Assembly (NCBI RefSeq): GCF_018224925.1 | Contig: NZ_JAGTUF010000004.1 | Span: 62,001-126,000 of the forward strand | Reading direction: 5' to 3' | Length of the DNA: 64,000 nucleotides | Source of the DNA: Magnetospirillum sulfuroxidans | GTDB taxonomy: Bacteria; Pseudomonadota; Alphaproteobacteria; Rhodospirillales; Magnetospirillaceae | Shown here: piece after piece, positions 1 through 64,000 of the stretch | Layout of the letters: each line of letters starts with the position of its first letter | How positions within the stretch are numbered: position 1 is the first letter of the stretch | The notes under the pieces: model-generated | Told to the model about the DNA's origin: nothing | Seen by the model: the letters and a program-made list of their open reading frames with translations, nothing else | Databases searched by the model: none | Made by a program: the position numbers and the translations under genes

Positions 1-378
1 GATGACGTCCTTGGCGGCGTCCACGGTCGGACGCCCTTTCTTGTTGATGACGGCGAAATAGAACACGCCCTTGCCGGTGTCGCGCTGTTCCAATTGATCC
101 AGGCTCATGCCGGTCGAGGCCAGGAACCCGGCCATGGCCTGTTCGGGGGCGCCGACACGGGGGCCGCGCTTTTCTTCCGATACATCGGGACCAGCGGCAG
201 GCAATCCCTCGATCACCAGCACCAGACGGCGGGGCGTGACAAAGGATTTGGCGCCGTCAAAGGACAAACCGTTCTTGGCCAAGCCTTCGCCGACCAGGCG
301 CAGCAGATCCTCGGCGGCGCGGGCTTGCATGCGGGCGGGGATTTCTTCCGAGAAGATTTCCAGCAGCAACTCGGCCAT
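1..378 (-). CDS. glyS: Glycine--tRNA ligase beta subunit, N-terminal part (cut by window edge)
   Basis: The beta subunit of the heterotetrameric bacterial glycyl-tRNA synthetase binds tRNA and works in the cytoplasm with GlyQ. About 126 N-terminal residues are present. They begin [16 protein letters not shown] and include [13 protein letters not shown], both characteristic of GlyS. The gene continues beyond base 1. The start ATG (378-376) lies 3 nt after the glyQ stop, so the two are co-transcribed and probably translationally coupled. No oddity is seen in the visible part. Confidence 0.95.
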
Positions 379-381
379 GAC

Positions 382-1263
382 TTAAGCCCCCTTCTTCGTG
401 CTGTCGGCCAACCAGCCTTCACAGCAGGCCTTGGCCAAGGCGCGGACGCGGCCGATATAGCTTTGCCGTTCGGTCACCGAGATGACGCCGCGCGCATCAA
501 GCAGATTGAAGCGATGCGACGCCTTGATGCACTGGTCATAGGCCGGCAATGACAGACCGGCGGCCAACAGATTCTGGCATTCGGTCTCGGCATCGACGAA
601 GTGGCGGTACAGCATGTCGGTGTCGGCATGTTCGAAATTATGGGCGGAATATTCCTTTTCCGCCTGCAAGAAGACGTCGCCGTATTTGACGCCTTGGCCA
701 TTGAAATCCAGGTCATAGACGTTTTCCACGCCCTGGATGTACATGGCCAGACGTTCCAGCCCATAGGTCAGTTCCACCGCCACCGGATCGCATTCGATGC
801 CGCCGACCTGCTGGAAATAGGTGAACTGGGTCACCTCCATGCCGTCGCACCACACTTCCCAGCCCAGGCCCCAGGCGCCCAGGGTCGGGCTTTCCCAATC
901 ATCCTCGACAAAACGGATGTCGTGGGCCAGGGGATCGACGCCCAGCCGGCGCAGGCTTTCCAGGTACAATTCCTGCGAATTGGCCGGGCTTGGCTTCAAC
1001 AGCACCTGGAATTGATAGTAATGCTGAAGACGGTTGGGGTTCTCGCCATACCGCCCATCCTTGGGCCGGCGCGACGGCTGCACATAGGCGCATTTCCACG
1101 GGTCTGGCCCCAAGGCGCGCAAAGTGGTGGCCGGGTGAAAGGTCCCCGCGCCCACTTCCATGTCATAGGGCTGTAAGATGACACAGCCCTGCTCCGCCCA
1201 GAAATTCTGTAGCGTCAGGATCAATTGCTGGAAGCTGGGCTTCTTGGCGCCGATTTGGCCCAT
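382..1263 (-). CDS. glyQ: Glycine--tRNA ligase alpha subunit
   Basis: The catalytic alpha subunit of alpha2beta2 glycyl-tRNA synthetase activates glycine with ATP and charges tRNA-Gly. The 293-residue length is normal for the family. Diagnostic segments are visible: [16 protein letters not shown] near residue 20, [19 protein letters not shown] near residue 60, and [19 protein letters not shown] near the middle. It is first in the glyQ-glyS operon. The 99 nt between it and the next minus-strand gene at 1363 hold nothing I recognise. Confidence 0.97.
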
Positions 1264-1362
1264 GGATTTCCGCCGTCCGAATGGTGAAAAGGATGGACGG
1301 CAAACCTAACCAGCGCAAGAACCCGGGTCAAGGGCGGAACCCTGCCCGCCCCGACCAGATCG

Positions 1363-3090
1363 TCACGCCACCAGGGACGAGGCGGCGCGAGCGTCCACTT
1401 GCCCTAGGCGGCTGACCAGTTCAGGCACCAGATCGCCGTATTTTCGCAGCATGTCGGCCGAGGAATCCACCGTCTCCACCAGATGGCGGATATGGGCCAG
1501 ACGCTCCATCGCCTCGACGTTGCGCCCCAGATGCTCCAGGCATTGCAAGATCAGGTAATGGGCGATGACATGGAAGGGGTGCAGATCGGCGACGTCGGTG
1601 AAGACGCCGATGGCCAATTCCCACTGGCCAAGCCGCATCTGCCGGTTATTGAGAAAATTAACCTCAAGATTGGCACGATAGGCGACCTCGACCAATTCAC
1701 TGGCGGTGAAGTCTTCGGTATCGAAACCGCGATCCCAATAGGTGTTTTCCCAATTACGGCTGTCGAAATCCAACACCCCCATGGCGTTGAACTGGTCGAA
1801 CATCTCGGAGCCCAAAAGCGGCGTCGCCACCTGGATGACCGACCAATCGGCACCCAGGGTTTTGGCGAAGTCGATGGTCTCTTGGATATGCTCCATCTTC
1901 TCGTTGGGAAAACCGATGATGAAATTCACCCGCGTATAGAGGTCACGGTCGTTGGCGTATTTCACCAGTCGGCGGGCGCGGTCCAGATTGACCCGTTTCT
2001 TGATCAACTGGACCTGGGTGTGGGGCGACCCCGATTCCACCGCCAGCGAAAACAGCCGCATGCCCGAACGGCACAAGGCATCGATCACATCCTCGTCCAA
2101 GGTATTGACCGACAAGGCGTTGGGGAATTCCATCTCCAGTCCGGGGATATCCAACCCGCGGATGCCTTCCAGCAAGGCCAAGGTCCGCTTTTTGTTGGCG
2201 GTGAACAGATCATCCTCGGGGACGAACAAGGTGGCACCGAAGCGGCGGTAAATCTCGTTCATTTCCGCCAGCACGTTGTCCACCGAGCGGAACCGCATCT
2301 TCCGTCCATGCACTGAATGCGAGGCGCAGAATGTGCAACTGAACGGGCAGCCGCGCGATGTCATGATCGAAACGTTGCGGGTTCCCACCTCAGAGACGAA
2401 ATCGCGTTTCCGCTTGGATTTGGTCGCCTGATAGGATTCAACCTCGATGATAGCCCAATCGGGGAACGGCAATTCATCCAGTTCCTCGGGATAGACGCAA
2501 ATGGCGCAGGTGCCCTTGCCCTCGGCCAAGTCGGCCTTGCCATAAAAGCCTTGAACCACCGGCCGGTCGGTTTCCGCCAACTGATTGATAAACTGGGGGA
2601 AAGCCCAATCGGCCTCGCCCCGGCAGACGTAATCCACGTCCGGGTGCGACAGCAGATAAGGCACATCGTTGGTGGCATGGTTGCCGCCAAAAATCACCAT
2701 GGCCTTGGGCCATTTGCGCTTGAGCGCCTCGGTGATCTGCATGGCGATCAACCGCGAGGTGGAAAACATCAGCGATACGGCGATGACGTCGGGCACCCGC
2801 CCCGCCGCCGCTTCCGCCGCCACTTCGTTGATGAAGAGTTCGGGACCATCGCGATAGGCCGACAGATCACGGTCATCGTCGATCACGTCCAGCCGCAGAT
2901 CGCGTGCGGCGACGGCATAATCGATGGTGAAGATGTCGGCGGCGATGGATTTTTGCTTCAGCGTCGCCGACAGATACATGATGCCCAGGGGCATGCACAG
3001 ATAGGGCGGATCGGCCCCCAAATCGAAAATCTGCCCGTACAGCACGGTGGGGAGATGGACGAAGGCGATAACCGGCGCTTTATTTGGCAT
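1363..3090 (-). CDS. B12-binding domain radical SAM protein with TPR-like tail
   Basis: 575 residues. Residues 1-180 resemble the cobalamin-binding Rossmann fold of B12-dependent radical SAM enzymes, with the FGGNHAT and CRGEAD style segments of that group. The [4Fe-4S]/SAM site is SRGCPFSCTFC with Cys248, Cys252 and Cys255, so the cluster ligands are intact. The core ends near residue 470. The last 100 residues (RLGQWELAIGVFTDVADLHP, then a second helical pair) look like one or two TPR-type helix hairpins, an unusual tail. The start is set by AGGAG 7 nt upstream of ATG. The family includes methylases and ring-contracting enzymes; the substrate here is unknown. It is divergent from another radical SAM gene at the edge of a glycan region, so a sugar or lipid substrate is plausible. 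Confidence 0.85.
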   Translation of the reverse strand: MPNKAPVIAFVHLPTVLYGQIFDLGADPPYLCMPLGIMYLSATLKQKSIAADIFTIDYAVAARDLRLDVIDDDRDLSAYRDGPELFINEVAAEAAAGRVPDVIAVSLMFSTSRLIAMQITEALKRKWPKAMVIFGGNHATNDVPYLLSHPDVDYVCRGEADWAFPQFINQLAETDRPVVQGFYGKADLAEGKGTCAICVYPEELDELPFPDWAIIEVESYQATKSKRKRDFVSEVGTRNVSIMTSRGCPFSCTFCASHSVHGRKMRFRSVDNVLAEMNEIYRRFGATLFVPEDDLFTANKKRTLALLEGIRGLDIPGLEMEFPNALSVNTLDEDVIDALCRSGMRLFSLAVESGSPHTQVQLIKKRVNLDRARRLVKYANDRDLYTRVNFIIGFPNEKMEHIQETIDFAKTLGADWSVIQVATPLLGSEMFDQFNAMGVLDFDSRNWENTYWDRGFDTEDFTASELVEVAYRANLEVNFLNNRQMRLGQWELAIGVFTDVADLHPFHVIAHYLILQCLEHLGRNVEAMERLAHIRHLVETVDSSADMLRKYGDLVPELVSRLGQVDARAASSLVA

Positions 3091-3174
3091 TTATATTCTC
3101 CTGCCCCTGCCATGGCCCTAACGACATCGACCTGCGTAAAGACCTTCCGCGGGACAGCACAGAATGATTGATTT

Positions 3175-3203
3175 TTGTCGAGCAACACCGATGACGCCAT
3201 AAT
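3175..3203 (+). promoter_or_regulatory. Candidate sigma70-type promoter upstream of the 3385 operon
   Basis: TTGTCG (3175-3180) and CATAAT (3198-3203) are separated by 17 nt in the 294-nt gap between divergent radical SAM genes. It would give a leader of about 175 nt before the ATG at 3385. This is a consensus match only. Confidence 0.25.
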
Positions 3204-3384
3204 AACGCCATGAGCAAGAACCTCCAACCCTTTATAAAAAACGGGATTTAAGGGATTCTTTACCGATCAGGCCACACCCTTGCCCAATGGTAAAAATCGC
3301 GATCAGGCAAAGCTTGGCGCGGGTATTTCTTGCCGACTTTGCCCCGTCGCGGGCGTTGTTTACACAGAAGGTGTGAGGCCAGAC

Positions 3385-4497
3385 ATGGAAAAGGGCCGGG
3401 AGCTCTCGCTTGAGGGCAAGCTGCGTCAGTCCGCCATCCGCGATCGTATTGGCGAGTTGCTTGCCGACCCCAGCCGTTCGCATCCTTGGGTCATCGAAAT
3501 GGACCCGACCACCGCCTGCAATCTGGCCTGTCACGACTGCATCAGCGCCAATCTGCTGAACCAAGGTGGATTCGAGCGCGAACGCATCAAGGAAATGGCC
3601 CGCGAATTCAAGGAGATGGGGGTCCGCGCCGTTGTCCTGATCGGTGGCGGCGAGCCCATGGCCCACCCGGAATTCGGCACCTTGGTGGACTATTTCCACG
3701 AAAACGACATCCATGTCGGGGTGACCTCCAACGGCACGTTGATCAGCCGCTACATGGACCAATTGGCCAACAAGTGCAAATGGGTGCGCATCTCCGTCGA
3801 TGCCGGCACCGACGAGACCTTCCGTGAATTCCGCCCCGCCCCCAACGGCCGTTCCATGTTCGGCACGGTGATCGAGGGCATGCGCGAACTGGGCAAGCGC
3901 AAGACCGGTAAGCTGGGCTATTCCTTCCTGGTGCTGTCCAAGACCGACGAAGCCGGCACCCTGATCGCCACCAACGCCCGCGACATCGCCGCCGCCGCCC
4001 ATGTGGCCAAAGAGGTCGGCTGCGATTACTTCGAGGTCAAACCCTCCTTCGACATGATGCATTTCCTGGTCAACCAGCAGGTATCGGTCAACGACATCGT
4101 CGCCGAGCAGATGAAGCAGATCGCCCATCTGCAAACCGACACCTTCAAGATCATCTCGCCCTATACCTTGGGTGAATCGCTGGACGGCGCCACCACCCAG
4201 ATCAAGCCCTATACCCGATGCTTGGTGGCGAGCACCCGAACCGTGGTCACCCCCAGCGGGGTCTATGTCTGCCCCTATCATCGCGGCAATCTGAACATGC
4301 GTATCGGCGATTCAAACAAGCAAAGCCTGGGCGAAATCTGGGAAAGCGCCCGGCGTGATTCGGTGATGAAGCGCTTGAACCCAGCTATCCATTGCAGTTT
4401 CCACTGCATCCGCCACAAATCCAACCTGCTGTTGGAAAAATGGGCGGCAGAGGGCATCAACGAACCGCCCGTCGACGATTACGACTTTTTCGTCTGA
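3385..4497 (+). CDS. Radical SAM protein with SPASM-type C-terminus
   Basis: 370 residues from the ATG at 3385, chosen because GAGG lies 6 nt upstream; an in-frame extension to 3280 lacks this. The radical SAM motif is CNLACHDC (Cys45, Cys49, Cys52), followed by IGGGEPMAHPEF, the GGE-type SAM-binding strand. The C-terminal third has Cys-containing blocks (YVCPYHRGN, then CSFHCIRHKSN), as in SPASM proteins that hold auxiliary Fe-S clusters. SPASM enzymes modify peptides or oxidise sugars and amino-glycosides. It is the first gene of an operon running to 9713, with 22 nt to the AMP ligase, so it likely makes or modifies the acid or sugar handled by the ligase, carrier and acyltransferase. The substrate is not known. 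Confidence 0.85.
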   Translation: MEKGRELSLEGKLRQSAIRDRIGELLADPSRSHPWVIEMDPTTACNLACHDCISANLLNQGGFERERIKEMAREFKEMGVRAVVLIGGGEPMAHPEFGTLVDYFHENDIHVGVTSNGTLISRYMDQLANKCKWVRISVDAGTDETFREFRPAPNGRSMFGTVIEGMRELGKRKTGKLGYSFLVLSKTDEAGTLIATNARDIAAAAHVAKEVGCDYFEVKPSFDMMHFLVNQQVSVNDIVAEQMKQIAHLQTDTFKIISPYTLGESLDGATTQIKPYTRCLVASTRTVVTPSGVYVCPYHRGNLNMRIGDSNKQSLGEIWESARRDSVMKRLNPAIHCSFHCIRHKSNLLLEKWAAEGINEPPVDDYDFFV

Positions 4498-4519
4498 ACC
4501 CTAAGACCGTGGTGGCGCC

Positions 4520-5947
4520 ATGACAGCTTCCCTTCTTGCCGACATCGCCCAACGTCCCGGCGACACCGTGTTACTGACCCATGCCGATGGACACACCACC
4601 AGCCTGGAGGGGATGTTCGCCGCCGCCGCCAACATGGCCCGCCGTCTGGGGGAACTGGGCGTCGGCCCTGGCGATCGCCTGTTGGTGCAGGCGGAAAATT
4701 CCGATCAGTTGCTGACCTTCTATGTGGCTTGCGCCCTGGCCCGTATCGCCGCCTGCCCGTTGGACCCGGCATTGCCGCCAGCCCGTGTCGCCGGCCTGCG
4801 CACCACCATCGCCCCCAAAATGCTGATCGATGCCGCCACCCTGACGACGCTGGCCGCGCCGGCCGCCGATCCAATGGCGGCGCTGCCCGGCCCCGACGAC
4901 GCAGCCGAATGGATGATCATCTTTTCCTCGGGCACCACCGGTGAGCCCAAAGGCATCGTCCACACCCAAGGCTCGCTTATGGCCAGCGCCAAATCCTTTG
5001 CCGCCTTATCGGAATTGGGGCCGGAATCGGTGATCTATCACCACTTCCCCATGTTCTACATGGCCGGCATCTTCAATATGTTCCTGTGTCCGCTGGTGGC
5101 CGGCGCCCGCATCGTGCTCGGGCAGAAATTTTCCCAGATGCAGATGCTGAGTTTCTGGGAAGAACCACGCCGTCACGGGGTTAACCATCTAACCCTGACG
5201 CCAACCATGGCCCTGTCGCTGTGCCAGTTATACCGCCGCGATGACAAGCTGCTGGACCATCTGGCCCAGTACCAGACCATCATCTCGACCAGTTCGACCC
5301 TGCACCCCAGCGTCGCCGAACGCTTCCACCAGACTTTCGCCGTGCCCTTGCGCACCTGTTATGGGGTCACCGAGATTGGCGGCTCGATCACCGTGCAATC
5401 CTGGGCCGAGGGGCTGGCGTTTGAATCCTGCGGCGCCTTCAGCCCCGAAACCAGCATCCGCGCCGGCAGCGATGCCAATCACCCCGGTGAAATCCTGGTC
5501 AAGACGCCGTTCATGATGAAGGGCTATCTGACCCGAAGCGGGTTGTCGCAGCCCTTCGATGCCGATGGCTATTTTTCCACCGGCGATCTGGGCTATGTCG
5601 AGGATGGACGGCTGTTCGTCACCGGGCGCGAGAATGATCTGGTGAAAAAAGGCGGCGAATTCATCAGCCTGGGGCTGATCGAAAACCTGGCCCTGTCCCT
5701 GTCCCAGGTGGCCGAGGTTTCGGTGGTGGCGGTCCCCGACGATTATTGGGGCAACAAGATCGTGCTGTTCTATGTTCCCGCCGCCGGTGTCGGTATGGAC
5801 GAAATGGAAAACGCGGCCAAGGATCTGTTCGGCGCCAACCTGCGCAAGATCGAGATTCCCGACAAGCTGATCGCCGTGCCGTGGTTCCCCAAGACCTCGA
5901 TCGGCAAAACCATCAAGCGGGACCTGGTTTCCCGCTACACGCTGTAA
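4520..5947 (+). CDS. AMP-dependent acyl-acid ligase (ANL superfamily)
   Basis: 475 residues of the adenylate-forming family (acyl-CoA/acyl-ACP synthetases and adenylation domains). It adenylates a carboxylic acid and transfers it to a thiol. The P-loop A3 motif is FSSGTTGEPKGIVH, the Tyr/Gly adenine motif is CYGVTEIGG, the hinge region has STGDLGYVEDGRLFVTGREN, and the catalytic Lys is in KTSIGKTIKRDLV near the C-terminus. It lies 6 nt before an aldehyde dehydrogenase and just before a free-standing acyl carrier protein, so the thiol acceptor is likely that carrier (inference). The acid substrate cannot be read from the sequence by eye. Confidence 0.9.
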   Translation: MTASLLADIAQRPGDTVLLTHADGHTTSLEGMFAAAANMARRLGELGVGPGDRLLVQAENSDQLLTFYVACALARIAACPLDPALPPARVAGLRTTIAPKMLIDAATLTTLAAPAADPMAALPGPDDAAEWMIIFSSGTTGEPKGIVHTQGSLMASAKSFAALSELGPESVIYHHFPMFYMAGIFNMFLCPLVAGARIVLGQKFSQMQMLSFWEEPRRHGVNHLTLTPTMALSLCQLYRRDDKLLDHLAQYQTIISTSSTLHPSVAERFHQTFAVPLRTCYGVTEIGGSITVQSWAEGLAFESCGAFSPETSIRAGSDANHPGEILVKTPFMMKGYLTRSGLSQPFDADGYFSTGDLGYVEDGRLFVTGRENDLVKKGGEFISLGLIENLALSLSQVAEVSVVAVPDDYWGNKIVLFYVPAAGVGMDEMENAAKDLFGANLRKIEIPDKLIAVPWFPKTSIGKTIKRDLVSRYTL

Positions 5948-5953
5948 CCGCCC

Positions 5954-7375
5954 ATGCCCACGATCCACCACTGGGGCATGGTCATCGGCGGCACAGATAT
6001 CGCCGCCAATCAGCGCCCCCGCCTCGAACGTCATCATCCGGCCAGCGGTCAGTTGGTGGCCAGCTTTGCTCAAGGAAGCGAAGTCGATGTGAACGCCGCT
6101 GTCGCCGCCGCCGCAAGCGCCGGCGACGATCCTTCCTGGCGGGACCTGACACCGGCGCATCGTTCCGACCTGATCTTTGAAGCCGCCCGTCTGCTGTTGG
6201 CGGAAAAAGAGGATTTGGCCGCCATCGAAGCGGCCGAGACCGGCAAACCCCTGCATCAGGCTGTGGGCGAAATCGAAGCCGGGGCACAATTGTGGAAATA
6301 TGCCGCCGCCGTACTGCGCGCCCAGCATGGCCAATTCTATCCCCACCTAGCCGACAACCGTGCCGGCTTGGTCTGGCATGACCCGGTCGGCGTCGTCGCC
6401 CTGATCCTGCCGTGGAATTTCCCCTTCATCGTCGCCGCCGAACGTCTGCCCTTTATCCTCGCCGCCGGATGCACCGTGGTAGCCAAGCCCAGCGAATACG
6501 CCTCGGGTTCATGCTTGGCCACCGCCGCCATATTGAAGCGCGCCGGCTTTCCCGACGGGGTCTACAACGTCGTCACCGGTCTTGGCCCGCAGGTCGGGGC
6601 GCCGCTGGTCGATCATCCCGGCGTGGCGATGATTTCGTTCACCGGCTCCACCGACACTGGCCGCGCCGTCATGGCCGCCGCCAGCCGCACCTTGAAGCGG
6701 GTCAGCTTGGAACTGGGGGGCAAAAGTCCGGTGGTCGTCTTCGCCGACGCCGATTTGGACGCCGCCGCCGCCGCCGTCATTCATGGCTTCACCCATAATG
6801 GCGGGCAATGCTGCATCGCCACCTCGCGCCTGCTGGTGCAAGACACCATCGCCGCCGATTTTCAAGCCCGGCTGCGCCGCGATCTGGCGTCATTCATCCC
6901 GGTTCAAGCCGCCGCCAATCAGCCGCAATGGCACAAGGTGGTGGCCTTCATGGACAAAGGCCGGAGCGAAGGCCGGACCATCGTCGAAGGCGGCCCCACC
7001 AATGACGGCCTGACCCTGCGCCCAGCGGTATTCGCCGACCTTGCCACCGATGCCAGCGTGTGGCGGGACGAGGTGTTCGGCCCGGTGCTGGCCATGGCCA
7101 GCTTCACCGACGAAGCCGACGCCATCGCCCAAGCCAACGACACCATCTTCGGTTTGGCCGCCTGCGTGTGGAGTGGCGACGAAGCCCGTGCCATGCGGGT
7201 GGCCCGCCGCCTGAAGGCTGGCCGCTTGTGGATCAACGCCCCCCAAGACAATTTCCCTGAATTGCCGGTGGGCGGTTTCGGTGCCTCGGGCATTGGCCGT
7301 GAGGCCGGTCTATCCGGCATCGCCACCTATTGCGAGGTCAAATCAGCCGTCATCCGCAAGCAGGAGAAAGCATGA
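5954..7375 (+). CDS. NAD(P)-dependent aldehyde dehydrogenase
   Basis: 473 residues, a normal length for the ALDH superfamily, which oxidises aldehydes to acids or, with carrier thiols, interconverts aldehyde and thioester. The PWNFPF cofactor segment is at residues 153-158, the general base Glu253 lies in LELGGK, and the nucleophile Cys287 lies in GGQCCIAT. The C-terminal FGP and GASGIGREAG elements are also present. It overlaps the following acyl carrier protein by 4 nt (ATGA). Its placement between an acid ligase and a carrier suggests that it either supplies the acid to the ligase or works on the carrier-bound product; the direction is undetermined. Confidence 0.93.
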   Translation: MPTIHHWGMVIGGTDIAANQRPRLERHHPASGQLVASFAQGSEVDVNAAVAAAASAGDDPSWRDLTPAHRSDLIFEAARLLLAEKEDLAAIEAAETGKPLHQAVGEIEAGAQLWKYAAAVLRAQHGQFYPHLADNRAGLVWHDPVGVVALILPWNFPFIVAAERLPFILAAGCTVVAKPSEYASGSCLATAAILKRAGFPDGVYNVVTGLGPQVGAPLVDHPGVAMISFTGSTDTGRAVMAAASRTLKRVSLELGGKSPVVVFADADLDAAAAAVIHGFTHNGGQCCIATSRLLVQDTIAADFQARLRRDLASFIPVQAAANQPQWHKVVAFMDKGRSEGRTIVEGGPTNDGLTLRPAVFADLATDASVWRDEVFGPVLAMASFTDEADAIAQANDTIFGLAACVWSGDEARAMRVARRLKAGRLWINAPQDNFPELPVGGFGASGIGREAGLSGIATYCEVKSAVIRKQEKA

Positions 7376-7614
7376 GCGAACAAGATATTCTGGCCGCCTT
7401 GCAAGGGTGGTTCGTGGAAAAGACCGGAACCGAAGCCGACCCCGCCAGCCGTTACCTGGAAACCTCGGGCCTGGATTCCTTTGAGGTCATCGAACTGATC
7501 GGCTTCATCGAAGCGAATTTCCCCTTTCGCTTCCAGTCCGGCGACTTCCAAAAAGCCGAGTTTTTCAGTCTGAACGGTTTGTCCCACATGATCGCCGCAG
7601 GCGGCAATGGCTGA
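7372..7614 (+). CDS. Acyl carrier protein (first of two in the window)
   Basis: 80 residues. The phosphopantetheine site is GLDSFEVIEL with Ser36, and the protein is a helical bundle of normal ACP size. The start overlaps the aldehyde dehydrogenase stop (ATGA, with GGAG just upstream) and the end overlaps the next gene by 8 nt, so translation is tightly coupled. It is probably a dedicated carrier for the neighbouring ligase rather than the fatty-acid-synthase ACP, because no fab genes flank it and the motif departs from the DSL consensus of AcpP. It is too short for further assignment. Confidence 0.88.
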   Translation: MSEQDILAALQGWFVEKTGTEADPASRYLETSGLDSFEVIELIGFIEANFPFRFQSGDFQKAEFFSLNGLSHMIAAGGNG

Positions 7615-8410
7615 TTACACCCTGGCCGATCTGCGCCGCGTCCTTGACGAGACCGGGATCGAGCGCGGCGACACCGTCTATTGTCACAGCAATATCGGCG
7701 TGTTCGGCCGGCCCGAAGGCATCGGTTCCAGCCATGAACTGGCGCAGATGTATCTGGATGCCATCACCGACGCCATCGGCCCCACCGGCACCTTGATCGT
7801 GCCGACCTATACCTATTCCTTTTGCCGCAAACAAACCTTTGACCCGGCGACAACGCCATCGGCCATGGGCTTGCTGGCGGAATGGGTGCGGACCCGTCCT
7901 GACGCTGTCCGCTCGGCCGACCCGTGTTTTTCCGTCGCGCTTCTTGGCCGCGATCCCGACCGGTTCTGTCACCACCTGCCGACCAACAGTTTCGCCCCCG
8001 GCAGCACCTTCGACCGTTTCACCGCCGAGAACGGCAAGATGCTGTGCCTGAACCATCCCGGCTGCACCTTGTTGCATTACGTCGAGCGGCAATTGGCGGT
8101 GCCCTATCGTTTCGACAAGGCTTTCGCCGGCACCATGACCATCAATGGAAACAGCCGTGCTTTGGATTGGGAAATCTTTGTCCGCTATCTCAGCGATGAC
8201 CGCCTGGAACACGACCCGCATCCCTTCGTTGATCTCATCAAATCCACGGGGGTGGCGCGCTGGCGTCCTCTGGGCCGGGGCGAGGTGCTCGCCATCACCG
8301 CCCGTCAAGTGTTCGACAGCGTCGCCCAGGCCCTGCCAAACGCCCCGTGGTTGCTGACCGAAGCCCACGCCGCCGGTCATAGCCCGGTCATCGACAGCAG
8401 CCAGCGTTAA
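7607..8410 (+). CDS. AAC(3)-family N-acyltransferase
   Basis: 267 residues matching the aminoglycoside 3-N-acetyltransferase fold. The N-terminus has a CHSNIGVFGRPEGIG block (the VHSSLSSFG region of AAC(3)), then GTLIVPTYTYSF, TPSAMGLLAEWVRTRPDAVRS, and a central block ending TLLHYVE. Family members transfer an acyl group from CoA or a carrier to an amine. Outside resistance islands they occur in surface-polysaccharide clusters. It overlaps the ACP gene by 8 nt, so the likely job is moving the ACP-bound acyl group onto an amino-sugar (inference). Antibiotic resistance is unlikely in this context. Confidence 0.85.
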   Translation: MADYTLADLRRVLDETGIERGDTVYCHSNIGVFGRPEGIGSSHELAQMYLDAITDAIGPTGTLIVPTYTYSFCRKQTFDPATTPSAMGLLAEWVRTRPDAVRSADPCFSVALLGRDPDRFCHHLPTNSFAPGSTFDRFTAENGKMLCLNHPGCTLLHYVERQLAVPYRFDKAFAGTMTINGNSRALDWEIFVRYLSDDRLEHDPHPFVDLIKSTGVARWRPLGRGEVLAITARQVFDSVAQALPNAPWLLTEAHAAGHSPVIDSSQR

Positions 8411-8423
8411 CGGGAGAGCCGCC

Positions 8424-9713
8424 ATGGAGCATCTGGCCACCGGTGAGGAGATGTATGGCTGGGCCGCCGAGCTGTTCCCTTTTTGCCGCAGCCTGACCGG
8501 ACCAGGGGTGCGTCAGACCCTGGATTACCTGGGCCGCCTGATCCCTGGTTTGCGCCGTTACACTGTGCCGTCGGGGACGCAGGTCTTTGATTGGACAATC
8601 CCGGATGAATGGACCATCCGCGACGCCTATATCGCTGACGCCGATGGTCACCGCGCTGTGGATTTTCGCGCCCAGAACCTGCATGTCATGGGCTATTCCG
8701 CACCGGTCGACCGGGTAATGGATCTGGCCGAACTGCAAGACCATCTATATTCCGATCCCGACCAGCCCGATTCTATTCCCTATGTGACGTCGTATTACAA
8801 ACGGAACTGGGGGTTTTGCCTAACACATCGGCAACGGCAATCGCTGCCTCCCGGACTCTATCGGGTGGTGGTGGACGCCGACTTGCAGCCCGGTGTGATG
8901 GATTACGCGGATCTGCTCATTCCCGGCCAAGACAGCCGCGAAATCCTGCTTTCCACCTATATCTGCCATCCATCCATGGCCAATAATGAATTATCCGGCC
9001 CGGTTCTGGCGGCGGCCTTGGCCCGTTGGCTGGCCTCGGTCCCGCGCCGCTTCAGCTATCGCCTTGTCTTCGTCCCGGAAACCCTTGGCGCCATCGCCTA
9101 TCTCAGCCGGAACCTGACGGGCATGAAGCAAAACACCATTGCCGGCTTCATGCTGACCTGCGTCGGCGACGACCGCGCCTGGTCTTATCTGCCATCACGC
9201 CAGGGCGACACCCTGGCCGATCGAACGGCCCGCCATGCGCTGCGCCATTACGCCGGCGCATTCGACACCTACAGCTTTTTGCAGCGCGGCAGCGATGAAC
9301 GGCAATATTGCTGGCCCGGCATCGATTTACCGGTCTGTTCGGTCATGCGGTCAAAATACGGCACCTATCCGGAATATCATTCCTCGCGTGATGACCTGTC
9401 ATTGATCTGCGCCTCGGGATTAAGCAAGTCCTTCGACCTGCATCGCCGCATGCTGTCGATCATCGAGGCCAACCGGCTCTGGCGCACCGCCTCGTATGGG
9501 GAACCGCAATTGGGCAAGCGCGGCCTGTATCCTGCCATCAGCACCAAGAATTCATACTTAGAAGCACAAAAAATGGTCGATGTGCTGGCCTATGCCGATG
9601 GCGGTCTGGACCTGATCGCCTTGGCTGAAGCGGTGGAAATGGACGCGCTGTCGGCGGCGGCAATTTTTGACAAAATGGCCGCCGCCGGACTGGTCAAAAG
9701 CATGGATCAGTAA
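8424..9713 (+). CDS. DUF4910 aminopeptidase-like domain protein
   Basis: 429 residues. Segments YTVPSGTQVFDWTIPDEW near residue 50, STYICHPSMANNELSG near residue 175 and YHSSRDDLSLI near residue 318 match the DUF4910/DUF2172 group, a zinc-peptidase-like fold related to M28 aminopeptidases with candidate metal ligands (CHP, NNE, E in FVPETLG, YHSSRDD). The catalytic activity of this group is not settled. Members are common in polysaccharide clusters. It is the last gene of the operon, 13 nt after the acyltransferase, and overlaps the convergent maf gene by 7 nt. A hydrolase or transferase role on an N-acyl sugar is conceivable but unproven. Confidence 0.82.
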   Translation: MEHLATGEEMYGWAAELFPFCRSLTGPGVRQTLDYLGRLIPGLRRYTVPSGTQVFDWTIPDEWTIRDAYIADADGHRAVDFRAQNLHVMGYSAPVDRVMDLAELQDHLYSDPDQPDSIPYVTSYYKRNWGFCLTHRQRQSLPPGLYRVVVDADLQPGVMDYADLLIPGQDSREILLSTYICHPSMANNELSGPVLAAALARWLASVPRRFSYRLVFVPETLGAIAYLSRNLTGMKQNTIAGFMLTCVGDDRAWSYLPSRQGDTLADRTARHALRHYAGAFDTYSFLQRGSDERQYCWPGIDLPVCSVMRSKYGTYPEYHSSRDDLSLICASGLSKSFDLHRRMLSIIEANRLWRTASYGEPQLGKRGLYPAISTKNSYLEAQKMVDVLAYADGGLDLIALAEAVEMDALSAAAIFDKMAAAGLVKSMDQ

Positions 9714-11713
9714 GATGTACCGGGCACCCGCGGCTTGCCGTCCGCCCATTCGGGTTCCGCCCCACCTTCGACCATGATCTTGGCTTCAACGAAAATTGTC
9801 CGTCCCTCGTCCAGCATTTCTTCATGCAAGCTGCGATAAATCGCCAGAAACCGTTCCAAGAATTTTATCCGCTCGCCGTCAGCGTAGATGCGATTGATAA
9901 AATAGGAAGCGGCTTTGGTGAAGCCAACGATCGAACCTTGGAACAGCGCATAAACGTGCTTGTACGGGCCGGCGGAACCTTCACGGTGGAAGTCGGTCAA
10001 GCGGGCAACCAAGAGGCGGAAATCAATCTTCTCCGCCTCGGCCTGATCCAACAAGGCCAAGAAATCCGCCCGCAGGTGATCGACTTCCGCGATATAGCGC
10101 GCCATATCGTGATGCGCCAGGAATGCGCCCGCGGCAAAGAACTCTGACTCATCGCGGATCCGTTGGAAAACCGCTTCTTTGTCCAATGGCTTATTGGCAA
10201 AGAACAAGCTCTCGGGCAGCTTCGGCGTTGTCCCGTGAATATAGGCACCGTCCGAACAATTGAACATCTTAAGCCCGAACAGCTTCACCTTTTGCTCGAT
10301 CATGTCACGAGTCCAGGTAAAGATTAAGTTTGAATAAACGGTTCCACCGAAATTTCCAGGAGAGCTGAACTCGCCATCAAAACGATCCGTTTTAAATCCA
10401 TCCAAGGTGTAATACATAGTATTTTTTGAATGGTGATTACATGGATCACGCCAACCGCAATCGACACCGAACAAATACATATTTTCAAAGCCAAGTCGCG
10501 CCGCCACCGAAATACAGGTATTGGAGATCGACGGACCGACGCCATTCATGATTTCGATACCCTCGCCGAAACAAGTGGTCGAAACCGCGCAATCTCGATA
10601 GAAGAAGTAATTCTCGTCGAATAAAGGCGGCACCAATGGGCTGACCGACGTCGATGCAATCATCTTGGTCCCGGTGAAGCGGCCATCGGGAAACAGCTCG
10701 GGCCGCTGTTCCAAAATATGCATGCACACTTGATGGGTGGTGGCGACGTTTTCCAGCTCGATATGGTAATCGGGCATGATGCCCGCCTTGACCAAGGCCT
10801 GAAGCGTGGTCCCCGCAGAAAAGATGATGCCGTGATCCTTCCATTGCCGCAAATACTCAATGGACTCGTCCAGCGATGGACCAGCAGCGACGATGAAGGC
10901 AGGAACACCGTGACGGCGGCGGAACTGTCCGCGCACGAGATAGTGATCGAATTTGTGCAGATTAACCACGCCATGGCGGATCATCTTGCGCTCGTCTTCG
11001 TAATAGCCGCGCCCCACCATCCGCATCGGCAATTCCGACCGAATTCGCTTATAGGCCTCATCTAAAGCCCAAAAGGGGTAATGGCGGAAGAAGTAGGCGC
11101 CATCCAAAAACATCTCGCCGACGGCTTCGATCACCCGATTGATATTGCCGGCCAAAACAACAGGATCGCTGTTTACGAACAAGTGCAGAACTTGGTTACG
11201 TTCCTCCATGCCCTTGTGCAGGGCACTCCAGTCAATGGCGCGCAAGGACCAGGACAGGAATTCATCCACGGCCTCGACGATAACCACATGCTCGACATCC
11301 ACCCCCTCAATCAAGGGGGCGAGATGGAAGCCCAAGCCGATGCCGAAGGTGAACATGAAGCTTGCCCGGCCAAGCGGCTCGGGCGAAATCGCATCGACGC
11401 CAACATCTTTCAGCGCCTCGTGGATCTGATCGTAATAACGGCGCGAGACGATGCTGTCCGAGGCGATGCCTTCGACCGATTTATACCCCGAGCGCGATGG
11501 CGCGGCGATGAAACTGGCGGCCTGGCTGTCCCCGGTCAGCCGCCCATCGCCCTTGTACAATCTGCCGCTGCCGAGATTAAGGTCGATAATCACCCCATCT
11601 TCGATAACGGGCTGAGAAATCTTGTTATCCAGCATGGCTATTTGGTCATACACCTGGGGAAAGTGCTTTTGCAGGAACCCAAGATTGCGATCGTACAGGC
11701 CCTGGTTAATCAT
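9707..11713 (-). CDS. maf: Maf/DUF115 flagellin glycosyltransferase
   Basis: 668 residues. Motility accessory factors transfer nonulosonic-acid-type sugars to flagellin in the cytoplasm; a crystal structure is known from Magnetospirillum magneticum. The N-terminal part contains FGIGLGFHLAPLIEGVDVEH. The DUF115 core contains AFIVAAGPSLDESIEYL near residue 280 and LFGVDCGWRDPCNHHSK near residue 440, with a nucleotide-binding appearance. The start ATG overlaps the upstream gene stop (ATGA), so a 14-residue N-terminal extension was rejected. The flaF-OGT-like-maf arrangement next to flagellin supports flagellin as acceptor. The base composition is visibly more AT-rich than the flanking genes. Confidence 0.88.
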   Translation of the reverse strand: MINQGLYDRNLGFLQKHFPQVYDQIAMLDNKISQPVIEDGVIIDLNLGSGRLYKGDGRLTGDSQAASFIAAPSRSGYKSVEGIASDSIVSRRYYDQIHEALKDVGVDAISPEPLGRASFMFTFGIGLGFHLAPLIEGVDVEHVVIVEAVDEFLSWSLRAIDWSALHKGMEERNQVLHLFVNSDPVVLAGNINRVIEAVGEMFLDGAYFFRHYPFWALDEAYKRIRSELPMRMVGRGYYEDERKMIRHGVVNLHKFDHYLVRGQFRRRHGVPAFIVAAGPSLDESIEYLRQWKDHGIIFSAGTTLQALVKAGIMPDYHIELENVATTHQVCMHILEQRPELFPDGRFTGTKMIASTSVSPLVPPLFDENYFFYRDCAVSTTCFGEGIEIMNGVGPSISNTCISVAARLGFENMYLFGVDCGWRDPCNHHSKNTMYYTLDGFKTDRFDGEFSSPGNFGGTVYSNLIFTWTRDMIEQKVKLFGLKMFNCSDGAYIHGTTPKLPESLFFANKPLDKEAVFQRIRDESEFFAAGAFLAHHDMARYIAEVDHLRADFLALLDQAEAEKIDFRLLVARLTDFHREGSAGPYKHVYALFQGSIVGFTKAASYFINRIYADGERIKFLERFLAIYRSLHEEMLDEGRTIFVEAKIMVEGGAEPEWADGKPRVPGTSY

Positions 11714-13620
11714 GCCGAAGCTGCCTTCTCTTGAAGCTCGGTCAAACGTTCGCACAAGGTATCGCCAAAACTCTTGGCGTAAGCCTGACTGTTAAAAGCC
11801 ACAGAGCCTGCTAACGCCGCGCGCGCGCCGCCGCGGAACGCGACCAACTCGGCGGGTGTTTGCGCCCAAGAGCGCGCCAACTCGATATAGCTCGCCTCGT
11901 CCGCGGCAACCATCCGGTCGCAAACCGAAGTCCCCGCCAGTGCTGCAGCCAAATCCATCGCCATCACCCCGCCATGCTTGACGATCACAGGCATCCCCGC
12001 CGCCACCATGCGACCGTATTCCAGCACGTCGAAATGCGGAGATGGGGCCAGAATCACATCCACTTGAGCACAAAATGCCGGCACGTCGGCACGAATGACA
12101 TCAATACGCTGAGCAACACCGTAATTGCCGAATAGATCAATAATGGTGGCGATGCTTTCCTGCTCGTTGAATTGACCGCGATCACGCAGCAACAGCATGC
12201 TGTCAGGCACCGCCATCAGCACCCGCGACCACAACGCCACCGTATCCGGGTTCATCTCGGCCATACTGACATCGGCGCCGAACGCTAACGACATACCGTG
12301 CTGGGCGGACGGCACCGGACCGGCATTGAAACGCGCCACATCCAACAAATACCGACCGCCGGGAAGGACCAATTCCCCCGGCAATCCTTGCGGGGCGGAA
12401 ACCATATGCATGGTCGCTCCGGGCACGGCTCCGTGAACCGGTCCACCCAGCCACGCCGCTTGAACCGGGGCGCAATTGCGCAAGAACAGACCGGCGCGGG
12501 CAGGTTGACGCAGGCCATCCATATCCAGCAAAACGGCAACACCTTCGCCGCGAATCAACGCCCCCAAGGTCAGCACATCCAAATCGCTCACATTGCGCCA
12601 ACGGTCGAACAGATTGCGGAACGGCAGATTGTGTTGAACTTCCAGTTCGCCGCAGCCCAGACCCAAGGTGCTAAATTTACTCTTGTCCAAATTATTGATT
12701 AAAATCAGCAACATCTCGCGTTCAAGCGCAGACAGCGGGCTGGAACACAAGAAGGCGATGGTAAAATGATCCCCCGTCGGCAGGGCCGCTGCCGCCCGTG
12801 GCGACTTCACCGCATTGGCGTTGACGCATGCGGCCCAACCCGCCGTCAACGCAACCACATCGGAACGATCGGCGGGAAGGAACCCTAGGTCGGCGACCAC
12901 ATTGCCCCACAACGCAATCGAGCCGGGAGCGCTGGCCAAAGCCGTGCGATGATTGGCCAAGCCCTGAGCAAGCTGCCCCATGGACACCAGACAGGCGCCG
13001 ATCCGCGAGACCAGGGTCGGCTTCAGCCCGGCCATGGTCACCAAGGAACGCAGCATCCCCAACGCCTTGTTGGGCTGGCCCGCCAGCATCAATGCCTTGG
13101 CGTAAAGGTCGATTGCCTCGACATCGGAAGGATCAATCAGCAAATGCTGTTCAAGGTGAACAATGGCGGTTTTGACATCGCCACGATCAAGGGCAACCAC
13201 CCCATTGCGCATCAACGGCTTTTGGATGATACCAGCCAAGGCGGCACTGAACTCGGGAAAATCCGGGCCATAAAAGCAGATCAGGTGTCCATCCTTGGGC
13301 GTGATCGAAGCCTCTTTGCCGTAATAAAGAGCCTTCGCCAGCAAACCTGCCCGACAATAAAGGATTGCCAGGATTTCGTTGGTATCGGGGTGAACTTCAC
13401 CCGTTGCAGCATAATCCGAGATCAATTGAATGGCATTGCCAATCAACCCGCGCCGATAACACGCGGCGGACAATGCGTAGATCGCCACCGGGACTTCCCG
13501 TCCTTCCACCAAGGCGGCTTCAGCCAATTCCATCACCGCCACGGGTTCATTGCGATCCAGCAGCGCCTTGACCTCGGCGTACAGCCCATGGTGAGCAGAC
13601 GGATTCCAGGTGTCCGACAT
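11710..13620 (-). CDS. TPR protein with O-GlcNAc-transferase-like (SPINDLY-type) C-terminal domain, degenerate
   Basis: 636 residues from the ATG at 13620, with AGGGG 8 nt upstream; a GTG two codons earlier is spaced too closely to that site. Residues 1-240 are helical repeats of TPR type. Residues 270-630 follow the GT41 order: an opening strand FTIAFLCSSPLS, VQAAWLGGPVHG, LWSRVLMAVPDSMLLLRDRG, then a UDP-site-like end FDVLEYGRMVAAGMPVIVKH. The usual PYNGxTT element of O-GlcNAc transferases is not conserved, so the activity may be altered or lost. It lies between flaF and maf and ends in a 4-nt overlap with maf. It may be a second flagellin glycosyltransferase or a Maf partner. Confidence 0.7.
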   Translation of the reverse strand: MSDTWNPSAHHGLYAEVKALLDRNEPVAVMELAEAALVEGREVPVAIYALSAACYRRGLIGNAIQLISDYAATGEVHPDTNEILAILYCRAGLLAKALYYGKEASITPKDGHLICFYGPDFPEFSAALAGIIQKPLMRNGVVALDRGDVKTAIVHLEQHLLIDPSDVEAIDLYAKALMLAGQPNKALGMLRSLVTMAGLKPTLVSRIGACLVSMGQLAQGLANHRTALASAPGSIALWGNVVADLGFLPADRSDVVALTAGWAACVNANAVKSPRAAAALPTGDHFTIAFLCSSPLSALEREMLLILINNLDKSKFSTLGLGCGELEVQHNLPFRNLFDRWRNVSDLDVLTLGALIRGEGVAVLLDMDGLRQPARAGLFLRNCAPVQAAWLGGPVHGAVPGATMHMVSAPQGLPGELVLPGGRYLLDVARFNAGPVPSAQHGMSLAFGADVSMAEMNPDTVALWSRVLMAVPDSMLLLRDRGQFNEQESIATIIDLFGNYGVAQRIDVIRADVPAFCAQVDVILAPSPHFDVLEYGRMVAAGMPVIVKHGGVMAMDLAAALAGTSVCDRMVAADEASYIELARSWAQTPAELVAFRGGARAALAGSVAFNSQAYAKSFGDTLCERLTELQEKAASA

Positions 13621-13656
13621 TTTCACATCCCCTAACAGCTTGATGATAAACGGCCC

Positions 13657-14091
13657 TTAGACCATGTCATTGGTGGACAACGGCGTAGGAACACCCTGTT
13701 CTGCCGTTTCACCCTCGGCCGGCGGCGGCACCGTGAACAGCCCCGCTGCGATTTGGCGATTGATGTTGACCAGAATATCAAGCTTGCTGCGATCACTATC
13801 GGCAATGATCTCAACGGTTCGTTTATCAACGAAATTGCACAGCGACAGCATGTCTTGACGCATTTCCAGCGGCAACGCGCATTCCGGCCCGGCCAGTTCG
13901 GCCTGGAAGATCGTCCAGAGCCGCCAATTCAACCGCACCGCCGCCAACATATCATCTTCCGAAATATCGGCTTGTTTCGCCACAGACATGCGTCGGGCGG
14001 ATTCGGTCAAAGCCCAAGCTTCGGTCTCGCGCGGGTTTCCCGGTTGCGGCATCGATTTGTAAGTGCTCTGACCGTAATTGGGATATGCCAT
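13657..14091 (-). CDS. flaF: Flagellar biosynthesis regulator FlaF
   Basis: 144 residues. FlaF is an alphaproteobacterial flagellin chaperone/regulator that is needed for flagellin secretion and acts with FlbT. The core NPRETEAWALTESARRM at residues 21-37 and the LWTIFQAELAGPECALP and NFVDKRTVEII segments are typical. The ATG at 14091 is used because GGAG lies about 10 nt upstream; a TTG two codons earlier is less likely. It follows the flagellin gene on the same strand but behind a strong terminator, and precedes the OGT-like gene by 36 nt, so flaF, the OGT-like gene and maf form one unit. No flbT is seen in the window. Confidence 0.93.
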   Translation of the reverse strand: MAYPNYGQSTYKSMPQPGNPRETEAWALTESARRMSVAKQADISEDDMLAAVRLNWRLWTIFQAELAGPECALPLEMRQDMLSLCNFVDKRTVEIIADSDRSKLDILVNINRQIAAGLFTVPPPAEGETAEQGVPTPLSTNDMV

Positions 14092-14224
14092 GGACAATCA
14101 TCTCCGCAAAGGGCGCGAATATAGTCTGTAAGTATCGCCCTGAAACGCTTAAATAAGGGTGAATAATGGCGGATTCGCAGCATTCGCGCCACACCAGCCG
14201 GCAGCACCAAACAACACGACGGCA

Positions 14225-14258
14225 CAAAAAAAGAGCGGCAGAGAAAACTCTGCCGCTC
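14225..14258 (-). terminator. Rho-independent terminator of the flagellin gene
   Basis: An 11-bp perfect stem (GAGCGGCAGAG, 14233-14243, with 14248-14258) with a 4-nt loop is followed on the minus strand by seven Ts (14232-14226). It lies 22 nt beyond the flagellin stop and separates flagellin from flaF. Confidence 0.93.
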
Positions 14259-14279
14259 CCTTCAAACCATTCCGAAGGA

Positions 14280-15161
14280 TTACCGGAACAGAGACAGCAC
14301 GCCTTGTTCCTGCTGACCGGCGAACGACAGGGCCTGAATGCCCAGCTGCTGGCGGGTCTGCAAGGCAACCAAGTTGGCGCCTTCTTCGTTCAGGTCGGCC
14401 AAGCTCAGCTTGTCCGCACCTTCCTTCAGGGTATTCACATAGGACTTGGTGAAGTCGGCACGCGTCTGCAGCAAGGCAACGTTGGTACCAATGTTCTTCG
14501 CGTTGGTACGAATGGTGCTGATCGCCGAGTCCATCTTTTCGATGACCTTGTCGAACACCGACACCGAATTCGACACCGAGGTCCAACTACCGGCATAAGT
14601 GGTATCGAAAGTCGACAGCGACACCGCGTTGGCGGTAGCAGAGGCAGTCGAGAAGCCGGCGAACTGCGAAACACGCATATCGACGCCATCGACCTGCAAC
14701 TGAGCGGCGGTCTTGTCCGAGAACTGAATGGTCATCTGCGCCGTGGTGGCGTTGACCAGATTCAGACCCTGATAAGAAGCGTCGTTAACCAAGTTGTTGA
14801 CCTGAGCCGACAAGGTCTGGAACTGAGTGGCCAGATCGCCGCGTTCGGTGTTAGTCGCCGACTTGGCGCTAAGAATAACACCCTTCATCTGGACCATCAG
14901 CTTTTCGGCCGATTCCAGAGTGGTCAGAGCGGTCTTCAGTCCGGAAATACCTTGGTCGATACCACTCTTGCGCTCGGTCAAATCGCCGGCGCGGTCATTC
15001 AGTCCCTTGGACTGGAAGTACGCGACCGCGTCATCAATAGCGCTGGAAACCTTCAGGCCGGTGGACAAGCGCGAATTGGTGCGCTGCACCATCGTCGAAG
15101 TCTGATTCAACGACAGCAGGTTCGAGCGGATCGAATTGGATAGAGTAACAGAGTCAGCCAT
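14280..15161 (-). CDS. fliC: Flagellin (short form)
   Basis: 293 residues, a compact flagellin with conserved N-terminal D0/D1 (LSNSIRSNLLSLNQ, then TGLKVSSAIDDAVAYF at 34-49) and C-terminal D1/D0 (LLQTRADFTKSYVNTL, ending QQEQGVLSLFR). The central region at about 150-205 is short, and residues 165-202 are very rich in Ser and Thr, giving candidate O-glycosylation sites at the filament surface. AAGGGGG lies a few nt before ATG. It is monocistronic, with a strong terminator behind it. Neighbouring maf, flaF and sugar-biosynthesis genes imply that the protein is glycosylated. Codon usage is uniform and GC-ending, as in a highly expressed gene. Confidence 0.97.
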   Translation of the reverse strand: MADSVTLSNSIRSNLLSLNQTSTMVQRTNSRLSTGLKVSSAIDDAVAYFQSKGLNDRAGDLTERKSGIDQGISGLKTALTTLESAEKLMVQMKGVILSAKSATNTERGDLATQFQTLSAQVNNLVNDASYQGLNLVNATTAQMTIQFSDKTAAQLQVDGVDMRVSQFAGFSTASATANAVSLSTFDTTYAGSWTSVSNSVSVFDKVIEKMDSAISTIRTNAKNIGTNVALLQTRADFTKSYVNTLKEGADKLSLADLNEEGANLVALQTRQQLGIQALSFAGQQEQGVLSLFR

Positions 15162-15269
15162 GGCACACCCCCTTCTGGACGGCCTAGTTAAACAATGTCT
15201 CCGAACGGACTGCCTTTTAGGCGCGTCGAGTGTTCATCAACAGCTTCAAGCTTGGCGAGGCTATCACAC

Positions 15270-15293
15270 CCACCGCAGGCAAGGCTAACTTTA
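15270..15293 (-). promoter_or_regulatory. Weak candidate flagellar (sigma28-like) promoter of flagellin
   Basis: TAAAGTT on the minus strand (15293-15287) matches a sigma28 -35 element. The expected GCCGATAA-like -10 element is poor (GTGTGATA, spaced longer than usual). No sigma54 GG-N10-GC match was found in the 204-nt upstream region. Confidence 0.15.
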
Positions 15294-15365
15294 TTTCTGT
15301 CGCCCTGCCGAGCTTTTCCACAGGCATACTATGCGCGCCGGTTGGTTAAAAGGAAATGAAGAAAT

Positions 15366-16280
15366 TCATGCGGCCGGCTTATGGCAGACGATGACGCTGA
15401 ACATATCGAAGGCCGTGTAACTCTTGGCGAAAATGTCCTTGGCCACCACCAGGGGCTCGATCAGCCCGGCAGCGACCGCCTTACCGATGGCCGCGCTCAA
15501 ATCACCATTCAGCTTGCCCAGGGCACAGACTTCGGCTTGCTTGCGCGACAAAGGATGAGCGGCTCCCCATTGAAAGCCGACGGGCTCGCAGAACACCAAG
15601 GTTGCCTCCCCCGGCCATTGGGCCAATGCCGAGAAGAAATCATCGGCCATACGGTCCACATACATCAGCGACCAGGCGCTGAAGATCAAGGCTTTGCGGC
15701 TGCCATTCAACACCGACCAATCGGGAGACCGCAGATCGAACGCAACCGATTGGAACCGCATGCCCGATTCCAAACGCGCCAGACATTCGGCCATATCCCG
15801 GCCGGCGGGACTGATTTCCGCCCCCACATAACGAGCCTGAGCCGGGCCGCCGCCATGATACAGCCGAAAAAGCTGCAACCCGAAACCCGAGCCTAGTTCC
15901 AAGATGGTGTCGGCCCCTTCGGCGAAATCGACCAACATGCCGGAAAGGTCGAACTGAATGTGCTCGAGAAACTCGCTGTCCCCCCCGCGCAACACCCCTT
16001 TACGCCACGTTTCGAGCCGGTCCAGCGCCGTGCCCGTCTCCTTGATCGGCAAGTACCCCAAGGTGCCGGTCGGCATCCCTTCCATGACATGGCCGCGCAG
16101 CTCGTAACGTTTTTCAAAATTGACGAAACGCGACAGCAGACGCGGCAAGCTCGCTTCCCCCTCGGCGATCAAGTCATTGATGACCTCCCGCCGCACTTGC
16201 CACGAGACCTCATAATATTGCAACGGGTCCAAGGCTCGACCGGCCAGTTCGGGAAAATAGCGTTCGTATTGGCAATCCAT
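15366..16280 (-). CDS. SAM-dependent methyltransferase-like protein
   Basis: 304 residues. A class I methyltransferase motif I (ILELGSGFGLQLFRL) is near residue 126, followed by VGAEISPAGRDMAE (motif II position) and ALIFSAWSLMYVDRM (motif IV position). The 115-residue N-terminal helical part is not assigned. It is the last gene of the eight-gene operon, 3 nt after the LuxC-like gene. It probably methylates the product of that pathway (sugar or acyl group), but the substrate cannot be inferred. Confidence 0.72.
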   Translation of the reverse strand: MDCQYERYFPELAGRALDPLQYYEVSWQVRREVINDLIAEGEASLPRLLSRFVNFEKRYELRGHVMEGMPTGTLGYLPIKETGTALDRLETWRKGVLRGGDSEFLEHIQFDLSGMLVDFAEGADTILELGSGFGLQLFRLYHGGGPAQARYVGAEISPAGRDMAECLARLESGMRFQSVAFDLRSPDWSVLNGSRKALIFSAWSLMYVDRMADDFFSALAQWPGEATLVFCEPVGFQWGAAHPLSRKQAEVCALGKLNGDLSAAIGKAVAAGLIEPLVVAKDIFAKSYTAFDMFSVIVCHKPAA

Positions 16281-16283
16281 TCC

Positions 16284-17486
16284 CTATTCCTCGATCCAGA
16301 CCAATCGGAGAGCGGCGCGCAACAGGTCGTGCCCATCCCACACCGAAGCGAATTCCAACGCCTTCCCCACCGGCATCATGCGATCCAACGCCCGGCCGTT
16401 CAACCGCCGCGCCAATTGCCGCAAGGAATCGCCGTCAAAACCGAAATGAACCAGGGTTTGGTACCGTCGATCCAAAAGATCCGCCAAGTGCTCAAGTCCG
16501 TCGATTCGCCATTCGGCCAACATGCCGCCGCCACAATGATCGGGCTCGGCCCCATCGGCCTTGAGCACCAGCAAGCCGGCATCGAAACGATGCACCACCG
16601 CCTCGGGGCCATCCAGCACGGCGCGGGCGGCGTTGACCAATTTGCGCATGGCGATGGCCGGCTCGGATTGCGCCAACACCGCCCCCAGACGGGGACGGAA
16701 ATCCGCCGCCGCCGGCTCGGCGTCGGGGCCGCACCATACCAAAAGCCGCGGTGACGAACAGGCCATCTGATCAAAGGCCGACAGATCGGCGGCAAAGCCA
16801 CGGATCAAGCGATCGCGCGCCGTCGGCTCCAGGGACAGATAGGCCGAGGCGGCAAAGACCGCCAGCGACCGCCGATCGGGAAAAGTCACCTCGGTCGCCG
16901 CCGGCCCCAAGGCATGACTGCGGATGGCGGCAATGCTGGCATCGCCGCCCCAGATCACCCGCAAATCGCAAAGCCCGGACAGGGCCGCGCCGGCGGCATC
17001 ATCGTGCGGCCAGGACAGCAGACGGGTGGCGGCAGCGTGCACGGCGAAAGCCGGTTGCGCCAGCACCCGCGCCAGCACGGCGACGATGCTGTCGGTCAGG
17101 GCCGAACGCTGCCCGGTCAAGCGCACGGCGACCCGGTTGCCCGCCAACAGGGCCAGCCACCAGGAATACACGAACATGGTATCGACATTGCCGGGGGCGA
17201 ACACCAGACAGCGCCCGCGCGGCACCGCCAGGCACCGATCCGGCAGGCCATGCCCGATTTGGGCGATCAAACGGCGAGAATGGCTTTGACGCAGGAAAAA
17301 GGCCAGGGCCACCACCTCCGCCCGCCGCCCCAGATCGGCATCGGCCAGCAGAGAACGCGATATTTCCTGCCCCAAGGCCACCGTGGTCTCGGCGAAGCAG
17401 GCATGCGCCGGACCGGCGAACCAGTGTTCCAGTTCGGTCAACTCGATCGTGCCGCCGGGACCATCCAGACGCGTGACGGCGCTCAT
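16284..17486 (-). CDS. LuxC-like acyl-CoA/acyl-protein reductase
   Basis: 400 residues. LuxC-family enzymes reduce a fatty acyl thioester, bound to an active-site Cys, to an aldehyde with NADPH. The nucleophile region FDQMACSSPRLLVWCG (Cys243) matches the LuxC QQACSSP block. An NADP-fold segment CLVFAPGNVDTMFVYSWWLA is at residues 93-112. The ATG overlaps the LuxE-like stop (ATGA), so the upstream in-frame extension is rejected. LuxC and LuxE act as one fatty acid reductase complex in luminous bacteria; here there is no luxA, luxB or luxD, and the pair sits with an acyl carrier protein. The likely product is an acyl-chain or amino-acid-derived aldehyde for glycan tailoring. Confidence 0.8.
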   Translation of the reverse strand: MSAVTRLDGPGGTIELTELEHWFAGPAHACFAETTVALGQEISRSLLADADLGRRAEVVALAFFLRQSHSRRLIAQIGHGLPDRCLAVPRGRCLVFAPGNVDTMFVYSWWLALLAGNRVAVRLTGQRSALTDSIVAVLARVLAQPAFAVHAAATRLLSWPHDDAAGAALSGLCDLRVIWGGDASIAAIRSHALGPAATEVTFPDRRSLAVFAASAYLSLEPTARDRLIRGFAADLSAFDQMACSSPRLLVWCGPDAEPAAADFRPRLGAVLAQSEPAIAMRKLVNAARAVLDGPEAVVHRFDAGLLVLKADGAEPDHCGGGMLAEWRIDGLEHLADLLDRRYQTLVHFGFDGDSLRQLARRLNGRALDRMMPVGKALEFASVWDGHDLLRAALRLVWIEE

Positions 17487-18550
17487 GCCGGGCCTCTGGC
17501 GGCGAAAGTATCGCTGCACCCGCGCAATTCCGCCTGCTTCAGCCGCCCCAGCACCGAAAATGCCTTGCCGCCCCACACCCCCGTATCAATGGTCTCAATC
17601 ATGCCCATATCCTCGGTCAGCAGGCTGTGACCAGGGTAAGACCGGGGCAACAGCGACATTATCTGAATGAGCCCCGGCCGGCCCGGCGGCAAGGGCGCCA
17701 AAGTCAATGGATCGCGGATCAGGATATCGACGAAGGGCGGTGGATGCAGAAAACCATCCTCGCCCTCCAGGCAAATCCCCCCCACCTGCTCGGCCATGCC
17801 GTAATAGGAATGCACCCGCCGCACCCCGATCTCCTCGGCCAGCCGGCGCTTGAAGGTGGCGTTGTCCACCGCCTGATCCGCCAGCGCCTTCCAACCGCCG
17901 CCATGAACCAACAGGGCCGCCGCGGACAAACGCAGACCGGCGGCGACAAGCGCCGGCAGCGCATGGGCCCAAACCATATAGGTGAAGCCGAACACCAGCA
18001 TCGGCCCCTCCCCCCACCGACGCAAGAACGCGGTCACCGCCTCGGTGCGCAAGGCCATCTCGCCATCCAGGGCAAACACCGCATCCCGCCCCAACCGCAT
18101 CATCCCCAAAATGCCGGCGGCACGGGCGGAATAGGCCGAGCCCTGCGCCAGCACCGCCTCGGAATCCAAGATCAGCAACGGCAATCGCGCCCCGCCGGTC
18201 AAGCGCGCCATGATGCCGGCCAAGGCGCGGACCTGTGCGTCGGCGGTAGCGCGGTCCAAGCGCACCCGGCTGGGCTGACCGCCGGTCCCTGAACTGGTGA
18301 CGGCGGCGACAATGTCTGTTTCCGGCACGCTGATGGGGGAATGGGTCTTGAACACCCCCACCGGCAACCACGGCAGATCTTCAAGCCGCGGCCAATCGCC
18401 GGCCGGGCCGAACATCGCCCGCACCCAACGGCCATATTCGGGGCAATGCGTCAGATGGTGCCGGGTCAGCGCCGCCAGCTCCGGCGCCAGCCAGCGCTCG
18501 CGCGCCGCCTGGGATTGGGAAAAATCCGGACGCCGCAACCAGTCGGTCAC
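17483..18550 (-). CDS. LuxE/PaaK-family acyl-protein synthetase
   Basis: 355 residues. LuxE activates a fatty acid as acyl-AMP, takes it onto a C-terminal Cys and passes it to LuxC. The N-terminal LPWLPVGVFKTH, the P-loop-like VTSSGTGGQPSRVRLD at residues 84-99 and the YYGMAEQVGGICLEG adenylate motif are present. The family C-terminal Cys is in ELRGCSDTF (Cys345). It starts with GTG overlapping the upstream ligase stop (GTGA). A separate AMP ligase in the same operon is odd, because LuxE already activates acids; the two may use different acids or act in series through the carrier. Confidence 0.85.
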   Translation of the reverse strand: MTDWLRRPDFSQSQAARERWLAPELAALTRHHLTHCPEYGRWVRAMFGPAGDWPRLEDLPWLPVGVFKTHSPISVPETDIVAAVTSSGTGGQPSRVRLDRATADAQVRALAGIMARLTGGARLPLLILDSEAVLAQGSAYSARAAGILGMMRLGRDAVFALDGEMALRTEAVTAFLRRWGEGPMLVFGFTYMVWAHALPALVAAGLRLSAAALLVHGGGWKALADQAVDNATFKRRLAEEIGVRRVHSYYGMAEQVGGICLEGEDGFLHPPPFVDILIRDPLTLAPLPPGRPGLIQIMSLLPRSYPGHSLLTEDMGMIETIDTGVWGGKAFSVLGRLKQAELRGCSDTFAARGPA

Positions 18551-19899
18551 AACAATGCCTCCGCTGCCGCCACATCCACCTTGCCATTGCCCCCCAGCGG
18601 AATAGCCGTCACCGAGCGCCAGCGGATCGCCGCCGCCGGCACCCCCAGATCGGCGGCGAAGGCCGCCCGCGTCTCCGCCATCGGCACAGCCCCGGCAATC
18701 AGCATGATCAGATCATCGCCGCGCACCAGCGCCGCCGTCGGCCCCAGCATGGCGGCCCGCGCCTGCACCTCGTCCAGATCCAGGCGCAACCCGACCACCT
18801 TGACCACCCGGCCGGCCCGCCCCTCCAGCCACAAATAGCCGTCCTCGTCCACATGGCCCAGATCGCCGGTCGGCAGCACCCCGTTCATCTGGTCCGCCAA
18901 GGCAAGATCGGCACGGTCACACGCATAGCCCATCATCACATTGGCCCCTTGATAGACCACCGCGCCGCCGTCAATGGCGATCGCCCCACCGGGAATGGCC
19001 CGACCGACCGAGCCGGCGCGGGCCGGCAATTGATCGGGGGACAGCACGGTCATGCGCGCCGTTGCCTCGGTCTGCCCATACATGGTGATCATGCCGCCGC
19101 CGCGTCGGGCGAATATATCGTGGAAATGAAGCGTCAGGCGCGGATCCAACCGCCCACCGGCCTGGGTGCCAAAGCGCAACGACGGCGGCGCCAAAGCCGC
19201 CAGATCCAATCGGCGCAGACTTTGCCAAAGAAATGGAACCCCGGCCAACGAGGTCAGGCGGCAAGAGGCCGCCAAATCCCAAAACGGCCGCGACAGCACC
19301 GAAAGATCACTCAGCACCACCGCGGCCCCAGCCGCCAGATGGGAATGCAGCAGCGACAGGCCATAGGAATATGACAGCGGCAAGGTGGTGGCGACGCGAT
19401 CTTCGCCGCCAAGCGCCAAGGCCACAGCGATGGCCCCGGCATTGGCTTCGACCGCGCGGCGCGACAGCCGCACCATGCGCGGCGAGCCCGCACTGCCCGA
19501 CGTCGACAACAGCAGGCACAGATCAGGGTGCAAAAGACCGCCATCGGGTTGGAACCGCCGGGCAAATCCGGCCGGACCGGGGCCATACCCCGACTGTTCC
19601 GGCCATCCCAACAACAAATCAGGTCGGTAAAGCTCGATCAGCGTTGACAGCCGAGCCGCCGCCAGATCGGGCGGCAGCAACATCACCGCATGACCGGCCT
19701 GCATGGCGGCAAGCCAGCAGACCACCGCGTCCATCCCACACGACGCGGCAACCATGGCCAATTGCTTGTCACCGGCCAACTCCGCCGCGCGTTCGGCCAC
19801 CGCCGCCGCCAAGGCGCCATATGTCAGCGCCCGCCCCGAGGACGGCTCGCTTAAGGCCAGCCCCCCGTCCCGTCCCGGCGCCGTCAGCCCCAGGATCAT
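18547..19899 (-). CDS. AMP-dependent ligase (ANL superfamily)
   Basis: 450 residues. The P-loop is STSGSAGSPRMVRLS, followed by a LPLSYSYGLSLLHSHL region, the YGQTEATARMTVL adenylate motif near residue 265 and the hinge GDLGHVDEDGYLWLEGRAGR. The C-terminal catalytic Lys lies in the final GGNGKVDV segment, in the standard position. It is 3 nt after the acyl carrier protein gene, and carrier loading is the obvious proposal. The function is parallel to, but the sequence clearly distinct from, the ligase at 4520. Confidence 0.88.
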   Translation of the reverse strand: MILGLTAPGRDGGLALSEPSSGRALTYGALAAAVAERAAELAGDKQLAMVAASCGMDAVVCWLAAMQAGHAVMLLPPDLAAARLSTLIELYRPDLLLGWPEQSGYGPGPAGFARRFQPDGGLLHPDLCLLLSTSGSAGSPRMVRLSRRAVEANAGAIAVALALGGEDRVATTLPLSYSYGLSLLHSHLAAGAAVVLSDLSVLSRPFWDLAASCRLTSLAGVPFLWQSLRRLDLAALAPPSLRFGTQAGGRLDPRLTLHFHDIFARRGGGMITMYGQTEATARMTVLSPDQLPARAGSVGRAIPGGAIAIDGGAVVYQGANVMMGYACDRADLALADQMNGVLPTGDLGHVDEDGYLWLEGRAGRVVKVVGLRLDLDEVQARAAMLGPTAALVRGDDLIMLIAGAVPMAETRAAFAADLGVPAAAIRWRSVTAIPLGGNGKVDVAAAEALL

Positions 19900-19902
19900 G
19901 GC

Positions 19903-20139
19903 TTACCCGTCCAGATGGCGGGACAGAATTTCACAAGCCTTATCAAAGCAGGACAGATCAATCACTTCGTCAGTGTCGAGCATGACGTCGAATTCGCTTT
20001 CCAGCGCCGCCACCAAGCGCATGTGGCCAACCGAATCCCAGGCGGGAACGGCGCGATAGGCCAAGCCGTCAACCTCCGCATCGGCCCCCAGATCCAAGGC
20101 GTCGCGGAAAACCTGGCGCAATTTGTCATGCCAATGCAT
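19903..20139 (-). CDS. Acyl carrier protein (second of two in the window)
   Basis: 78 residues from the ATG at 20139, chosen because AGGGGAG lies 5 nt upstream; an ATG five codons earlier overlaps the previous stop and includes this site. The phosphopantetheine attachment is AWDSVGHMRL with Ser36. DSVGH rather than DSL is typical of specialised carriers in secondary-metabolite or polysaccharide clusters. It lies between a TPR-glycosyltransferase and the AMP ligase in an eight-gene operon. Confidence 0.87.
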   Translation of the reverse strand: MHWHDKLRQVFRDALDLGADAEVDGLAYRAVPAWDSVGHMRLVAALESEFDVMLDTDEVIDLSCFDKACEILSRHLDG

Positions 20140-20150
20140 GGCGGCTCCCC

Positions 20151-21899
20151 TCATCGTCCAGCCAAGGCGACCAGTTCAGCCCGCAGGCCGGCGAACACCG
20201 TCGGCCAATCCCCGGCCACCGGTTGGCGCAATATTTTAAGCACACCGGGATACCACGGGGAATCGGCCATGCCCAGCATCCACAAAAATCCGTTGGAGGG
20301 CTTGGACAGCAAGACCCGCACCGGCTTGCCCAAGGCCCCCGCCAGATGGACGACGCCGGTATCGACCGAAATCACCAGATCCAAGGCGGCGATGGCGGCG
20401 GCGGTATCGGCGAAATCACCCAGGCGCGGAGCCAAATCGACGATGCCGGGCAAATCGGCGATTTGGTCGGCCAGGGGACCGACCTGCAAGGAAAAGAAAC
20501 GGCAGCCCGGCACGTCCAGCAATGGGGCGAAATCGGCGGCGCGGCAGGATCGCTGCGAATTATCGCGCCGGCTGGCGCCGCCGGCCCAGACCAGCCCGAC
20601 CTTCAATCCCGGCTGCGCCGCCACATCGGCAAAAGACGCCACCGCGTCGGGAACGGCCAGATAAGGCAGCGCCGCCGGCAAATCGGCCAAGGTCGCCTGC
20701 AAACGATGCGGCAAGCTCATCAACGGCACGGTCAGATCAAAAGCGCCGTATTCGTCGCCAGGACTGACCACCCGCTCCACGCCGGCCAAGGTGGCGAACA
20801 ACCGCTTCAGCCCGGCCCGGCATTCCATCACCACCGTCGCCCCGCGCGCCGCCAACAGCGGCACGAAACGGCAAAACTCGATGGCGTCCCCAAATCCCTG
20901 TTCGGCACTGACCAGAACGGTCTTGCCGGCGACATCGCCGCCATCCCATTGCGGGCGGCCGAAATCACGGGCGAAGGGCAGGAAAGTCGGCATCCGCCAA
21001 CGCCATTCATATTCGCGCCAGCCATCGGCCCACTTGCCCTGCATCAACAAGGTCAGGGCCAGATTCCAGTGCAGATCCGGGCTGTCGGGGGCCAGCTCGA
21101 TGGCGGCGCGCAGGCATGCCTCGGATTCGGACAACCGCTCCATGTCCTTCAAGGTGGTGCCCAGATTGTTATGGGCATCGACATAGCCGGGAGCTTGTTC
21201 CAGCGCGATCCGATATTCCGCCTCGGCTTCGCTCAGCCGCCCCAGCGCGGCCAGGGAATTCGCCAGATTGTAATGCTTGATCGGAGCGTCGGCCAAGCCG
21301 ATCGACCGGCGATAGACGGCCAGCGCCTCGTCGTGCTTGTCCTGCGCCGCCAAGGCCGTGCCGATATTGAACCACGGCGCGTCCCAGTCGGGACGAAGGT
21401 AAACCGCTTTTTGAAAGGCCTCGATGGCTTCTTCCGGGCTGTCCATGCCGGCCAGGGAATTGCCGAAAGTGTTATGGGCCTCGGGCAGCGAGGAATCGAT
21501 GACGATGGCCTCGACCGCCATCTTCACCGCTTCGGCGTGACGGCCCAGTTCGTTCAGGGCGCTGGCCAGATTGATGTAGGCCTCGGGCTGTTCCGGGTTC
21601 AGCGTCACCGCCTTTTGAAAGGCATCCGCCGCGCGCGCCACGTCGCCCGCCGCCTGACAGGCATTGCCAAAGGAAACATAGGGCGCCGCCCAGTCGGGCT
21701 GCAATTGGATGGCCCGCCATGCCAATTGGGCGGCCATGGTGTTGTCGCCGGCCATTTGCGCCAGCACGCTCATCAGATTAAGCGCGTCAACGTTATCGGG
21801 ATCGGCCTGCAACACCGCCTGATAACAGCGCCCGGCATCGCCCAATCGCCCCTGACGATGATATTCGCGCCCTTCGTTCAGCTTCGCAGCCACGTCCAT
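20151..21899 (-). CDS. TPR protein with GT9-like glycosyltransferase domain
   Basis: 582 residues. About eight TPR units occupy residues 1-285 (repeating patterns such as AYINLASALNELGRHAEAV and AHNNLGTTLKDMERLSESE). Residues 300-580 resemble the C-terminal half of GT9/ADP-heptose-type transferases: VGLVWAGGASRRDN, then the sugar-nucleotide element DLVISVDTGVVHLAGALGKP and a WYP segment near the end. Such fusions are frequent in alphaproteobacterial glycan clusters. Donor and acceptor are unknown. It lies 18 nt after the NeuD-like gene and 11 nt before the acyl carrier gene. Confidence 0.8.
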   Translation of the reverse strand: MDVAAKLNEGREYHRQGRLGDAGRCYQAVLQADPDNVDALNLMSVLAQMAGDNTMAAQLAWRAIQLQPDWAAPYVSFGNACQAAGDVARAADAFQKAVTLNPEQPEAYINLASALNELGRHAEAVKMAVEAIVIDSSLPEAHNTFGNSLAGMDSPEEAIEAFQKAVYLRPDWDAPWFNIGTALAAQDKHDEALAVYRRSIGLADAPIKHYNLANSLAALGRLSEAEAEYRIALEQAPGYVDAHNNLGTTLKDMERLSESEACLRAAIELAPDSPDLHWNLALTLLMQGKWADGWREYEWRWRMPTFLPFARDFGRPQWDGGDVAGKTVLVSAEQGFGDAIEFCRFVPLLAARGATVVMECRAGLKRLFATLAGVERVVSPGDEYGAFDLTVPLMSLPHRLQATLADLPAALPYLAVPDAVASFADVAAQPGLKVGLVWAGGASRRDNSQRSCRAADFAPLLDVPGCRFFSLQVGPLADQIADLPGIVDLAPRLGDFADTAAAIAALDLVISVDTGVVHLAGALGKPVRVLLSKPSNGFLWMLGMADSPWYPGVLKILRQPVAGDWPTVFAGLRAELVALAGR

Positions 21900-21917
21900 G
21901 CTTCGATCCCTATCGTA

Positions 21918-22562
21918 TCACGCTGTTTTCGGCGCCGGCGGCAAGGCCCGCGCAGGATTTCCCCAGACCGTCCGCCCTGCGGCCACATCGGACAGAACCA
22001 CCGAACCGGCGGAAATCTGCGCCCCGGCCCCGACATTCAAACCCGGCGTCACCACCGCCGACGACCCCACCATGACGTGATCCTGCACATGGGCAAAGCC
22101 ATTGACCACGCCGTGGGGCGAGATGACCACGCATTGCCCCAAACGGCAATCGTGACCGATGCCCGCATGGGTATTGATCAAACAATGCGGCCCCAAACGA
22201 GCGTTAAGCCCGATGGTGGCAAAAGGCGCGACGATGCAGCCTGGGGCCAATTCCGATGGCTGCGCCACATAGGCCAAGGGATGAACCAACAAGCCGAAAT
22301 GGGCGCCGCGCGCCGTCAATCGTCCGGCGATGGCCGCGCGGGCGGCGGGCGCCCCCACCGCCACCAGAACCGCGTCATGCGGCCGCGGGCGGTAATCGTC
22401 GATGGTCGACACAACGGGAATATCCAGCCCATACCCGGCGGGGGCGGCATCGGTATCGTCAAGAAAGCCACGGACGGAAAGCCCGGCTTCGCGGGCATAG
22501 ACCGCCACCTCGCGCCCCAATCCACCGGCGCCGGCGATGACGAAACAGGTCGAACCGCTCAT
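21918..22562 (-). CDS. NeuD/PglD-family sugar O- or N-acyltransferase
   Basis: 214 residues. The N-terminal Rossmann-like domain FVIAGAGGLGREVAVYA binds the nucleotide-sugar; the C-terminal left-handed beta-helix carries hexapeptide repeats (GCIVAPFATIGLNARLG, GCIVA-type turns) and the catalytic-type His in NTHAGIGHDCRLGQ. PglD acetylates UDP-4-amino sugars and NeuD acetylates sialic acid. The ATG overlaps the SDR stop (ATGA). Together with the DegT aminotransferase at 23387 it fits an amine-formation and N-acylation pair, but the acyl donor could be CoA or the local carrier. Confidence 0.85.
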   Translation of the reverse strand: MSGSTCFVIAGAGGLGREVAVYAREAGLSVRGFLDDTDAAPAGYGLDIPVVSTIDDYRPRPHDAVLVAVGAPAARAAIAGRLTARGAHFGLLVHPLAYVAQPSELAPGCIVAPFATIGLNARLGPHCLINTHAGIGHDCRLGQCVVISPHGVVNGFAHVQDHVMVGSSAVVTPGLNVGAGAQISAGSVVLSDVAAGRTVWGNPARALPPAPKTA

Positions 22563-23269
22563 AGCACCATGCCTCCATCGACGCCGATCACCTGCCCGGT
22601 AACATAACGGGCGGCGTCCGAACACAAAAAGACAATGACCTCGGCCACGTCGTCGGCCGTGCCGGCACGGCCCAAAGGAATGGCGGCCAGGCGCTGCGCC
22701 GTGGTCTCGGCGTCAAGATGGGCGATCATGTCGGTGGCGATGAATCCGGGCGCCACCGCATTGACGCGAATATGATCGGCCGCCAGTTCCTTGGCCGCCG
22801 ACAAGGTGACGCCGACAATGCCGGCCTTGGTGGCGGCATAGACAACCTGCCCTTCATTGCCGCGTAAGCCGATGATGGACGACACCGACACGATGGCGCC
22901 GCCGCCCGAACGCCGCATCAGCTTGGATGCGGCCTGGATGTTGACGATGACCCCTTTCAGGTTGACGTCGATCACTCGCCCCATCATCTCGTCGGCGATC
23001 ATGCCCAGGCGGGCATCCCCCAGCATGCCGGCATTGTTGACCAAGATATCCAAACGGCCGAAACGCTTATGGACATGGCGGTAAAGGGCGGCGACCTGAT
23101 CGGACTTGCCCATGTCGGCCTGAAAATAATCGTCGCCGTCTTCCTGACCCAGACCGGTCCGCACCACCGTGGCGTCCCGGGCCGCCAACAGCCGCGCCAC
23201 GGCCAAGCCGATGCCCCGCCCCGCCCCGGTCACCACCGCCACCTTGCCCTGCATGGAAACCCCTGACAT
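22559..23269 (-). CDS. Short-chain dehydrogenase/reductase, FabG-like
   Basis: 236 residues. The NAD(P) motif TGAGRGIGLAV is near residue 15, the NNAG motif near residue 85, and the catalytic Ser in VSVSSIIG and YAATK complete the SDR tetrad. It resembles 3-oxoacyl-ACP reductases. GGGGAG lies 5 nt upstream of the second of two tandem ATGs; an ATG at 23254 is an alternative. It is the first gene of the eight-gene operon. In this context it could reduce a carrier-bound 3-oxoacyl group or a keto-sugar. Confidence 0.87.
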   Translation of the reverse strand: MSGVSMQGKVAVVTGAGRGIGLAVARLLAARDATVVRTGLGQEDGDDYFQADMGKSDQVAALYRHVHKRFGRLDILVNNAGMLGDARLGMIADEMMGRVIDVNLKGVIVNIQAASKLMRRSGGGAIVSVSSIIGLRGNEGQVVYAATKAGIVGVTLSAAKELAADHIRVNAVAPGFIATDMIAHLDAETTAQRLAAIPLGRAGTADDVAEVIVFLCSDAARYVTGQVIGVDGGMVL

Positions 23270-23386
23270 CATTGCTCCCCGGACGGATGGTGCCACAGCC
23301 TGTTCGCCATGCCCAGCGTCGAACACCATGGCGCGGCTGCGCCGGTTGTGTAGAGTGTGACGATCAGTCCTTGCGAGCGAACGGTT

Positions 23387-24472
23387 ATGTCCTTCTCCCT
23401 GCCGGTCATGCGGCCCTTGTTGCCGACCCGACGCGCCCTGGCGCCGTATTTGCGGCGCATCGACCATAATCGCTGGTATTCCAACATGGGGCCGTTGGCC
23501 CAGGAACTGGCCTTGCGTCTTGGCCATCACCACGGCGCCCCGGCCTTGCCCTTGGCCAACGCCACCGTCGGCCTGACCGCCGCCTTGCTGGCGCACGACC
23601 TGCCGCCTGGCGGCAGATGCCTGATGCCGTCATGGTCGTTCGCCGCCACCGCCCAGGCGGCGCGGATGGCCGGCTTGACCCCCTTTTTCTGCGACGTCGC
23701 CCCCGAACACGGCCAACTGACCCCGCAGCTGGCCGAGCAATCCCTGGCCACCGCCGCCGGCCCGGTGGTCGCGGTGATGCCGGTTTGTCCCTTTGGTCAT
23801 CCGGTGGATTGGCTCGGCTGGCAGGATTTCCGCCGCCGTCATAGCGTCGCCGTCATCATCGACGCCGCCGCCGCCTTCGACACCGTCCAGGCCAGCGAAA
23901 TTCCGGCGGTGGTCAGCCTGCACGCCACCAAGGCGCTGGGGGCAGGCGAAGGCGGCTATGCCCTGTGCCGCGACGAAGAATTGTTGCGACGAATGGTCCG
24001 CGTCATCAATTTCGGCATGGATGAAAGCCGGCAATCGGTCACCTTGGGCGGCAACGGCAAGCTTAGTGAATATCATGCCGCCGTCGCCCTGGCCGGTCTT
24101 GACCACTGGCCCCAGCGCCGCCGCCGATTGGCGACGCTGCTGGGGCGCCTGCGCCGCGCCGTCGGTGATTTCGCCCACTGGCCGGCGGGCTTAGGCGACG
24201 CTTACGTCACCAGCACCGCCTGCGTCGGTTTCGCCGATTCCTGGGCAATGGAACAAGCCTTACGCGACCACGGCATAGAAACCCGACGCTGGTGGAGCGG
24301 CCCGCTGCACCGCCATCCGGCTTTCGCCGATGGTCAGCAATTGCCGATCACCGAACATCTGGCCGCGACCACTTTGGGGCTGCCCTGCTGGATCGGCATG
24401 GGCCGCACAGAAATAACGGCGCTCGCCCAGGCCCTGGCCCACGTCAATCATGATCGGCCCGCCACTCGGTGA
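23387..24472 (+). CDS. DegT/DnrJ/EryC1/StrS-family sugar aminotransferase
   Basis: 361 residues from the ATG at 23387. PLP enzymes of this family transaminate keto-sugar nucleotides, usually from glutamate. The PLP Lys lies in SLHATKALGAGEGGYAL near residue 184, IIDAAAAFD supplies the Asp of the cofactor site, and MPVCPFGHP precedes it. The C-terminal part is shorter than in classical members. It is divergent from the SDR operon and overlaps rfbA convergently by 29 nt. It may give the amine that the NeuD-like or AAC(3)-like protein acylates. Confidence 0.85.
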   Translation: MSFSLPVMRPLLPTRRALAPYLRRIDHNRWYSNMGPLAQELALRLGHHHGAPALPLANATVGLTAALLAHDLPPGGRCLMPSWSFAATAQAARMAGLTPFFCDVAPEHGQLTPQLAEQSLATAAGPVVAVMPVCPFGHPVDWLGWQDFRRRHSVAVIIDAAAAFDTVQASEIPAVVSLHATKALGAGEGGYALCRDEELLRRMVRVINFGMDESRQSVTLGGNGKLSEYHAAVALAGLDHWPQRRRRLATLLGRLRRAVGDFAHWPAGLGDAYVTSTACVGFADSWAMEQALRDHGIETRRWWSGPLHRHPAFADGQQLPITEHLAATTLGLPCWIGMGRTEITALAQALAHVNHDRPATR

Positions 24473-25328
24473 TCAGGCCGCGCAAGTAGCGCCCATACGC
24501 CGTGTCTCCGGCCCGTTGGGCCAAGACGGTGAATTGATCCAGATCGATCAGCTTCTTGCTAAAAGCGATTTCTTCCAGACAAGCCACCTTCAATCCCTGA
24601 CGACTTTCCACCGTGCGGACAAATTCCGATGCTTCCAGCAGGCTGTCATGGGTGCCGGCGTCGAACCAGGCATAGCCCCGCCCCATCTTGAGCACATCCA
24701 ATTGCGCATCGGCCAGATAGTCTTTGAGCAAATCGACCATCTCAAGCTCGCCCCGCAAGGAAGGCCTGAGCCGCGCCACCCGCTCGACGACATCGGAACC
24801 GACCACGTACAGCCCGGTCAACGCCCAATCCGAAAGCGGATTCTTGGGTTTTTCCTGCAAATCCCGCACCTTGCCATCCGGGCCAAACGCCACCACGCCG
24901 TAACGCTGAGGATCGGTGACCCGCGTGCAAAAGGCGGATGCGCCCGAACTTTGGCTGATGACGTGATCAAGCATGCTGCCCATGCCTTCGCCAAAGAAAA
25001 TGTTATCGCCCAAGATCATGGCGACGCGATCATCGCCGATATGGTCGGCGCCGATGGTGAAAGCCTGGGGCAGCCCTTCGGGCTTGGGTTGGATGGCGTA
25101 AGTCAGGCGGATGCCCCATTGGCCGCCATCGCCCAGCAGTTCCTGAAACACCGGCAGATCGCGCGGGGTCGAGATCAGCAAGATATCGCGAATGCCCGCC
25201 AGCATCAGCACCGACAGCGGGTAATAGACCATGGGCTTGTCGTAAACGGGCAGCAATTGCTTGCACACCGCCAAAGTCACCGGATGCAACCGACTGCCGG
25301 TCCCTCCGGCCAGGATGATGCCCTTCAT
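24444..25328 (-). CDS. rfbA: Glucose-1-phosphate thymidylyltransferase
   Basis: 294 residues. It forms dTDP-glucose from dTTP and glucose-1-phosphate, the entry to dTDP-deoxysugars. The signature is MKGIILAGGTGSRLHPVT at the N-terminus, with QPKPEGLPQAFTIG, LGDNIFFG and GRGYAWFDAGTHDSLLEA following. The length is standard. The ATG at 25328 is chosen at the conserved N-terminus. No rfbB, rfbC or rfbD is in the window, so the rest of the pathway must be encoded elsewhere. Confidence 0.95.
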   Translation of the reverse strand: MKGIILAGGTGSRLHPVTLAVCKQLLPVYDKPMVYYPLSVLMLAGIRDILLISTPRDLPVFQELLGDGGQWGIRLTYAIQPKPEGLPQAFTIGADHIGDDRVAMILGDNIFFGEGMGSMLDHVISQSSGASAFCTRVTDPQRYGVVAFGPDGKVRDLQEKPKNPLSDWALTGLYVVGSDVVERVARLRPSLRGELEMVDLLKDYLADAQLDVLKMGRGYAWFDAGTHDSLLEASEFVRTVESRQGLKVACLEEIAFSKKLIDLDQFTVLAQRAGDTAYGRYLRGLITEWRADHD

Positions 25329-25434
25329 GGCTGCGCTCCTCGTCCATTGCCCCAACTTCACCATCAACCCACCAAGATTGAGTTAACGTTTGCGGTGCTA
25401 GCATGGCCGCATCGGAGCGAAGGATAGGGACGCC

Positions 25435-27249
25435 ATGTGCGGCATCGCCGGTTTGCTGGATTACGGAAATAAACTGCCGCTTCCGCACAAGCGCGGCGCC
25501 GTTACCGCCATGACCGTCGATATGCGCCATCGCGGCCCCGATGATGGCGGAATCTGGCAATCGGATGATGGCGTCTGCACCTTGGGCCATCGCCGTCTCA
25601 GCATTCTTGATCTCAGCCCCGCCGGCCATCAGCCCATGCTGGCCCCCGATGGTCAGGCATTGACTTTCAATGGCGAGATTTACAATTACCGCCCCTTGCG
25701 CCAACAGCTCGAGGCCGAAGGCTGGCGCTTTGCCTCCGCCACCGACACCGAGGTTCTGCTGGCCGGATTGGTCCTGCACGGCCCGGCCTTCATCGACCGG
25801 CTGGACGGCATGTATGCCTTTGCCTGGTGGAATCCGATCACCCGCACCGTGCTGCTGGGCCGCGATCGGTTCGGCGAAAAGCCGCTTTACCTCTATCGCT
25901 CGGGCGGGGTGATCGCCTTTGCCTCGGAAGTCCGGGCGTTGGCCTGCCTGCCCGATTTCGACAGCCGCGTCGATGCGCAAACCCTGGCCGGCTATCTGGC
26001 TTTCCAATATTTTCCCGCCGGCAAGACCATCTATGCCGCCGCCACCACATTGGCGCCGGGGCAGGTGGCTGAAATCGGCGCCGATGGGGAGATGCGGGTG
26101 CTGGCGCAATGGCGCTTCACCACCGCGCCGCGCCAGCGTTCCAACCGGAATATCGACGACCTGGCCGACGAATTGGAAGACATCTTGATCCGCAGCGTCG
26201 CCGATCGGCTGGTCAGTGACGTGCCGGTGGGGGCGTTCTTGTCCGGCGGCGTCGATTCCTCGACCATTGTCGCCATCGCCACCAAGCGGCTGAACCGCAG
26301 CATCCGCACCTATTCCATCGGCTTTGCCGGGGCCGAGGACAGCGAGCACGCCGAGGCCGAAGCCATGGCCCGCCATCTCGGCACCGAGCACACCACCGGG
26401 ATGCTGACGCCCGAAGGCATGGGCGAACAGGCCGCGCGCATGGGCGCCATGCTGGATGAACCCAACGGCGACAGCTCGTGCATGCCCACCTGGCATCTGG
26501 CGCGACTGGCCCGCCAAGACATCACCGTCGCCCTGTCCGGTGATGGCGGCGATGAATTGTTCGGCGGCTACGGCCGCTATTTCACCACCCTGGCCGAAGC
26601 GGAACAGGCCGAACCGGGGTGGAATCCTGGCGCCGCCTATTTCGATTCCTGGCGCATCTTGTTATTCGCGCAACGGCCGATGACCGCCTTGCTGGGACTG
26701 GTGCCGCCCACCTTGGCCGAGCATGTGGCCAGCCTGAAAGCGCAATTGGACAGCGACACCCTGCCGCTGATGAACCGGATGCGTCAGGTCGACGCGGCGA
26801 CCTATATGCCCGGCGCCGTCCTGGCCAAGGTCGACCGCATGAGCATGCGCCATTCTTTGGAAGTGCGCGCGCCGCTGCTTGGCCGGGAAGTCGCCGATTT
26901 CGCCGCCACCCTTGCCGCCGACGAATGCGGTGGCAAGGATGGCGGCAAACGCGTGTTGAAAGCGGTCGCCCGTCGCTTCATCCCCGCCGACTGGATCGAC
27001 CGGCCCAAGCGCGGCTTTGGCCTGCCCATGCGCGGCTGGGCCGAACAAAGCGCCCTGGTCGATGCCGAGGCCCTGTTCGGCCACGGCGACAGCCAATTGG
27101 CGCGATGGCTGGGCGATGGCGCCATCAGCCGTTTCCTGGCGGCCCAACGCCGCCAGCCGATGATGTATCAGATCTGGGAAATGATGGTGCTGGAACATTG
27201 GCTGCGCAGCCATCCGGCGACGCCGTTCAACGCCCCAGCAGGCGTTTGA
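25435..27249 (+). CDS. asnB: Asparagine-synthase-type glutamine amidotransferase
   Basis: 604 residues. The class II glutaminase begins MCGIAGLLDY with Cys2 as nucleophile after Met removal, and HRGPDDGG and FNGEIYNY follow. The synthetase domain has the ATP pyrophosphatase motif LSGGVDSSTIVAI near residue 265 and SGDGGDELFGGYGRY near residue 366. It could make asparagine, but in surface-glycan loci the same fold (for example WbpS-type enzymes) amidates sugar carboxyl groups; the location suggests that. It overlaps the convergent glycosyltransferase at 27227 by 23 nt. Confidence 0.9.
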   Translation: MCGIAGLLDYGNKLPLPHKRGAVTAMTVDMRHRGPDDGGIWQSDDGVCTLGHRRLSILDLSPAGHQPMLAPDGQALTFNGEIYNYRPLRQQLEAEGWRFASATDTEVLLAGLVLHGPAFIDRLDGMYAFAWWNPITRTVLLGRDRFGEKPLYLYRSGGVIAFASEVRALACLPDFDSRVDAQTLAGYLAFQYFPAGKTIYAAATTLAPGQVAEIGADGEMRVLAQWRFTTAPRQRSNRNIDDLADELEDILIRSVADRLVSDVPVGAFLSGGVDSSTIVAIATKRLNRSIRTYSIGFAGAEDSEHAEAEAMARHLGTEHTTGMLTPEGMGEQAARMGAMLDEPNGDSSCMPTWHLARLARQDITVALSGDGGDELFGGYGRYFTTLAEAEQAEPGWNPGAAYFDSWRILLFAQRPMTALLGLVPPTLAEHVASLKAQLDSDTLPLMNRMRQVDAATYMPGAVLAKVDRMSMRHSLEVRAPLLGREVADFAATLAADECGGKDGGKRVLKAVARRFIPADWIDRPKRGFGLPMRGWAEQSALVDAEALFGHGDSQLARWLGDGAISRFLAAQRRQPMMYQIWEMMVLEHWLRSHPATPFNAPAGV

Positions 27250-28840
27250 ACAAGGCGACCCGTGGCCCCATCTGCGCCGCTTCCCCCCACACCGCCCGCG
27301 TCGTCTGCTCGCCGGCGGCGGCCAGGGCGTAAAGAGCGTCAGGCCGGGTCAACCACGATTCCAGGCACGCGGCCAGACGGGCGGCATCGGCATCGATCGC
27401 CACGTAATCAAGCCCATCGGTCAGGGCGAAATTAAGCTTCATGGGATCGGTGGCGAACAAAGCGGCGCCGCACATGGCCGCTTCGATACAGGTCGTCACC
27501 GGAAAGCCGTCAAAGGCCCCACGGGTGATCTGGTGCGGCCGGTTGGGGGAAACGATGGCGTCCATATCGGCGTAAAAACCCGCCAACCACGATTGTGGTT
27601 GCAGCCCGTAAAAATGGATCCGTTCGCCCAGGGCGCCGACGTCCAAAATGTCGGGGGTATAGTCGCCAAAGACATGAAAGCGGAGCTGGGGGAAGCGGTC
27701 TTTCAGCCGATGAGCGGCGGCAATGAACAGATCATAGCCCTTATCCGTTCCCGTCGGCGTATAGCGTACGCCACCGAAACAAATATCCAGCGTCATCTTA
27801 TCGATACCGAAACGACGCTTGGGCCGTCGATGGGCCATCAACAAATTTTCAACGACGATGGTCCCCGGAATCAGGGTGATGCGATCATCGGGAACGCCGA
27901 AGCGGTGGCGGATGTAATCGCGGGTCAAGCCATAGGTGACGATCACCCGCTGGAAGCGGGGCGACGCGAACACCCGCCGCAACCGATCATCGGAATACGC
28001 GTCATCAAGCCGAAATCCACCGCCGGGGTTCAAGGTAAAGGTGAAATCAATCCCCACCTGCTCGTACAACGGCCGGAACAGATCGGCGTTCATGGCGAAG
28101 ATATTGTGGGCCAGGGCGGGACGGTGAAAATCGCGCCCCTTGGCCAGACGTAACCGCGTCACCCGCGCTTGCGCCGGCGCCGCGTCCAATGCGGGCACCA
28201 ATTGACTGACTTGTCCGGCCTGCGCCGGAAACGCCGCCGACCATGCGTCCATGGCGGCGGCGAACTGGCCACGACCATAGGGTTCCAACACCTTGCGGCC
28301 GAAGGAATAGGCCCGGCAATCGGGGAAGTGACGCAGATAGGTCTGAAACTGCTGCAACAAGAAGCCATAAGTGTGGGGAAAGCGATCGCAAAACAACCCC
28401 AACCCGCCGGCGTGGTCCGCCCCATCGGTGAAAGCGGCAAAGGTGGCGCCGGCATCGATGGGGTCGCGCAACAAGCTGAACGCCACATTGGTTTCCGCCC
28501 ACGGATTATCCGGGTCCAACCGCGCCGCCCGCTGAAACGCCGCCAAGGCTTCATCGTGGCGACACGCCGCCCGCAAGGCCAAACCCAGGTGATTTTGCAA
28601 GGCCGCGCTGTGCTGACGATGCCGCGCCGCCTGCGTCAAAACCGCGACCGCGGCGCCGGCCCGCCCATCCTGACGCAGCAACGTTGCCGCCAGGATGGCA
28701 ATGTCGTCGTAATCAGGGCCAGTGGGATCGGCACAGCGCGCCGCCGCCTCGGCCCGTTCCGCCGCCAGCTCCAGACGGCATTCCGCCTGGGCCGTGCGCG
28801 CCGCCGCCGCCAAGGCGCGCCAGTCTTGTTCCGTCGTCAT
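27227..28840 (-). CDS. TPR-containing glycosyltransferase (GT-B, family 4-like)
   Basis: 537 residues. The first 130 are helical repeats with a TPR unit (LGLALRAACRHDEALAAFQR). The rest looks like a GT-B transferase: GGGFRLDDAYSDD, RRVFASPRFQRVIVTYGLTR, the domain-2 start FGGVRYTPTGTDKGYDLF, and an EX7E-like region PVTTCIEAAMCGAALFATDP. It is the last gene of the six-gene operon and overlaps WbqC by 4 nt (ATGA). Donor and acceptor are unknown. Confidence 0.75.
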   Translation of the reverse strand: MTTEQDWRALAAAARTAQAECRLELAAERAEAAARCADPTGPDYDDIAILAATLLRQDGRAGAAVAVLTQAARHRQHSAALQNHLGLALRAACRHDEALAAFQRAARLDPDNPWAETNVAFSLLRDPIDAGATFAAFTDGADHAGGLGLFCDRFPHTYGFLLQQFQTYLRHFPDCRAYSFGRKVLEPYGRGQFAAAMDAWSAAFPAQAGQVSQLVPALDAAPAQARVTRLRLAKGRDFHRPALAHNIFAMNADLFRPLYEQVGIDFTFTLNPGGGFRLDDAYSDDRLRRVFASPRFQRVIVTYGLTRDYIRHRFGVPDDRITLIPGTIVVENLLMAHRRPKRRFGIDKMTLDICFGGVRYTPTGTDKGYDLFIAAAHRLKDRFPQLRFHVFGDYTPDILDVGALGERIHFYGLQPQSWLAGFYADMDAIVSPNRPHQITRGAFDGFPVTTCIEAAMCGAALFATDPMKLNFALTDGLDYVAIDADAARLAACLESWLTRPDALYALAAAGEQTTRAVWGEAAQMGPRVALFKRLLGR

Positions 28841-29556
28841 CGACCGCCCGCCGTCGCGCTGGCCGGACGCATGGCAAGGACGCTGCGAAGATGTTCGGCG
28901 GCGTCCGGGCCAAGATTGAACAGCATGTCGATGGCCGAAACGTCACCGCGAAAATCCCCATGCAATTGGCGGTAAGGCTGATAATCGTAAAGCTTGAAGA
29001 ACAAGGCGATGCCGGCGCGGTCATAGCGTTCGGGGGTCGAGTACGCCTCGGCGCTGGGGCCGTTGACGAAAACCGTCGCCCCCAGTTTTTCCAACAGATC
29101 CAGCACCCGATCCTCGCCTTGGCCCTGGGCGGCGAAGGACCGCGCCTGCACGATCGGCGTGGCAATGGCCAATTCGTCGGCGACCCAGCGCAACAGGTTT
29201 TCGTTCAGGGCGGAAATGCTGGGATAAGATTGCGCCAGCAGGGCGAACAACGGCTCGCTGTAGCGACGGAAAAACGGCGCTTGCCGATAGGCGGCCCGGA
29301 TCTGCCCGGCAATGCGGCCGCGCCAGTCCTGATCGTCGTCAAGCGGGGTCTGGTCGATGCTCAATCGCGGCCAGGCATGGCGAACCGGCACGCTGATCCA
29401 ACTGACCCCGGCCGCCGTCTTGATTTGGTTGCGCGAACGCCAGGACTTGCTGACAAAGGCGACATCGTCGAACAAAACGAAGCGATCAACGCAGGCCATC
29501 AGGTCGAAATAACCGCGCCACGGCAGGAAGCTTGATTGCATGATGGCGATACGCAT
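28837..29556 (-). CDS. WbqC-family protein
   Basis: 239 residues. The N-terminus MRIAIMQSSFLPWRGYFDL followed by FVLFDDVAF and SRNQIK is the signature of the WbqC family, found in O-antigen, capsule and glycolipid clusters and of unsettled function, sometimes proposed to be an acyl- or aminoacyl-sugar transferase. The ATG at 29556 is at the conserved start; the upstream in-frame stretch is not coding-like. It lies 10 nt after the radical SAM gene and overlaps the next gene by 4 nt. Close to an AsnB and a DegT protein, an amide-forming role is attractive but speculative. Confidence 0.87.
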   Translation of the reverse strand: MRIAIMQSSFLPWRGYFDLMACVDRFVLFDDVAFVSKSWRSRNQIKTAAGVSWISVPVRHAWPRLSIDQTPLDDDQDWRGRIAGQIRAAYRQAPFFRRYSEPLFALLAQSYPSISALNENLLRWVADELAIATPIVQARSFAAQGQGEDRVLDLLEKLGATVFVNGPSAEAYSTPERYDRAGIALFFKLYDYQPYRQLHGDFRGDVSAIDMLFNLGPDAAEHLRSVLAMRPASATAGGR

Positions 29557-29566
29557 GGCGCCAGCC

Positions 29567-30550
29567 TCAATCACCCTGACCGCCCAAGGTCTTGCGGTCC
29601 TTGAATTCGCGCATGACGGTGGCATAGCTGCGCCCTTCGGACGGCCAGCGGATCGCCGACCAATCCGGGCACTGGGCGCAAAAGGGAAATTCCCCATAAT
29701 CATTGTCGCGATGGGCCTGCCGCAACGCCGTCATCGCCGGGCCGGTCCACACCTCCGCCACGGTCGAGGTGGCGATGTCGCCCAATTCCGCCTGATGCAG
29801 CCAATCGGCTGGACAGAAACTGAATTTTCCATCGGGCTTGATCACCAGACGTTCCCATGGATACAGGCATGGCGTCCGGGCGCCGGCCGCCGCCCACATG
29901 GTTTTGGCCATCTCGGCCATGGAGCCGGCGCAGGAATGCTGACGCCGGATCACCACGAAATCGGCCCCGGCCTGTTCCCAGAAAGTTTGAAACGCCTCGG
30001 CCTCGCCGTCATTGAGGGGCTGACGAACGAAACTGACCATGACTTTCGGCGCATGGCCCGCCTTGCCCGCCAGCTCGATCAAGCGCAAGACATTGGCGCG
30101 CGCCAGGTTCAGATCACCACCGACGCGGACCTTGGCATAGGTTTCCGGCAGATGGGCATCCAGGCTGATATCGAAGACCGCCACCCCATGATCCACCAAA
30201 ATCCGAGCCCGCCGCTCGTCCAGCAACAGGCCGTTGGTGGTCAGGTTGACCGGCAAGCCGGTCCGCTTGACCGCATAGCCCAGCAATTCGGCATGTTCGG
30301 GATGCAACAGCGGTTCGCCGTCGCCGGTGTAACGGATGAACTGACAGGACGGGATGCCGATTTCGGCGATTTCGTCGATCAGCTTGTGATGCAGCGCCAC
30401 ATCAAGATGCCGCCGCGCCTTGCCCTTGATCTTGGTCACCGCCTCATAGGGGCAATGAATACAGGCAAGATTGCAGAACTCGGTGATGTCCATGTTGATC
30501 TGCGACGGAAATTGCGCCGAAAGGTATCCATCGAATGTTCCCGGTTTCAT
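29567..30550 (-). CDS. Radical SAM protein with SPASM domain
   Basis: 327 residues from the ATG that overlaps the DegT stop (ATGA at 30550-30547). The cluster motif is CNLACIHC (Cys26, Cys30, Cys33), followed by RYTGDGEPLLHP as the SAM-binding strand. The C-terminal SPASM part has PCLYPWERLVIKPDGKFSFC, then CAQC near the end, giving auxiliary cluster ligands. The length and pattern fit small sugar- or amino-sugar-modifying SPASM dehydrogenases as well as peptide-modifying enzymes. The operon position between a sugar aminotransferase and WbqC favours a sugar substrate (inference). Confidence 0.85.
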   Translation of the reverse strand: MKPGTFDGYLSAQFPSQINMDITEFCNLACIHCPYEAVTKIKGKARRHLDVALHHKLIDEIAEIGIPSCQFIRYTGDGEPLLHPEHAELLGYAVKRTGLPVNLTTNGLLLDERRARILVDHGVAVFDISLDAHLPETYAKVRVGGDLNLARANVLRLIELAGKAGHAPKVMVSFVRQPLNDGEAEAFQTFWEQAGADFVVIRRQHSCAGSMAEMAKTMWAAAGARTPCLYPWERLVIKPDGKFSFCPADWLHQAELGDIATSTVAEVWTGPAMTALRQAHRDNDYGEFPFCAQCPDWSAIRWPSEGRSYATVMREFKDRKTLGGQGD

Positions 30551-31734
30551 GGATGACCTCCGTGTGTGGCCAAACAGGCGATCAGTTCGGACCAGCAATA
30601 GCGCGCCTCGTCCAGGGACATGGAGGCGCTGATGGGCAACGTCATGATGCGGTCCGCCAGAAAATCCGTCACCGGCAAAGCCGGTTGCGGCTGATACAGC
30701 GGCATGCCGTGCAGCGGAACATAATGGATGGAAATGCCGATCCCCTTGGCCCGCAAGGTCGAAACCAGCGTCGCCCGGTCACACGTCATGTTTTCCAGCG
30801 GCAAGCGCACGGCGAACAGATGCCGGGCGTGGCGCGCATCCCCCACCCTGGCTTGCGGCCGCAATCGCGGCCAATCGCGGGCGATGGCGTCGAGATAGCA
30901 ATCGGCGATGGCCTGACGCCGGGCGGCGAACTCGGCTTGCCGGCGCAACTGGACGCGACCGATGGCGGCTTGCAGATCGGTGTAGTTCAGCTTGTAGCCC
31001 AATTCGCTCAGGCCTTGCAGGGCGAAAGGCTGACGCGGCTGGCTGTATCGCGCCCAGGCATCCGAGGCCAAGCCGTGCTGACGCAGCGACGCCAGATGCG
31101 CGGCCACCTGCGCCGATGGGCAACAGATGGCCCCCCCTTCGCCGGTGGACAGGTTCTTGTTGGCGTAGAAACTGAAACAGGTGAGATTGCCCGAGGCCCC
31201 CACCGGCGTGCCGTCCGGGTACCGCGCCCCCAAGGCGTGGGCGGCGTCCTCGACAATGGCGACATGGGCCGGCAGGACGCGGCGCAAAGCCGCGACATCC
31301 AGGGCCAGGCCGCCGTAATGAACCACGATGACCGCCTTGGTCCGATCACTGACCTTGGCCAAAACCGAGTGCGGCGTCGCCAGCATGGTCTGCTCGTCGA
31401 CGTCACAAAACACCGGCACCGCGCCAAGGTACAAGGCGACATTGGCGGTGCTGCACCACGTCAATGACGGGCAGATCACCTCGTCACCGGCGCCGACCCC
31501 CAGGCTGACAAGGCTTAGAAACAAGGCGCCGGTGCAAGACGAAACCGAGACCACATTACCGACACCGACGGCGGCGGCCAGTTCTTGTTCGAACAAGAGG
31601 GTTTCCTGGCCCATGCCGATCCAGCCCGACCGCATCACGCGGGTGACCGCTTCGATCTCTTCGTCGGAAAAATTCGGCCGCCCGAAGGCAATGGGCAAAT
31701 TCACCCGATGATTGGTTGCTCCGCCGCCCGTCAT
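30547..31734 (-). CDS. DegT/DnrJ/EryC1/StrS-family sugar aminotransferase (second copy)
   Basis: 395 residues. It begins with the family-typical PIAFGRPNFSDEEI; SGWIGMGQET and SVSSCTGALFLSLVSLG form the PLP-phosphate region, IVEDAAHALGA supplies the Asp, and FSFYANKNLSTGEGGAIC holds the Schiff-base Lys. It has all hallmarks of a functional nucleotide-sugar aminotransferase, more complete than the copy at 23387. The start and stop are both in 4-nt overlaps (OGT-type gene upstream, SPASM gene downstream), so its product probably feeds those enzymes. Confidence 0.93.
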   Translation of the reverse strand: MTGGGATNHRVNLPIAFGRPNFSDEEIEAVTRVMRSGWIGMGQETLLFEQELAAAVGVGNVVSVSSCTGALFLSLVSLGVGAGDEVICPSLTWCSTANVALYLGAVPVFCDVDEQTMLATPHSVLAKVSDRTKAVIVVHYGGLALDVAALRRVLPAHVAIVEDAAHALGARYPDGTPVGASGNLTCFSFYANKNLSTGEGGAICCPSAQVAAHLASLRQHGLASDAWARYSQPRQPFALQGLSELGYKLNYTDLQAAIGRVQLRRQAEFAARRQAIADCYLDAIARDWPRLRPQARVGDARHARHLFAVRLPLENMTCDRATLVSTLRAKGIGISIHYVPLHGMPLYQPQPALPVTDFLADRIMTLPISASMSLDEARYCWSELIACLATHGGHP

Positions 31735-34106
31735 GCCGACACATCCCGAGACGGTGAAACATCGCGGCGCCACGCCTTGGCGGCAAGACCTTGCCAGGTC
31801 TCCTGCCCCGTCGGCGATAGCGGCGGCACCTGCACCGAAAGTGGGTCCCACCAGCAAAAGCCGACGATGTCAAACCACCATCTCTGATAAATCGATTCGA
31901 CTTCCCAAACGATGGACTTTTCCTCGGTCTTCAGCCACGAGGCCAGGGCCTGACGCGTGGGCTGGCGGATCTTCGACAGATAAACCGGATCGGCGGCCAG
32001 CGCCTTGGCTTGTTCCACATAATGCTGCGCATCGCCGGCGATGCACGTGGCCAAGCCAACCGCCCGCAAGGCCGCCGGCGTGGTCGAGGAGGCCGCCGAC
32101 ACCACATCCAGGCAAACCACCGGCACCCCCATGAACAAGGTGAACAACGAGGTTGTCGCGCCGCCATAAGGATGGGTGTCCAAAGCGATGTCGATATCGC
32201 CAATGGCCGACAAGAAGGCGGACAACGCCATCGTTTCCCGTGTTTCCAACCGCTCCGGCGCGATGCCGTGGCGCTGAAAGCGCTCGCTCAATTCGTGCCC
32301 GACCGCCACGTCATCGACGCCAAAAATCACCAGCCGGGCCGACGGGCAGGCGGCCAGGACGCGAGACCACAAAATCACGGTTTCATCGGTGATTTTCTGG
32401 ATCTTGTTGCATGAACCAAAGGTCGGATAGCCCTTGCGCATCATCGGCGCGTCCGGCCGCAACGCCACCTCTTCAGGCAAGCGAAATGGTGGACCGGGGG
32501 TATAAGACAGCTTCTCGCTGTGACAATGATCATTTTGGCCGCGCGGATTGGCGATGGTGTCGGTCATCTTGAAGTCGATCCGGGTCATCCCGGTTGTTCC
32601 GGGATAACCGATCCAACTGGCCTGAACCGGGGCGGGTTTGAAGGCGAAGATCGGCAAGCCATTGCCCGCCGTGTGTCCGGCCAGATCGATCAGAATGTCG
32701 ATTTCATCCTCGCGGATCAGCCGTGCGGCCTGTTCGGGCGACAGATGGGCGATATGACGCCACTCCCGCGCCAACGACCGCAACCGATCCGTCACCGCAT
32801 CGCTTCCCACCCCGGTATGATAGCAATAGGTGTGCACCCGCCGCGGATCATGGTGGGCCAAAATGGGCTCGATGAAACGGGCCATGATGTGATCCTTGAA
32901 ATCAGGCGAAACATAGCCCACCCGCAACAATCGGGCCGCTTCCCAATAATCCGGCTGTGGCCGGGGGGCCATGGGGTGAATATGCGCTTCCAGCCGCTGG
33001 CCAAAACGGCGATGCTCGGCAACCACGTCGGGATGCGTCAACCCGAGGTCATGCACCATGAAATACAACAGATTGCTGTACAGGGCGAAATTGTCTGGAG
33101 CCAAGGCCATGGCCCGCCGCAGGCATTCTATGCCGCCGACACTATCCCCCATGGCATTTTTCACCGCCCCCAGGTTTCCCAAGGCATCCACATGATCCGG
33201 GTCGATGGACAAGGCCCGGGCCAAGGCCGCCGCCGCCGCCGCAAGGCGTCCGCGCTTGAGTTCCAGAACCCCCAATTGGTTCCACAGACCGGCATGGTTC
33301 GGATGGGACGGCGCCACCGCCATCAGCATATCGACGGCGCTTTGCCAGCGCCCCAAGGCTTGCAAGGCGATGGCATGATTACAGGCCGTGGCGGCATCCA
33401 TCGGCAGCACCGCTTCCGCCCGCCGAAAAACCTCAAGGGATTGTTCGGCCTGGCCAAGCCGAACCAGCAAATTGCCATGGGCATTCAATACGGCCGCATT
33501 GTCGGGGGCACGGTGGCAAGCGCGCTGAAAACAGTCAAGCGCCAGGTCACACGCGCCCATGCGGTCATGGACATGGCCCATATTGGCCAAAATGTCGGCG
33601 CGTTCGGGCTGCAAACGATGGGCGGCGGACAAAGCCTCAAGCGCTTCGCTCAGACGTTCCTGAGCGGCCAACAGGTTGCCCAGATTATACCAGGCATCCA
33701 CATAGCCCGGCTGTTGGATGGTCAGCCCGCGCCAAATCTCTTCCGCCTCGGCATCGCGGCCTTGCCGCCGCAACGCCCAGCCCAGGTTATAAGACGCCTG
33801 CGCCAAGGTCGGGCGCACCGCCAAGGCTCGGCGAAAAGCTTCAGCCGCCCCGGCATCCGCGCCCAAGGCAAGCCGGCATACCCCCAGCTCGAAGCAGGCA
33901 TCGGCATTTTCGCCATCCTCGGCGACCGCCGCAGTGAAGTGAATCTCCGCCGCCTGATGACGGCCCAGATGCATTTCCACCCGGCCCAGCAAGCGACGGA
34001 GTTCAACATCCCGAGGATCGGCGGCCACCGCGTCGCGCAGGTATTCGCATGCCTCGATCAGCTGGCCGGCACGGATCAGTCGTTCGGCTTTTTGCAGAAC
34101 GGTCAT
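31731..34106 (-). CDS. TPR O-linked N-acetylglucosamine transferase-type enzyme (GT41)
   Basis: 791 residues. About ten TPR units cover residues 1-350. The catalytic GT41 domain follows: LRVGYVSPDFKDHIMARFIE with the catalytic-site His, DILIDLAGHTAGNGLPIFAF, PVQASWIGYPGTTGM, FGSCNKIQKITDE (the Lys position of the UDP site), and DIALDTHPYGGATTSLFTLF followed by MGVPVVC. These match the O-GlcNAc transferase/SPINDLY family, so transfer of a nucleotide-activated sugar to protein Ser/Thr is likely. It is second in the six-gene operon, with 4-nt overlaps on both sides. A protein acceptor such as flagellin is possible; bacterial GT41 enzymes vary in substrate. Confidence 0.9.
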   Translation of the reverse strand: MTVLQKAERLIRAGQLIEACEYLRDAVAADPRDVELRRLLGRVEMHLGRHQAAEIHFTAAVAEDGENADACFELGVCRLALGADAGAAEAFRRALAVRPTLAQASYNLGWALRRQGRDAEAEEIWRGLTIQQPGYVDAWYNLGNLLAAQERLSEALEALSAAHRLQPERADILANMGHVHDRMGACDLALDCFQRACHRAPDNAAVLNAHGNLLVRLGQAEQSLEVFRRAEAVLPMDAATACNHAIALQALGRWQSAVDMLMAVAPSHPNHAGLWNQLGVLELKRGRLAAAAAALARALSIDPDHVDALGNLGAVKNAMGDSVGGIECLRRAMALAPDNFALYSNLLYFMVHDLGLTHPDVVAEHRRFGQRLEAHIHPMAPRPQPDYWEAARLLRVGYVSPDFKDHIMARFIEPILAHHDPRRVHTYCYHTGVGSDAVTDRLRSLAREWRHIAHLSPEQAARLIREDEIDILIDLAGHTAGNGLPIFAFKPAPVQASWIGYPGTTGMTRIDFKMTDTIANPRGQNDHCHSEKLSYTPGPPFRLPEEVALRPDAPMMRKGYPTFGSCNKIQKITDETVILWSRVLAACPSARLVIFGVDDVAVGHELSERFQRHGIAPERLETRETMALSAFLSAIGDIDIALDTHPYGGATTSLFTLFMGVPVVCLDVVSAASSTTPAALRAVGLATCIAGDAQHYVEQAKALAADPVYLSKIRQPTRQALASWLKTEEKSIVWEVESIYQRWWFDIVGFCWWDPLSVQVPPLSPTGQETWQGLAAKAWRRDVSPSRDVSA

Positions 34107-35641
34107 GGCGCCGCAGCCTGTCGCCGCAATTCATAACGGCGATCATTGCGCATGGGGTCAGAGCCGTCACTGGACGAGAAAAACAAAGAATTGCCCTTAT
34201 AACCATAGCGGCCCGCCCCCAAGGTCCGAACCTCCTCCTGAGGCGCCGCCGCCGGTCCCAGCCGGCCCTCATCCTCGAACAATTCGTATTCCGTCAGATC
34301 AAGCCCCAGCGGAATCCGGGCGACAAAGGAATGACCGTCGGCAAAAAGACGCTGCACCATCAACAGCGGAACCACCGGCTCCCGGCAGACCAAGGCCATG
34401 GCGCCATCGCCCTTGCCGGCGGTGTAATCGACCACCTGTCGTTCCGGTTCGCCGGGAATTTGCCCCTCGATGCAGGGTTTGCAAGGCGGCAAGGGCAAGG
34501 CGGAGCTCACCCCGCGTTCCAGCGACTGACGGATCCGCTGGTAATTCTGCCCGAACCACACGGCGGCAAAGGCCTCGGCCGAAGTGGCGAAGCCCAAGGG
34601 CTCGGTCTGCGTCCGACAGCAGACCGCCACCTCGCCGTTCATGCCGATCTCGACATAATCGAACGGCGCCCGGCACAGACTGGTCGGGTGCGCATAGGGG
34701 GACGTCCCCGCCAAGGGATAACAGGGCTGGCCGGGGAAAAAGCGGCCTTTGGCGGCGGAAGCCATTCCCTGACGTCCCAACCGTCCTGCATGGACGACAT
34801 CGCCCTGGACAAGGATCTTGACGGCGGAATCCTGTCGAGAAGCCCATTGCTGTATGGCGTCGCGCTGGCGAGCCAGTTCATCAAGATCGGGAACGGCCTC
34901 GGTTCCCAACCAGATGGGGTTGTAGAGATGATAATCGACCACATCAATGCCGATCTCGTCCGCCCATTGCGCGACATCCAACATGCCGCCCACGGTCCGC
35001 GCGGTGATGGTCGGATACAGTTGCAGGCGCAACCGCTCAACCCGACGACGCGCGGCCAATTGGCGGATCATGGGATCGGCCTTGCTCCACACCCCGTTAC
35101 GTCGCACCTGATCAAACAGATCGCCAACCGCATCGATGGAGATGGATACGGTTCCGATTGCCCCCATCAGCAGATCAAGAATCTCCGGCGTGAAAACCGT
35201 GCCATTGGTCTGCACCCTTAGATTGCACTCATGCTTGGCGACTGTCGACAAAACGTCTTCGATGTGGGGATAAAAAAGCGGATCGCCTTGGCTGTTCAGT
35301 TCGACCGTCACCGCTGTTGGAAACAAAGTCTCGGCAACGGCGTGAAAAATCTCGAGCGGCATGCTGGTTCTGGCGGTCTTGCTGCGATCAAGTGTTTGCT
35401 GGCTGCCGCATATGTCACAGCGCAAATTGCACTTATTCGTCAACACCACGCCGACATGGGCGGGCGGGGTGATTTTCCCGCCGGCCAAAGGCAGCAGCAT
35501 GTCCGCGTGAGGATGCATCCCCCACCATTGCGCAAGCAAATCCGCCGGCGAGGAAGGGCTCATCGTATTTTCCATCCCATCGGCCGTCACCCCTGTGCCC
35601 GCAGGGCCGGCATGGGGCGTTTGACACTTCTGTGGCGGCAT
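34103..35641 (-). CDS. Radical SAM/SPASM protein with an appended FSSSDG-motif domain
   Basis: 512 residues if started at the ATG at 35641, which has GAAGAG about 5 nt upstream; ATGs at 35575 and 35563 are alternatives and leave the core intact. The radical SAM motif is CNLRCDIC (Cys71, Cys75, Cys78). SPASM cysteines include EVAVCCRTQTEP and PPCKPC near residue 375. The last 70 residues form a separate module, GAGRYGYKGNSLFFSSSDG followed by a DP-N-RRYEL ending, also seen near the N-terminus of the glycosyltransferase at 37738. It is the first gene of the six-gene operon and overlaps the OGT-type gene by 4 nt. The function is unknown; a glycan or peptide tailoring role is inferred. Confidence 0.82.
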   Translation of the reverse strand: MPPQKCQTPHAGPAGTGVTADGMENTMSPSSPADLLAQWWGMHPHADMLLPLAGGKITPPAHVGVVLTNKCNLRCDICGSQQTLDRSKTARTSMPLEIFHAVAETLFPTAVTVELNSQGDPLFYPHIEDVLSTVAKHECNLRVQTNGTVFTPEILDLLMGAIGTVSISIDAVGDLFDQVRRNGVWSKADPMIRQLAARRRVERLRLQLYPTITARTVGGMLDVAQWADEIGIDVVDYHLYNPIWLGTEAVPDLDELARQRDAIQQWASRQDSAVKILVQGDVVHAGRLGRQGMASAAKGRFFPGQPCYPLAGTSPYAHPTSLCRAPFDYVEIGMNGEVAVCCRTQTEPLGFATSAEAFAAVWFGQNYQRIRQSLERGVSSALPLPPCKPCIEGQIPGEPERQVVDYTAGKGDGAMALVCREPVVPLLMVQRLFADGHSFVARIPLGLDLTEYELFEDEGRLGPAAAPQEEVRTLGAGRYGYKGNSLFFSSSDGSDPMRNDRRYELRRQAAAP

Positions 35642-35775
35642 GACATCTCTTCCCATTCTGGGTGCGCGCAGTTTCGATTATCAGCGCAGGCATGCTGAAT
35701 CATTCGTTAATTCGGACACTATGCCTGAAAGAGCGGAGAGACACAGGCAACATCCGTTCATGCTTTTTTTACGCT

Positions 35776-35783
35776 CCCCCCCC
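35776..35783. repeat. C8 tract in the gap upstream of the 35932 glycosyltransferase
   Basis: Eight consecutive C residues, preceded by T7 at 35764-35770, in the 290-nt divergent gap. This is short for a contingency repeat; it is noted because a second C8 lies inside the downstream gene at 37104-37111. Confidence 0.6.
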
Positions 35784-35805
35784 GAAGATACAAACTCAAT
35801 ACCCT

Positions 35806-35829
35806 GGCAGCCGGAATGGCTCGGCTGCC
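35806..35829. repeat. 8-bp perfect inverted repeat between divergent glycan genes
   Basis: GGCAGCCG (35806-35813) and CGGCTGCC (35822-35829) flank an 8-nt spacer, about 100 nt upstream of the GTG start at 35932. No T-tract follows on either strand, so it is more likely an operator or leader hairpin than a terminator. The rest of 35642-35931 holds no gene I can support. Confidence 0.5.
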
Positions 35830-35931
35830 TTGAGCCAGGATGAACAGAATGTTCGCCGTCACCGACCGGAAATCCAATCATTCTTATGCTAAGGCGCTAT
35901 TGCGTGATCTGCTGAGTATGCGGAGGTAATT

Positions 35932-37698
35932 GTGCCCTGCGTCCCCAAACAGACTCTCCCGAGACTCATTCACGAAGCCTTGGCCGGCCGCCTGCGCGTC
36001 ATCGTCTGGGGGGCGGGCGATAGCGCCGCGTTGAACCGCTGGCGCTTACCGTTGCCGGTATCTTATTACATCGACACCGACTGGGCCAAGTGGGGCACGT
36101 CGGTTTTCGGCGCGCCCATCCGCTCCCCCGAACGCCTGATCGACGAAATTCCCGACAAAACGCTGATCGTCCTGAATTACTATTACTACCGCAGTTTTCC
36201 GGAACAGCTTCGGTTATTGGAACGACTTGGCGATTGCTGGTGGATCACCGCCACCGCCTTGGATGAAGCGCTCGATGAAAGCCGGCCCGATGGCGACACT
36301 CGCGTCGAGGACATCCTCGCCTTCGAACAGATAATCAGCGCAATTGATGTCCGCCATCCCGACCTTTCGGCCTATGCCCACGCTCTTTGCCAAACCCCGC
36401 TGAACGGTCGCCATGCCCAGCGCGCCCGCAACGCCATCGCCCGCCATCGCCAGACCATGCCGCCGCGCCCGCTCAGCGGTCGCGCGGTTTTGCTGATCGA
36501 GCGGCTCAACCTGGGCGGGGCCGAGCGCCAATTGTGCAATCTGGCGGTCGGGTTGGCCCGCGCCGGCCATCAGGTGGTTTTAGCCGCTCTGGAGACCGAA
36601 CCAGCCGGAGCCAGCCATTACGTCGCCAGCCTGCGCAAGGCCGGAATTGATTACCGCATTCTACCCGCAGCCGGAGCACCCGGAGACATCCAATCCCTGG
36701 TCGGCCAGTTCTGGCGGCCTTCGGCGACATCGGTGTTTTGGCATGCACCCACGGCTTTGGGCACGGCAATGCTGTCGGTGGCCCGTTTTCTCGCCGATTA
36801 CCAACCCGACCGGATCATCTGCTATCTGGACCGCCCCAATATCATTGGCGCTCTGGCCGCGACCCTGACCGACGTCCCCCACATCGTCATGTCGGGGCGC
36901 AACGTTAACCCCACCCATTTCCCCCATTTCTATAGCTGTCAGACCGACGATTTCCGCAAGGCCTACAAGATGCTGGTGCATCAGCCCGGCATCAGCCTGA
37001 CCGCCAATTCGCGGATCGGGGCGCAATCTTACGCCGAGTGGCTGGGGCTTACGGAAAAGGACCAGCCGATCATTCTCAATTGCGTTTCGGACTTTCTCTC
37101 GATCCCCCCCCGTCGCGGCACCCTGACCGGCTTGCGTTCCCTTCTTGGCGTTACCCGCGACCACGATATCGTGCTGGGTATTTTCCGGCTGGCACCGGAA
37201 AAACAACCCCTGCACTTCATCGAAGCCTTTGCCAAACTTCACGCGCACCGTCCGCAGACCCGAGCGGTGATCTGCGGCAGTGGCAACCTAGAGCCAGAAA
37301 TACGAGCGGCAATCACCCAGCATGGGTTGGACGATAGGGTGACGCTTCTGGGGGACGTCGAAGACGTCGGCCTGGTCATTCGCATCAGCGCCATCATGCT
37401 GCACACCTCGGTCTTCGAAGGAACCGCCAATGTGCTGCTGGAAGCCCAAGCCCTGGGGCTTCCCATTGTCTGTTACCGCAATGGCGGCTCGGAAAGCGCC
37501 CTGGCGCCGCAATTGCTGGACTATTGTTGCGACCAGGGCGATACCGACGCCTTGGCGGAACAATGCCGCATCTTGCTTGACGATCCCGCCTTGCGCCGTC
37601 GCCTGAAAAACAAGCTGGCCACCTTCATCCAACGCCATTTCAGCATTGATCGGCTGGTGCACGAAACGCTGAACGTCGGCGAGAATCCGCCGCCATGA
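35932..37698 (+). CDS. GT4-family glycosyltransferase with N-terminal Rossmann-like domain
   Basis: 588 residues starting at GTG, fixed by a strong GGAGGT 5 nt upstream. Residues 20-110 hold a nucleotide-binding-like VIVWGAGDSAALNRW domain ending in LIVLNYYYYRS, as found attached to glycan enzymes. Residues 185-585 are a GT-B transferase: LIERLNLGGAERQLCNLAVG, ILGIFRLAPEKQP-type domain-2 start, AVICGSGNLEPEI, and the EX7E region HTSVFEGTANVLLEAQALGLP. It is alone on the plus strand between two minus-strand blocks. Donor and acceptor are unknown. Confidence 0.88.
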   Translation: MPCVPKQTLPRLIHEALAGRLRVIVWGAGDSAALNRWRLPLPVSYYIDTDWAKWGTSVFGAPIRSPERLIDEIPDKTLIVLNYYYYRSFPEQLRLLERLGDCWWITATALDEALDESRPDGDTRVEDILAFEQIISAIDVRHPDLSAYAHALCQTPLNGRHAQRARNAIARHRQTMPPRPLSGRAVLLIERLNLGGAERQLCNLAVGLARAGHQVVLAALETEPAGASHYVASLRKAGIDYRILPAAGAPGDIQSLVGQFWRPSATSVFWHAPTALGTAMLSVARFLADYQPDRIICYLDRPNIIGALAATLTDVPHIVMSGRNVNPTHFPHFYSCQTDDFRKAYKMLVHQPGISLTANSRIGAQSYAEWLGLTEKDQPIILNCVSDFLSIPPRRGTLTGLRSLLGVTRDHDIVLGIFRLAPEKQPLHFIEAFAKLHAHRPQTRAVICGSGNLEPEIRAAITQHGLDDRVTLLGDVEDVGLVIRISAIMLHTSVFEGTANVLLEAQALGLPIVCYRNGGSESALAPQLLDYCCDQGDTDALAEQCRILLDDPALRRRLKNKLATFIQRHFSIDRLVHETLNVGENPPP

Positions 37699-37737
37699 CC
37701 GGACGACCGCACCCGGAAAGCTTCACCTGATTTTCGG

Positions 37738-39708
37738 TTACGATCGAGCCTGCCCGAGCGAGTGATCGGCGCCGCAAGCCGAAGCGGCGGAAAGCTGTTC
37801 CAGCACCGCTTCCAGCGCCGTGGCCGTCAAATCAGGCCGATGGAACACCTCGACCGCGCGCAAGCCGTCTTCGGCCAATTCCTGGCGCAATGGCGGGTTT
37901 TCGATCAACTGCCCGATCCGCTCGATAAAGGCATCGACGTCATTGGCGGCGACGCCGAAATGCCCTGGCGGAAACAACTCCATCGCCGGGCGCCAGGTCC
38001 GCTCGTGAAACTGCTCCAGATAGTCGTCATCCATCGAGACCACGGCAATCTTGCGGGCCATGGCTTCGTTGATGGCGTAACCGCCACCATTGGGAATGGT
38101 ATCGACAAAAATATCGGCGGCGGCGATCACCGCCTGATGATCGTTGCGCCACCCTAAGGCGACAATCCGGGCCAAGACGTCATCCGCAACGCCAAATTCG
38201 CGGGCTAAATCCCACAGACCGGTTTCGTCGATGCCGACCATCCCCCACCAAACCGTCGGATGGGCGGTCATGACCGCCTGAACCGCCTGCCAAAACATCG
38301 ATTCCCGATATTTGACCGGACGGGCCGAGCTCATCAGCAAAACGACATCGTCGGCAATCCCCAGCGCCGCTCGCGACGCCACAGCCCCCGACAAAATGAA
38401 CCGGCCCTTGGGCATGAACGGCGGAATGACGGCGGAGCGGCACAACCCATCCATGGCAGGTTTGAGGGTGAAGTGAGTAGCGATATCCATGTGGCGGCTG
38501 GTGTAAAGATGGGTTTCCCCCAATCCCATCCCGATCTGATGATGGGCGGGATGCAGGGCCGCAAGCAAAAAATACCAGCCCGACTGGGCGAAATAGATCA
38601 GATGATCAAGCCCCAGGGCGGCAATGTCGTCGGCAACCGAGGCGGCGGCGGCAAAACAGTCGTAACCGCGTTCCCCCGGCGGCCAGAACATCACCGGACA
38701 GCCCACGCGCCGCAACCGCTCCGCCAGGGCGGGATAAAATGGATTGCGCGCTTCGACCTCAGCCTGCGGCTGCAACGAGATGACCATGACGTCGAAACGA
38801 TTCCGGTCATGATGCTCGACCAGTTCGACGACGATTTCGGGCAAACTGCAATAGGCCTCCTCGTTCTCGCCGGCAAGGATATATGCCAGACGCAAACGCC
38901 CGTCGCCCCCTTCTGGTCGGGCCGCGACCGAACGGCGGTGATCGGCCAGCACGGCCGAGACAGGGTCAACGATCAGAACATCCTGAAACGGACTGCCCCG
39001 CCGCAAAGGATAGGTTTGATAGACCAAACGGTGATAATCGAGAACGATCTCAGCGGCCTGCCCCGCCGCTTCATCCTCTCCATCGACCATCAAGGCCTGA
39101 GCGGCCGAACGCAAGGTCGCGGTTGCTTCGTCGAATTGACCGTGACGGCAAAGCCATTCGTGCAACCACGACCGGCATAGGGGGTGACGCCACCCCAGCG
39201 CCCAGGCGCGCAAGAACAACGCACCGGCAAGGTCTTCGTCGCCGCCCTGCTGCGCCGCCAAGGCCAAGTGGTGAAACAAATATGCTCGTTGCCCCGGATC
39301 CGGAATCAGCAACATGTCCGTCAACGTCGCCTGATCAGGGCGCTTCTTCTGCCGCAAGGAATTGACCGCCACGTCCAGCACGGCGCAGGTCTCTTGGCTC
39401 AGCGGGCCTTCGTACAGCAGTTCATAGCGACGCCCATTGGTGCGCGGATCGGTGCCGTCGCTGCTGGAAAAATACAGCCACCATCCCCAATGGGAAAACC
39501 GCCCCTGCCCCATGGCGCGCACAGGGTCGCGCCCGGCATGTCCCGGACCAAGTCTGCGACCATCTTCCAACACCGACACCGCCGAATGACGCGCATGCCA
39601 CCGGTTCAGCGTGCCATCCCCATTCGGCAAGGGCAGTTCGGGCACCAGCCAACACAGCCCTTGTTCCTGCACAAATGAATTCGGGTCAAGGGCATGGATG
39701 AAGGGCAT
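37738..39708 (-). CDS. Large glycosyltransferase-like protein with N-terminal FSSSDG-motif domain
   Basis: 656 residues from the ATG at 39708; in-frame ATGs at 39837 and 39882 would overlap the upstream gene, lack a ribosome site and use rare codons such as ATA, so they are disfavoured. Residues 35-100 contain VLEDGRRLGPG and GWWLYFSSSDGTDPRTNGRR, the module shared with the SPASM protein at 34103. Helical repeats follow at 125-230. Residues 285-640 look like a GT-B/SPINDLY-type transferase: LIYFAQSGWYFLLAALHPAH, VLLMSSARPVKYRE, and DIFVDTIPNGGGYAINEAMA as the donor-site element. The role is unknown; it is likely part of the glycan island. Confidence 0.72.
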   Translation of the reverse strand: MPFIHALDPNSFVQEQGLCWLVPELPLPNGDGTLNRWHARHSAVSVLEDGRRLGPGHAGRDPVRAMGQGRFSHWGWWLYFSSSDGTDPRTNGRRYELLYEGPLSQETCAVLDVAVNSLRQKKRPDQATLTDMLLIPDPGQRAYLFHHLALAAQQGGDEDLAGALFLRAWALGWRHPLCRSWLHEWLCRHGQFDEATATLRSAAQALMVDGEDEAAGQAAEIVLDYHRLVYQTYPLRRGSPFQDVLIVDPVSAVLADHRRSVAARPEGGDGRLRLAYILAGENEEAYCSLPEIVVELVEHHDRNRFDVMVISLQPQAEVEARNPFYPALAERLRRVGCPVMFWPPGERGYDCFAAAASVADDIAALGLDHLIYFAQSGWYFLLAALHPAHHQIGMGLGETHLYTSRHMDIATHFTLKPAMDGLCRSAVIPPFMPKGRFILSGAVASRAALGIADDVVLLMSSARPVKYRESMFWQAVQAVMTAHPTVWWGMVGIDETGLWDLAREFGVADDVLARIVALGWRNDHQAVIAAADIFVDTIPNGGGYAINEAMARKIAVVSMDDDYLEQFHERTWRPAMELFPPGHFGVAANDVDAFIERIGQLIENPPLRQELAEDGLRAVEVFHRPDLTATALEAVLEQLSAASACGADHSLGQARS

Positions 39709-39805
39709 GGTGTGCGGATCTTTGGTCAAAAGCCACGGGAAACAGGCGTCATGCTTGCCCAATCCGTGACTTTTGGCTATCGCAAATTTCGCCGTCTTTC
39801 CGGCA

Positions 39806-40177
39806 TCAGCCGCCGCCGCACGAACCACAGCAGACATCGCCCGCGTAGGAAAGCCGCGCCACCAATTGACGGCCGCCATCACGCGGCGGCAAAAACTGCA
39901 CCAGCGCCTGCGACAGCTCCGCCGGCAGCGCCAGACGTTCCCCGGTCAACCGCATCATCCGCGCCGCCCCCGGCTGATAACAATCGCCGTCGTCGCACAA
40001 GGCGAAGGCGTCGGCGAGAAAATCGGCAGCCTGGGCGGGGCTCAGCTCCGCCATCAGGACCGCGTCGCCGCGCACCATGGCCACCAGTCGAAAAACGTCG
40101 TCATCGCCACGCAGATGGATTTCATTGGCATGAATGCGGGTGGCGGCGATCAGGTGGTCGGCGAAGCGATCGGTCAT
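39806..40177 (-). CDS. Small protein, secretion-ATPase N-domain-like, with CCGSCGGG tail
   Basis: 123 residues from the ATG at 40177, with GGAG 8 nt upstream. I do not recognise a family with confidence. The segment ATRIHANEIHLRGDDDVFRL and the later PPRDGGRQLVARLSY resemble the N-terminal domain of GspE/PilB/DotB-like ATPases (the DIHLEP region), but there is no Walker motif. The last eight residues are CCGSCGGG, which suggests a metal or redox-reactive tail. It is followed about 100 nt later by the glycosyltransferase at 37738 and is divergent from the ABC transporter. It may be a stand-alone regulatory or scaffold domain. Confidence 0.55.
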   Translation of the reverse strand: MTDRFADHLIAATRIHANEIHLRGDDDVFRLVAMVRGDAVLMAELSPAQAADFLADAFALCDDGDCYQPGAARMMRLTGERLALPAELSQALVQFLPPRDGGRQLVARLSYAGDVCCGSCGGG

Positions 40178-40274
40178 GGGGGAAACTCCGAAATTTGTTC
40201 CCTCCAGAAACGGCAAAGCCGCTGTTGTCGGCGTTGAGCTTGATCAAGACGACCGCCATCGCCATAGTCCGGGG

Positions 40275-41024
40275 ATGATCGACGCTGCCATCCACGTGGA
40301 AAAACTCAGCAAGAGTTTCGCCGGCCAACCGGCGGTGGACGCCATTTCCTTTTCCGTCGCCACCGGCTCGACCACCGCGCTGCTGGGCGGCAACGGCGCC
40401 GGCAAGACCACCACCATTTCCATGCTGCTGGGCCTGCTTCTGCCCGATTCCGGCACCATCCGCGTGCTGGGCGAAGACATGGTCAAGCATCGCTATCGCG
40501 TCCTGCCACGGGTCAATTTCTCCAGCCCCTACGTGGAATTGCCGCATCGTCTCAGCGTGCGTGAAAATCTGACCGTCTATGGCCACCTGTACGGCGTAAG
40601 CAAGCTGAAACAACGCATCGCCCAATTGGCCGAGGAATTAGAGCTGATCGACTTCCTCGACCGTGCCTCGGGCCGGCTGTCGGCGGGGCAAAAAACCCGC
40701 GTCGCCATCGCCAAGGCCATGTTGAACCAGCCCGAATTACTGCTGCTGGACGAGCCGACGGCATCGCTGGATCCCGACACCGCCGATTGGGTGCGCGGTT
40801 ATTTCCGCGCCTATCAACAGCGCAGCGGCGCCACCATCTTGCTGGCCAGCCACAACATGGCCGAGGTCGAACGCCTGTGCGACCAGGTCGTGATGATGAA
40901 GCAAGGCGGCATTGTCGATGCCGGCTCGCCGGCTCAATTGCGTGAGCGCTATGGCCGCAACGATCTTGAACAGGTGTTCCTCGACATCGCCCGCAACCGC
41001 CGGCTCCCCCATGGTGCCGCATGA
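40275..41024 (+). CDS. ABC transporter ATP-binding protein
   Basis: 249 residues. Walker A is LGGNGAGKTTTISM at residues 37-50, the signature is LSAGQKTRVAIAKAM, Walker B is LLLLDEPTASLD and the switch His is in LLASHNMAEVE. It belongs to the ABC-2/DRA type (drug, polysaccharide or NodI-like exporters). The ATG at 40275 lies behind GGGG. It overlaps the permease by 4 nt (ATGA), and the pair forms a half-type exporter. The cargo is not evident. Confidence 0.93.
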   Translation: MIDAAIHVEKLSKSFAGQPAVDAISFSVATGSTTALLGGNGAGKTTTISMLLGLLLPDSGTIRVLGEDMVKHRYRVLPRVNFSSPYVELPHRLSVRENLTVYGHLYGVSKLKQRIAQLAEELELIDFLDRASGRLSAGQKTRVAIAKAMLNQPELLLLDEPTASLDPDTADWVRGYFRAYQQRSGATILLASHNMAEVERLCDQVVMMKQGGIVDAGSPAQLRERYGRNDLEQVFLDIARNRRLPHGAA

Positions 41025-41821
41025 GCGGCAGCGCCCTGCGCCGCGTCGGCGCCATCATGCTGCGCCACCTGTACATCCTGCGCGGCTCGTGGCCTCGGGT
41101 GCTGGAAATGGCCTATTGGCCCGCCATCAACATGACGCTGTGGGGTTTCACCAGCCAGTTCTTCGTCACCCATTCATCCTGGGTGGCGCAGACCGGCGGG
41201 ATCCTGATCGGCGCCGTCGTGCTGTGGGACGTGATGTTTCGCGGCAATCTGGGGGTGGCGCTGTCGTTCATGGAAGAAATGTGGTCGCGCAATCTGGGCC
41301 ATCTGTCGGTCAGCCCGCTGCGCCCGCATGAGCTGATGGCCGGCATGCTGGGCATGAGCCTGGTCCGCACCACCATCGGCGTGCTGCCCGCCGCCCTGCT
41401 GGCCATTCCCATGTACCATTATTCGCTGTTTTCCATGGGGCTGCCGCTGCTGACCTTTTGGCTGAACCTGATGATCTCGGGCTGGGCCATCGGCCTGGGG
41501 GTCTCGGCCCTGGTGCTGCGCTTTGGCCTGGGGGCCGAAAGCATGGCCTGGGTGCTGATTTTCGCCTTGGCGCCGCTGGCCGGCATCTACTATCCGATCT
41601 CCACCCTGCCATCCTGGCTGCAACCGCTGGCATGGTCGCTGCCGCCGGCCTATGTGTTCGAGGGCATGCGCGCCGTCATGCAGGGCAAAGGCCTGGACGG
41701 GCACTTGCTGGCCGGCGCCGTCGGCCTAAATATTGTCTATGTGAGCGCCGCCGCCCTGATCTTTCTGCGCGTCCACCATATCGCCCGCAAGCGCGGGTTG
41801 CTGCTGAACGTGGGGGAATAA
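41021..41821 (+). CDS. ABC-2 type permease
   Basis: 266 residues with about six hydrophobic segments (near residues 30-50, 60-80, 110-135, 145-170, 175-200 and 230-250). The internal NLGHLSVSPLRPHEL loop before the third segment is typical of ABC-2 permeases in the DRA/NodJ group. It is coupled by 4 nt to the ATP-binding gene and ends 2 nt before the methyltransferase gene. It exports an unknown lipid, drug or glycan. Confidence 0.9.
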   Translation: MSGSALRRVGAIMLRHLYILRGSWPRVLEMAYWPAINMTLWGFTSQFFVTHSSWVAQTGGILIGAVVLWDVMFRGNLGVALSFMEEMWSRNLGHLSVSPLRPHELMAGMLGMSLVRTTIGVLPAALLAIPMYHYSLFSMGLPLLTFWLNLMISGWAIGLGVSALVLRFGLGAESMAWVLIFALAPLAGIYYPISTLPSWLQPLAWSLPPAYVFEGMRAVMQGKGLDGHLLAGAVGLNIVYVSAAALIFLRVHHIARKRGLLLNVGE

Positions 41822-41823
41822 GC

Positions 41824-42570
41824 ATGCAGAACCTGCAACCCGCCTGGACTCCGGGAAGCTGGACCGACGTGGTCGATCTGCGCGATTTCTATGATGGCAG
41901 CCTGGGCCAATCCACCCGCCGCCTGCTGCGGCGGCACTTGCGGCAATTGTGGCCCGACACCCACGACCTCCGCATTCTCGGCCTTGGCTTCGCCACGCCG
42001 CTGCTGCGCCCGTTCCTGAACGAAGCCGAACGGGTGATCGCGGTCATGCCGGCCAATCAGGGGGTGCTGCACTGGCCGCCGGAAGGCCCCGGCCTGACCG
42101 TGCTTGCCGATGAAAGCGATCTGCCGCTGCCCGATTCATCCATGGACCGCATCGTCTTGATGCACGCGCTGGAATCGACCGAACAGGTGCGGGCGATGAT
42201 GCGCGAGGTTTGGCGGGTCCTTGCCGATGGCGGCCGGCTGGTGATCATCGCCCCCAATCGTCGCGGCATCTGGGCCCGGCTGGAACGGACGCCCTTCGGC
42301 AACGGCCGCCCATACACCGGCGGCCAATTGGCGCGCATGCTGCGCGACAACATGTTCACCCCGGTTTCCCTGTCCGGCGCCTTGTTCCTGCCGCCCACCA
42401 CCTCCCGCGTGATGCTGCGTTCCGCCCCGGCCTTCGAGCAGGTGGGCCGGCGTTGGTTCCAGACCTTCGCCGGCGTCAATATCGTCGAGGCGACCAAGCA
42501 GATCTATGCCGCCACGCCGTCGCGCGCCAGCAAACGCCGCGCCTATGTCATCGCCCCACAGGGGTTTTAA
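41824..42570 (+). CDS. Class I SAM-dependent methyltransferase
   Basis: 248 residues. LRILGLGFATPLLRPFL takes the motif I position (divergent glycine pattern), followed by DESDLPLPDSSMDRIVLMHA, the methyltransferase-11 motif IV block, and EVWRVLADGGRLVIIAPNRR as motif VI. It is co-transcribed with the ABC pair (2-nt gap). Similar proteins are common next to gloB or rnhA in alphaproteobacteria and lack a defined substrate. Confidence 0.85.
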   Translation: MQNLQPAWTPGSWTDVVDLRDFYDGSLGQSTRRLLRRHLRQLWPDTHDLRILGLGFATPLLRPFLNEAERVIAVMPANQGVLHWPPEGPGLTVLADESDLPLPDSSMDRIVLMHALESTEQVRAMMREVWRVLADGGRLVIIAPNRRGIWARLERTPFGNGRPYTGGQLARMLRDNMFTPVSLSGALFLPPTTSRVMLRSAPAFEQVGRRWFQTFAGVNIVEATKQIYAATPSRASKRRAYVIAPQGF

Positions 42571-42603
42571 CCCCCCTGTTCGCCGCGGCGGCTGGCCCCC
42601 GTC

Positions 42604-44082
42604 TCAGGGCAGATCGGCGGCCGAGAACCCATCCGCCTGGGTGTGCCGCAACTCCTCGCCGCCTAAACCGCCGGCCTTGATCGGCCAGCGCGCCAGATTG
42701 GCCCCCAGCGGCATGGTCGGCACATCCCAGCCCGAGCGTGTCGCCGCATAATCCAGCACCGGCCCTAAAAAGGTCAGCGGACCAAAGGCCGGATTCTCGT
42801 GGGTGCGCAGGTAATGGGCGATCTCAGCCGGGGCAATGGCCGGCGGCGGCAAATGCGCCTTGTCGATCCGCCCTTGCTCTTGCATCCACATGGCGGTGCG
42901 GCACAAGGCGACGCGCACATGATACGAACCGCCCTCGTCGGCGCGACGCAGCAGCGCCATCAGCGTGCCCAAGGCCCCCAGGAAACCGGTGACATAATCA
43001 TTGGGATAGACCGACTGCAATTGCGGGTTATCAGGCGTGCCCTGCGCCAAGGTCATGCCGGTGGCCACCTGGGCCAGTTGCTCCCAGCCCGGCCGATATT
43101 GCCAAGGCCCGGCCCAGCCATAACAATTGACCGAGACATAGATGCTGCCGGGGCGGATGGCGGCGACGGTTTGCGGCGAAAAACCCAGTTTGGTCATGGA
43201 ACCGGGACGATAGGATTCGACGAAGACGTCGCTTTGCCCGATCAGTTCGCGCAAGGTGGCGGCGTCGTTGGCATTGGTCAGGGTCAGCAGCGCTTCCAGT
43301 TTGCCGTGGCCGGTATCGACGTCGAACGGCGGCAGGGCCGGCTGGGTCGGGCTGGTGATGCGCATGACCTCGGCCCCTTGTTCGGCCAGGGTCTTGCCAA
43401 TGGTCGGCCCGGCAATGACATGGGTCAGGTCCAGCACCTTGGTCCCCGATAGCGGCCGGTCGCCGGGTTGCGCCGGGGCAAAGGGTTCGGGCGCCGAATC
43501 GCCGATCTTGATGATCTCGATGATCGGGGTGGCGGCGATGGCTTGGCCTTGTTCGCTCGCCAGCCATTCCGGGTACGACCGCGCCACCGCGCCGCACAGG
43601 CCTTGATCGGCGATCGCCTGTTCCAGGGCAAAGGCATCCCAGCCGGCCACCTTGTTGGCGATATCGGTGGGATTCATGGTGCAGTCCAGCAGGTTCTGCA
43701 ACCCATTGCGCAGCAGCGGAAACGCGCCGTGCAACATGATCCAGCGATTGTCGCGGGCGGGATAAAGCTGCACCAGCGGATAGGACGGCTCGGGCTGCGG
43801 AATGGCATAGCCATGCTGCGACTGATAGCCGACGCTATAGGCGGCCAAAGCCCCGGCCAGGGCGTTGATGGAAACCTGTTGACGCTCGCCCGAACGGCGG
43901 CGCCAGATTTCCGCCACCCCGGCAGCCTGAGCCCCCAGCACGGCGGCGGTGCATTCGCCGATGCGGAACACCGAATCGATCACCGGGTCAGCCCCCGACA
44001 ACGTCACATCGGCCGTGGTCGGCCAGGTAATGTTCAATTGCGACAGCAGCGCCTGATAAATATCGGTGATGGTCCCGGTCAT
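42604..44082 (-). CDS. Family III CoA-transferase (CaiB/BaiF type)
   Basis: 492 residues, longer than the usual 380-410. The family core is in the C-terminal half: VLDLTHVIAGPTIGKTLAEQ followed by GAEVMRITSP, SVNCYGWAGPWQYRPGWEQL and YPNDYVTGFLGALGTLMALL. The catalytic Asp expected after the ADLGAEVIKVE-type region is not obvious by eye. The N-terminal 200 residues resemble a second family III half (CTAAVLGAQAAGVAEIWRRR, SYPLVQLYPARDNRWIMLHG). GGAGGG lies 5-6 nt before ATG. It moves CoA between carboxylic acids; substrates are unknown. It stands alone between two operons. Confidence 0.85.
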   Translation of the reverse strand: MTGTITDIYQALLSQLNITWPTTADVTLSGADPVIDSVFRIGECTAAVLGAQAAGVAEIWRRRSGERQQVSINALAGALAAYSVGYQSQHGYAIPQPEPSYPLVQLYPARDNRWIMLHGAFPLLRNGLQNLLDCTMNPTDIANKVAGWDAFALEQAIADQGLCGAVARSYPEWLASEQGQAIAATPIIEIIKIGDSAPEPFAPAQPGDRPLSGTKVLDLTHVIAGPTIGKTLAEQGAEVMRITSPTQPALPPFDVDTGHGKLEALLTLTNANDAATLRELIGQSDVFVESYRPGSMTKLGFSPQTVAAIRPGSIYVSVNCYGWAGPWQYRPGWEQLAQVATGMTLAQGTPDNPQLQSVYPNDYVTGFLGALGTLMALLRRADEGGSYHVRVALCRTAMWMQEQGRIDKAHLPPPAIAPAEIAHYLRTHENPAFGPLTFLGPVLDYAATRSGWDVPTMPLGANLARWPIKAGGLGGEELRHTQADGFSAADLP

Positions 44083-44193
44083 GATGCCCTCCGCATGATC
44101 ACTCTTTTTGCGAGCATGCCAGAGGTTATGGACTACCTGAATATGTCTTAGGGTGCATCCCTGAAGAAATTTTGGTGACGGCCGCCGTCGGCA

Positions 44194-44823
44194 TTACCCT
44201 TTACGGCTGAGGACAAACAGGCCTTGCGCCGCGAAAATGTTGGCCAGCCAGCCGGCGCCGGCCATGGGCAGCACCGCGCCGTCACGATCCAGGGCGATGC
44301 CGGTATCGATGTGAATGCCCAGGCTCCGGCACAATTCAAGGAAGTCGCGAATGGTGCAAAAATGAATATTGGGCGTGTCGTACCATTCATAGGTCAGGGT
44401 ATCGGTCACCGGCATGCGGCCGCCGATGGCCAAGCCGCCGCGAACCCGCCAATGGCCGAAATTGGGGAACGAGACGATGGCGCGGCGGCCGATGCGCAGC
44501 ATATTGGCCAGCACATCCTTGGGGGCGCGGGTGGCTTGCAGGGTCTGGCTTAGAATAACCGTGTCGAAAGCGCCGGCGGGATAATCCTTAAGATCCGTGT
44601 CGGCATCGCCCTGGATCACCGACAGCCCTTGCGCCACCGCCGCCGACACCCCGGCCATGGACAATTCAATGCCCCGCCCATCGACGTCCTTGTTCTCGCC
44701 CAGCCACGACAGCAAGGTGCCGTCACCGCAACCGACGTCCAACACGCGCGAGCCCGGCTCGACCATGTCGGCAATCAGCTTCAGATCAACGCGCAGCGTT
44801 CCGTTAACCAAGCTCATCATCAT
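44194..44823 (-). CDS. metW: Methionine biosynthesis protein MetW
   Basis: 209 residues. The methyltransferase fold starts LIADMVEPGSRVLDVGCGDG, followed by GVSAAVAQGLSVIQGDADTD and ETVILSQTLQATRAPKDVL-type segments, as in MetW. MetW works with MetX in homoserine acylation in proteobacteria. It lies 3 nt after metX. AAGGGG is 6 nt before the first of three tandem ATGs, supporting the start at 44823. Confidence 0.94.
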   Translation of the reverse strand: MMMSLVNGTLRVDLKLIADMVEPGSRVLDVGCGDGTLLSWLGENKDVDGRGIELSMAGVSAAVAQGLSVIQGDADTDLKDYPAGAFDTVILSQTLQATRAPKDVLANMLRIGRRAIVSFPNFGHWRVRGGLAIGGRMPVTDTLTYEWYDTPNIHFCTIRDFLELCRSLGIHIDTGIALDRDGAVLPMAGAGWLANIFAAQGLFVLSRKG

Positions 44824-44826
44824 CGC

Positions 44827-46002
44827 CTACCCCTTTCGCGGCAAACCGCGATGCCGCGCCGCCCCTTCAAGGAAGCCGCCCAGCGTGGCGTGAAATTCCG
44901 GCTCGTCCAACAAAAAGGCGTCATGGCCCTTGTCCGACTGAATTTCGACAAAACTGACATTGGCCGCCACCGCGTTCAACGCATGGACGACAGCCCGGCT
45001 TTCCGGCGTCGGGAACAGCCAGTCCGACGAGATCGAGGCGACGCAGAACCGCGTCTTGGTGCCTCGGAAGGCGTTGGCCAGCACGCCGCCATGTTCCGCC
45101 GCCAGATCGAAGTAATCCATGGCTCGGGTGATATACAGGTAAGAATTGGCGTCAAAGCGATCGACAAAGGTCGATCCCTGGTGCCGCAAATAGCTTTCCA
45201 CCTGGAAATCAGCGCCAAAACCATAGGAAAAGGCGTCGCGGTCCCCTTGCAGGTTGCGGCCGAACTTGCGGTGCAAGGCGGGTTCCGACAGATAGGTGAT
45301 GTGGGCGGCCATACGGGCCACCGCCAGACCGCGTCGCGGCCGGGTGTCGTGCAATTGGTACTCGCCGTTCTTCCAATCGGGGTCGGCGATGATCGCTTGG
45401 CGGCCAACTTCGTTGAAGGCGATGTTTTGGGCCGAGTGGCGGGCGGCGGTGGCGATGGGCACGGCGGCGAACACCCGTTGGGGGTAGCTGGCGCACCATT
45501 CCAGCACCTGCATGCCGCCCATCGAGCCGCCAATGGCGCAAAACAACTGGTCGATGCCGAGATGATCAAGCAGACGCGCCTGCACCTGAACCATGTCGCC
45601 GATGGTGATGACCGGGAAGCCTTGGCCCCACGGCTTGCCGGTGGCCGGATTGGTGTCCATGGGCCCGGTGGTGCCCATGCAACCGCCCAGCACGTTGGAG
45701 CACACCAGGAAATAGCGGTCGGTATCAAGCAGCTTGCCGGGACCGACCAGATCAAGCCACCAACCGGGCTTGCCGGTCAGCGGATGCGGATCGGCGACAT
45801 AATGGTCGCCGGTCAGGGCGTGACAGATCAAGATGGCATTCGAAGCTTCGGCATTCAGCCGGCCATAGGTCTGATAGGCCACCGTGACCGACGGCATCTC
45901 GATGCCGCAATCCAGACGGATGGGACGATCCAGTCCCAGCTCGACACTCAGGCCAAGGGGATTGTGGGGAAAAGCATCGGCGACGGAAGCGGGGGCGGAC
46001 AT
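44827..46002 (-). CDS. metX: Homoserine O-acetyltransferase
   Basis: 391 residues. An alpha/beta hydrolase-fold acyltransferase that makes O-acetyl-L-homoserine from acetyl-CoA in methionine synthesis. [13 protein letters not shown], the nucleophile elbow [14 protein letters not shown], and the late [10 protein letters not shown] and [13 protein letters not shown] (catalytic Asp/His) regions are all in place. It is normal in length, first in metX-metW, with a good sigma70-type promoter just upstream. Confidence 0.96.
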
Positions 46003-46038
46003 GGCGAAAACGGCGATCCTGGCAAGCGGGGTGACGAT

Positions 46039-46067
46039 TAGCTATGGATGCGCACCCCCACTGTCAA
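46039..46067 (-). promoter_or_regulatory. Sigma70-type promoter of metX-metW
   Basis: On the minus strand TTGACA (46067-46062) is followed after exactly 17 nt by TAGCTA (46044-46039). The start point would be near 46032, leaving a leader of about 30 nt, too short for a SAM riboswitch. Confidence 0.6.
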
Positions 46068-46133
46068 CGTTTTCTTTGATTTCGCCACGATCAGGCACTA
46101 CACCTATGCGGCTTTGCAGCAGAAACTTCGCAT

Positions 46134-46997
46134 ATGGCCATGAACACAAATTCCGACGCCCTTGACCGCATCCGCCGCGACATCGACCGCATCGACGATC
46201 GTCTCCACGATCTGCTGATGGAGCGTACCGCCTTGGTCGAAAAGGTCGCCCTGGCCAAAGCCCCCGACGATTCGGTCGCCCTGCGCCCCGGACGCGAGGC
46301 CGAGATCATGCGCCGGCTGACCGTTCGCCATCAGGGCCGTTTCCCGTTGCCGGCGCTGGTGCGCATCTGGCGCGAGATCATGGGCGCGCTGGTCGGCCTG
46401 CAAAAGCCGTTTTCCATCGCCGTCTGCCAGCCGGAACGCGGCGATGGCTATATCGAGTTGGCCCGCGACCATTTCGGCGTAGTCTGGACCAAGACCATCT
46501 TCCCCTCGCCCGGCCACGTCGTCCGCGCCGTCGCCGATGGTCAAGCCTCGGTCGGCGTGGTGCCGTTGCCGCATGAAAACGACCAGGAACCATGGTGGCT
46601 GTCGCTGACCGCCGGGTCAGGCAACCTGCCGCAGGTGGTCACCCGCCTGCCGGTGCTGGCCCAAGCCCCCATTGCCGGCCGGGCCGAACCGTTCGAAGCC
46701 TTTGTCATCGCCTGCCGGCCCCATGACGATACCGGCGCCGACCGCACCCTGATCGCGGTGGAAACCGTGCCCGACATTAGCCGTGACCGCCTGCGCGCGC
46801 TGTTCACCGCCGCCGGCATCGAAGAGGCCTCGGTGATCGGCACCCATCGGGCCGAGGACCACCGAGTGTACTTGAGCGAGGTGGATTCCTTCATCACCGC
46901 CGACGACCCGCGCCTGGTCGCCCTGGTCGGCGGCGGCAAGGACACAGTCCGCCACGTCCGTATCATCGGCGGCTATCCGCTGCCGCTTGCCCTTTGA
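46134..46997 (+). CDS. Chorismate mutase fused to divergent prephenate-dehydratase-like and ACT-like regions
   Basis: 287 residues. Residues 1-90 are an AroQ-type chorismate mutase (IRRDIDRIDDRLHDLLMERT, then PGREAEIMRRL and WREIMGALVGLQ). Residues 95-200 run like the periplasmic-binding-type prephenate dehydratase domain, but GVVPLPHEND and VVTRLPVLA replace the usual GVVPIENS and TRF motifs. Residues 205-287 end KDTVRHVRIIGGYPLPL, like a PDT ACT domain. Prephenate dehydratase activity is therefore doubtful; it could be a mutase with a sensing tail. hisC and prephenate dehydrogenase follow, placing it in Phe/Tyr synthesis. Confidence 0.8.
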   Translation: MAMNTNSDALDRIRRDIDRIDDRLHDLLMERTALVEKVALAKAPDDSVALRPGREAEIMRRLTVRHQGRFPLPALVRIWREIMGALVGLQKPFSIAVCQPERGDGYIELARDHFGVVWTKTIFPSPGHVVRAVADGQASVGVVPLPHENDQEPWWLSLTAGSGNLPQVVTRLPVLAQAPIAGRAEPFEAFVIACRPHDDTGADRTLIAVETVPDISRDRLRALFTAAGIEEASVIGTHRAEDHRVYLSEVDSFITADDPRLVALVGGGKDTVRHVRIIGGYPLPLAL

Positions 46998-47034
46998 TCC
47001 ATCCGCACGCTTTTTTGCCAGGAGTTTTCTTGCG

Positions 47035-48132
47035 ATGACCGCTCCCACTCCCCGTCCCGACATCATGGACATCCGCCCCTATGTCGGCGGCGAATCGGCG
47101 CTTGAAGGTGCTGCGCGGGTGATCAAGTTGTCCTCGAACGAAGGGGCGCTTGGCCCCAGCCCCAAGGCGATGGAGGCCTTCCGCGCCCAGGCCGCGGACA
47201 TGCATCGTTATCCCGATGGCGGCGCCACCCGCCTGCGCAAGGCCCTGGCCAGCCGCTGGGGCGTCGATGCCGAGCGCATCGTCTGCGGCGCCGGGTCCGA
47301 TGAATTGCTGGGTCTGCTGTGTCGCGCCTTTGCCGGCCCCGGCGACGAAGTGCTGTATTCCGCCCACGGCTTTTTGATGTACGCCATCGCCGCCAAGTCC
47401 TGCGGCGCCACCCCGGTGACCGCGCCGGAGGTGGATTTGACCGCCAGCGTCGATAATCTGCTGGCGGCGGTGACGCCCAGGACCAAGGTCCTGTTCCTGG
47501 CCAACCCCAACAACCCCACCGGGACCTATCTGCCGGCGGATGAGGTCAAGCGCCTGCGGGCCGGGCTGCGCCCGGACATCTTGCTGGTGATCGACGCCGC
47601 TTATTGCGAATTCGTCGTCAAGAACGACTATACCCCGGGCATCGAGTTGGTCGATTCATCCGACAACACCGTCATGTGCCGCACCTTCTCGAAGATCTTC
47701 GCCCTTGGCGGCCTGCGCCTGGGCTGGGCCTATTGCCCGCCGGGCATCGCCGATGTGCTGAACCGGGTCCGCAACCCGTTCAATGTCGCCGCCCCCGCTT
47801 TGGCTGCCGGCGTCGCCGCGTTGGAAGACACCGCCTTTGCCGACCTGACCCGCGGCCACAATGATTACTGGCTGCCTTGGATGCGCGACGAATTGGCCAA
47901 GTTGGGACTACCGACCACTCCGTCGGTGTGCAATTTCGTCCTGATCCAATTCCCCAAGGCCGAAGGCTGCACCGCCCAGGCCGCCGACGCCTATCTGCGC
48001 GGCCAAGGCATCATCACTCGCGCCATGGCCGGCTATGGCCTGCCCGATTGGCTGCGCATCACCATCGGCAATGGCGAGGAAAACCAGGCGGTGATCGCCG
48101 CTTTGGCCGCCTTCAAGGCAAGTTGGAAATAA
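47035..48132 (+). CDS. hisC: Histidinol-phosphate/aromatic aminotransferase
   Basis: 365 residues from the ATG at 47035, with AGGAG upstream. A PLP aminotransferase of the HisC family: IKLSSNEGALGPSPKAM, FLANPNNPTGTYLP (Asn/cofactor block), VIDAAYCEFV and the Schiff-base Lys in CRTFSKIFALGGLRLGW. Between chorismate mutase and prephenate dehydrogenase it probably transaminates prephenate or arylpyruvates as well as, or instead of, imidazole acetol phosphate. It ends 1 nt before the next gene. Confidence 0.93.
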   Translation: MTAPTPRPDIMDIRPYVGGESALEGAARVIKLSSNEGALGPSPKAMEAFRAQAADMHRYPDGGATRLRKALASRWGVDAERIVCGAGSDELLGLLCRAFAGPGDEVLYSAHGFLMYAIAAKSCGATPVTAPEVDLTASVDNLLAAVTPRTKVLFLANPNNPTGTYLPADEVKRLRAGLRPDILLVIDAAYCEFVVKNDYTPGIELVDSSDNTVMCRTFSKIFALGGLRLGWAYCPPGIADVLNRVRNPFNVAAPALAAGVAALEDTAFADLTRGHNDYWLPWMRDELAKLGLPTTPSVCNFVLIQFPKAEGCTAQAADAYLRGQGIITRAMAGYGLPDWLRITIGNGEENQAVIAALAAFKASWK

Positions 48133-48133
48133 A

Positions 48134-49021
48134 ATGACCGCGTCCCCCCTGTTCGGCACCCTTTGTCTGGTCGGTATCGGCCTGATCAATTCGTCCATCG
48201 CCCGCGCCGCCCGCCTGCACGGGCTGGCCGGCCGCATCGTCACCTTGGACGCGTCGCAACAGGCCTGTGAAACCGCGCTTAAGCTGGGCATCGTCGATGC
48301 CGCCGGCACCGACCCGGCCACCGTGCTGGCCGGGGCCGATCTGATCATCGTCGGCACCCCGGTGGGGGCCATGGCCGCGGTCGGCGCCGCCATCGGCCCG
48401 CACCTTATGCCCGGAACCATCGTTTCCGATGTGGGGTCGGTGAAAATGGCGGTGGTCCGCGATCTGCTGCCGCATCTGCCCGAAGGCGTCCATTTCGTTC
48501 CCGGCCATCCCATCGCCGGCACCGAACATTCCGGCCCCGATGCCGGTTTCGCCGAATTGTTCCAGGGCCGCTGGTGCATCCTGACGCCGCTGCCCGGCAC
48601 CGATGCGGTGGCGGTGGACAAGGTAACCACCTTGTGGCGGACCATGGGCTCGATGATCGAGATCATGGAACCGCACCACCACGACAAGGTTCTGGCCATC
48701 ACCTCGCATTTGCCGCACCTGATCGCCTATACCATCGTCGGAACCGCCAGCGATCTGGAAGACGATCTTCAGCAAGAAGTGATCAAGTTTTCCGCCTCGG
48801 GCTTTCGCGATTTCACCCGCATCGCCGCCAGCGACCCGATCATGTGGCGCGACGTTTTCTTGAACAACAAGGAAGCGGTGCTGGAAGTCATCCAACGTTT
48901 CACCGAGGACCTGACCGCCCTGCAACGGGCCATCCGCTGGGGCGAAGGGGAAACGCTGGAAACCCATTTCCGCGAAACCCGCGCCATCCGCCGCGCCATC
49001 ATTGACGCCAAGCAGGCGTAA
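48134..49021 (+). CDS. tyrC: Prephenate/arogenate dehydrogenase
   Basis: 295 residues. The N-terminal NAD(P) motif is LVGIGLINSSIARAARLHGL; IVGTPVGAMAAV, VPGHPIAGTEHSGPDAG (substrate-binding block with the catalytic His) and LTPLPGTD follow, and the helical C-terminal dimerisation domain includes FRDFTRIAASDPIMWRDVF. It is a single-domain enzyme without chorismate mutase. It oxidatively decarboxylates prephenate or arogenate in tyrosine synthesis and is last in the three-gene aromatic cluster. Confidence 0.94.
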   Translation: MTASPLFGTLCLVGIGLINSSIARAARLHGLAGRIVTLDASQQACETALKLGIVDAAGTDPATVLAGADLIIVGTPVGAMAAVGAAIGPHLMPGTIVSDVGSVKMAVVRDLLPHLPEGVHFVPGHPIAGTEHSGPDAGFAELFQGRWCILTPLPGTDAVAVDKVTTLWRTMGSMIEIMEPHHHDKVLAITSHLPHLIAYTIVGTASDLEDDLQQEVIKFSASGFRDFTRIAASDPIMWRDVFLNNKEAVLEVIQRFTEDLTALQRAIRWGEGETLETHFRETRAIRRAIIDAKQA

Positions 49022-49139
49022 TCCGCCTTTACCTCTTGGCCATGACCTATGGTCAGCCTTTATTTTTCACCCACCCGTGGGTTGACTCCTCCCCCCCGAT
49101 CCGTGCGACCCTTCGCAGGTGCCACAGCGGGAGGAAATC

Positions 49140-49991
49140 ATGGCGAACAACATCAATGGATTGGATCATGCCGTCATCGCCGTGCGGGATCTGACCATCG
49201 CCGACGCCGCCTTTCACCGGCTGGGCTTCACCCTGACCCCGCGCGGCGAGCACCCGGAATGGGGCACCGCCAACCATTGCATCATGTTCCGCCAGGATTA
49301 CATCGCCCTGCAAGCCGCCGTCGGCGCCGGCGAGGTCGCCGACGAATTGCGGGCCTTCACCGATGCGCATGAGGGGCTGCACGGCATCTCGTTGGGCACC
49401 GATAACGGCGCGGCGGTCATCGAACGCCTGCAATCCTTGGGCCTTGATGTGCCGTTGCCGCGCTCTCTCAGCCGCCGCATCGACACTGATCAGGGCCAAG
49501 CGACGCTGATGTTCTCGGAAACCCTGTTGCCGATGGAAGCCACGCCGGGCATCCATACCCGCGTCACCCAGCACATCACCGCCGAACGCGAACGTTTCCC
49601 CGATTGGCTGGTTCACCCCAATGGCGCCATCGGCATTGCCTCGGTCACCGCCATCGTCGCCGAACCGGTGGAGCTGACCGCCGCCTGGGATCTGGTGCTG
49701 GGGCCGCACCGGGCGGTGATCACCGACGACACCGTCACCTTGCACACCGGGCGCGGCCTGATTTTCTTGTCCAAACCCGATGACCTCACCCAATTGCATC
49801 CCGAAGCCGAGTTGGACGAATTGCCGCCCGCCCCCGCCTTGGTGGCGCTGGCCGTGCTGGTCGCCGACACCGACCGCGCCGCCCAATGGCTCACACATAA
49901 CGATGTCGAATTTTCCCGCGACCGCGAAGGCACCATCCGCATTCCACCGTCGGAAGCCTGCGGCGTCCATCTGGAAATGGTCAAGGGCTGA
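49140..49991 (+). CDS. VOC/glyoxalase-like domain protein
   Basis: 283 residues. It begins NGLDHAVIAVRDLTIADAAF, a typical vicinal-oxygen-chelate opening, with PRGEHPEWGTANHCIMF after it, a central HPNGAIGIASVTAIVAEP repeat-like start of a second VOC half, and a C-terminal half of the same fold. GGAGG is 5 nt before ATG. The fold binds a metal and acts on varied small molecules; the substrate is unknown. The hydrolase gene follows after 4 nt. Confidence 0.85.
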   Translation: MANNINGLDHAVIAVRDLTIADAAFHRLGFTLTPRGEHPEWGTANHCIMFRQDYIALQAAVGAGEVADELRAFTDAHEGLHGISLGTDNGAAVIERLQSLGLDVPLPRSLSRRIDTDQGQATLMFSETLLPMEATPGIHTRVTQHITAERERFPDWLVHPNGAIGIASVTAIVAEPVELTAAWDLVLGPHRAVITDDTVTLHTGRGLIFLSKPDDLTQLHPEAELDELPPAPALVALAVLVADTDRAAQWLTHNDVEFSRDREGTIRIPPSEACGVHLEMVKG

Positions 49992-49995
49992 CCCC

Positions 49996-50850
49996 ATGCG
50001 ATTGGTTTTCCGCCTGCTGCTGATCCTGGTCTTGCTCGCCCCGGCGGCGGCCCTGGCCAAGGATGGGCAATCCCGCTTCGCCGGCACCGACGGCGTTTTG
50101 GTCCACTACAAAAGCTGGGGCAAGGGCAGCCCGGTCATCCTGATCCACGGCTTCACCCTCAACCAGAGTTTTTGGCGTCTTCAAGTGCCGGAACTGGCCA
50201 AAGCCCATCAGGTCATCGCCCTGGATCTGCCCGGCCACGGCCAGTCGGGCAAGCCGCGCGACACCGTCTATGACATGGATTTCTATGCCCGCGCCGTCGA
50301 GGCGGTGGCCAAGGACGCCGGTCTCGACCATGCCGCCCTGATCGGTCATTCCATGGGCTTGCCGGTCATCCACACGGTGATGCGCCATGGCGTCTTGAAA
50401 GTGGACAAGGCGGTGTTCGTCGATGGCGCCATCTTGGCCCAGCCTTCCGATCCGGCGGCCAAGGCGGCGCAGCAAGCCTGGATGAAAAGCATGATCGAGG
50501 GGCTGAACAGTCCCGGCTACCAACTGGTGCTGGAACAGTTCTTCCAACGTTTTTCCACCAAGGTTTCACCCAAGCAGAAACAGGAATTGATGACCACGGC
50601 GCGCGCCATCGACCAATCCGTGGCGGTCAGCACCTTCACCCATTTCAGTGATGACGCCGTCTGGGCCCCTGCCCATTACGACATCCCGGTGCTGGGGCTC
50701 TATGCCGCCGCCTCGCAGACGGGGGTAAAGGAATGGCTGGCGATGAATTACCCTAAGGCCAAGCTGGTGGTCTGGGACGATGTCGATCACTTTCCGCAGC
50801 TGACCCAGCCCCAGCGGGTCAACCAAGCCCTGGTTGCGTTCCTGCGGTAG
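49996..50850 (+). CDS. Secreted alpha/beta hydrolase
   Basis: 284 residues. A signal peptide (MRLVFRLLLILVLLAPAAAL, cleavage near residue 21) implies periplasmic location. The fold shows VILIHGFTLNQSFWRLQ (oxyanion region), DLPGHGQSGKP, the nucleophile elbow LIGHSMGLP and a late WDDVDHFPQL that supplies His. It is close in layout to esterases and haloperoxidase-like hydrolases. It is co-transcribed with the VOC protein (4 nt). Confidence 0.9.
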   Translation: MRLVFRLLLILVLLAPAAALAKDGQSRFAGTDGVLVHYKSWGKGSPVILIHGFTLNQSFWRLQVPELAKAHQVIALDLPGHGQSGKPRDTVYDMDFYARAVEAVAKDAGLDHAALIGHSMGLPVIHTVMRHGVLKVDKAVFVDGAILAQPSDPAAKAAQQAWMKSMIEGLNSPGYQLVLEQFFQRFSTKVSPKQKQELMTTARAIDQSVAVSTFTHFSDDAVWAPAHYDIPVLGLYAAASQTGVKEWLAMNYPKAKLVVWDDVDHFPQLTQPQRVNQALVAFLR

Positions 50851-50927
50851 CTTGACCACCCTCAAGGCGCGGACATGGCGGCGGGGATAGGGTCAAGCAT
50901 CCCTGGAACGATTTCGGTTCGCATGCC

Positions 50928-51200
50928 ATGAATCCGTTGCTTGAAACCCTAAAGCAGATCATCGACCCCGATATTGGCGTCAACATCGTCGATCTGGGGC
51001 TGGTGGAATCGGTCAGCGACAGTGAGGGCGCCATCCGCATCGCCCTGATCATGACCACCCCGGCCTGCCCACAATCGGGCTATCTGCGCGACGAAGCCAA
51101 GCGCCTGATCCCCGGCGCCCAGGTTGAGATTCTGGAACACCCCCTGTGGCAACCCGAACGCATGAGCGCCGCCGCCAAAGCCATTTTGGGCTGGCCGTGA
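50928..51200 (+). CDS. MIP18/DUF59 metal-sulfur cluster assembly factor
   Basis: 90 residues. DPDIGVNIVDLGLVESV is the DUF59 signature and MTTPACPQSGYLRDEA carries the conserved Cys. These proteins help Fe-S cluster biogenesis (SufT/PaaD-like). The stop overlaps the start of the membrane protein gene (TGATG), so the two are coupled. Confidence 0.9.
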   Translation: MNPLLETLKQIIDPDIGVNIVDLGLVESVSDSEGAIRIALIMTTPACPQSGYLRDEAKRLIPGAQVEILEHPLWQPERMSAAAKAILGWP

Positions 51201-52282
51201 TGACCATGCCGCGTCTGCCCTTTCTGCTGCTGGGGGCGATCTCGCTGCTCAGCGGGATGCTGGCCGGACTGGCTCGGATGGGGTGGGACTTGCCCGCACT
51301 CGACTGGACCGATATCCACGGTCCGCTGATGGTCTGCGGCTTTTTCGGCACCGTCATCGGCCTGGAGCGCGCCGTCGCCCTGAACCGCCCGTGGGGGTTC
51401 GCCGCCCCCGCCGCCAGCGCCGCCGGCGGCCTGTTCCTGCTGATCGGCTGGCGCTTTCAGGGGGCGGTCTTGCTGCTGATGGGCAGTCTGCTGTTTCTGG
51501 CCATGGCCGTCATCGTCGCCCGCCGTCAGGCCGAACCCTTCACCAAATTGATGGCGTTGGGGGCGTTTTGCTGGGCCTTGGGCAATGGAATGTGGCTGGC
51601 CGGGGCCATGGTGGCGGAAATTGTCGCCCTGTGGGCGGCCTTTCTGGTGCTGACCATTGCCGGCGAACGGCTGGAACTGGCCCGTTTCCTGCCGCCGAAC
51701 CAATGGCGCAATCCCACCTTGGCCCCGCCTTTGCTGCTGATCGGCATCGGCGCGGTGCAAAGCGTCGTCGGCGCCGGGCCAGCCTGGACGGCGTTTGGCG
51801 CCGGCTTGGTTTTGCTGGTGGCCTGGAGCCTGTGGAACGATGTCGTCCGCCGGACCATCCGCCAAACCGGCCTGACCCGCTATGTCGCCGTCTGCCTGCT
51901 GTCGGGCTATGTCTGGCTGGCCGTGGCTGGCGCGCTGATGCCCATATTGGATGGCGGCGTGGCGACACCGGTCTATGACGCCGCCTTGCATGCCCTGTTC
52001 GTCGGCTTCGTCTTTTCCATGGTGTTCGGCCATGCCCCGATCATCTTGCCGGCCATTTTGGCGGTCCGGCTGCCGTTCCATTCCGCCTTTTATCTGCCGC
52101 TGGCCATGCTGCACCTGTCGCTGAGCCTGCGCCTCGCCGGCGATCTGCTGGATCTCAGCCCCAGCCGCCAGTGGGGCGGGCTGCTCAATGCCGCCGCCAT
52201 CGTCGCCTTCATCATCGTGACGGCAACGCGGGTGCTGACGGCACGACCAAAGAAACCCGATACCATCTGCCCGGATCCGTGA
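51200..52282 (+). CDS. Polytopic inner-membrane protein, possibly NnrS-like
   Basis: 360 residues, almost all hydrophobic, with 11-12 predicted membrane segments. HGPLMVCGFFGTVIGLERAV in segment 2 and HALFVGFVFSMVFGHAPIIL near residue 265 have conserved His residues in the style of NnrS-family haem/metal membrane proteins, but this match is by eye. The start ATG overlaps the DUF59 stop. A metal- or haem-linked role would fit the Fe-S assembly neighbour. Confidence 0.7.
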   Translation: MTMPRLPFLLLGAISLLSGMLAGLARMGWDLPALDWTDIHGPLMVCGFFGTVIGLERAVALNRPWGFAAPAASAAGGLFLLIGWRFQGAVLLLMGSLLFLAMAVIVARRQAEPFTKLMALGAFCWALGNGMWLAGAMVAEIVALWAAFLVLTIAGERLELARFLPPNQWRNPTLAPPLLLIGIGAVQSVVGAGPAWTAFGAGLVLLVAWSLWNDVVRRTIRQTGLTRYVAVCLLSGYVWLAVAGALMPILDGGVATPVYDAALHALFVGFVFSMVFGHAPIILPAILAVRLPFHSAFYLPLAMLHLSLSLRLAGDLLDLSPSRQWGGLLNAAAIVAFIIVTATRVLTARPKKPDTICPDP

Positions 52283-52349
52283 CGCCACCGACGTTGCAGA
52301 CCACCCAAAATAGAGGGGGCGCGACAGGATACTACCCTTTAGGATATGA

Positions 52350-52385
52350 CCTCTATATGCTGTTCGTCAGTGCAGCATATAGAGG
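52350..52385. repeat. 13-bp perfect inverted repeat covering the ribosome site of the sensor kinase
   Basis: CCTCTATATGCTG (52350-52362) and CAGCATATAGAGG (52373-52385) are exact complements around a 10-nt spacer. The right arm contains AGAGG of the AGAGGGAA Shine-Dalgarno element, 8-9 nt before the ATG at 52394. In RNA it would form a stable hairpin hiding the ribosome site; in DNA it has the form of a dimeric-repressor operator. Confidence 0.75.
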
Positions 52386-52393
52386 GAACTGCG

Positions 52394-54094
52394 ATGCCAG
52401 TTTGTCCTCGGGATCAGACCAGACCGAGTATCACCATCCGCGCCGGAGGACCTCTGTTCCTGGGGCCGCTGCTGCTGATTCTTGGCCTGCTGACCTATCA
52501 ATGCTGGACCGGCTATCAAGCCGCCCGCCGCGAGGCACAAACCACCGTCATCAATCTCGCCGATATGCTGACCCTTACCATCAAAAGCTCGTTGGATCGC
52601 ATCAGCACCGATCTGGATGTCTTCGCCAGCATCATCGCCAAAGAACATGACTTTCCCCTCAGCATCGCCGCCGCCCGGAACGCTGAAATCGAAGAACATA
52701 TGCGGATTTCCCTGCAAGGGTTCGAAGCCGTCTTGAATTATCGAATTTTCGACGCCGCCGGCCAAAGCGTGCTGGGAATCGGCCGCGTCGATCCTCGGGT
52801 TAAGATCAACGTGGCGGACCGGGACTGGTTCCAAAAACTGCAAAACGCCCCCACCCGAACATTCGTTTTATCGGAGGTCCTGATCAGCAAGGCCAGCGGC
52901 CGCTTGGGCGTTGTCTTCGCCCACCCCATCCGCGACGATGCCGGCCGCTTCCTGGGGAGCGTCAATGCCTATATCGACCTCGACTGGTTCCAGACCATCA
53001 TCGACGCCTTGAATATTGGTGACGAGGGATTGGTGACATTGCGGCACCGCGAATTGTCCCGGCTCTTGCTGCGTCGGCCCAAGGTCGAAGCGCAACTCAA
53101 CGAATCCCTGACCGGGCTTTATCAGTTGCATACATCCAACCTCACCAGGGTCGAGGGTGAATTCGAATCCGCCATCGACCACCTGAGACGATTATATGCA
53201 TTCCGCGGCATGGGATCCTATCCGCTGACCGTGGTTGTTGCCGTCAGCGCCAATGATTACCTCAAGCCCTGGTATATCCAGGCCACCGTCACGGCGGCGA
53301 TCGCCTTGCTGTTAAGCGCAATCCAGATCGTCATCTACCGGCGCCTGACCCAGGCCTATCGGCAAAGCCTTGCCCAGGCCGATGAATTGCAGGCCATCAA
53401 CGTCAATCTGCAACGTTCCAACGCCGAACTGGAAGAATTCGCCTATATCGCCTCGCACGATCTGCAATCCCCCTTGCGCAACATCGCCAGTTTTTCGCAA
53501 TTGCTGCACCGCCGGTTCAAGGATCAATTGGGAACCGAGGGCGCGGAATTCATTGACTTTATCGTCAGCAACACCATGCGCATGTCCGGCCTGATCCAAG
53601 ATCTTCTGACCTATGCGCGGGTATCGCGGCAATGCGCGCCGCCCCCGCCTGTCTCCGTCAACGACGTCGTTAATGTGGTGCTGACCGATCTGGCCCAACC
53701 CATCAGCGAGGCGGGAGCCAATATCGACATTGCCAGCCTGCCGGTCATCCCCATCAACGAACACCAATTGTCCAGCTTGTTCATGAACCTGCTCGACAAC
53801 GCCCTCAAGTACCGCCATCCCGACCGCACACCGGAAATCACCATCGCCGCCGAGCCGACGCAAAACAACATGTGGCTGTTTTCCATCGCCGATAACGGCA
53901 TCGGCATCGCCCCTGAATACTGGGAGCGGATTTTCAGCATCTTCCAACGCTTGCATACCGTCGATCGCTACGAAGGAACCGGGATCGGCCTTGCCTTGTG
54001 TCGACGCATCGTCCATCGCTGGGGCGGCACCATCTGGGTGACCTCGGTTCCGGATACGGGCTCGACCTTTTTCTTCACCGTCCCCGCCCAATAA
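52394..54094 (+). CDS. Membrane sensor histidine kinase
   Basis: 566 residues from the ATG at 52394. One membrane segment lies near residues 19-36, a periplasmic sensor domain of dCache/PDC type near 40-290 (RVDPRVKINVADRDWF, LGVVFAHPIRDDAGRFLGSV), and a second membrane segment near 297-318. A short coiled coil leads to HisKA with EFAYIASHDLQSPLRNIASF (phospho-His355), then HATPase_c with N, G1 and G2 boxes (LLDNALKYRHPDR, IADNGIGIAPEYW, GTGIGLALCRRIV). No response regulator is adjacent, so it is an orphan kinase. Translation may be controlled by the inverted repeat at its ribosome site. Confidence 0.92.
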   Translation: MPVCPRDQTRPSITIRAGGPLFLGPLLLILGLLTYQCWTGYQAARREAQTTVINLADMLTLTIKSSLDRISTDLDVFASIIAKEHDFPLSIAAARNAEIEEHMRISLQGFEAVLNYRIFDAAGQSVLGIGRVDPRVKINVADRDWFQKLQNAPTRTFVLSEVLISKASGRLGVVFAHPIRDDAGRFLGSVNAYIDLDWFQTIIDALNIGDEGLVTLRHRELSRLLLRRPKVEAQLNESLTGLYQLHTSNLTRVEGEFESAIDHLRRLYAFRGMGSYPLTVVVAVSANDYLKPWYIQATVTAAIALLLSAIQIVIYRRLTQAYRQSLAQADELQAINVNLQRSNAELEEFAYIASHDLQSPLRNIASFSQLLHRRFKDQLGTEGAEFIDFIVSNTMRMSGLIQDLLTYARVSRQCAPPPPVSVNDVVNVVLTDLAQPISEAGANIDIASLPVIPINEHQLSSLFMNLLDNALKYRHPDRTPEITIAAEPTQNNMWLFSIADNGIGIAPEYWERIFSIFQRLHTVDRYEGTGIGLALCRRIVHRWGGTIWVTSVPDTGSTFFFTVPAQ

Positions 54095-54099
54095 GCCCG

Positions 54100-56598
54100 T
54101 TATCGGCGGGGCTTGACCCTGGCCGTCGGCTCGGCCTGCATGGGGTCGTCGGGCCACCAATGCTTGGGATATTGCCCTTTCAGGTCGGCTTTGACGGCGT
54201 GATAGGCATTGGCCCAAAAGCTGGCGAGATCGCGGGTGACCTGGACCGGACGTCGCGCCGGACTGAGGAGGTGCAACAGCAACGCCACCTGTCCGTCCGC
54301 CACGCGCGGCGTATCGGCACAGCCGAACATTTCCTGCAACCGCACCGCCAACACCGGCACCTCCCCGTCGTAATCAAGCGGCACCCGACTGCCCGACGGC
54401 ACCGCCATATGGGTCGGGGCCATCTCGTCCAGACGCTTGCTCATCCGCCAGTCCAACATCGCGCGCAAGGCGGCGTTCAAATCCAGTTTGTGCAAATGAG
54501 CGCGGCGGGTAATGCCGGTCAGATAAGGGACCAGCCAGATTTCCAGGTTATCGACCAGGGCCTGATCCGACAAATCGGGCCAGCCGCCATGCGGATCATT
54601 AATCCGCAAGAAGCTGACCCGACGGCGGAATTTGCGCAACTCGTCCGACCATGGCAGGCATTCAAGCCCCATCTGCCGCACGCCCTCGGCCATGGCGGCG
54701 GCCAGATCGGCCGGCGGCACCTTGTCGAGTTTGCGTTCTTCCAACACCAAGGCGAACAGGCGCGTCTGTCGCACCGCCTGCACCACCTCGTCGCGCCGAT
54801 CCCAGACCACCTTGGTTTCGCTTCGGATGGCATCGGCGAAATGTTCGTCAAGATCGCTCCGGGTCAATGGCGCGGCCAGGAAGATCTTGGCCTCGCGGCG
54901 GTCGCCGTCCAGTTCCGCCGCCACCAGCCAATCCTCGGCCGCCAGCGGTTCGTGTTGCTGAAAAAAGGCGCCGCGGCCACCCGACAGGGCATAGCGCGGC
55001 TCGCCCCCCGGACGGCGCTTGGCGATGCGATCCGGATAGGCGAAGGCCAGCAACACCCCGCAATCGCGCATATGGCCATCCTGCTCGCCGGGCCGCAGCC
55101 CCAGCCGCCGCCGCCAGTCCTTGGCCGATTGGCGGGCGCGGGCCAAAGCGCCGCGATCCGCCGCCAAGCCATGGCGCGGATCAAGTCGGTCACCGCCGCG
55201 CAAAGCTTCGAGACGCAACCGGATATCGCCGTCACGGGCGCCACGTTCGGCCCGGAGCACGTCGCGTTCCGACAAGATGGCGGCGATGTCGCAAGCCAGC
55301 CCGGCCATTGCCAAATCCCGCGCCCGCAAGACCATATGGGCAAGACGCGGATGCATGGATAAGCGGTTCATGGCCTGACCATGGGCGGTGATCGCCCCGT
55401 TTTCCCCCACCGCCCCCAATTCGCCCAGCAGATCGCGTGCTTGCGCCAGGGCGGCGGCCGGCGGCGGGTCAAGCCAGGCCAGGGTGCTGACATCGCGCAC
55501 GCCCCATTGCGCCAGATCCAAAGCCAGCGGGGCCAGATCGGCTTCGGTGATTTCCGGGGCGGTGAAGCCGGCCAAGGCCCGATCCTCGGCTTCCGACCAC
55601 AGCCGCCAGCAGGTTCCGGGGGCTTGCCGGCCCGCTCGCCCTCGGCGCTGATCGGCGGATGCGCGGCTGACGGGGACGGTGACCAACCGGGTCATGCCGG
55701 AACTGGGATCAAAGCGCGGCAACCGCATCAGACCGCCATCGACGACAACGCGTACGCCGTCGATGGTCAGCGAGGTTTCGGCAATCGAGGTGGCCAGCAC
55801 CACCTTGCGCATTCCCCGGCCCAAGGGACGGATGGCGCGGTCCTGATCGGCCTGCGACAAATCGCCATAAAGCGGCGACACCTGGGCGTCAATCCCGGCC
55901 AAGCCAGCCTGCACCCGGCGGATTTCGCCCGAACCAGGCAGAAAGGCCAAAACGTCGCCATCATCCTCGGCCAGGGCTTGACCGATGGCCGCGACCATCG
56001 CGTCGACGAATCGCCGTGGCTCGGGCCGGGCCAAAAAGCGGGTTTGCACCGGGTGGGCGCGGCCGGCGCTGGTGACCAGCGGCACGCCGCCCATCAATGC
56101 CGCGACCGGGCCGCCATCCAAGGTTGCCGACATCACCAGCAATTTCAGATCGTCGCGCAGGGCGCCTTGGCTTTCCAGACATAGGGCCAGCCCCACATCG
56201 GCATTGAGCGAGCGTTCGTGAAATTCGTCGAAAATCACCAGCCCGATTCCCGGCAATGACGGATCGTCTTGCAGCATGCGGGTCAGAATGCCCTCGGTCA
56301 CCACTTCGATGCGGGTGGCCGGACCGACCTTGGAATCCAGCCGGACGCGATAGCCCACGGTTTCCCCCACCGCCTGGCCCAAGGTCTCGGCCATGCGGGC
56401 GGCGGCGGCGCGGGCGGCGAGACGGCGCGGTTCCAGCATCAAGATGCGTTGTCCGCCAAGCCAATCCTGGTCCAACAGAGCCAACGGCACGCGTGTCGTC
56501 TTGCCGGCTCCGGGCGGTGCCTGCAAAACCAATCCGGGCGCGGCGGCCAGGGTCTGAAGGATCTCGGGCAGGATGGAATCGATGGGCAGAGCTGTCAT
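54100..56598 (-). CDS. hrpB: ATP-dependent helicase HrpB
   Basis: 832 residues, normal for HrpB. DEAH/RHA helicase motifs: Walker A LQAPPGAGKTTRVPLAL near residue 27, motif II VIFDEFHERSLNADVGL, motif III VMSATLDGGP, and motif VI SADQRRGRAGRQAPGTCWRL. The HrpB-specific C-terminal region includes VPSGSRVPLDYDGEVPVLAV and GCADTPRVADGQVALLLHLL. It is a putative RNA helicase, not essential in E. coli. It is a single gene, convergent with the kinase gene. Confidence 0.96.
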   Translation of the reverse strand: MTALPIDSILPEILQTLAAAPGLVLQAPPGAGKTTRVPLALLDQDWLGGQRILMLEPRRLAARAAAARMAETLGQAVGETVGYRVRLDSKVGPATRIEVVTEGILTRMLQDDPSLPGIGLVIFDEFHERSLNADVGLALCLESQGALRDDLKLLVMSATLDGGPVAALMGGVPLVTSAGRAHPVQTRFLARPEPRRFVDAMVAAIGQALAEDDGDVLAFLPGSGEIRRVQAGLAGIDAQVSPLYGDLSQADQDRAIRPLGRGMRKVVLATSIAETSLTIDGVRVVVDGGLMRLPRFDPSSGMTRLVTVPVSRASADQRRGRAGRQAPGTCWRLWSEAEDRALAGFTAPEITEADLAPLALDLAQWGVRDVSTLAWLDPPPAAALAQARDLLGELGAVGENGAITAHGQAMNRLSMHPRLAHMVLRARDLAMAGLACDIAAILSERDVLRAERGARDGDIRLRLEALRGGDRLDPRHGLAADRGALARARQSAKDWRRRLGLRPGEQDGHMRDCGVLLAFAYPDRIAKRRPGGEPRYALSGGRGAFFQQHEPLAAEDWLVAAELDGDRREAKIFLAAPLTRSDLDEHFADAIRSETKVVWDRRDEVVQAVRQTRLFALVLEERKLDKVPPADLAAAMAEGVRQMGLECLPWSDELRKFRRRVSFLRINDPHGGWPDLSDQALVDNLEIWLVPYLTGITRRAHLHKLDLNAALRAMLDWRMSKRLDEMAPTHMAVPSGSRVPLDYDGEVPVLAVRLQEMFGCADTPRVADGQVALLLHLLSPARRPVQVTRDLASFWANAYHAVKADLKGQYPKHWWPDDPMQAEPTARVKPRR

Positions 56599-56643
56599 GG
56601 GGATTTCTTAGCGTTTTCGTGGCCATTAGGGAACCGCAAGCGG

Positions 56644-56659
56644 TTGAAGTTCGCTTCAA
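56644..56659. repeat. Small UUCG-type hairpin in the hrpB-cytochrome c gap
   Basis: TTGAAG-TTCG-CTTCAA forms a 6-bp stem closed by a TTCG tetraloop with no T-tract. The rest of 56599-56881 (the divergent gap) shows no gene and no clear promoter that I can support. Confidence 0.35.
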
Positions 56660-56881
56660 TGTGAATGATAATGCGCGCCCGATGCACCCCTAGACGGGTC
56701 TGCGGGAGGAAGATGTTTTTCGCCAAGGCCGCGCGCCCTTCAGCCAAGGCGAATTGCCCTATTTCCGCCCAGAAGTTTTTCTATTCTGATCATGGGTCGG
56801 TCACCACGCCGGATCGGGCCTGACGTCATAGGACATGGTGTTATTTTCACACTCGCTTAAATAAGCAATTGGGAGATGATG

Positions 56882-57244
56882 ATGAATAAGATGCTCGGTC
56901 TGGCTTTCGCCGCTTTGCTGCTCGCCCCGGTCGCCGCCAACGCGGCCGACGCCCCCAAGGCTTTCGACAAGTGCAAGGCCTGTCACAAGGTCGAAGCCGG
57001 CAAGCACGGCGTTGGCCCCTCGCTGGCTGGCGTGTACGGCACCAAGGCCGGCACCAACTATCCCGATTTCAAGTACTCGCCGGCTCACACGGCTTCCGGC
57101 GTGACCTGGGATGACGCCACCCTGACCAAGTACCTGGAAAACCCCAAGGGCGTCATTCCGGGCAACCGTATGGTGTTCGCCGGCTTCAAGGACGAAGCCG
57201 ACGCCAAGGCCGTCATCGAATACTTGAAGACCCTGAAGAAGTAA
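56882..57244 (+). CDS. Periplasmic class I cytochrome c
   Basis: 120 residues from the third of three tandem ATGs, which sits 6 nt after GGGAG. A Sec signal peptide (MLGLAFAALLLAPVAANA) is followed by the haem site CKACH, with Met ligand in NRMVFAGFKD. The size, KVEAGKHGVGPSLAGVYG and the C-terminal AVIEYLKTLKK fit cytochrome c2/c552-type electron carriers. It is monocistronic, with a strong terminator after it. It probably shuttles electrons between the bc1 complex and terminal oxidases or reductases. Confidence 0.95.
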   Translation: MNKMLGLAFAALLLAPVAANAADAPKAFDKCKACHKVEAGKHGVGPSLAGVYGTKAGTNYPDFKYSPAHTASGVTWDDATLTKYLENPKGVIPGNRMVFAGFKDEADAKAVIEYLKTLKK

Positions 57245-57267
57245 TCCTCCACGGATTGCCGACAGGA

Positions 57268-57299
57268 CGCCGCCGCCCCCATCGGGCGGCGGCGTTTTT
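57268..57299 (+). terminator. Rho-independent terminator after cytochrome c
   Basis: An 11-bp perfect GC stem (CGCCGCCGCCC, 57268-57278, with 57284-57294) with a 5-nt loop, followed by T5 at 57295-57299. It begins 23 nt after the cytochrome c stop and abuts the convergent GNAT gene. Confidence 0.93.
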
Positions 57300-57772
57300 C
57301 ATGGCGAAAGGTCCTTGCGCATCAACACCGCGTCGCGCAGGGCGCCAAGGCCGTCAACGCGGTCGAATGCGCTCCATCCGGCGGCGGCGTAAGTCGCGGC
57401 GGAATGCTGGGTCATCAGATAAAGCCGGCGAAAGCCAAGAATGACCGCCTCTTGTTCGATACGTGCGAACAAGCTGGTGCCGATTCCGTATCCTCGGGCC
57501 GGCGGCGCCACGTAAAGCGAGGCAACCCAAGGCGTCAGCTCTGACCGCAACGGGCAATCGCTGGCCCACAAACTGACCATCCCCACCGCCTGCCCCGCCT
57601 CGGAACAAGCAACCAGCGTCAACGGCACGCCATCACGGCGAACGCCTTCATAGCTGGCCATGGCCTCGGTGATCGTCTTGCCCCCGCCCCGTCCCCATTC
57701 GGCGTGTTCCCATTCGGCACAGACCGGGATATCGCCGCGCCGATCGGCAAGATAATGAAGGTTAAAGCGCAT
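57299..57772 (-). CDS. GNAT-family N-acetyltransferase
   Basis: 157 residues. The acetyl-CoA motif is SLYVAPPARGYGIGTSLFAR near residue 90, with VGMVSLWASD as the preceding strand and a late YAAAGWSAFDRV beta-bulge region. The acceptor is unknown. It lies 6 nt after cobB on the same strand, probably as the last gene of that operon. Confidence 0.9.
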   Translation of the reverse strand: MRFNLHYLADRRGDIPVCAEWEHAEWGRGGGKTITEAMASYEGVRRDGVPLTLVACSEAGQAVGMVSLWASDCPLRSELTPWVASLYVAPPARGYGIGTSLFARIEQEAVILGFRRLYLMTQHSAATYAAAGWSAFDRVDGLGALRDAVLMRKDLSP

Positions 57773-57778
57773 GCGCCG

Positions 57779-59170
57779 CTAATGCCCGCGAACGCCACGG
57801 CAAAAAGCCGCGAAGCGCGCCGCCCACGGACTGGCTCCGACGCTGCGCATATGGGCGTAATTGGCCAAGGCATTGCCGACGATCAGGCCGTCGCGATGCT
57901 GGCCCATGCCGGCGCCGCGCACCACTTCATAGGCGAAGCGCATCTCTCCCGTCAGATTCTCGATGCGGGAATGGTGGAATTCATGCGCCGGAGTGATGCC
58001 GGGGCCGGGCTCGAGCCGGGGCCAGGGGAAATCGGCGGTTTCGCGCAGGCGGACATAGCCGCGCCCCTGCGGCCGCGCATGCATCACCGCGTCACCGGGA
58101 AGGATGCCGACCATGGCGCGCCGTTCGCCGTTCCAGACAATCGCCCGCGACAGATACATCAACCCGCCGCATTCGGCATAAATGGGCAAGCCGGCCTTGG
58201 CCTTGGCCGCCACATCGGCGCGGAACCCCGCATTCGCTTCCAGCCGTTCAGCCTGGGTTTCGGGAAAACCGCCGCCGATGAACAGACCGTCCACATGGTC
58301 GGGCAACTTGGCGTCGCCCAAGGCGTCGACGAACAGCAATTCGGCCCCGGCCTGACGCAGTGCCTCAAGGTCATCGGCGTAATAAAAGCCAAAGGCGGCA
58401 TCGCGGATGACGGCGATGCGCAAATCGGCGGCCGGCGCGGCGGCAGCGTGATGGGGCGAGACCTCCACCGGAATGGTGTCGCCGGCCAAGGCGATGACCG
58501 CGTCCAGATCAACCTGGGCGGCGACGCAATCGCGCAATTGGGCGATGGCGGCCTGGGCCTCCGTCTCTTCGTTGGCCGGAACCAATCCCAAGTGACGTTC
58601 CATGATGCGCATGGCGCTGGCCCGCTGCACCGCCCCCAGCACCGGAATACCGGTATAATGGGCGACCACCTCGCGCAGCTTCTTTTCGTGGCGCGGCCCG
58701 CCCACCTTGTTCAGAATCACCCCGGCGATGCGCAAGGACGGATCGAAGCCGCGATAGCCCAACAACAACGGCGCGATGCCCCTGGTCATGCCCGAGGTAT
58801 CGACCACCAGCACCACCGGGGCATCCAGCCATTGCGCCAGGCTGGCCGAGGAATTGGAGCCTTCCAGATCGACGCCGTCATACAGACCCTTGTTGCCTTC
58901 GATCAGGCTGATATCGGCGTCACGGCTGGCGCTTTCGAACAGGGCGCGGATGTGCTTGGGCGGCTGGGTGTGGAAATCCAGGTTGCGACACGGCCGCCCG
59001 GTGGCGGCGGACAGCCATAACGGATCGATATAATCAGGGCCTTTCTTGAACGGCTGCACCACCAGCCCGCGCGCCGCCAAAGCGGCGGCCAGCCCCACGG
59101 TCACCGTTGTCTTGCCCGACGATTTATGCGCGGCTGAAATCAGCAGCCGTGGCGCCGCCCGGTAGCTCAC
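57779..59170 (-). CDS. cobB: Cobyrinic acid a,c-diamide synthase
   Basis: 463 residues, starting at a GTG that overlaps the upstream stop (GTGA). The enzyme amidates carboxylates a and c of (hydrogeno)byrinate using glutamine and ATP in B12 synthesis. The N-terminal P-loop is LISAAHKSSGKTTVTVG; FKKGPDYIDPLWLS and ISLIEGNKGLYDGVD follow. The C-terminal class I glutaminase has the nucleophile in PIYAECGGLMYLSRA and a late His in TPAHEFHHS. A long in-frame upstream extension is non-coding-like and rejected. Confidence 0.95.
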   Translation of the reverse strand: MSYRAAPRLLISAAHKSSGKTTVTVGLAAALAARGLVVQPFKKGPDYIDPLWLSAATGRPCRNLDFHTQPPKHIRALFESASRDADISLIEGNKGLYDGVDLEGSNSSASLAQWLDAPVVLVVDTSGMTRGIAPLLLGYRGFDPSLRIAGVILNKVGGPRHEKKLREVVAHYTGIPVLGAVQRASAMRIMERHLGLVPANEETEAQAAIAQLRDCVAAQVDLDAVIALAGDTIPVEVSPHHAAAAPAADLRIAVIRDAAFGFYYADDLEALRQAGAELLFVDALGDAKLPDHVDGLFIGGGFPETQAERLEANAGFRADVAAKAKAGLPIYAECGGLMYLSRAIVWNGERRAMVGILPGDAVMHARPQGRGYVRLRETADFPWPRLEPGPGITPAHEFHHSRIENLTGEMRFAYEVVRGAGMGQHRDGLIVGNALANYAHMRSVGASPWAARFAAFCRGVRGH

Positions 59171-60186
59171 GCCGCCCCCGGCAGCGCGCCCTTGATTCGG
59201 TCGCGCCACATGGCCAGGGCGGCGCCTTCGGCCTCCGCCACCGATTTGGCCCGGCCGCAATAGCGCAAGACAATGGCCATGGTCCCGGCAATGGCGGCAA
59301 CCGCCATCTCGTCGTTGCCTTCCCCGCGCCACAACGCCTTGAGCCGGGCGAGGTCCAGGCTTTCCTCCTTTTCGCGCACACCGCTGACCAAGGCCGGCCA
59401 ATCCTCGGTTCCCGGCTGGCCGTCTTGCAAAAAGAACACCTCGCACGATTTTTCCGGCCGCCGCTCGACTTCGCCGCCATCGCCCTTGAAGGCGGCCATG
59501 GCCTTTTCGCCCATCAGCCGCGAGCCTTCCTGGTGGACCGGCAGATAGGGCGGGTGGGTGACGCCATTGATGGAAAAGGCGGCGTTGAGCGGGTTGACCA
59601 TGCGCGCCACCGTGTGAATGGGCGAGCGCAGCCCCAGCAATTGGCGCAAGCCCATGATCTGATGCAGGGCCGGCGACAGGTGCTCCAGCCGCATATAGGC
59701 GAAGGCGTGATCGTTCAGATGAGCCGCCGCCTGGGCAAAGTCAGTGGCCACGGGGACGCCCAACGCCGCCAACACCTGCGACGTATAGACGCGGCCGCCG
59801 GTATGGCCCTCGGCCCCGTGCATGAACACCTTGACGCCGTGCTGGGCCAGACAGAGGGCGGCCGGCACGTAATAGGGCAATTGCCGCGACTTGCCGGCAT
59901 AAGAGGCCCAATCCACATCCACCGCCGGCAGCCCGGCCGGCACGTTCAGATGATCCTTGATCCCCAAGGCCAGCCCGGCGGCTTCTTCCGGCAATTCGGT
60001 CTTGACCCGCAGCAGGCACAAAAAGGCCCCCAATTGCGCCTGTTCAACCTCGCCCCGCATGACCATGCCCATGGCGGTCCGGGCTTCGTCCAGGCTGAGC
60101 GGGCGCGACAAATTCGGCCCCTTGCCAAGAATGCGCACATATTGGGCAAAGGGATGTTCAAGCGGCGAAGCGGCTGAATGGCTCAC
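59167..60186 (-). CDS. TrpD2/YbiB-like glycosyltransferase-family protein
   Basis: 339 residues from a GTG with AGGAGG 9-10 nt upstream; an ATG 36 nt earlier has none. It has the fold of anthranilate phosphoribosyltransferase: PLSLDEARTAMGMVMRGEVE in the N-terminal helical domain, HGAEGHTGGRVYTSQVL in place of the PRPP loop, and NDHAFAYMRLEHLSPALHQI. The canonical TrpD PRPP and anthranilate motifs are altered, as in TrpD2/YbiB proteins that bind nucleic acid. It is coupled to cobB by a 4-nt overlap. Confidence 0.82.
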   Translation of the reverse strand: MSHSAASPLEHPFAQYVRILGKGPNLSRPLSLDEARTAMGMVMRGEVEQAQLGAFLCLLRVKTELPEEAAGLALGIKDHLNVPAGLPAVDVDWASYAGKSRQLPYYVPAALCLAQHGVKVFMHGAEGHTGGRVYTSQVLAALGVPVATDFAQAAAHLNDHAFAYMRLEHLSPALHQIMGLRQLLGLRSPIHTVARMVNPLNAAFSINGVTHPPYLPVHQEGSRLMGEKAMAAFKGDGGEVERRPEKSCEVFFLQDGQPGTEDWPALVSGVREKEESLDLARLKALWRGEGNDEMAVAAIAGTMAIVLRYCGRAKSVAEAEGAALAMWRDRIKGALPGAA

Positions 60187-60298
60187 GGGACGGTGCCTCC
60201 TGGCTGGAATTCTTTCCCACATGATACGCTAATATAGCGGGCAGGAAACAAGCCCGATTCTTCTGGAACAAAAGCGGAACATGCATTAAATTCGACAA

Positions 60299-61366
60299 AT
60301 GTCCCACAGCATCTCCCATCGCGGCGTCCGGAGCAATCCCGATGGCCGCTTCGAAAACCAGCGCCGCCAGGCATTCGATGACGGCTGGGACCACCCCGAA
60401 GACGCCTTGCCGCCGCTGGCCACCACGGTGATGGTCGATGCCACCCGCACCATCATCACCCGCAACGATTCCCCCGACATTGCCTTCGACCGCTCGATCA
60501 ATCCCTATCGCGGCTGCGAGCATGGCTGCGCCTATTGCTTTGCCCGACCGGGACATTCCTATCTGGGGCTGTCCCCCGGACTGGATTTCGAAACCAAATT
60601 GTTTGCCAAGCCCGAAGCCGCCCGCCTGTTGGAACGCGAATTGCGCAAACGATCCTATCGCCCCGCCCCCATCGCCTTTGGCACCAACACCGACCCCTAT
60701 CAGCCGATCGAAGGAAAATGGCGGGTGATGCGGCATTGCCTGGAAGTCTTGCGCGATTTCAATCATCCCCTGACCATCGTCACCAAGGGCCATCTGATCA
60801 CCCGTGACCTTGACATCCTGGCCCCGATGGCGGCGCGGCGGCTGGTGCATGTGGGGATTTCGCTGACCACCTTGGACCGCGATCTTTGCCGCCGCCTCGA
60901 GCCCCGCGCCAGCGTGCCGGCCGCCCGGATCAGGGCGATCCGAGCCTTAACCGAGGCCGGAATCCCGGTCACCGCCATGGTGGCGCCGATCATCCCCATG
61001 CTCACCGATCATGAATTGGAACGCATCCTGGCGGCGGCGGCGGCGGCCGGCGCCAGCTCCGCCATTTATATCTTGCTGCGCCTGCCGCACGAAGTGAAGG
61101 ACCTGTTCGCCCAATGGCTGGGCGAACACCGGCCCGAGCGCGCCGCGCATATCTTGTCGCTGTTGAGCCAAAACCGGCATGGTCGCCTTAATGACCCGCG
61201 CTTCGGCGCCCGCATGAAAGGACACGGCCACCACGCCGACCTCTTGGCCCAGCGCTTCCATCTGGCGTGCCGGAAATTCGGCCTGCATCACAAGCGTGAT
61301 TGGGACCTCGATTGCAGCCAATTCGCCCCGCCGCACCAAGCCGGCGATCAATTGGCCTTGCTATGA
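60299..61366 (+). CDS. PA0069-family radical SAM protein (SplB-like)
   Basis: 355 residues. The motif is YRGCEHGCAYCFARPGHSYL with Cys spacing C-x3-C-x2-C. LDFETKLFAKPEAARLLERE, GTNTDPYQPIEGKW and ITKGHLITRDLDIL match the PA0069/SplB-like group. Unlike true spore photoproduct lyase no spore context exists, and the function is unknown. The start ATG has no clear ribosome site. It stands alone between divergent or independent genes. Confidence 0.92.
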   Translation: MSHSISHRGVRSNPDGRFENQRRQAFDDGWDHPEDALPPLATTVMVDATRTIITRNDSPDIAFDRSINPYRGCEHGCAYCFARPGHSYLGLSPGLDFETKLFAKPEAARLLERELRKRSYRPAPIAFGTNTDPYQPIEGKWRVMRHCLEVLRDFNHPLTIVTKGHLITRDLDILAPMAARRLVHVGISLTTLDRDLCRRLEPRASVPAARIRAIRALTEAGIPVTAMVAPIIPMLTDHELERILAAAAAAGASSAIYILLRLPHEVKDLFAQWLGEHRPERAAHILSLLSQNRHGRLNDPRFGARMKGHGHHADLLAQRFHLACRKFGLHHKRDWDLDCSQFAPPHQAGDQLALL

Positions 61367-61440
61367 TTTGCCCGCTCACAGCCAAAAGGATATTATCCGC
61401 CGCGCAAATGACCATTACGGGTTAATTCCGACAAGGGGGA

Positions 61441-62034
61441 ATGATGTCAGTGAAGATTCTATGCGCCGCCATGGGCCTGTGCCTTAGCCTGGCGGCCTGC
61501 GCGGTCGGCAACACCACCGATTACCGCGACGTGGTGCCGCCGCTGGGAGTGGCGACGCAAAAGACCGTCGCCGTCGAAACCATCGACATGCGTCCCTATG
61601 TGCTGGCCGACGACAATACGCCGCAATGGGTTGGCATGGTCCGTGGCGGCTTTGGCAATCCCTTCGGCGTGCACACCCAATCGGGCGCCCCCTTAGCCAC
61701 CGACCTGACCCAGGCGACCATCTCCAGCTTGAAGGCCAGCGGCGTCAAGGCGGCGCCAGCGACGGCGCGCACCGCCTCGGACCGCAACTTGCGCATTACC
61801 GTCCGCGATTGGAAAACCGATTCCATGTTCACCACCTCGGTCTATTTCAACGCCGAGGCCGAAGTGCGGGATCAAGCCGGAACGGTTCTGGCCCGGAATG
61901 CCGTCAATGACAAGGTCGTGCACGACAACGAATCCATGAACTTGCCGTCCACCAAACTGGAACGGGCCAAGGCCGCCTTTAAGACTTTCATGGATCGCCT
62001 GCTCGATGGCGGCATCCGCCAAGCGCTGCGCTGA
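61441..62034 (+). CDS. Outer-membrane-type lipoprotein
   Basis: 197 residues (an ATG at 61444 has better spacing from AAGGGGGA and is an alternative). A signal sequence ends in lipobox LAAC with Cys20 as the lipid-modified residue, followed by AVGN, not an Asp+2 retention signal. The mature part contains RNLRITVRDWKTDSMFTTSV, in the style of the YajG-like lipoproteins. No enzymatic motif is seen. The function is unknown. Confidence 0.85.
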   Translation: MMSVKILCAAMGLCLSLAACAVGNTTDYRDVVPPLGVATQKTVAVETIDMRPYVLADDNTPQWVGMVRGGFGNPFGVHTQSGAPLATDLTQATISSLKASGVKAAPATARTASDRNLRITVRDWKTDSMFTTSVYFNAEAEVRDQAGTVLARNAVNDKVVHDNESMNLPSTKLERAKAAFKTFMDRLLDGGIRQALR

Positions 62035-62055
62035 CCGCTTGCGGGCCGGGCGCGA

Positions 62056-62622
62056 TCAGGCGTGCCCGGCTTCCACCGACAACAGGCTGGGATCGACCCC
62101 CAGCTTGTGGATGGCCGCTTCCCATTTGTGGGCAAGGTCGGTGGCGAACAGCAAGGATGGATCGGCCGGCACGTTCAGCCAGGAATTTTCCTTGATCTCG
62201 GCATCCAATTGCCCGGCGCTCCAGCCGGCATAGCCCAGCGCCAGAATGCTTTTTTCCGGCCCGTCGCCCAACGCGATGGCGCGCAGCACGTCAACGGTGG
62301 CGGTCAGGGCGATGCCCTCTTGCACCAGCATGGACGAATCGTGCATGTAATCGTCGGAATGCAGAACGAAGCCGCGGCCACCTTCCACCGGACCGCCCAA
62401 ATGGACGCGAATGCGCGAACATTCCGGCCCGGTCTCGATCCCCAATTGCTCCAGCAACTCGCCGAAAGTCAGCCCGTCGAACAGGCGGTTAACCACCAGC
62501 CCCATGGCGCCTTCGGCCGAATGGGCGCACAGATAGACCACGGCACGCTCGAATCGGGGATCCTTCATCTGCGGCATGGCGATCAGGAATTGGCCGGACA
62601 AATAGCCTTGGGTTTTTTGCAT
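62056..62622 (-). CDS. YqgE/AlgH family protein
   Basis: 188 residues. The start at 62622 sits 8 nt after GGAG; an ATG at 62628 is too close. GYLSGQFLIAMPQMKDPRFE, VYLCAHSAEGAMGLVVNRL and LGGPVEGGRGFVLHS are signatures of the family, which is structurally known but of unclear role (AlgH has been linked to transcriptional control of virulence in pseudomonads). It ends convergently with the lipoprotein gene, 21 nt apart. Confidence 0.94.
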   Translation of the reverse strand: MQKTQGYLSGQFLIAMPQMKDPRFERAVVYLCAHSAEGAMGLVVNRLFDGLTFGELLEQLGIETGPECSRIRVHLGGPVEGGRGFVLHSDDYMHDSSMLVQEGIALTATVDVLRAIALGDGPEKSILALGYAGWSAGQLDAEIKENSWLNVPADPSLLFATDLAHKWEAAIHKLGVDPSLLSVEAGHA

Positions 62623-62765
62623 CGTCATGGCTCCACAGATAGGCCGGAACGCGTCTCGGTGCAACCCCGCAGACGTGTTGCGGCGCAGCCACCGCATGAC
62701 CGCCAGTTAAGTTGACAAATGGCCGTGGTATTGCTGTGCTGCGCCGGTTCGGATGCAAGGAATTG

Positions 62766-64000
62766 ATGATGCGACGGCTGCTGCTGGCCCTGGTGGGAAT
62801 GATGACGGTGCTGGGATCGGCGGCCATGGCGGCGCCGGCAACGTCCGACTGGGTCGAAAACGAAGCCGGCAAGGTCCGCCTGATCGCCGCCGCCACCACC
62901 ACCGGCAAGGCGGCGAGCATGCGCTTGGGCGTTCATTTCCAATTGCTGCCGGGCTGGAAAATCTATTGGCGCACCCCCGGCGACGCCGGCTATCCGCCCA
63001 AGATCGACTGGAGCGGCTCGAAGAATGCCGGCGCGGTGACGGTGCTGTGGCCGGCCCCCAAGCGTTTTGTCCTCGCCGGCCTGCAAAACCACGGCTATGC
63101 CGGCGAAGTGGTGCTGCCCCTGGACGTGGCCTTGCCGCGCCCGCACAAGGCGGTCAGCTTGAAGGCCAATCTGGATTATCTGGCCTGTTCCCAGATTTGC
63201 GTGCCCATGCAGGCGGATTTAAACCTGACCGTGCCCGCCGGGCCGGCCCAGCCCTCGGATTTCGCCGACGTGATCAGCCGCTTCGCCGCCCGCGTGCCCG
63301 GCCCCGCCGATGTTCAAGGCATCAGCATCGATTCGGTGGAATTCATCAGCGCCGGCGAGACGACATCGGTGCGCCTCAGCGTCAGCAGCGCCACCCCCTT
63401 CGATCACCCGGATCTATTCATCGAACCCGCCGAAACCGCCAGCTTCGAGGCGCCACGCCTGCGTTTGTCGGCGGATCGCACCCAGGCGATCCTGGAATCG
63501 GCAGTGGTGCCCGGCACCCTGACCGCCCCGTTGGGGCAAACCCCGCTGACCGTCACCCTGGTCGATGGCGAACGCGCCATGGAACTGACCGCGATCCCGG
63601 TGGCCGGCGCCGCCTTGCCGCCCATGACCGCCGACGCCGTTGACGGGGCGTCTTTTCTGGCCATGCTGGGCATCGCCTTGTTGGGCGGGTTGATTTTGAA
63701 CCTGATGCCCTGCGTGCTGCCGGTGCTGTCCATCAAGGTGCTGGGCGCCCTGGGCCATGGCGGCGCCCAATTACATCATATCCGCGCAGCCTTCATCGCC
63801 TCGGCCGCCGGCATCGTCGTCTCGTTCCTGGCCCTGGCCGCACTGGCCATCGCCATCAAATCGGCCGGCGCGGCGGTGGGCTGGGGCATTCAGTTCCAGC
63901 AGCCCGCTTTTCTGGCGGTGATGATCGTGCTGTTGCTGGGCTTTGCCCTCAATCTATGGGGCGCCTTCGAAATCCGTCTGCCTTCGGCGTTGATGAACGT
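62766..64000 (+). CDS. DsbD-family thiol:disulfide interchange protein, N-terminal part (cut by window edge)
   Basis: 411 residues are visible and the gene continues past 64000. A signal peptide (MRRLLLALVGMMTVLGSAA) precedes a periplasmic domain with LDYLACSQICVPMQ near residue 150, the Cys pair of the DsbD N-terminal (DsbC-accepting) domain. The membrane domain begins near residue 296 with LLGGLILNLMPCVLPVLSIK, the signature Cys of DsbD/ScsB transmembrane electron carriers. It passes electrons from cytoplasmic thioredoxin to the periplasm. AAGGA precedes tandem ATGs at 62766 and 62769. Confidence 0.93.
   Translation, partial: MMRRLLLALVGMMTVLGSAAMAAPATSDWVENEAGKVRLIAAATTTGKAASMRLGVHFQLLPGWKIYWRTPGDAGYPPKIDWSGSKNAGAVTVLWPAPKRFVLAGLQNHGYAGEVVLPLDVALPRPHKAVSLKANLDYLACSQICVPMQADLNLTVPAGPAQPSDFADVISRFAARVPGPADVQGISIDSVEFISAGETTSVRLSVSSATPFDHPDLFIEPAETASFEAPRLRLSADRTQAILESAVVPGTLTAPLGQTPLTVTLVDGERAMELTAIPVAGAALPPMTADAVDGASFLAMLGIALLGGLILNLMPCVLPVLSIKVLGALGHGGAQLHHIRAAFIASAAGIVVSFLALAALAIAIKSAGAAVGWGIQFQQPAFLAVMIVLLLGFALNLWGAFEIRLPSALMN

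What the first reader, a model, noticed from the sequence alone, without database searches (positions are those of the whole stretch)
15366..23269. Eight-gene carrier-protein operon ending in a LuxE-LuxC-like acid reductase, without luciferase
The minus strand reads SDR, NeuD-like acyltransferase, TPR-glycosyltransferase, ACP, AMP ligase, LuxE-like, LuxC-like, methyltransferase, with gaps of 18 nt or less and three 4-nt overlaps. LuxE Cys345 and LuxC Cys243 are conserved, so acid-to-aldehyde reduction through a Cys-bound acyl group is chemically plausible (known for the lux fatty acid reductase). There is no luxA, luxB or luxD. The presence of both a carrier-loading ligase and a self-activating LuxE is redundant for simple fatty aldehyde formation, which hints at an unusual route to an acyl- or amino-aldehyde used in glycan tailoring. 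This is the best candidate for an undescribed pathway here.
Basis: partly seen in the sequence, partly recalled or inferred. Interest (0 to 1): 0.78.

Follow-up and report, generated by a model that had tools for sequence, protein, structure and literature searches.

The report
Hydroxyacyl-making operon for flagellar sugars
Next to a flagellin gene sits an operon that most likely turns a small two-ended acid into a hydroxylated side group and hangs it on a sugar; the same gene set is known, under another reading, in flagellar sugar islands and resembles the cholera O-antigen tetronate pathway.

Summary
The eight genes are there, minus strand, tightly packed, both cysteines present. Five form the conserved unit: ACP, SDR, AMP ligase, LuxE-like, LuxC-like. 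Among 97 loci chosen for a LuxE relative (several phyla), LuxC lies within 8 kb in 93, ligase in 91, ACP in 79, FabG-like SDR in 69; in 17 control stretches 0, 0, 0 and 2. The set is in print for flagellin glycosylation islands (PMC4875605, PMC7874193, PMC7575072) as 'fatty acid/liposugar' genes, so it is not undescribed. A separate LuxE clade holds LuxE-LuxC fusions, one beside ACP, ligase and an Fe-alcohol dehydrogenase: the layout assigned to V. cholerae O1 tetronate. This dissolves the 'redundancy': ligase and LuxE would activate different carboxyls of one small diacid; LuxE/LuxC make the aldehyde, the SDR the alcohol, ligase and ACP carry the hydroxyacyl, the NeuD-like enzyme puts it on an amino sugar. 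A dihydroxybutyryl group (102.03 Da) would also fit the unexplained 102 Da unit and 376.14 Da pseudaminic acid of an Aeromonas strain described with this cassette. Substrate and product are inferred. New variant of a known kind.

The parts
22559..23269 (-). SDR (FabG-like reductase), proposed to reduce the semialdehyde to an alcohol
   Evidence: PF13561 192.6 bits; below the cut-offs of the FabG equivalogs listed; Ser and YxxxK visible in the sequence; FabG-like SDR within 8 kb of LuxE in 69 of 97 loci
21918..22562 (-). NeuD/PglB/VioB-family left-handed beta-helix N-acyltransferase, proposed to move the hydroxyacyl group to an amino sugar
   Evidence: TIGR03570 182.6 bits, over its cut-off of 160.8; a NeuD-like gene within 8 kb of LuxE in 17 of 97 loci
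20151..21899 (-). TPR protein with a C-terminal GT9-like glycosyltransferase part; locus-specific, not part of the conserved unit
   Evidence: TPRs and Glyco_transf_9 30.7 bits; homologues in 3 of 54 loci, counting the window
19903..20154 (-). acyl carrier protein
   Evidence: PF00550 18.3 bits, sub-threshold; D-S-V serine motif; ACP within 8 kb in 79 of 97 loci; D/E-S-x motif in 72 of 73 same-strand ACPs
18547..19899 (-). AMP-forming acyl ligase, proposed to load the acid onto the ACP
   Evidence: PF00501 104.4 bits; ligase in 91 of 97 loci, directly before LuxE (or fused to it) in 75 of 97; fused to LuxE in L043 and L134
17483..18550 (-). LuxE-like acyl-protein synthetase (Cys345)
   Evidence: PF04443 154.3 bits; 7xc6 LuxE 2.4e-30 with the cysteine aligned; model pLDDT 90.5, tail 341-355 poor
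16284..17486 (-). LuxC-like acyl-protein thioester reductase (Cys243)
   Evidence: PF05893 62 bits; 7xc6 LuxC 7.4e-15 with the cysteine aligned; model pLDDT 91.0, Z 31.2 to 7xc6_A
15366..16280 (-). probable SAM methyltransferase, locus-specific
   Evidence: sub-threshold Methyltransf_25; glycine-rich motif in the sequence; homologues in 2 of 54 loci, counting the window
23357..24472 (+). DegT/DnrJ sugar aminotransferase, divergent neighbour; possible source of the amino sugar
   Evidence: PF01041 170 bits; nearest model DesI, below its cut-off
24444..25367 (-). RmlA glucose-1-phosphate thymidylyltransferase
   Evidence: TIGR01207 408.7 bits, cut-off 360.65; a dehydratase over the RmlB cut-off is on another contig of the genome
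14280..15161 (-). flagellin, downstream on the same strand
   Evidence: PF00669 and PF00700 over their cut-offs
13657..14097 (-). FlaF
   Evidence: PF07309 101.4 bits
9707..11755 (-). Maf flagellin glycosyltransferase
   Evidence: PF20157 168 bits and PF01973 118 bits

Best explanation
The conserved unit ACP + SDR + ligase + LuxE + LuxC makes a small hydroxyacyl group on a carrier protein for N-acylation of an amino sugar of the flagellar (or another surface) glycan. A short dicarboxylic acid, malate being the favourite, is activated at one carboxyl by LuxE (acyl-AMP, then thioester on Cys345), passed to Cys243 of LuxC and reduced with NAD(P)H to the semialdehyde; the SDR reduces this to the alcohol. 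The ligase activates the other carboxyl and loads it on the ACP, before or after the reduction (order not decidable here). The NeuD/VioB-type enzyme transfers the hydroxyacyl group to the amine, here probably of a dTDP-4-amino-4,6-dideoxyhexose made with RmlA, RmlB and the DegT aminotransferase; in other loci of a pseudaminic acid. Shown: gene content, order, conservation, the cysteines, the predicted fold of LuxC, fusions, kinship to the RfbN layout. Inferred: substrate, product, acceptor, order of steps.
For: Co-occurrence in 97 loci chosen by a LuxE match: LuxC 93, ligase 91, ACP 79, SDR 69, against 0, 0, 0, 2 in 17 control stretches; all five contiguous in 43 of 97 and ligase directly before LuxE in 75 of 97; distances of LuxE correlate with LuxC (r 0.81), ligase (0.83), ACP (0.68), SDR (0.59), 0 of 500 permutations as high. 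Ligase-LuxE fusions (L043, L134) and LuxE-LuxC fusions (L060 and eight RfbN-type loci). The RfbN-type loci are one branch of the LuxE tree, apart from the other cassette loci (support 99, quick FastTree tree with uncertain root); L169 reads ACP, ligase, Fe-ADH, LuxE-LuxC fusion, so an Fe-ADH stands there in place of an SDR. V. cholerae O1: VC0248-VC0252 are assigned to tetronate biosynthesis, a LuxE domain is noted in RfbN, loss of the ligase WbeL/RfbL removes the O antigen, and RfbL is said to activate 2,4-dihydroxybutanoic acid. No ketosynthase among the eight operon proteins, which speaks against fatty-acid building. Mass: 376.148 for Pse5Ac7Ac with one acetyl replaced by C4H6O3 and 102.032 for C4H6O3, against reported 376.14 and '102 Da' in Aeromonas AH-3, while A. 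caviae Sch3 has plain Pse5Ac7Ac.
Against: No reaction was tested here. The V. cholerae pathway is itself called putative. SDR is missing within 8 kb in 28 of 97 loci and ACP in 18; 23 of 97 have neither SDR nor Fe-ADH there, among them several of the window's own genus or family (L070, L072-L075, L077, L083); some contigs are short, but L072 and L073 have LuxE-LuxC with neither ligase nor ACP near. The window's LuxC is far from lux (62 bits) and its LuxE scores lower than the RfbN type (154 against 595 bits). FabG-like SDRs are common and 2 of 17 controls had one. The masses are not unique: O-methylglyceryl has the same formula and other compositions fit within error; no paper seen here links the cassette to them; the fgi-1 mutant, which lost the 102 Da unit but kept 376 Da, does not touch the cassette. 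In the window the NeuD and SDR genes are separated from the ACP by the TPR gene.
Confidence: 0.6

Rival explanations
1. Liposugar: ligase, ACP, SDR and LuxE/LuxC handle a fatty acid, so that the flagellar glycan carries a lipid-like group, as proposed in print.
For: Stated for Enterobacteriaceae, Aeromonas and Dickeya islands; LuxE/LuxC of luminous bacteria act on fatty acids (recalled); LuxC fold matches 7xc6 best.
Against: No ketosynthase among the eight proteins; lux equivalog cut-offs not met; does not explain two activating enzymes; the RfbN-type set is assigned to a C4 hydroxy acid.
Confidence: 0.12
2. The aldehyde itself is the product: it is left as an aldehyde on the glycan, or joins an amine of the sugar by imine formation and reduction.
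For: 23 of 97 loci show neither SDR nor Fe-ADH within 8 kb, and L072 and L073 have no ligase or ACP either.
Against: A FabG-like SDR or Fe-ADH is within 8 kb in 74 of 97, an ACP in 79, and sometimes a NeuD-like acyltransferase (17).
Confidence: 0.1
3. The operon serves LPS or capsule, not flagellin; its place beside flagellin and Maf is incidental.
For: Maf or flagellin is found within 8 kb in only 19 of 97 loci, the window included; the Deinococcus set lies beside exopolysaccharide-type genes; the window has several other glycosyltransferases.
Against: Operon, flagellin, FlaF, a TPR protein and Maf follow each other on one strand; in L077 of the same genus flagellin and Maf also lie beside ACP, methyltransferase, ligase, LuxE and LuxC; PseG-, PseH- and PseI-type genes together within 8 kb in 21 of 97 loci.
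Confidence: 0.2

Closest known systems
Vibrio cholerae O1 tetronate genes rfbKLMNO / wbe (VC0248-VC0252)
   Same: Passages seen: an AMP ligase and a carrier protein, and RfbN with a LuxE domain, serve a 3-deoxy-L-glycero-tetronyl group on an amino sugar. That RfbM is the alcohol dehydrogenase, that RfbN also has a LuxC part, and that RfbO is an acetyltransferase is recalled.
   Different: Window: LuxE and LuxC separate, SDR instead of Fe-ADH, NeuD-type transferase, dTDP-sugar genes rather than perosamine; LuxE in a different clade. The V. cholerae genes themselves were not fetched by name.
acp-fabG-ligase-luxE-luxC of flagellin glycosylation islands in Aeromonas group II, Enterobacteriaceae and Dickeya zeae
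   Same: Same five gene families; Aeromonas orf1-3 are described as ACP, 3-oxoacyl-ACP reductase, AMP-dependent synthetase, followed by luxE and luxC
   Different: Printed as fatty-acid/liposugar genes; the Aeromonas set lies beside pseudaminic acid genes, the window's beside RmlA/DegT/NeuD; the Dickeya set also has tktA and tktB
Lux fatty acid reductase (LuxC-LuxE, 7xc6)
   Same: Best PDB sequence match for both, both cysteines aligned, LuxC fold
   Different: Far below the lux equivalog cut-offs; no luxA, luxB, luxD among the proteins scanned; other neighbours; the LuxE model's listed best folds are PaaK-type ligases

Membership tests
Lux fatty acid reductase (bioluminescence) | NCBIfam LuxC and LuxE equivalog cut-offs | tested here: not met
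   29 of 750 and 71 of 550 bits
Lux fatty acid reductase (bioluminescence) | luxA, luxB, luxD beside it | tested here: not met
   None among the neighbouring window proteins scanned
LuxC superfamily (PF05893) | Gathering score, ALDH-type fold, nucleophile cysteine | tested here: met
   62 against 21 bits; predicted model Z 31.2 to 7xc6_A; Cys243 invariant in 33
LuxE superfamily (PF04443) | Gathering score and C-terminal cysteine | tested here: met
   154.3 against 24.9 bits; [RK]GC in 92 of 97
RfbKLMNO tetronate pathway | ACP, AMP ligase, LuxE and LuxC parts together | tested here: met
RfbKLMNO tetronate pathway | LuxE-LuxC fused in one protein (recalled for RfbN; seen in L168, L169) | tested here: not met
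   Two separate ORFs in the window; LuxE outside the fusion clade
RfbKLMNO tetronate pathway | Iron-type alcohol dehydrogenase in the operon (recalled for RfbM; seen in L168, L169) | tested here: not met
   SDR in its stead; the six Fe-ADH matches of the genome are on other contigs
RfbKLMNO tetronate pathway | Product 3-deoxy-tetronyl on an amino sugar | not testable with these tools
   Needs glycan chemistry
Flagellin-island cassette ACP-FabG-ligase-LuxE-LuxC | All five families in one operon next to flagellin or Maf | tested here: met

The most novel reading that the evidence does not exclude
The LuxE/LuxC semialdehyde is a general branch point of carrier-bound glycan acyl synthesis across phyla: reduced to a hydroxyacyl group in loci like the window, and in other loci (14 of 97 with a split transketolase pair within 8 kb, in several on the same strand as or inside the cassette, in some with FabZ and a GMC oxidoreductase) extended by a two-carbon ketol unit, giving sugar-like acyl groups not yet described. 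The C4 branch would also account for the unidentified 102 Da unit and the 376 Da pseudaminic acid of Aeromonas AH-3.
Probability: 0.15. Interest if true: 0.75.

Novelty: new variant of a known kind. Interest (0 to 1): 0.5.

Why it matters
It would join two literatures that the passages seen here do not join, flagellin-island 'fatty acid' genes and O-antigen tetronate synthesis, and turn a vague 'liposugar' guess into a defined prediction: a short hydroxyacyl amide, testable by mass, with a concrete candidate for an unexplained 102 Da unit. It also shows one acid-reductase module in use across several phyla.

Tried and rejected
Fatty aldehyde synthesis for light: rejected on lux equivalog cut-offs and no luxA, luxB, luxD among the proteins scanned. 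Shewanella oneidensis sfmABCDE as an independent mass test: dropped, the five gene products described there are NeuB-, TPP-enzyme-, 3-oxoacyl-ACP-reductase-, methyltransferase- and ATP-grasp-like, with no LuxE, LuxC or ACP among them. Salmonella plasmid LuxE hits (26% identity): one record looked at, other neighbours, not followed. LuxE matches weaker than about E 1e-20 in whole genomes were not followed, except L082; L118-L121 were translated for the tree, L121 then left out. The LuxE fold table does not list 7xc6_E; this is an absence only. A careful tree did not finish; the tree used is FastTree, rooted on three lux-like rows that do not form one side, with long branches for L082 and L118. 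Labels of the neighbour clusters were given by eye from sequence starts; Pfam or record annotation backs Maf, flagellin, RmlA, DegT, NeuD (window) and transketolase (L086); Pse names are recalled patterns. The PseC and DegT profiles hit the same genes in 33 loci, so the count of 30 of 97 loci with three or more Pse labels is generous; PseG, PseH and PseI together are in 21 of 97. ORFs outside the window were called by a simple script, so gene ends there are rough. My ten literature searches showed no paper that reads the flagellin cassette as a tetronate-like pathway; the library is open-licence PMC only, papers were seen as listings and passages, and Morona 1995 itself was not read.

L080 and L081 are two contigs of one genome, so the 97 loci are 96 genomes or records. 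All 97 were picked by a LuxE match, so LuxE is 97 by construction. The core profiles were trained on 54 loci (53 of them among the 97), the neighbour clusters on 77 of the 97 and the Fe-ADH profile on four proteins of the 97, so the counts are not independent of training.


Full report
What is there. Pfam and NCBIfam confirm SDR, NeuD-family acyltransferase, TPR/GT9-like protein, ACP (sub-threshold), AMP ligase, LuxE and LuxC; the methyltransferase is only weakly recognised. Downstream on the same strand come flagellin, FlaF, a TPR protein with a weak GT41 match, and Maf; upstream are RmlA and, divergently, a DegT aminotransferase. The genome has a dehydratase over the RmlB cut-off on another contig and two NeuB-family genes elsewhere. 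The window lies in a 4.1 Mb genome with one LuxE-family match. The nearest rows of its LuxE in the tree are L083, of the same family of genomes, and L032, an uncultured Magnetospirillum; L083 appears from contig length to be Magnetospirillum sp. SS-4.

Are they true LuxE and LuxC? At superfamily level yes, as lux enzymes no. PF04443 154 bits and PF05893 62 bits are over the gathering scores, but the lux equivalog cut-offs are missed widely. A profile of 33 relatives finds LuxC and LuxE of the Photobacterium complex 7xc6 as best PDB sequences (7.4e-15 and 2.4e-30), both cysteines aligned. Predicted LuxC (pLDDT 91.0) matches 7xc6_A at Z 31.2, rmsd 3.6, 381 residues, ahead of aldehyde dehydrogenases at 27.1 and below. 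Predicted LuxE (pLDDT 90.5, its last 15 residues poor, so the cysteine is not placed) matches PaaK-type ligases and a 2-hydroxyisobutyryl-CoA ligase at Z 26.0-27.1.

The conserved unit. These are a choice of the stronger matches, not all: one search had matches in 26 of 149 genomes, in 30 of 398, in 53 of 394. Within 8 kb of LuxE: LuxC 93, ligase 91, ACP 79, FabG-like SDR 69, DegT 34, Maf or flagellin 19, NeuD 17, transketolase pair 14, Fe-ADH 7; PseG, PseH and PseI types together 21. In 17 control stretches of the same genomes: SDR 2, NeuD 1, PseF 1, the other families 0. Contiguous blocks (domain gaps under 400 nt): exactly ACP-FabG-ligase-LuxE-LuxC in 32 of 97; all five in any order, with or without NeuD, in 43 of 97; ligase directly before LuxE 75; LuxE directly before LuxC 89. 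The window itself counts as ACP-ligase-LuxE-LuxC, because the TPR gene separates NeuD and SDR from the ACP. Pairwise distances of LuxE correlate with those of LuxC (r 0.81, n 91), ligase (0.83, n 89), ACP (0.68, n 73), SDR (0.59, n 63) and NeuD (0.58, n 15), 0 of 500 permutations as high in each; common descent of the hosts contributes to this. Of the 12 other genomes of the genus listed, 6 have the gene, and their LuxE sequences fall in several parts of the tree, which suggests exchange of islands. Against a strict five-gene unit: 28 of 97 lack the SDR and 18 the ACP within 8 kb, 23 have neither SDR nor Fe-ADH, several of these from the window's own genus or family.

Fusions and the RfbN layout. 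Ligase and LuxE are one protein in L043 (840 aa) and L134 (877 aa); LuxE and LuxC in L060 (759 aa) and in L139, L141-L145, L168, L169 (820-825 aa). The last eight form one branch of the LuxE tree (support 99) apart from the other cassette loci; the tree is a quick one with uncertain root. L169 reads ACP, ligase (473 aa), iron alcohol dehydrogenase, LuxE-LuxC fusion. In V. [quoted passage not shown] the ligase WbeL has 471 aa and LPS from a strain with only its 42-residue stub lacks O1 antigen (PMC3441752, passages); RfbN is noted to hold a LuxE domain (PMC4772473, passages); RfbL is said to activate 2,4-dihydroxybutanoic acid for CoA or RfbK (PMC12208996, passages). The underlying paper, Morona 1995, calls the pathway putative in its title and was not read. 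That RfbM is the alcohol dehydrogenase, that RfbN has a LuxC part and that RfbO is an acetyltransferase is recalled.

What it most likely does. With a dicarboxylic acid it is not: one enzyme activates the end to be reduced, the other the end to be carried. Malate reduced at one end gives 2,4- or 3,4-dihydroxybutyrate; succinate would give 4-hydroxybutyrate. The tetronate precedent favours the first. The order (free acid reduced first, or reduced on the ACP) is open. The NeuD-family enzyme and the RmlA/DegT neighbours suggest a dTDP-4-amino-4,6-dideoxyhexose as acceptor in the window; a number of other loci have pseudaminic-acid-type genes just before the ACP. The methyltransferase may O-methylate the product; this is a guess.

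In print already. The set is listed for Enterobacteriaceae islands (LuxE in 73 strains, LuxC in 80; PMC4875605, passages), Aeromonas group II islands (98 strains; PMC7874193, passages) and Dickeya zeae (PMC7575072, passages), read each time as a fatty acid or liposugar component. So gene set and flagellar setting are known; the reading as a hydroxyacyl pathway is mine, and none of my ten searches of an open-licence library showed it.

A numerical coincidence worth testing. Aeromonas AH-3, described with five such genes after pseH, carries a pseudaminic acid derivative of 376.14 Da and a terminal unknown of 102 Da. Pse5Ac7Ac with one acetyl exchanged for C4H6O3 is 376.148; C4H6O3 alone is 102.032. 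A. caviae Sch3, with plain Pse5Ac7Ac, belongs to the strains with a single-sugar glycan; that it lacks the cassette follows from the paper's grouping and was not checked. O-methylglyceryl has the same formula and other compositions fit 60.01 within error, so this is a lead, not proof.

Verdict. Observation confirmed; interpretation partly supported. The operon is a well-conserved, probably catalytic module, a new variant of a known kind. Confidence 0.6 for a small hydroxyacyl-ACP made from a diacid; about 0.35 for the dihydroxybutyryl group in particular.

Noticed in passing
window 3280-9713 (+): A second carrier-protein set beside Maf: radical SAM 3280-4497, AMP ligase 4520-5947, aldehyde dehydrogenase 5954-7375, ACP-like 7372-7614 (sub-threshold), AAC(3)-family N-acyltransferase 7607-8410, DUF4910 protein 8424-9713. 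DUF4910 relatives also occur near LuxE cassettes in L043, L074, L075, L078.
   Followed up: partly
L047, L052, L057, L063, L064, L066, L068, L074, L076, L078, L086, L127, L131, L137: A split transketolase pair lies inside or near the LuxE/LuxC cassette in 14 of 97 loci, as printed for Dickeya zeae, hinting that the aldehyde is extended by a two-carbon unit there.
   Followed up: partly
L072, L073: Two genomes of the window's genus keep LuxE-LuxC alone, without ligase or ACP within 8 kb.
   Followed up: no
window 20151-21899 and 11710-13626 (-): Two TPR proteins with glycosyltransferase-like C-terminal parts lie on either side of the flagellin; a modular flagellin glycosyltransferase FlmG of Caulobacter is described in a paper of which I saw only the search listing. 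That FlmG has a TPR part is recalled.
   Followed up: no
L034, L036, L037, L041, L042, L087 (Nonomuraea, Microtetraspora) and L039, L053 (Actinoplanes): Actinobacterial loci share other neighbours around the cassette (clusters c41, c45, c46, GT38, c59; in L039 and L053 only c41, c45, c46), so there it may serve another, unidentified product.
   Followed up: no
window 1363-3090 (-): B12-binding radical SAM protein with a C-terminal TPR stretch, nearest to a P-methyltransferase model but far below its cut-off.
   Followed up: no
L059 near 2900-3000: The LuxE reading frame of this Syntrophomonas contig breaks just before the conserved cysteine motif.
   Followed up: no
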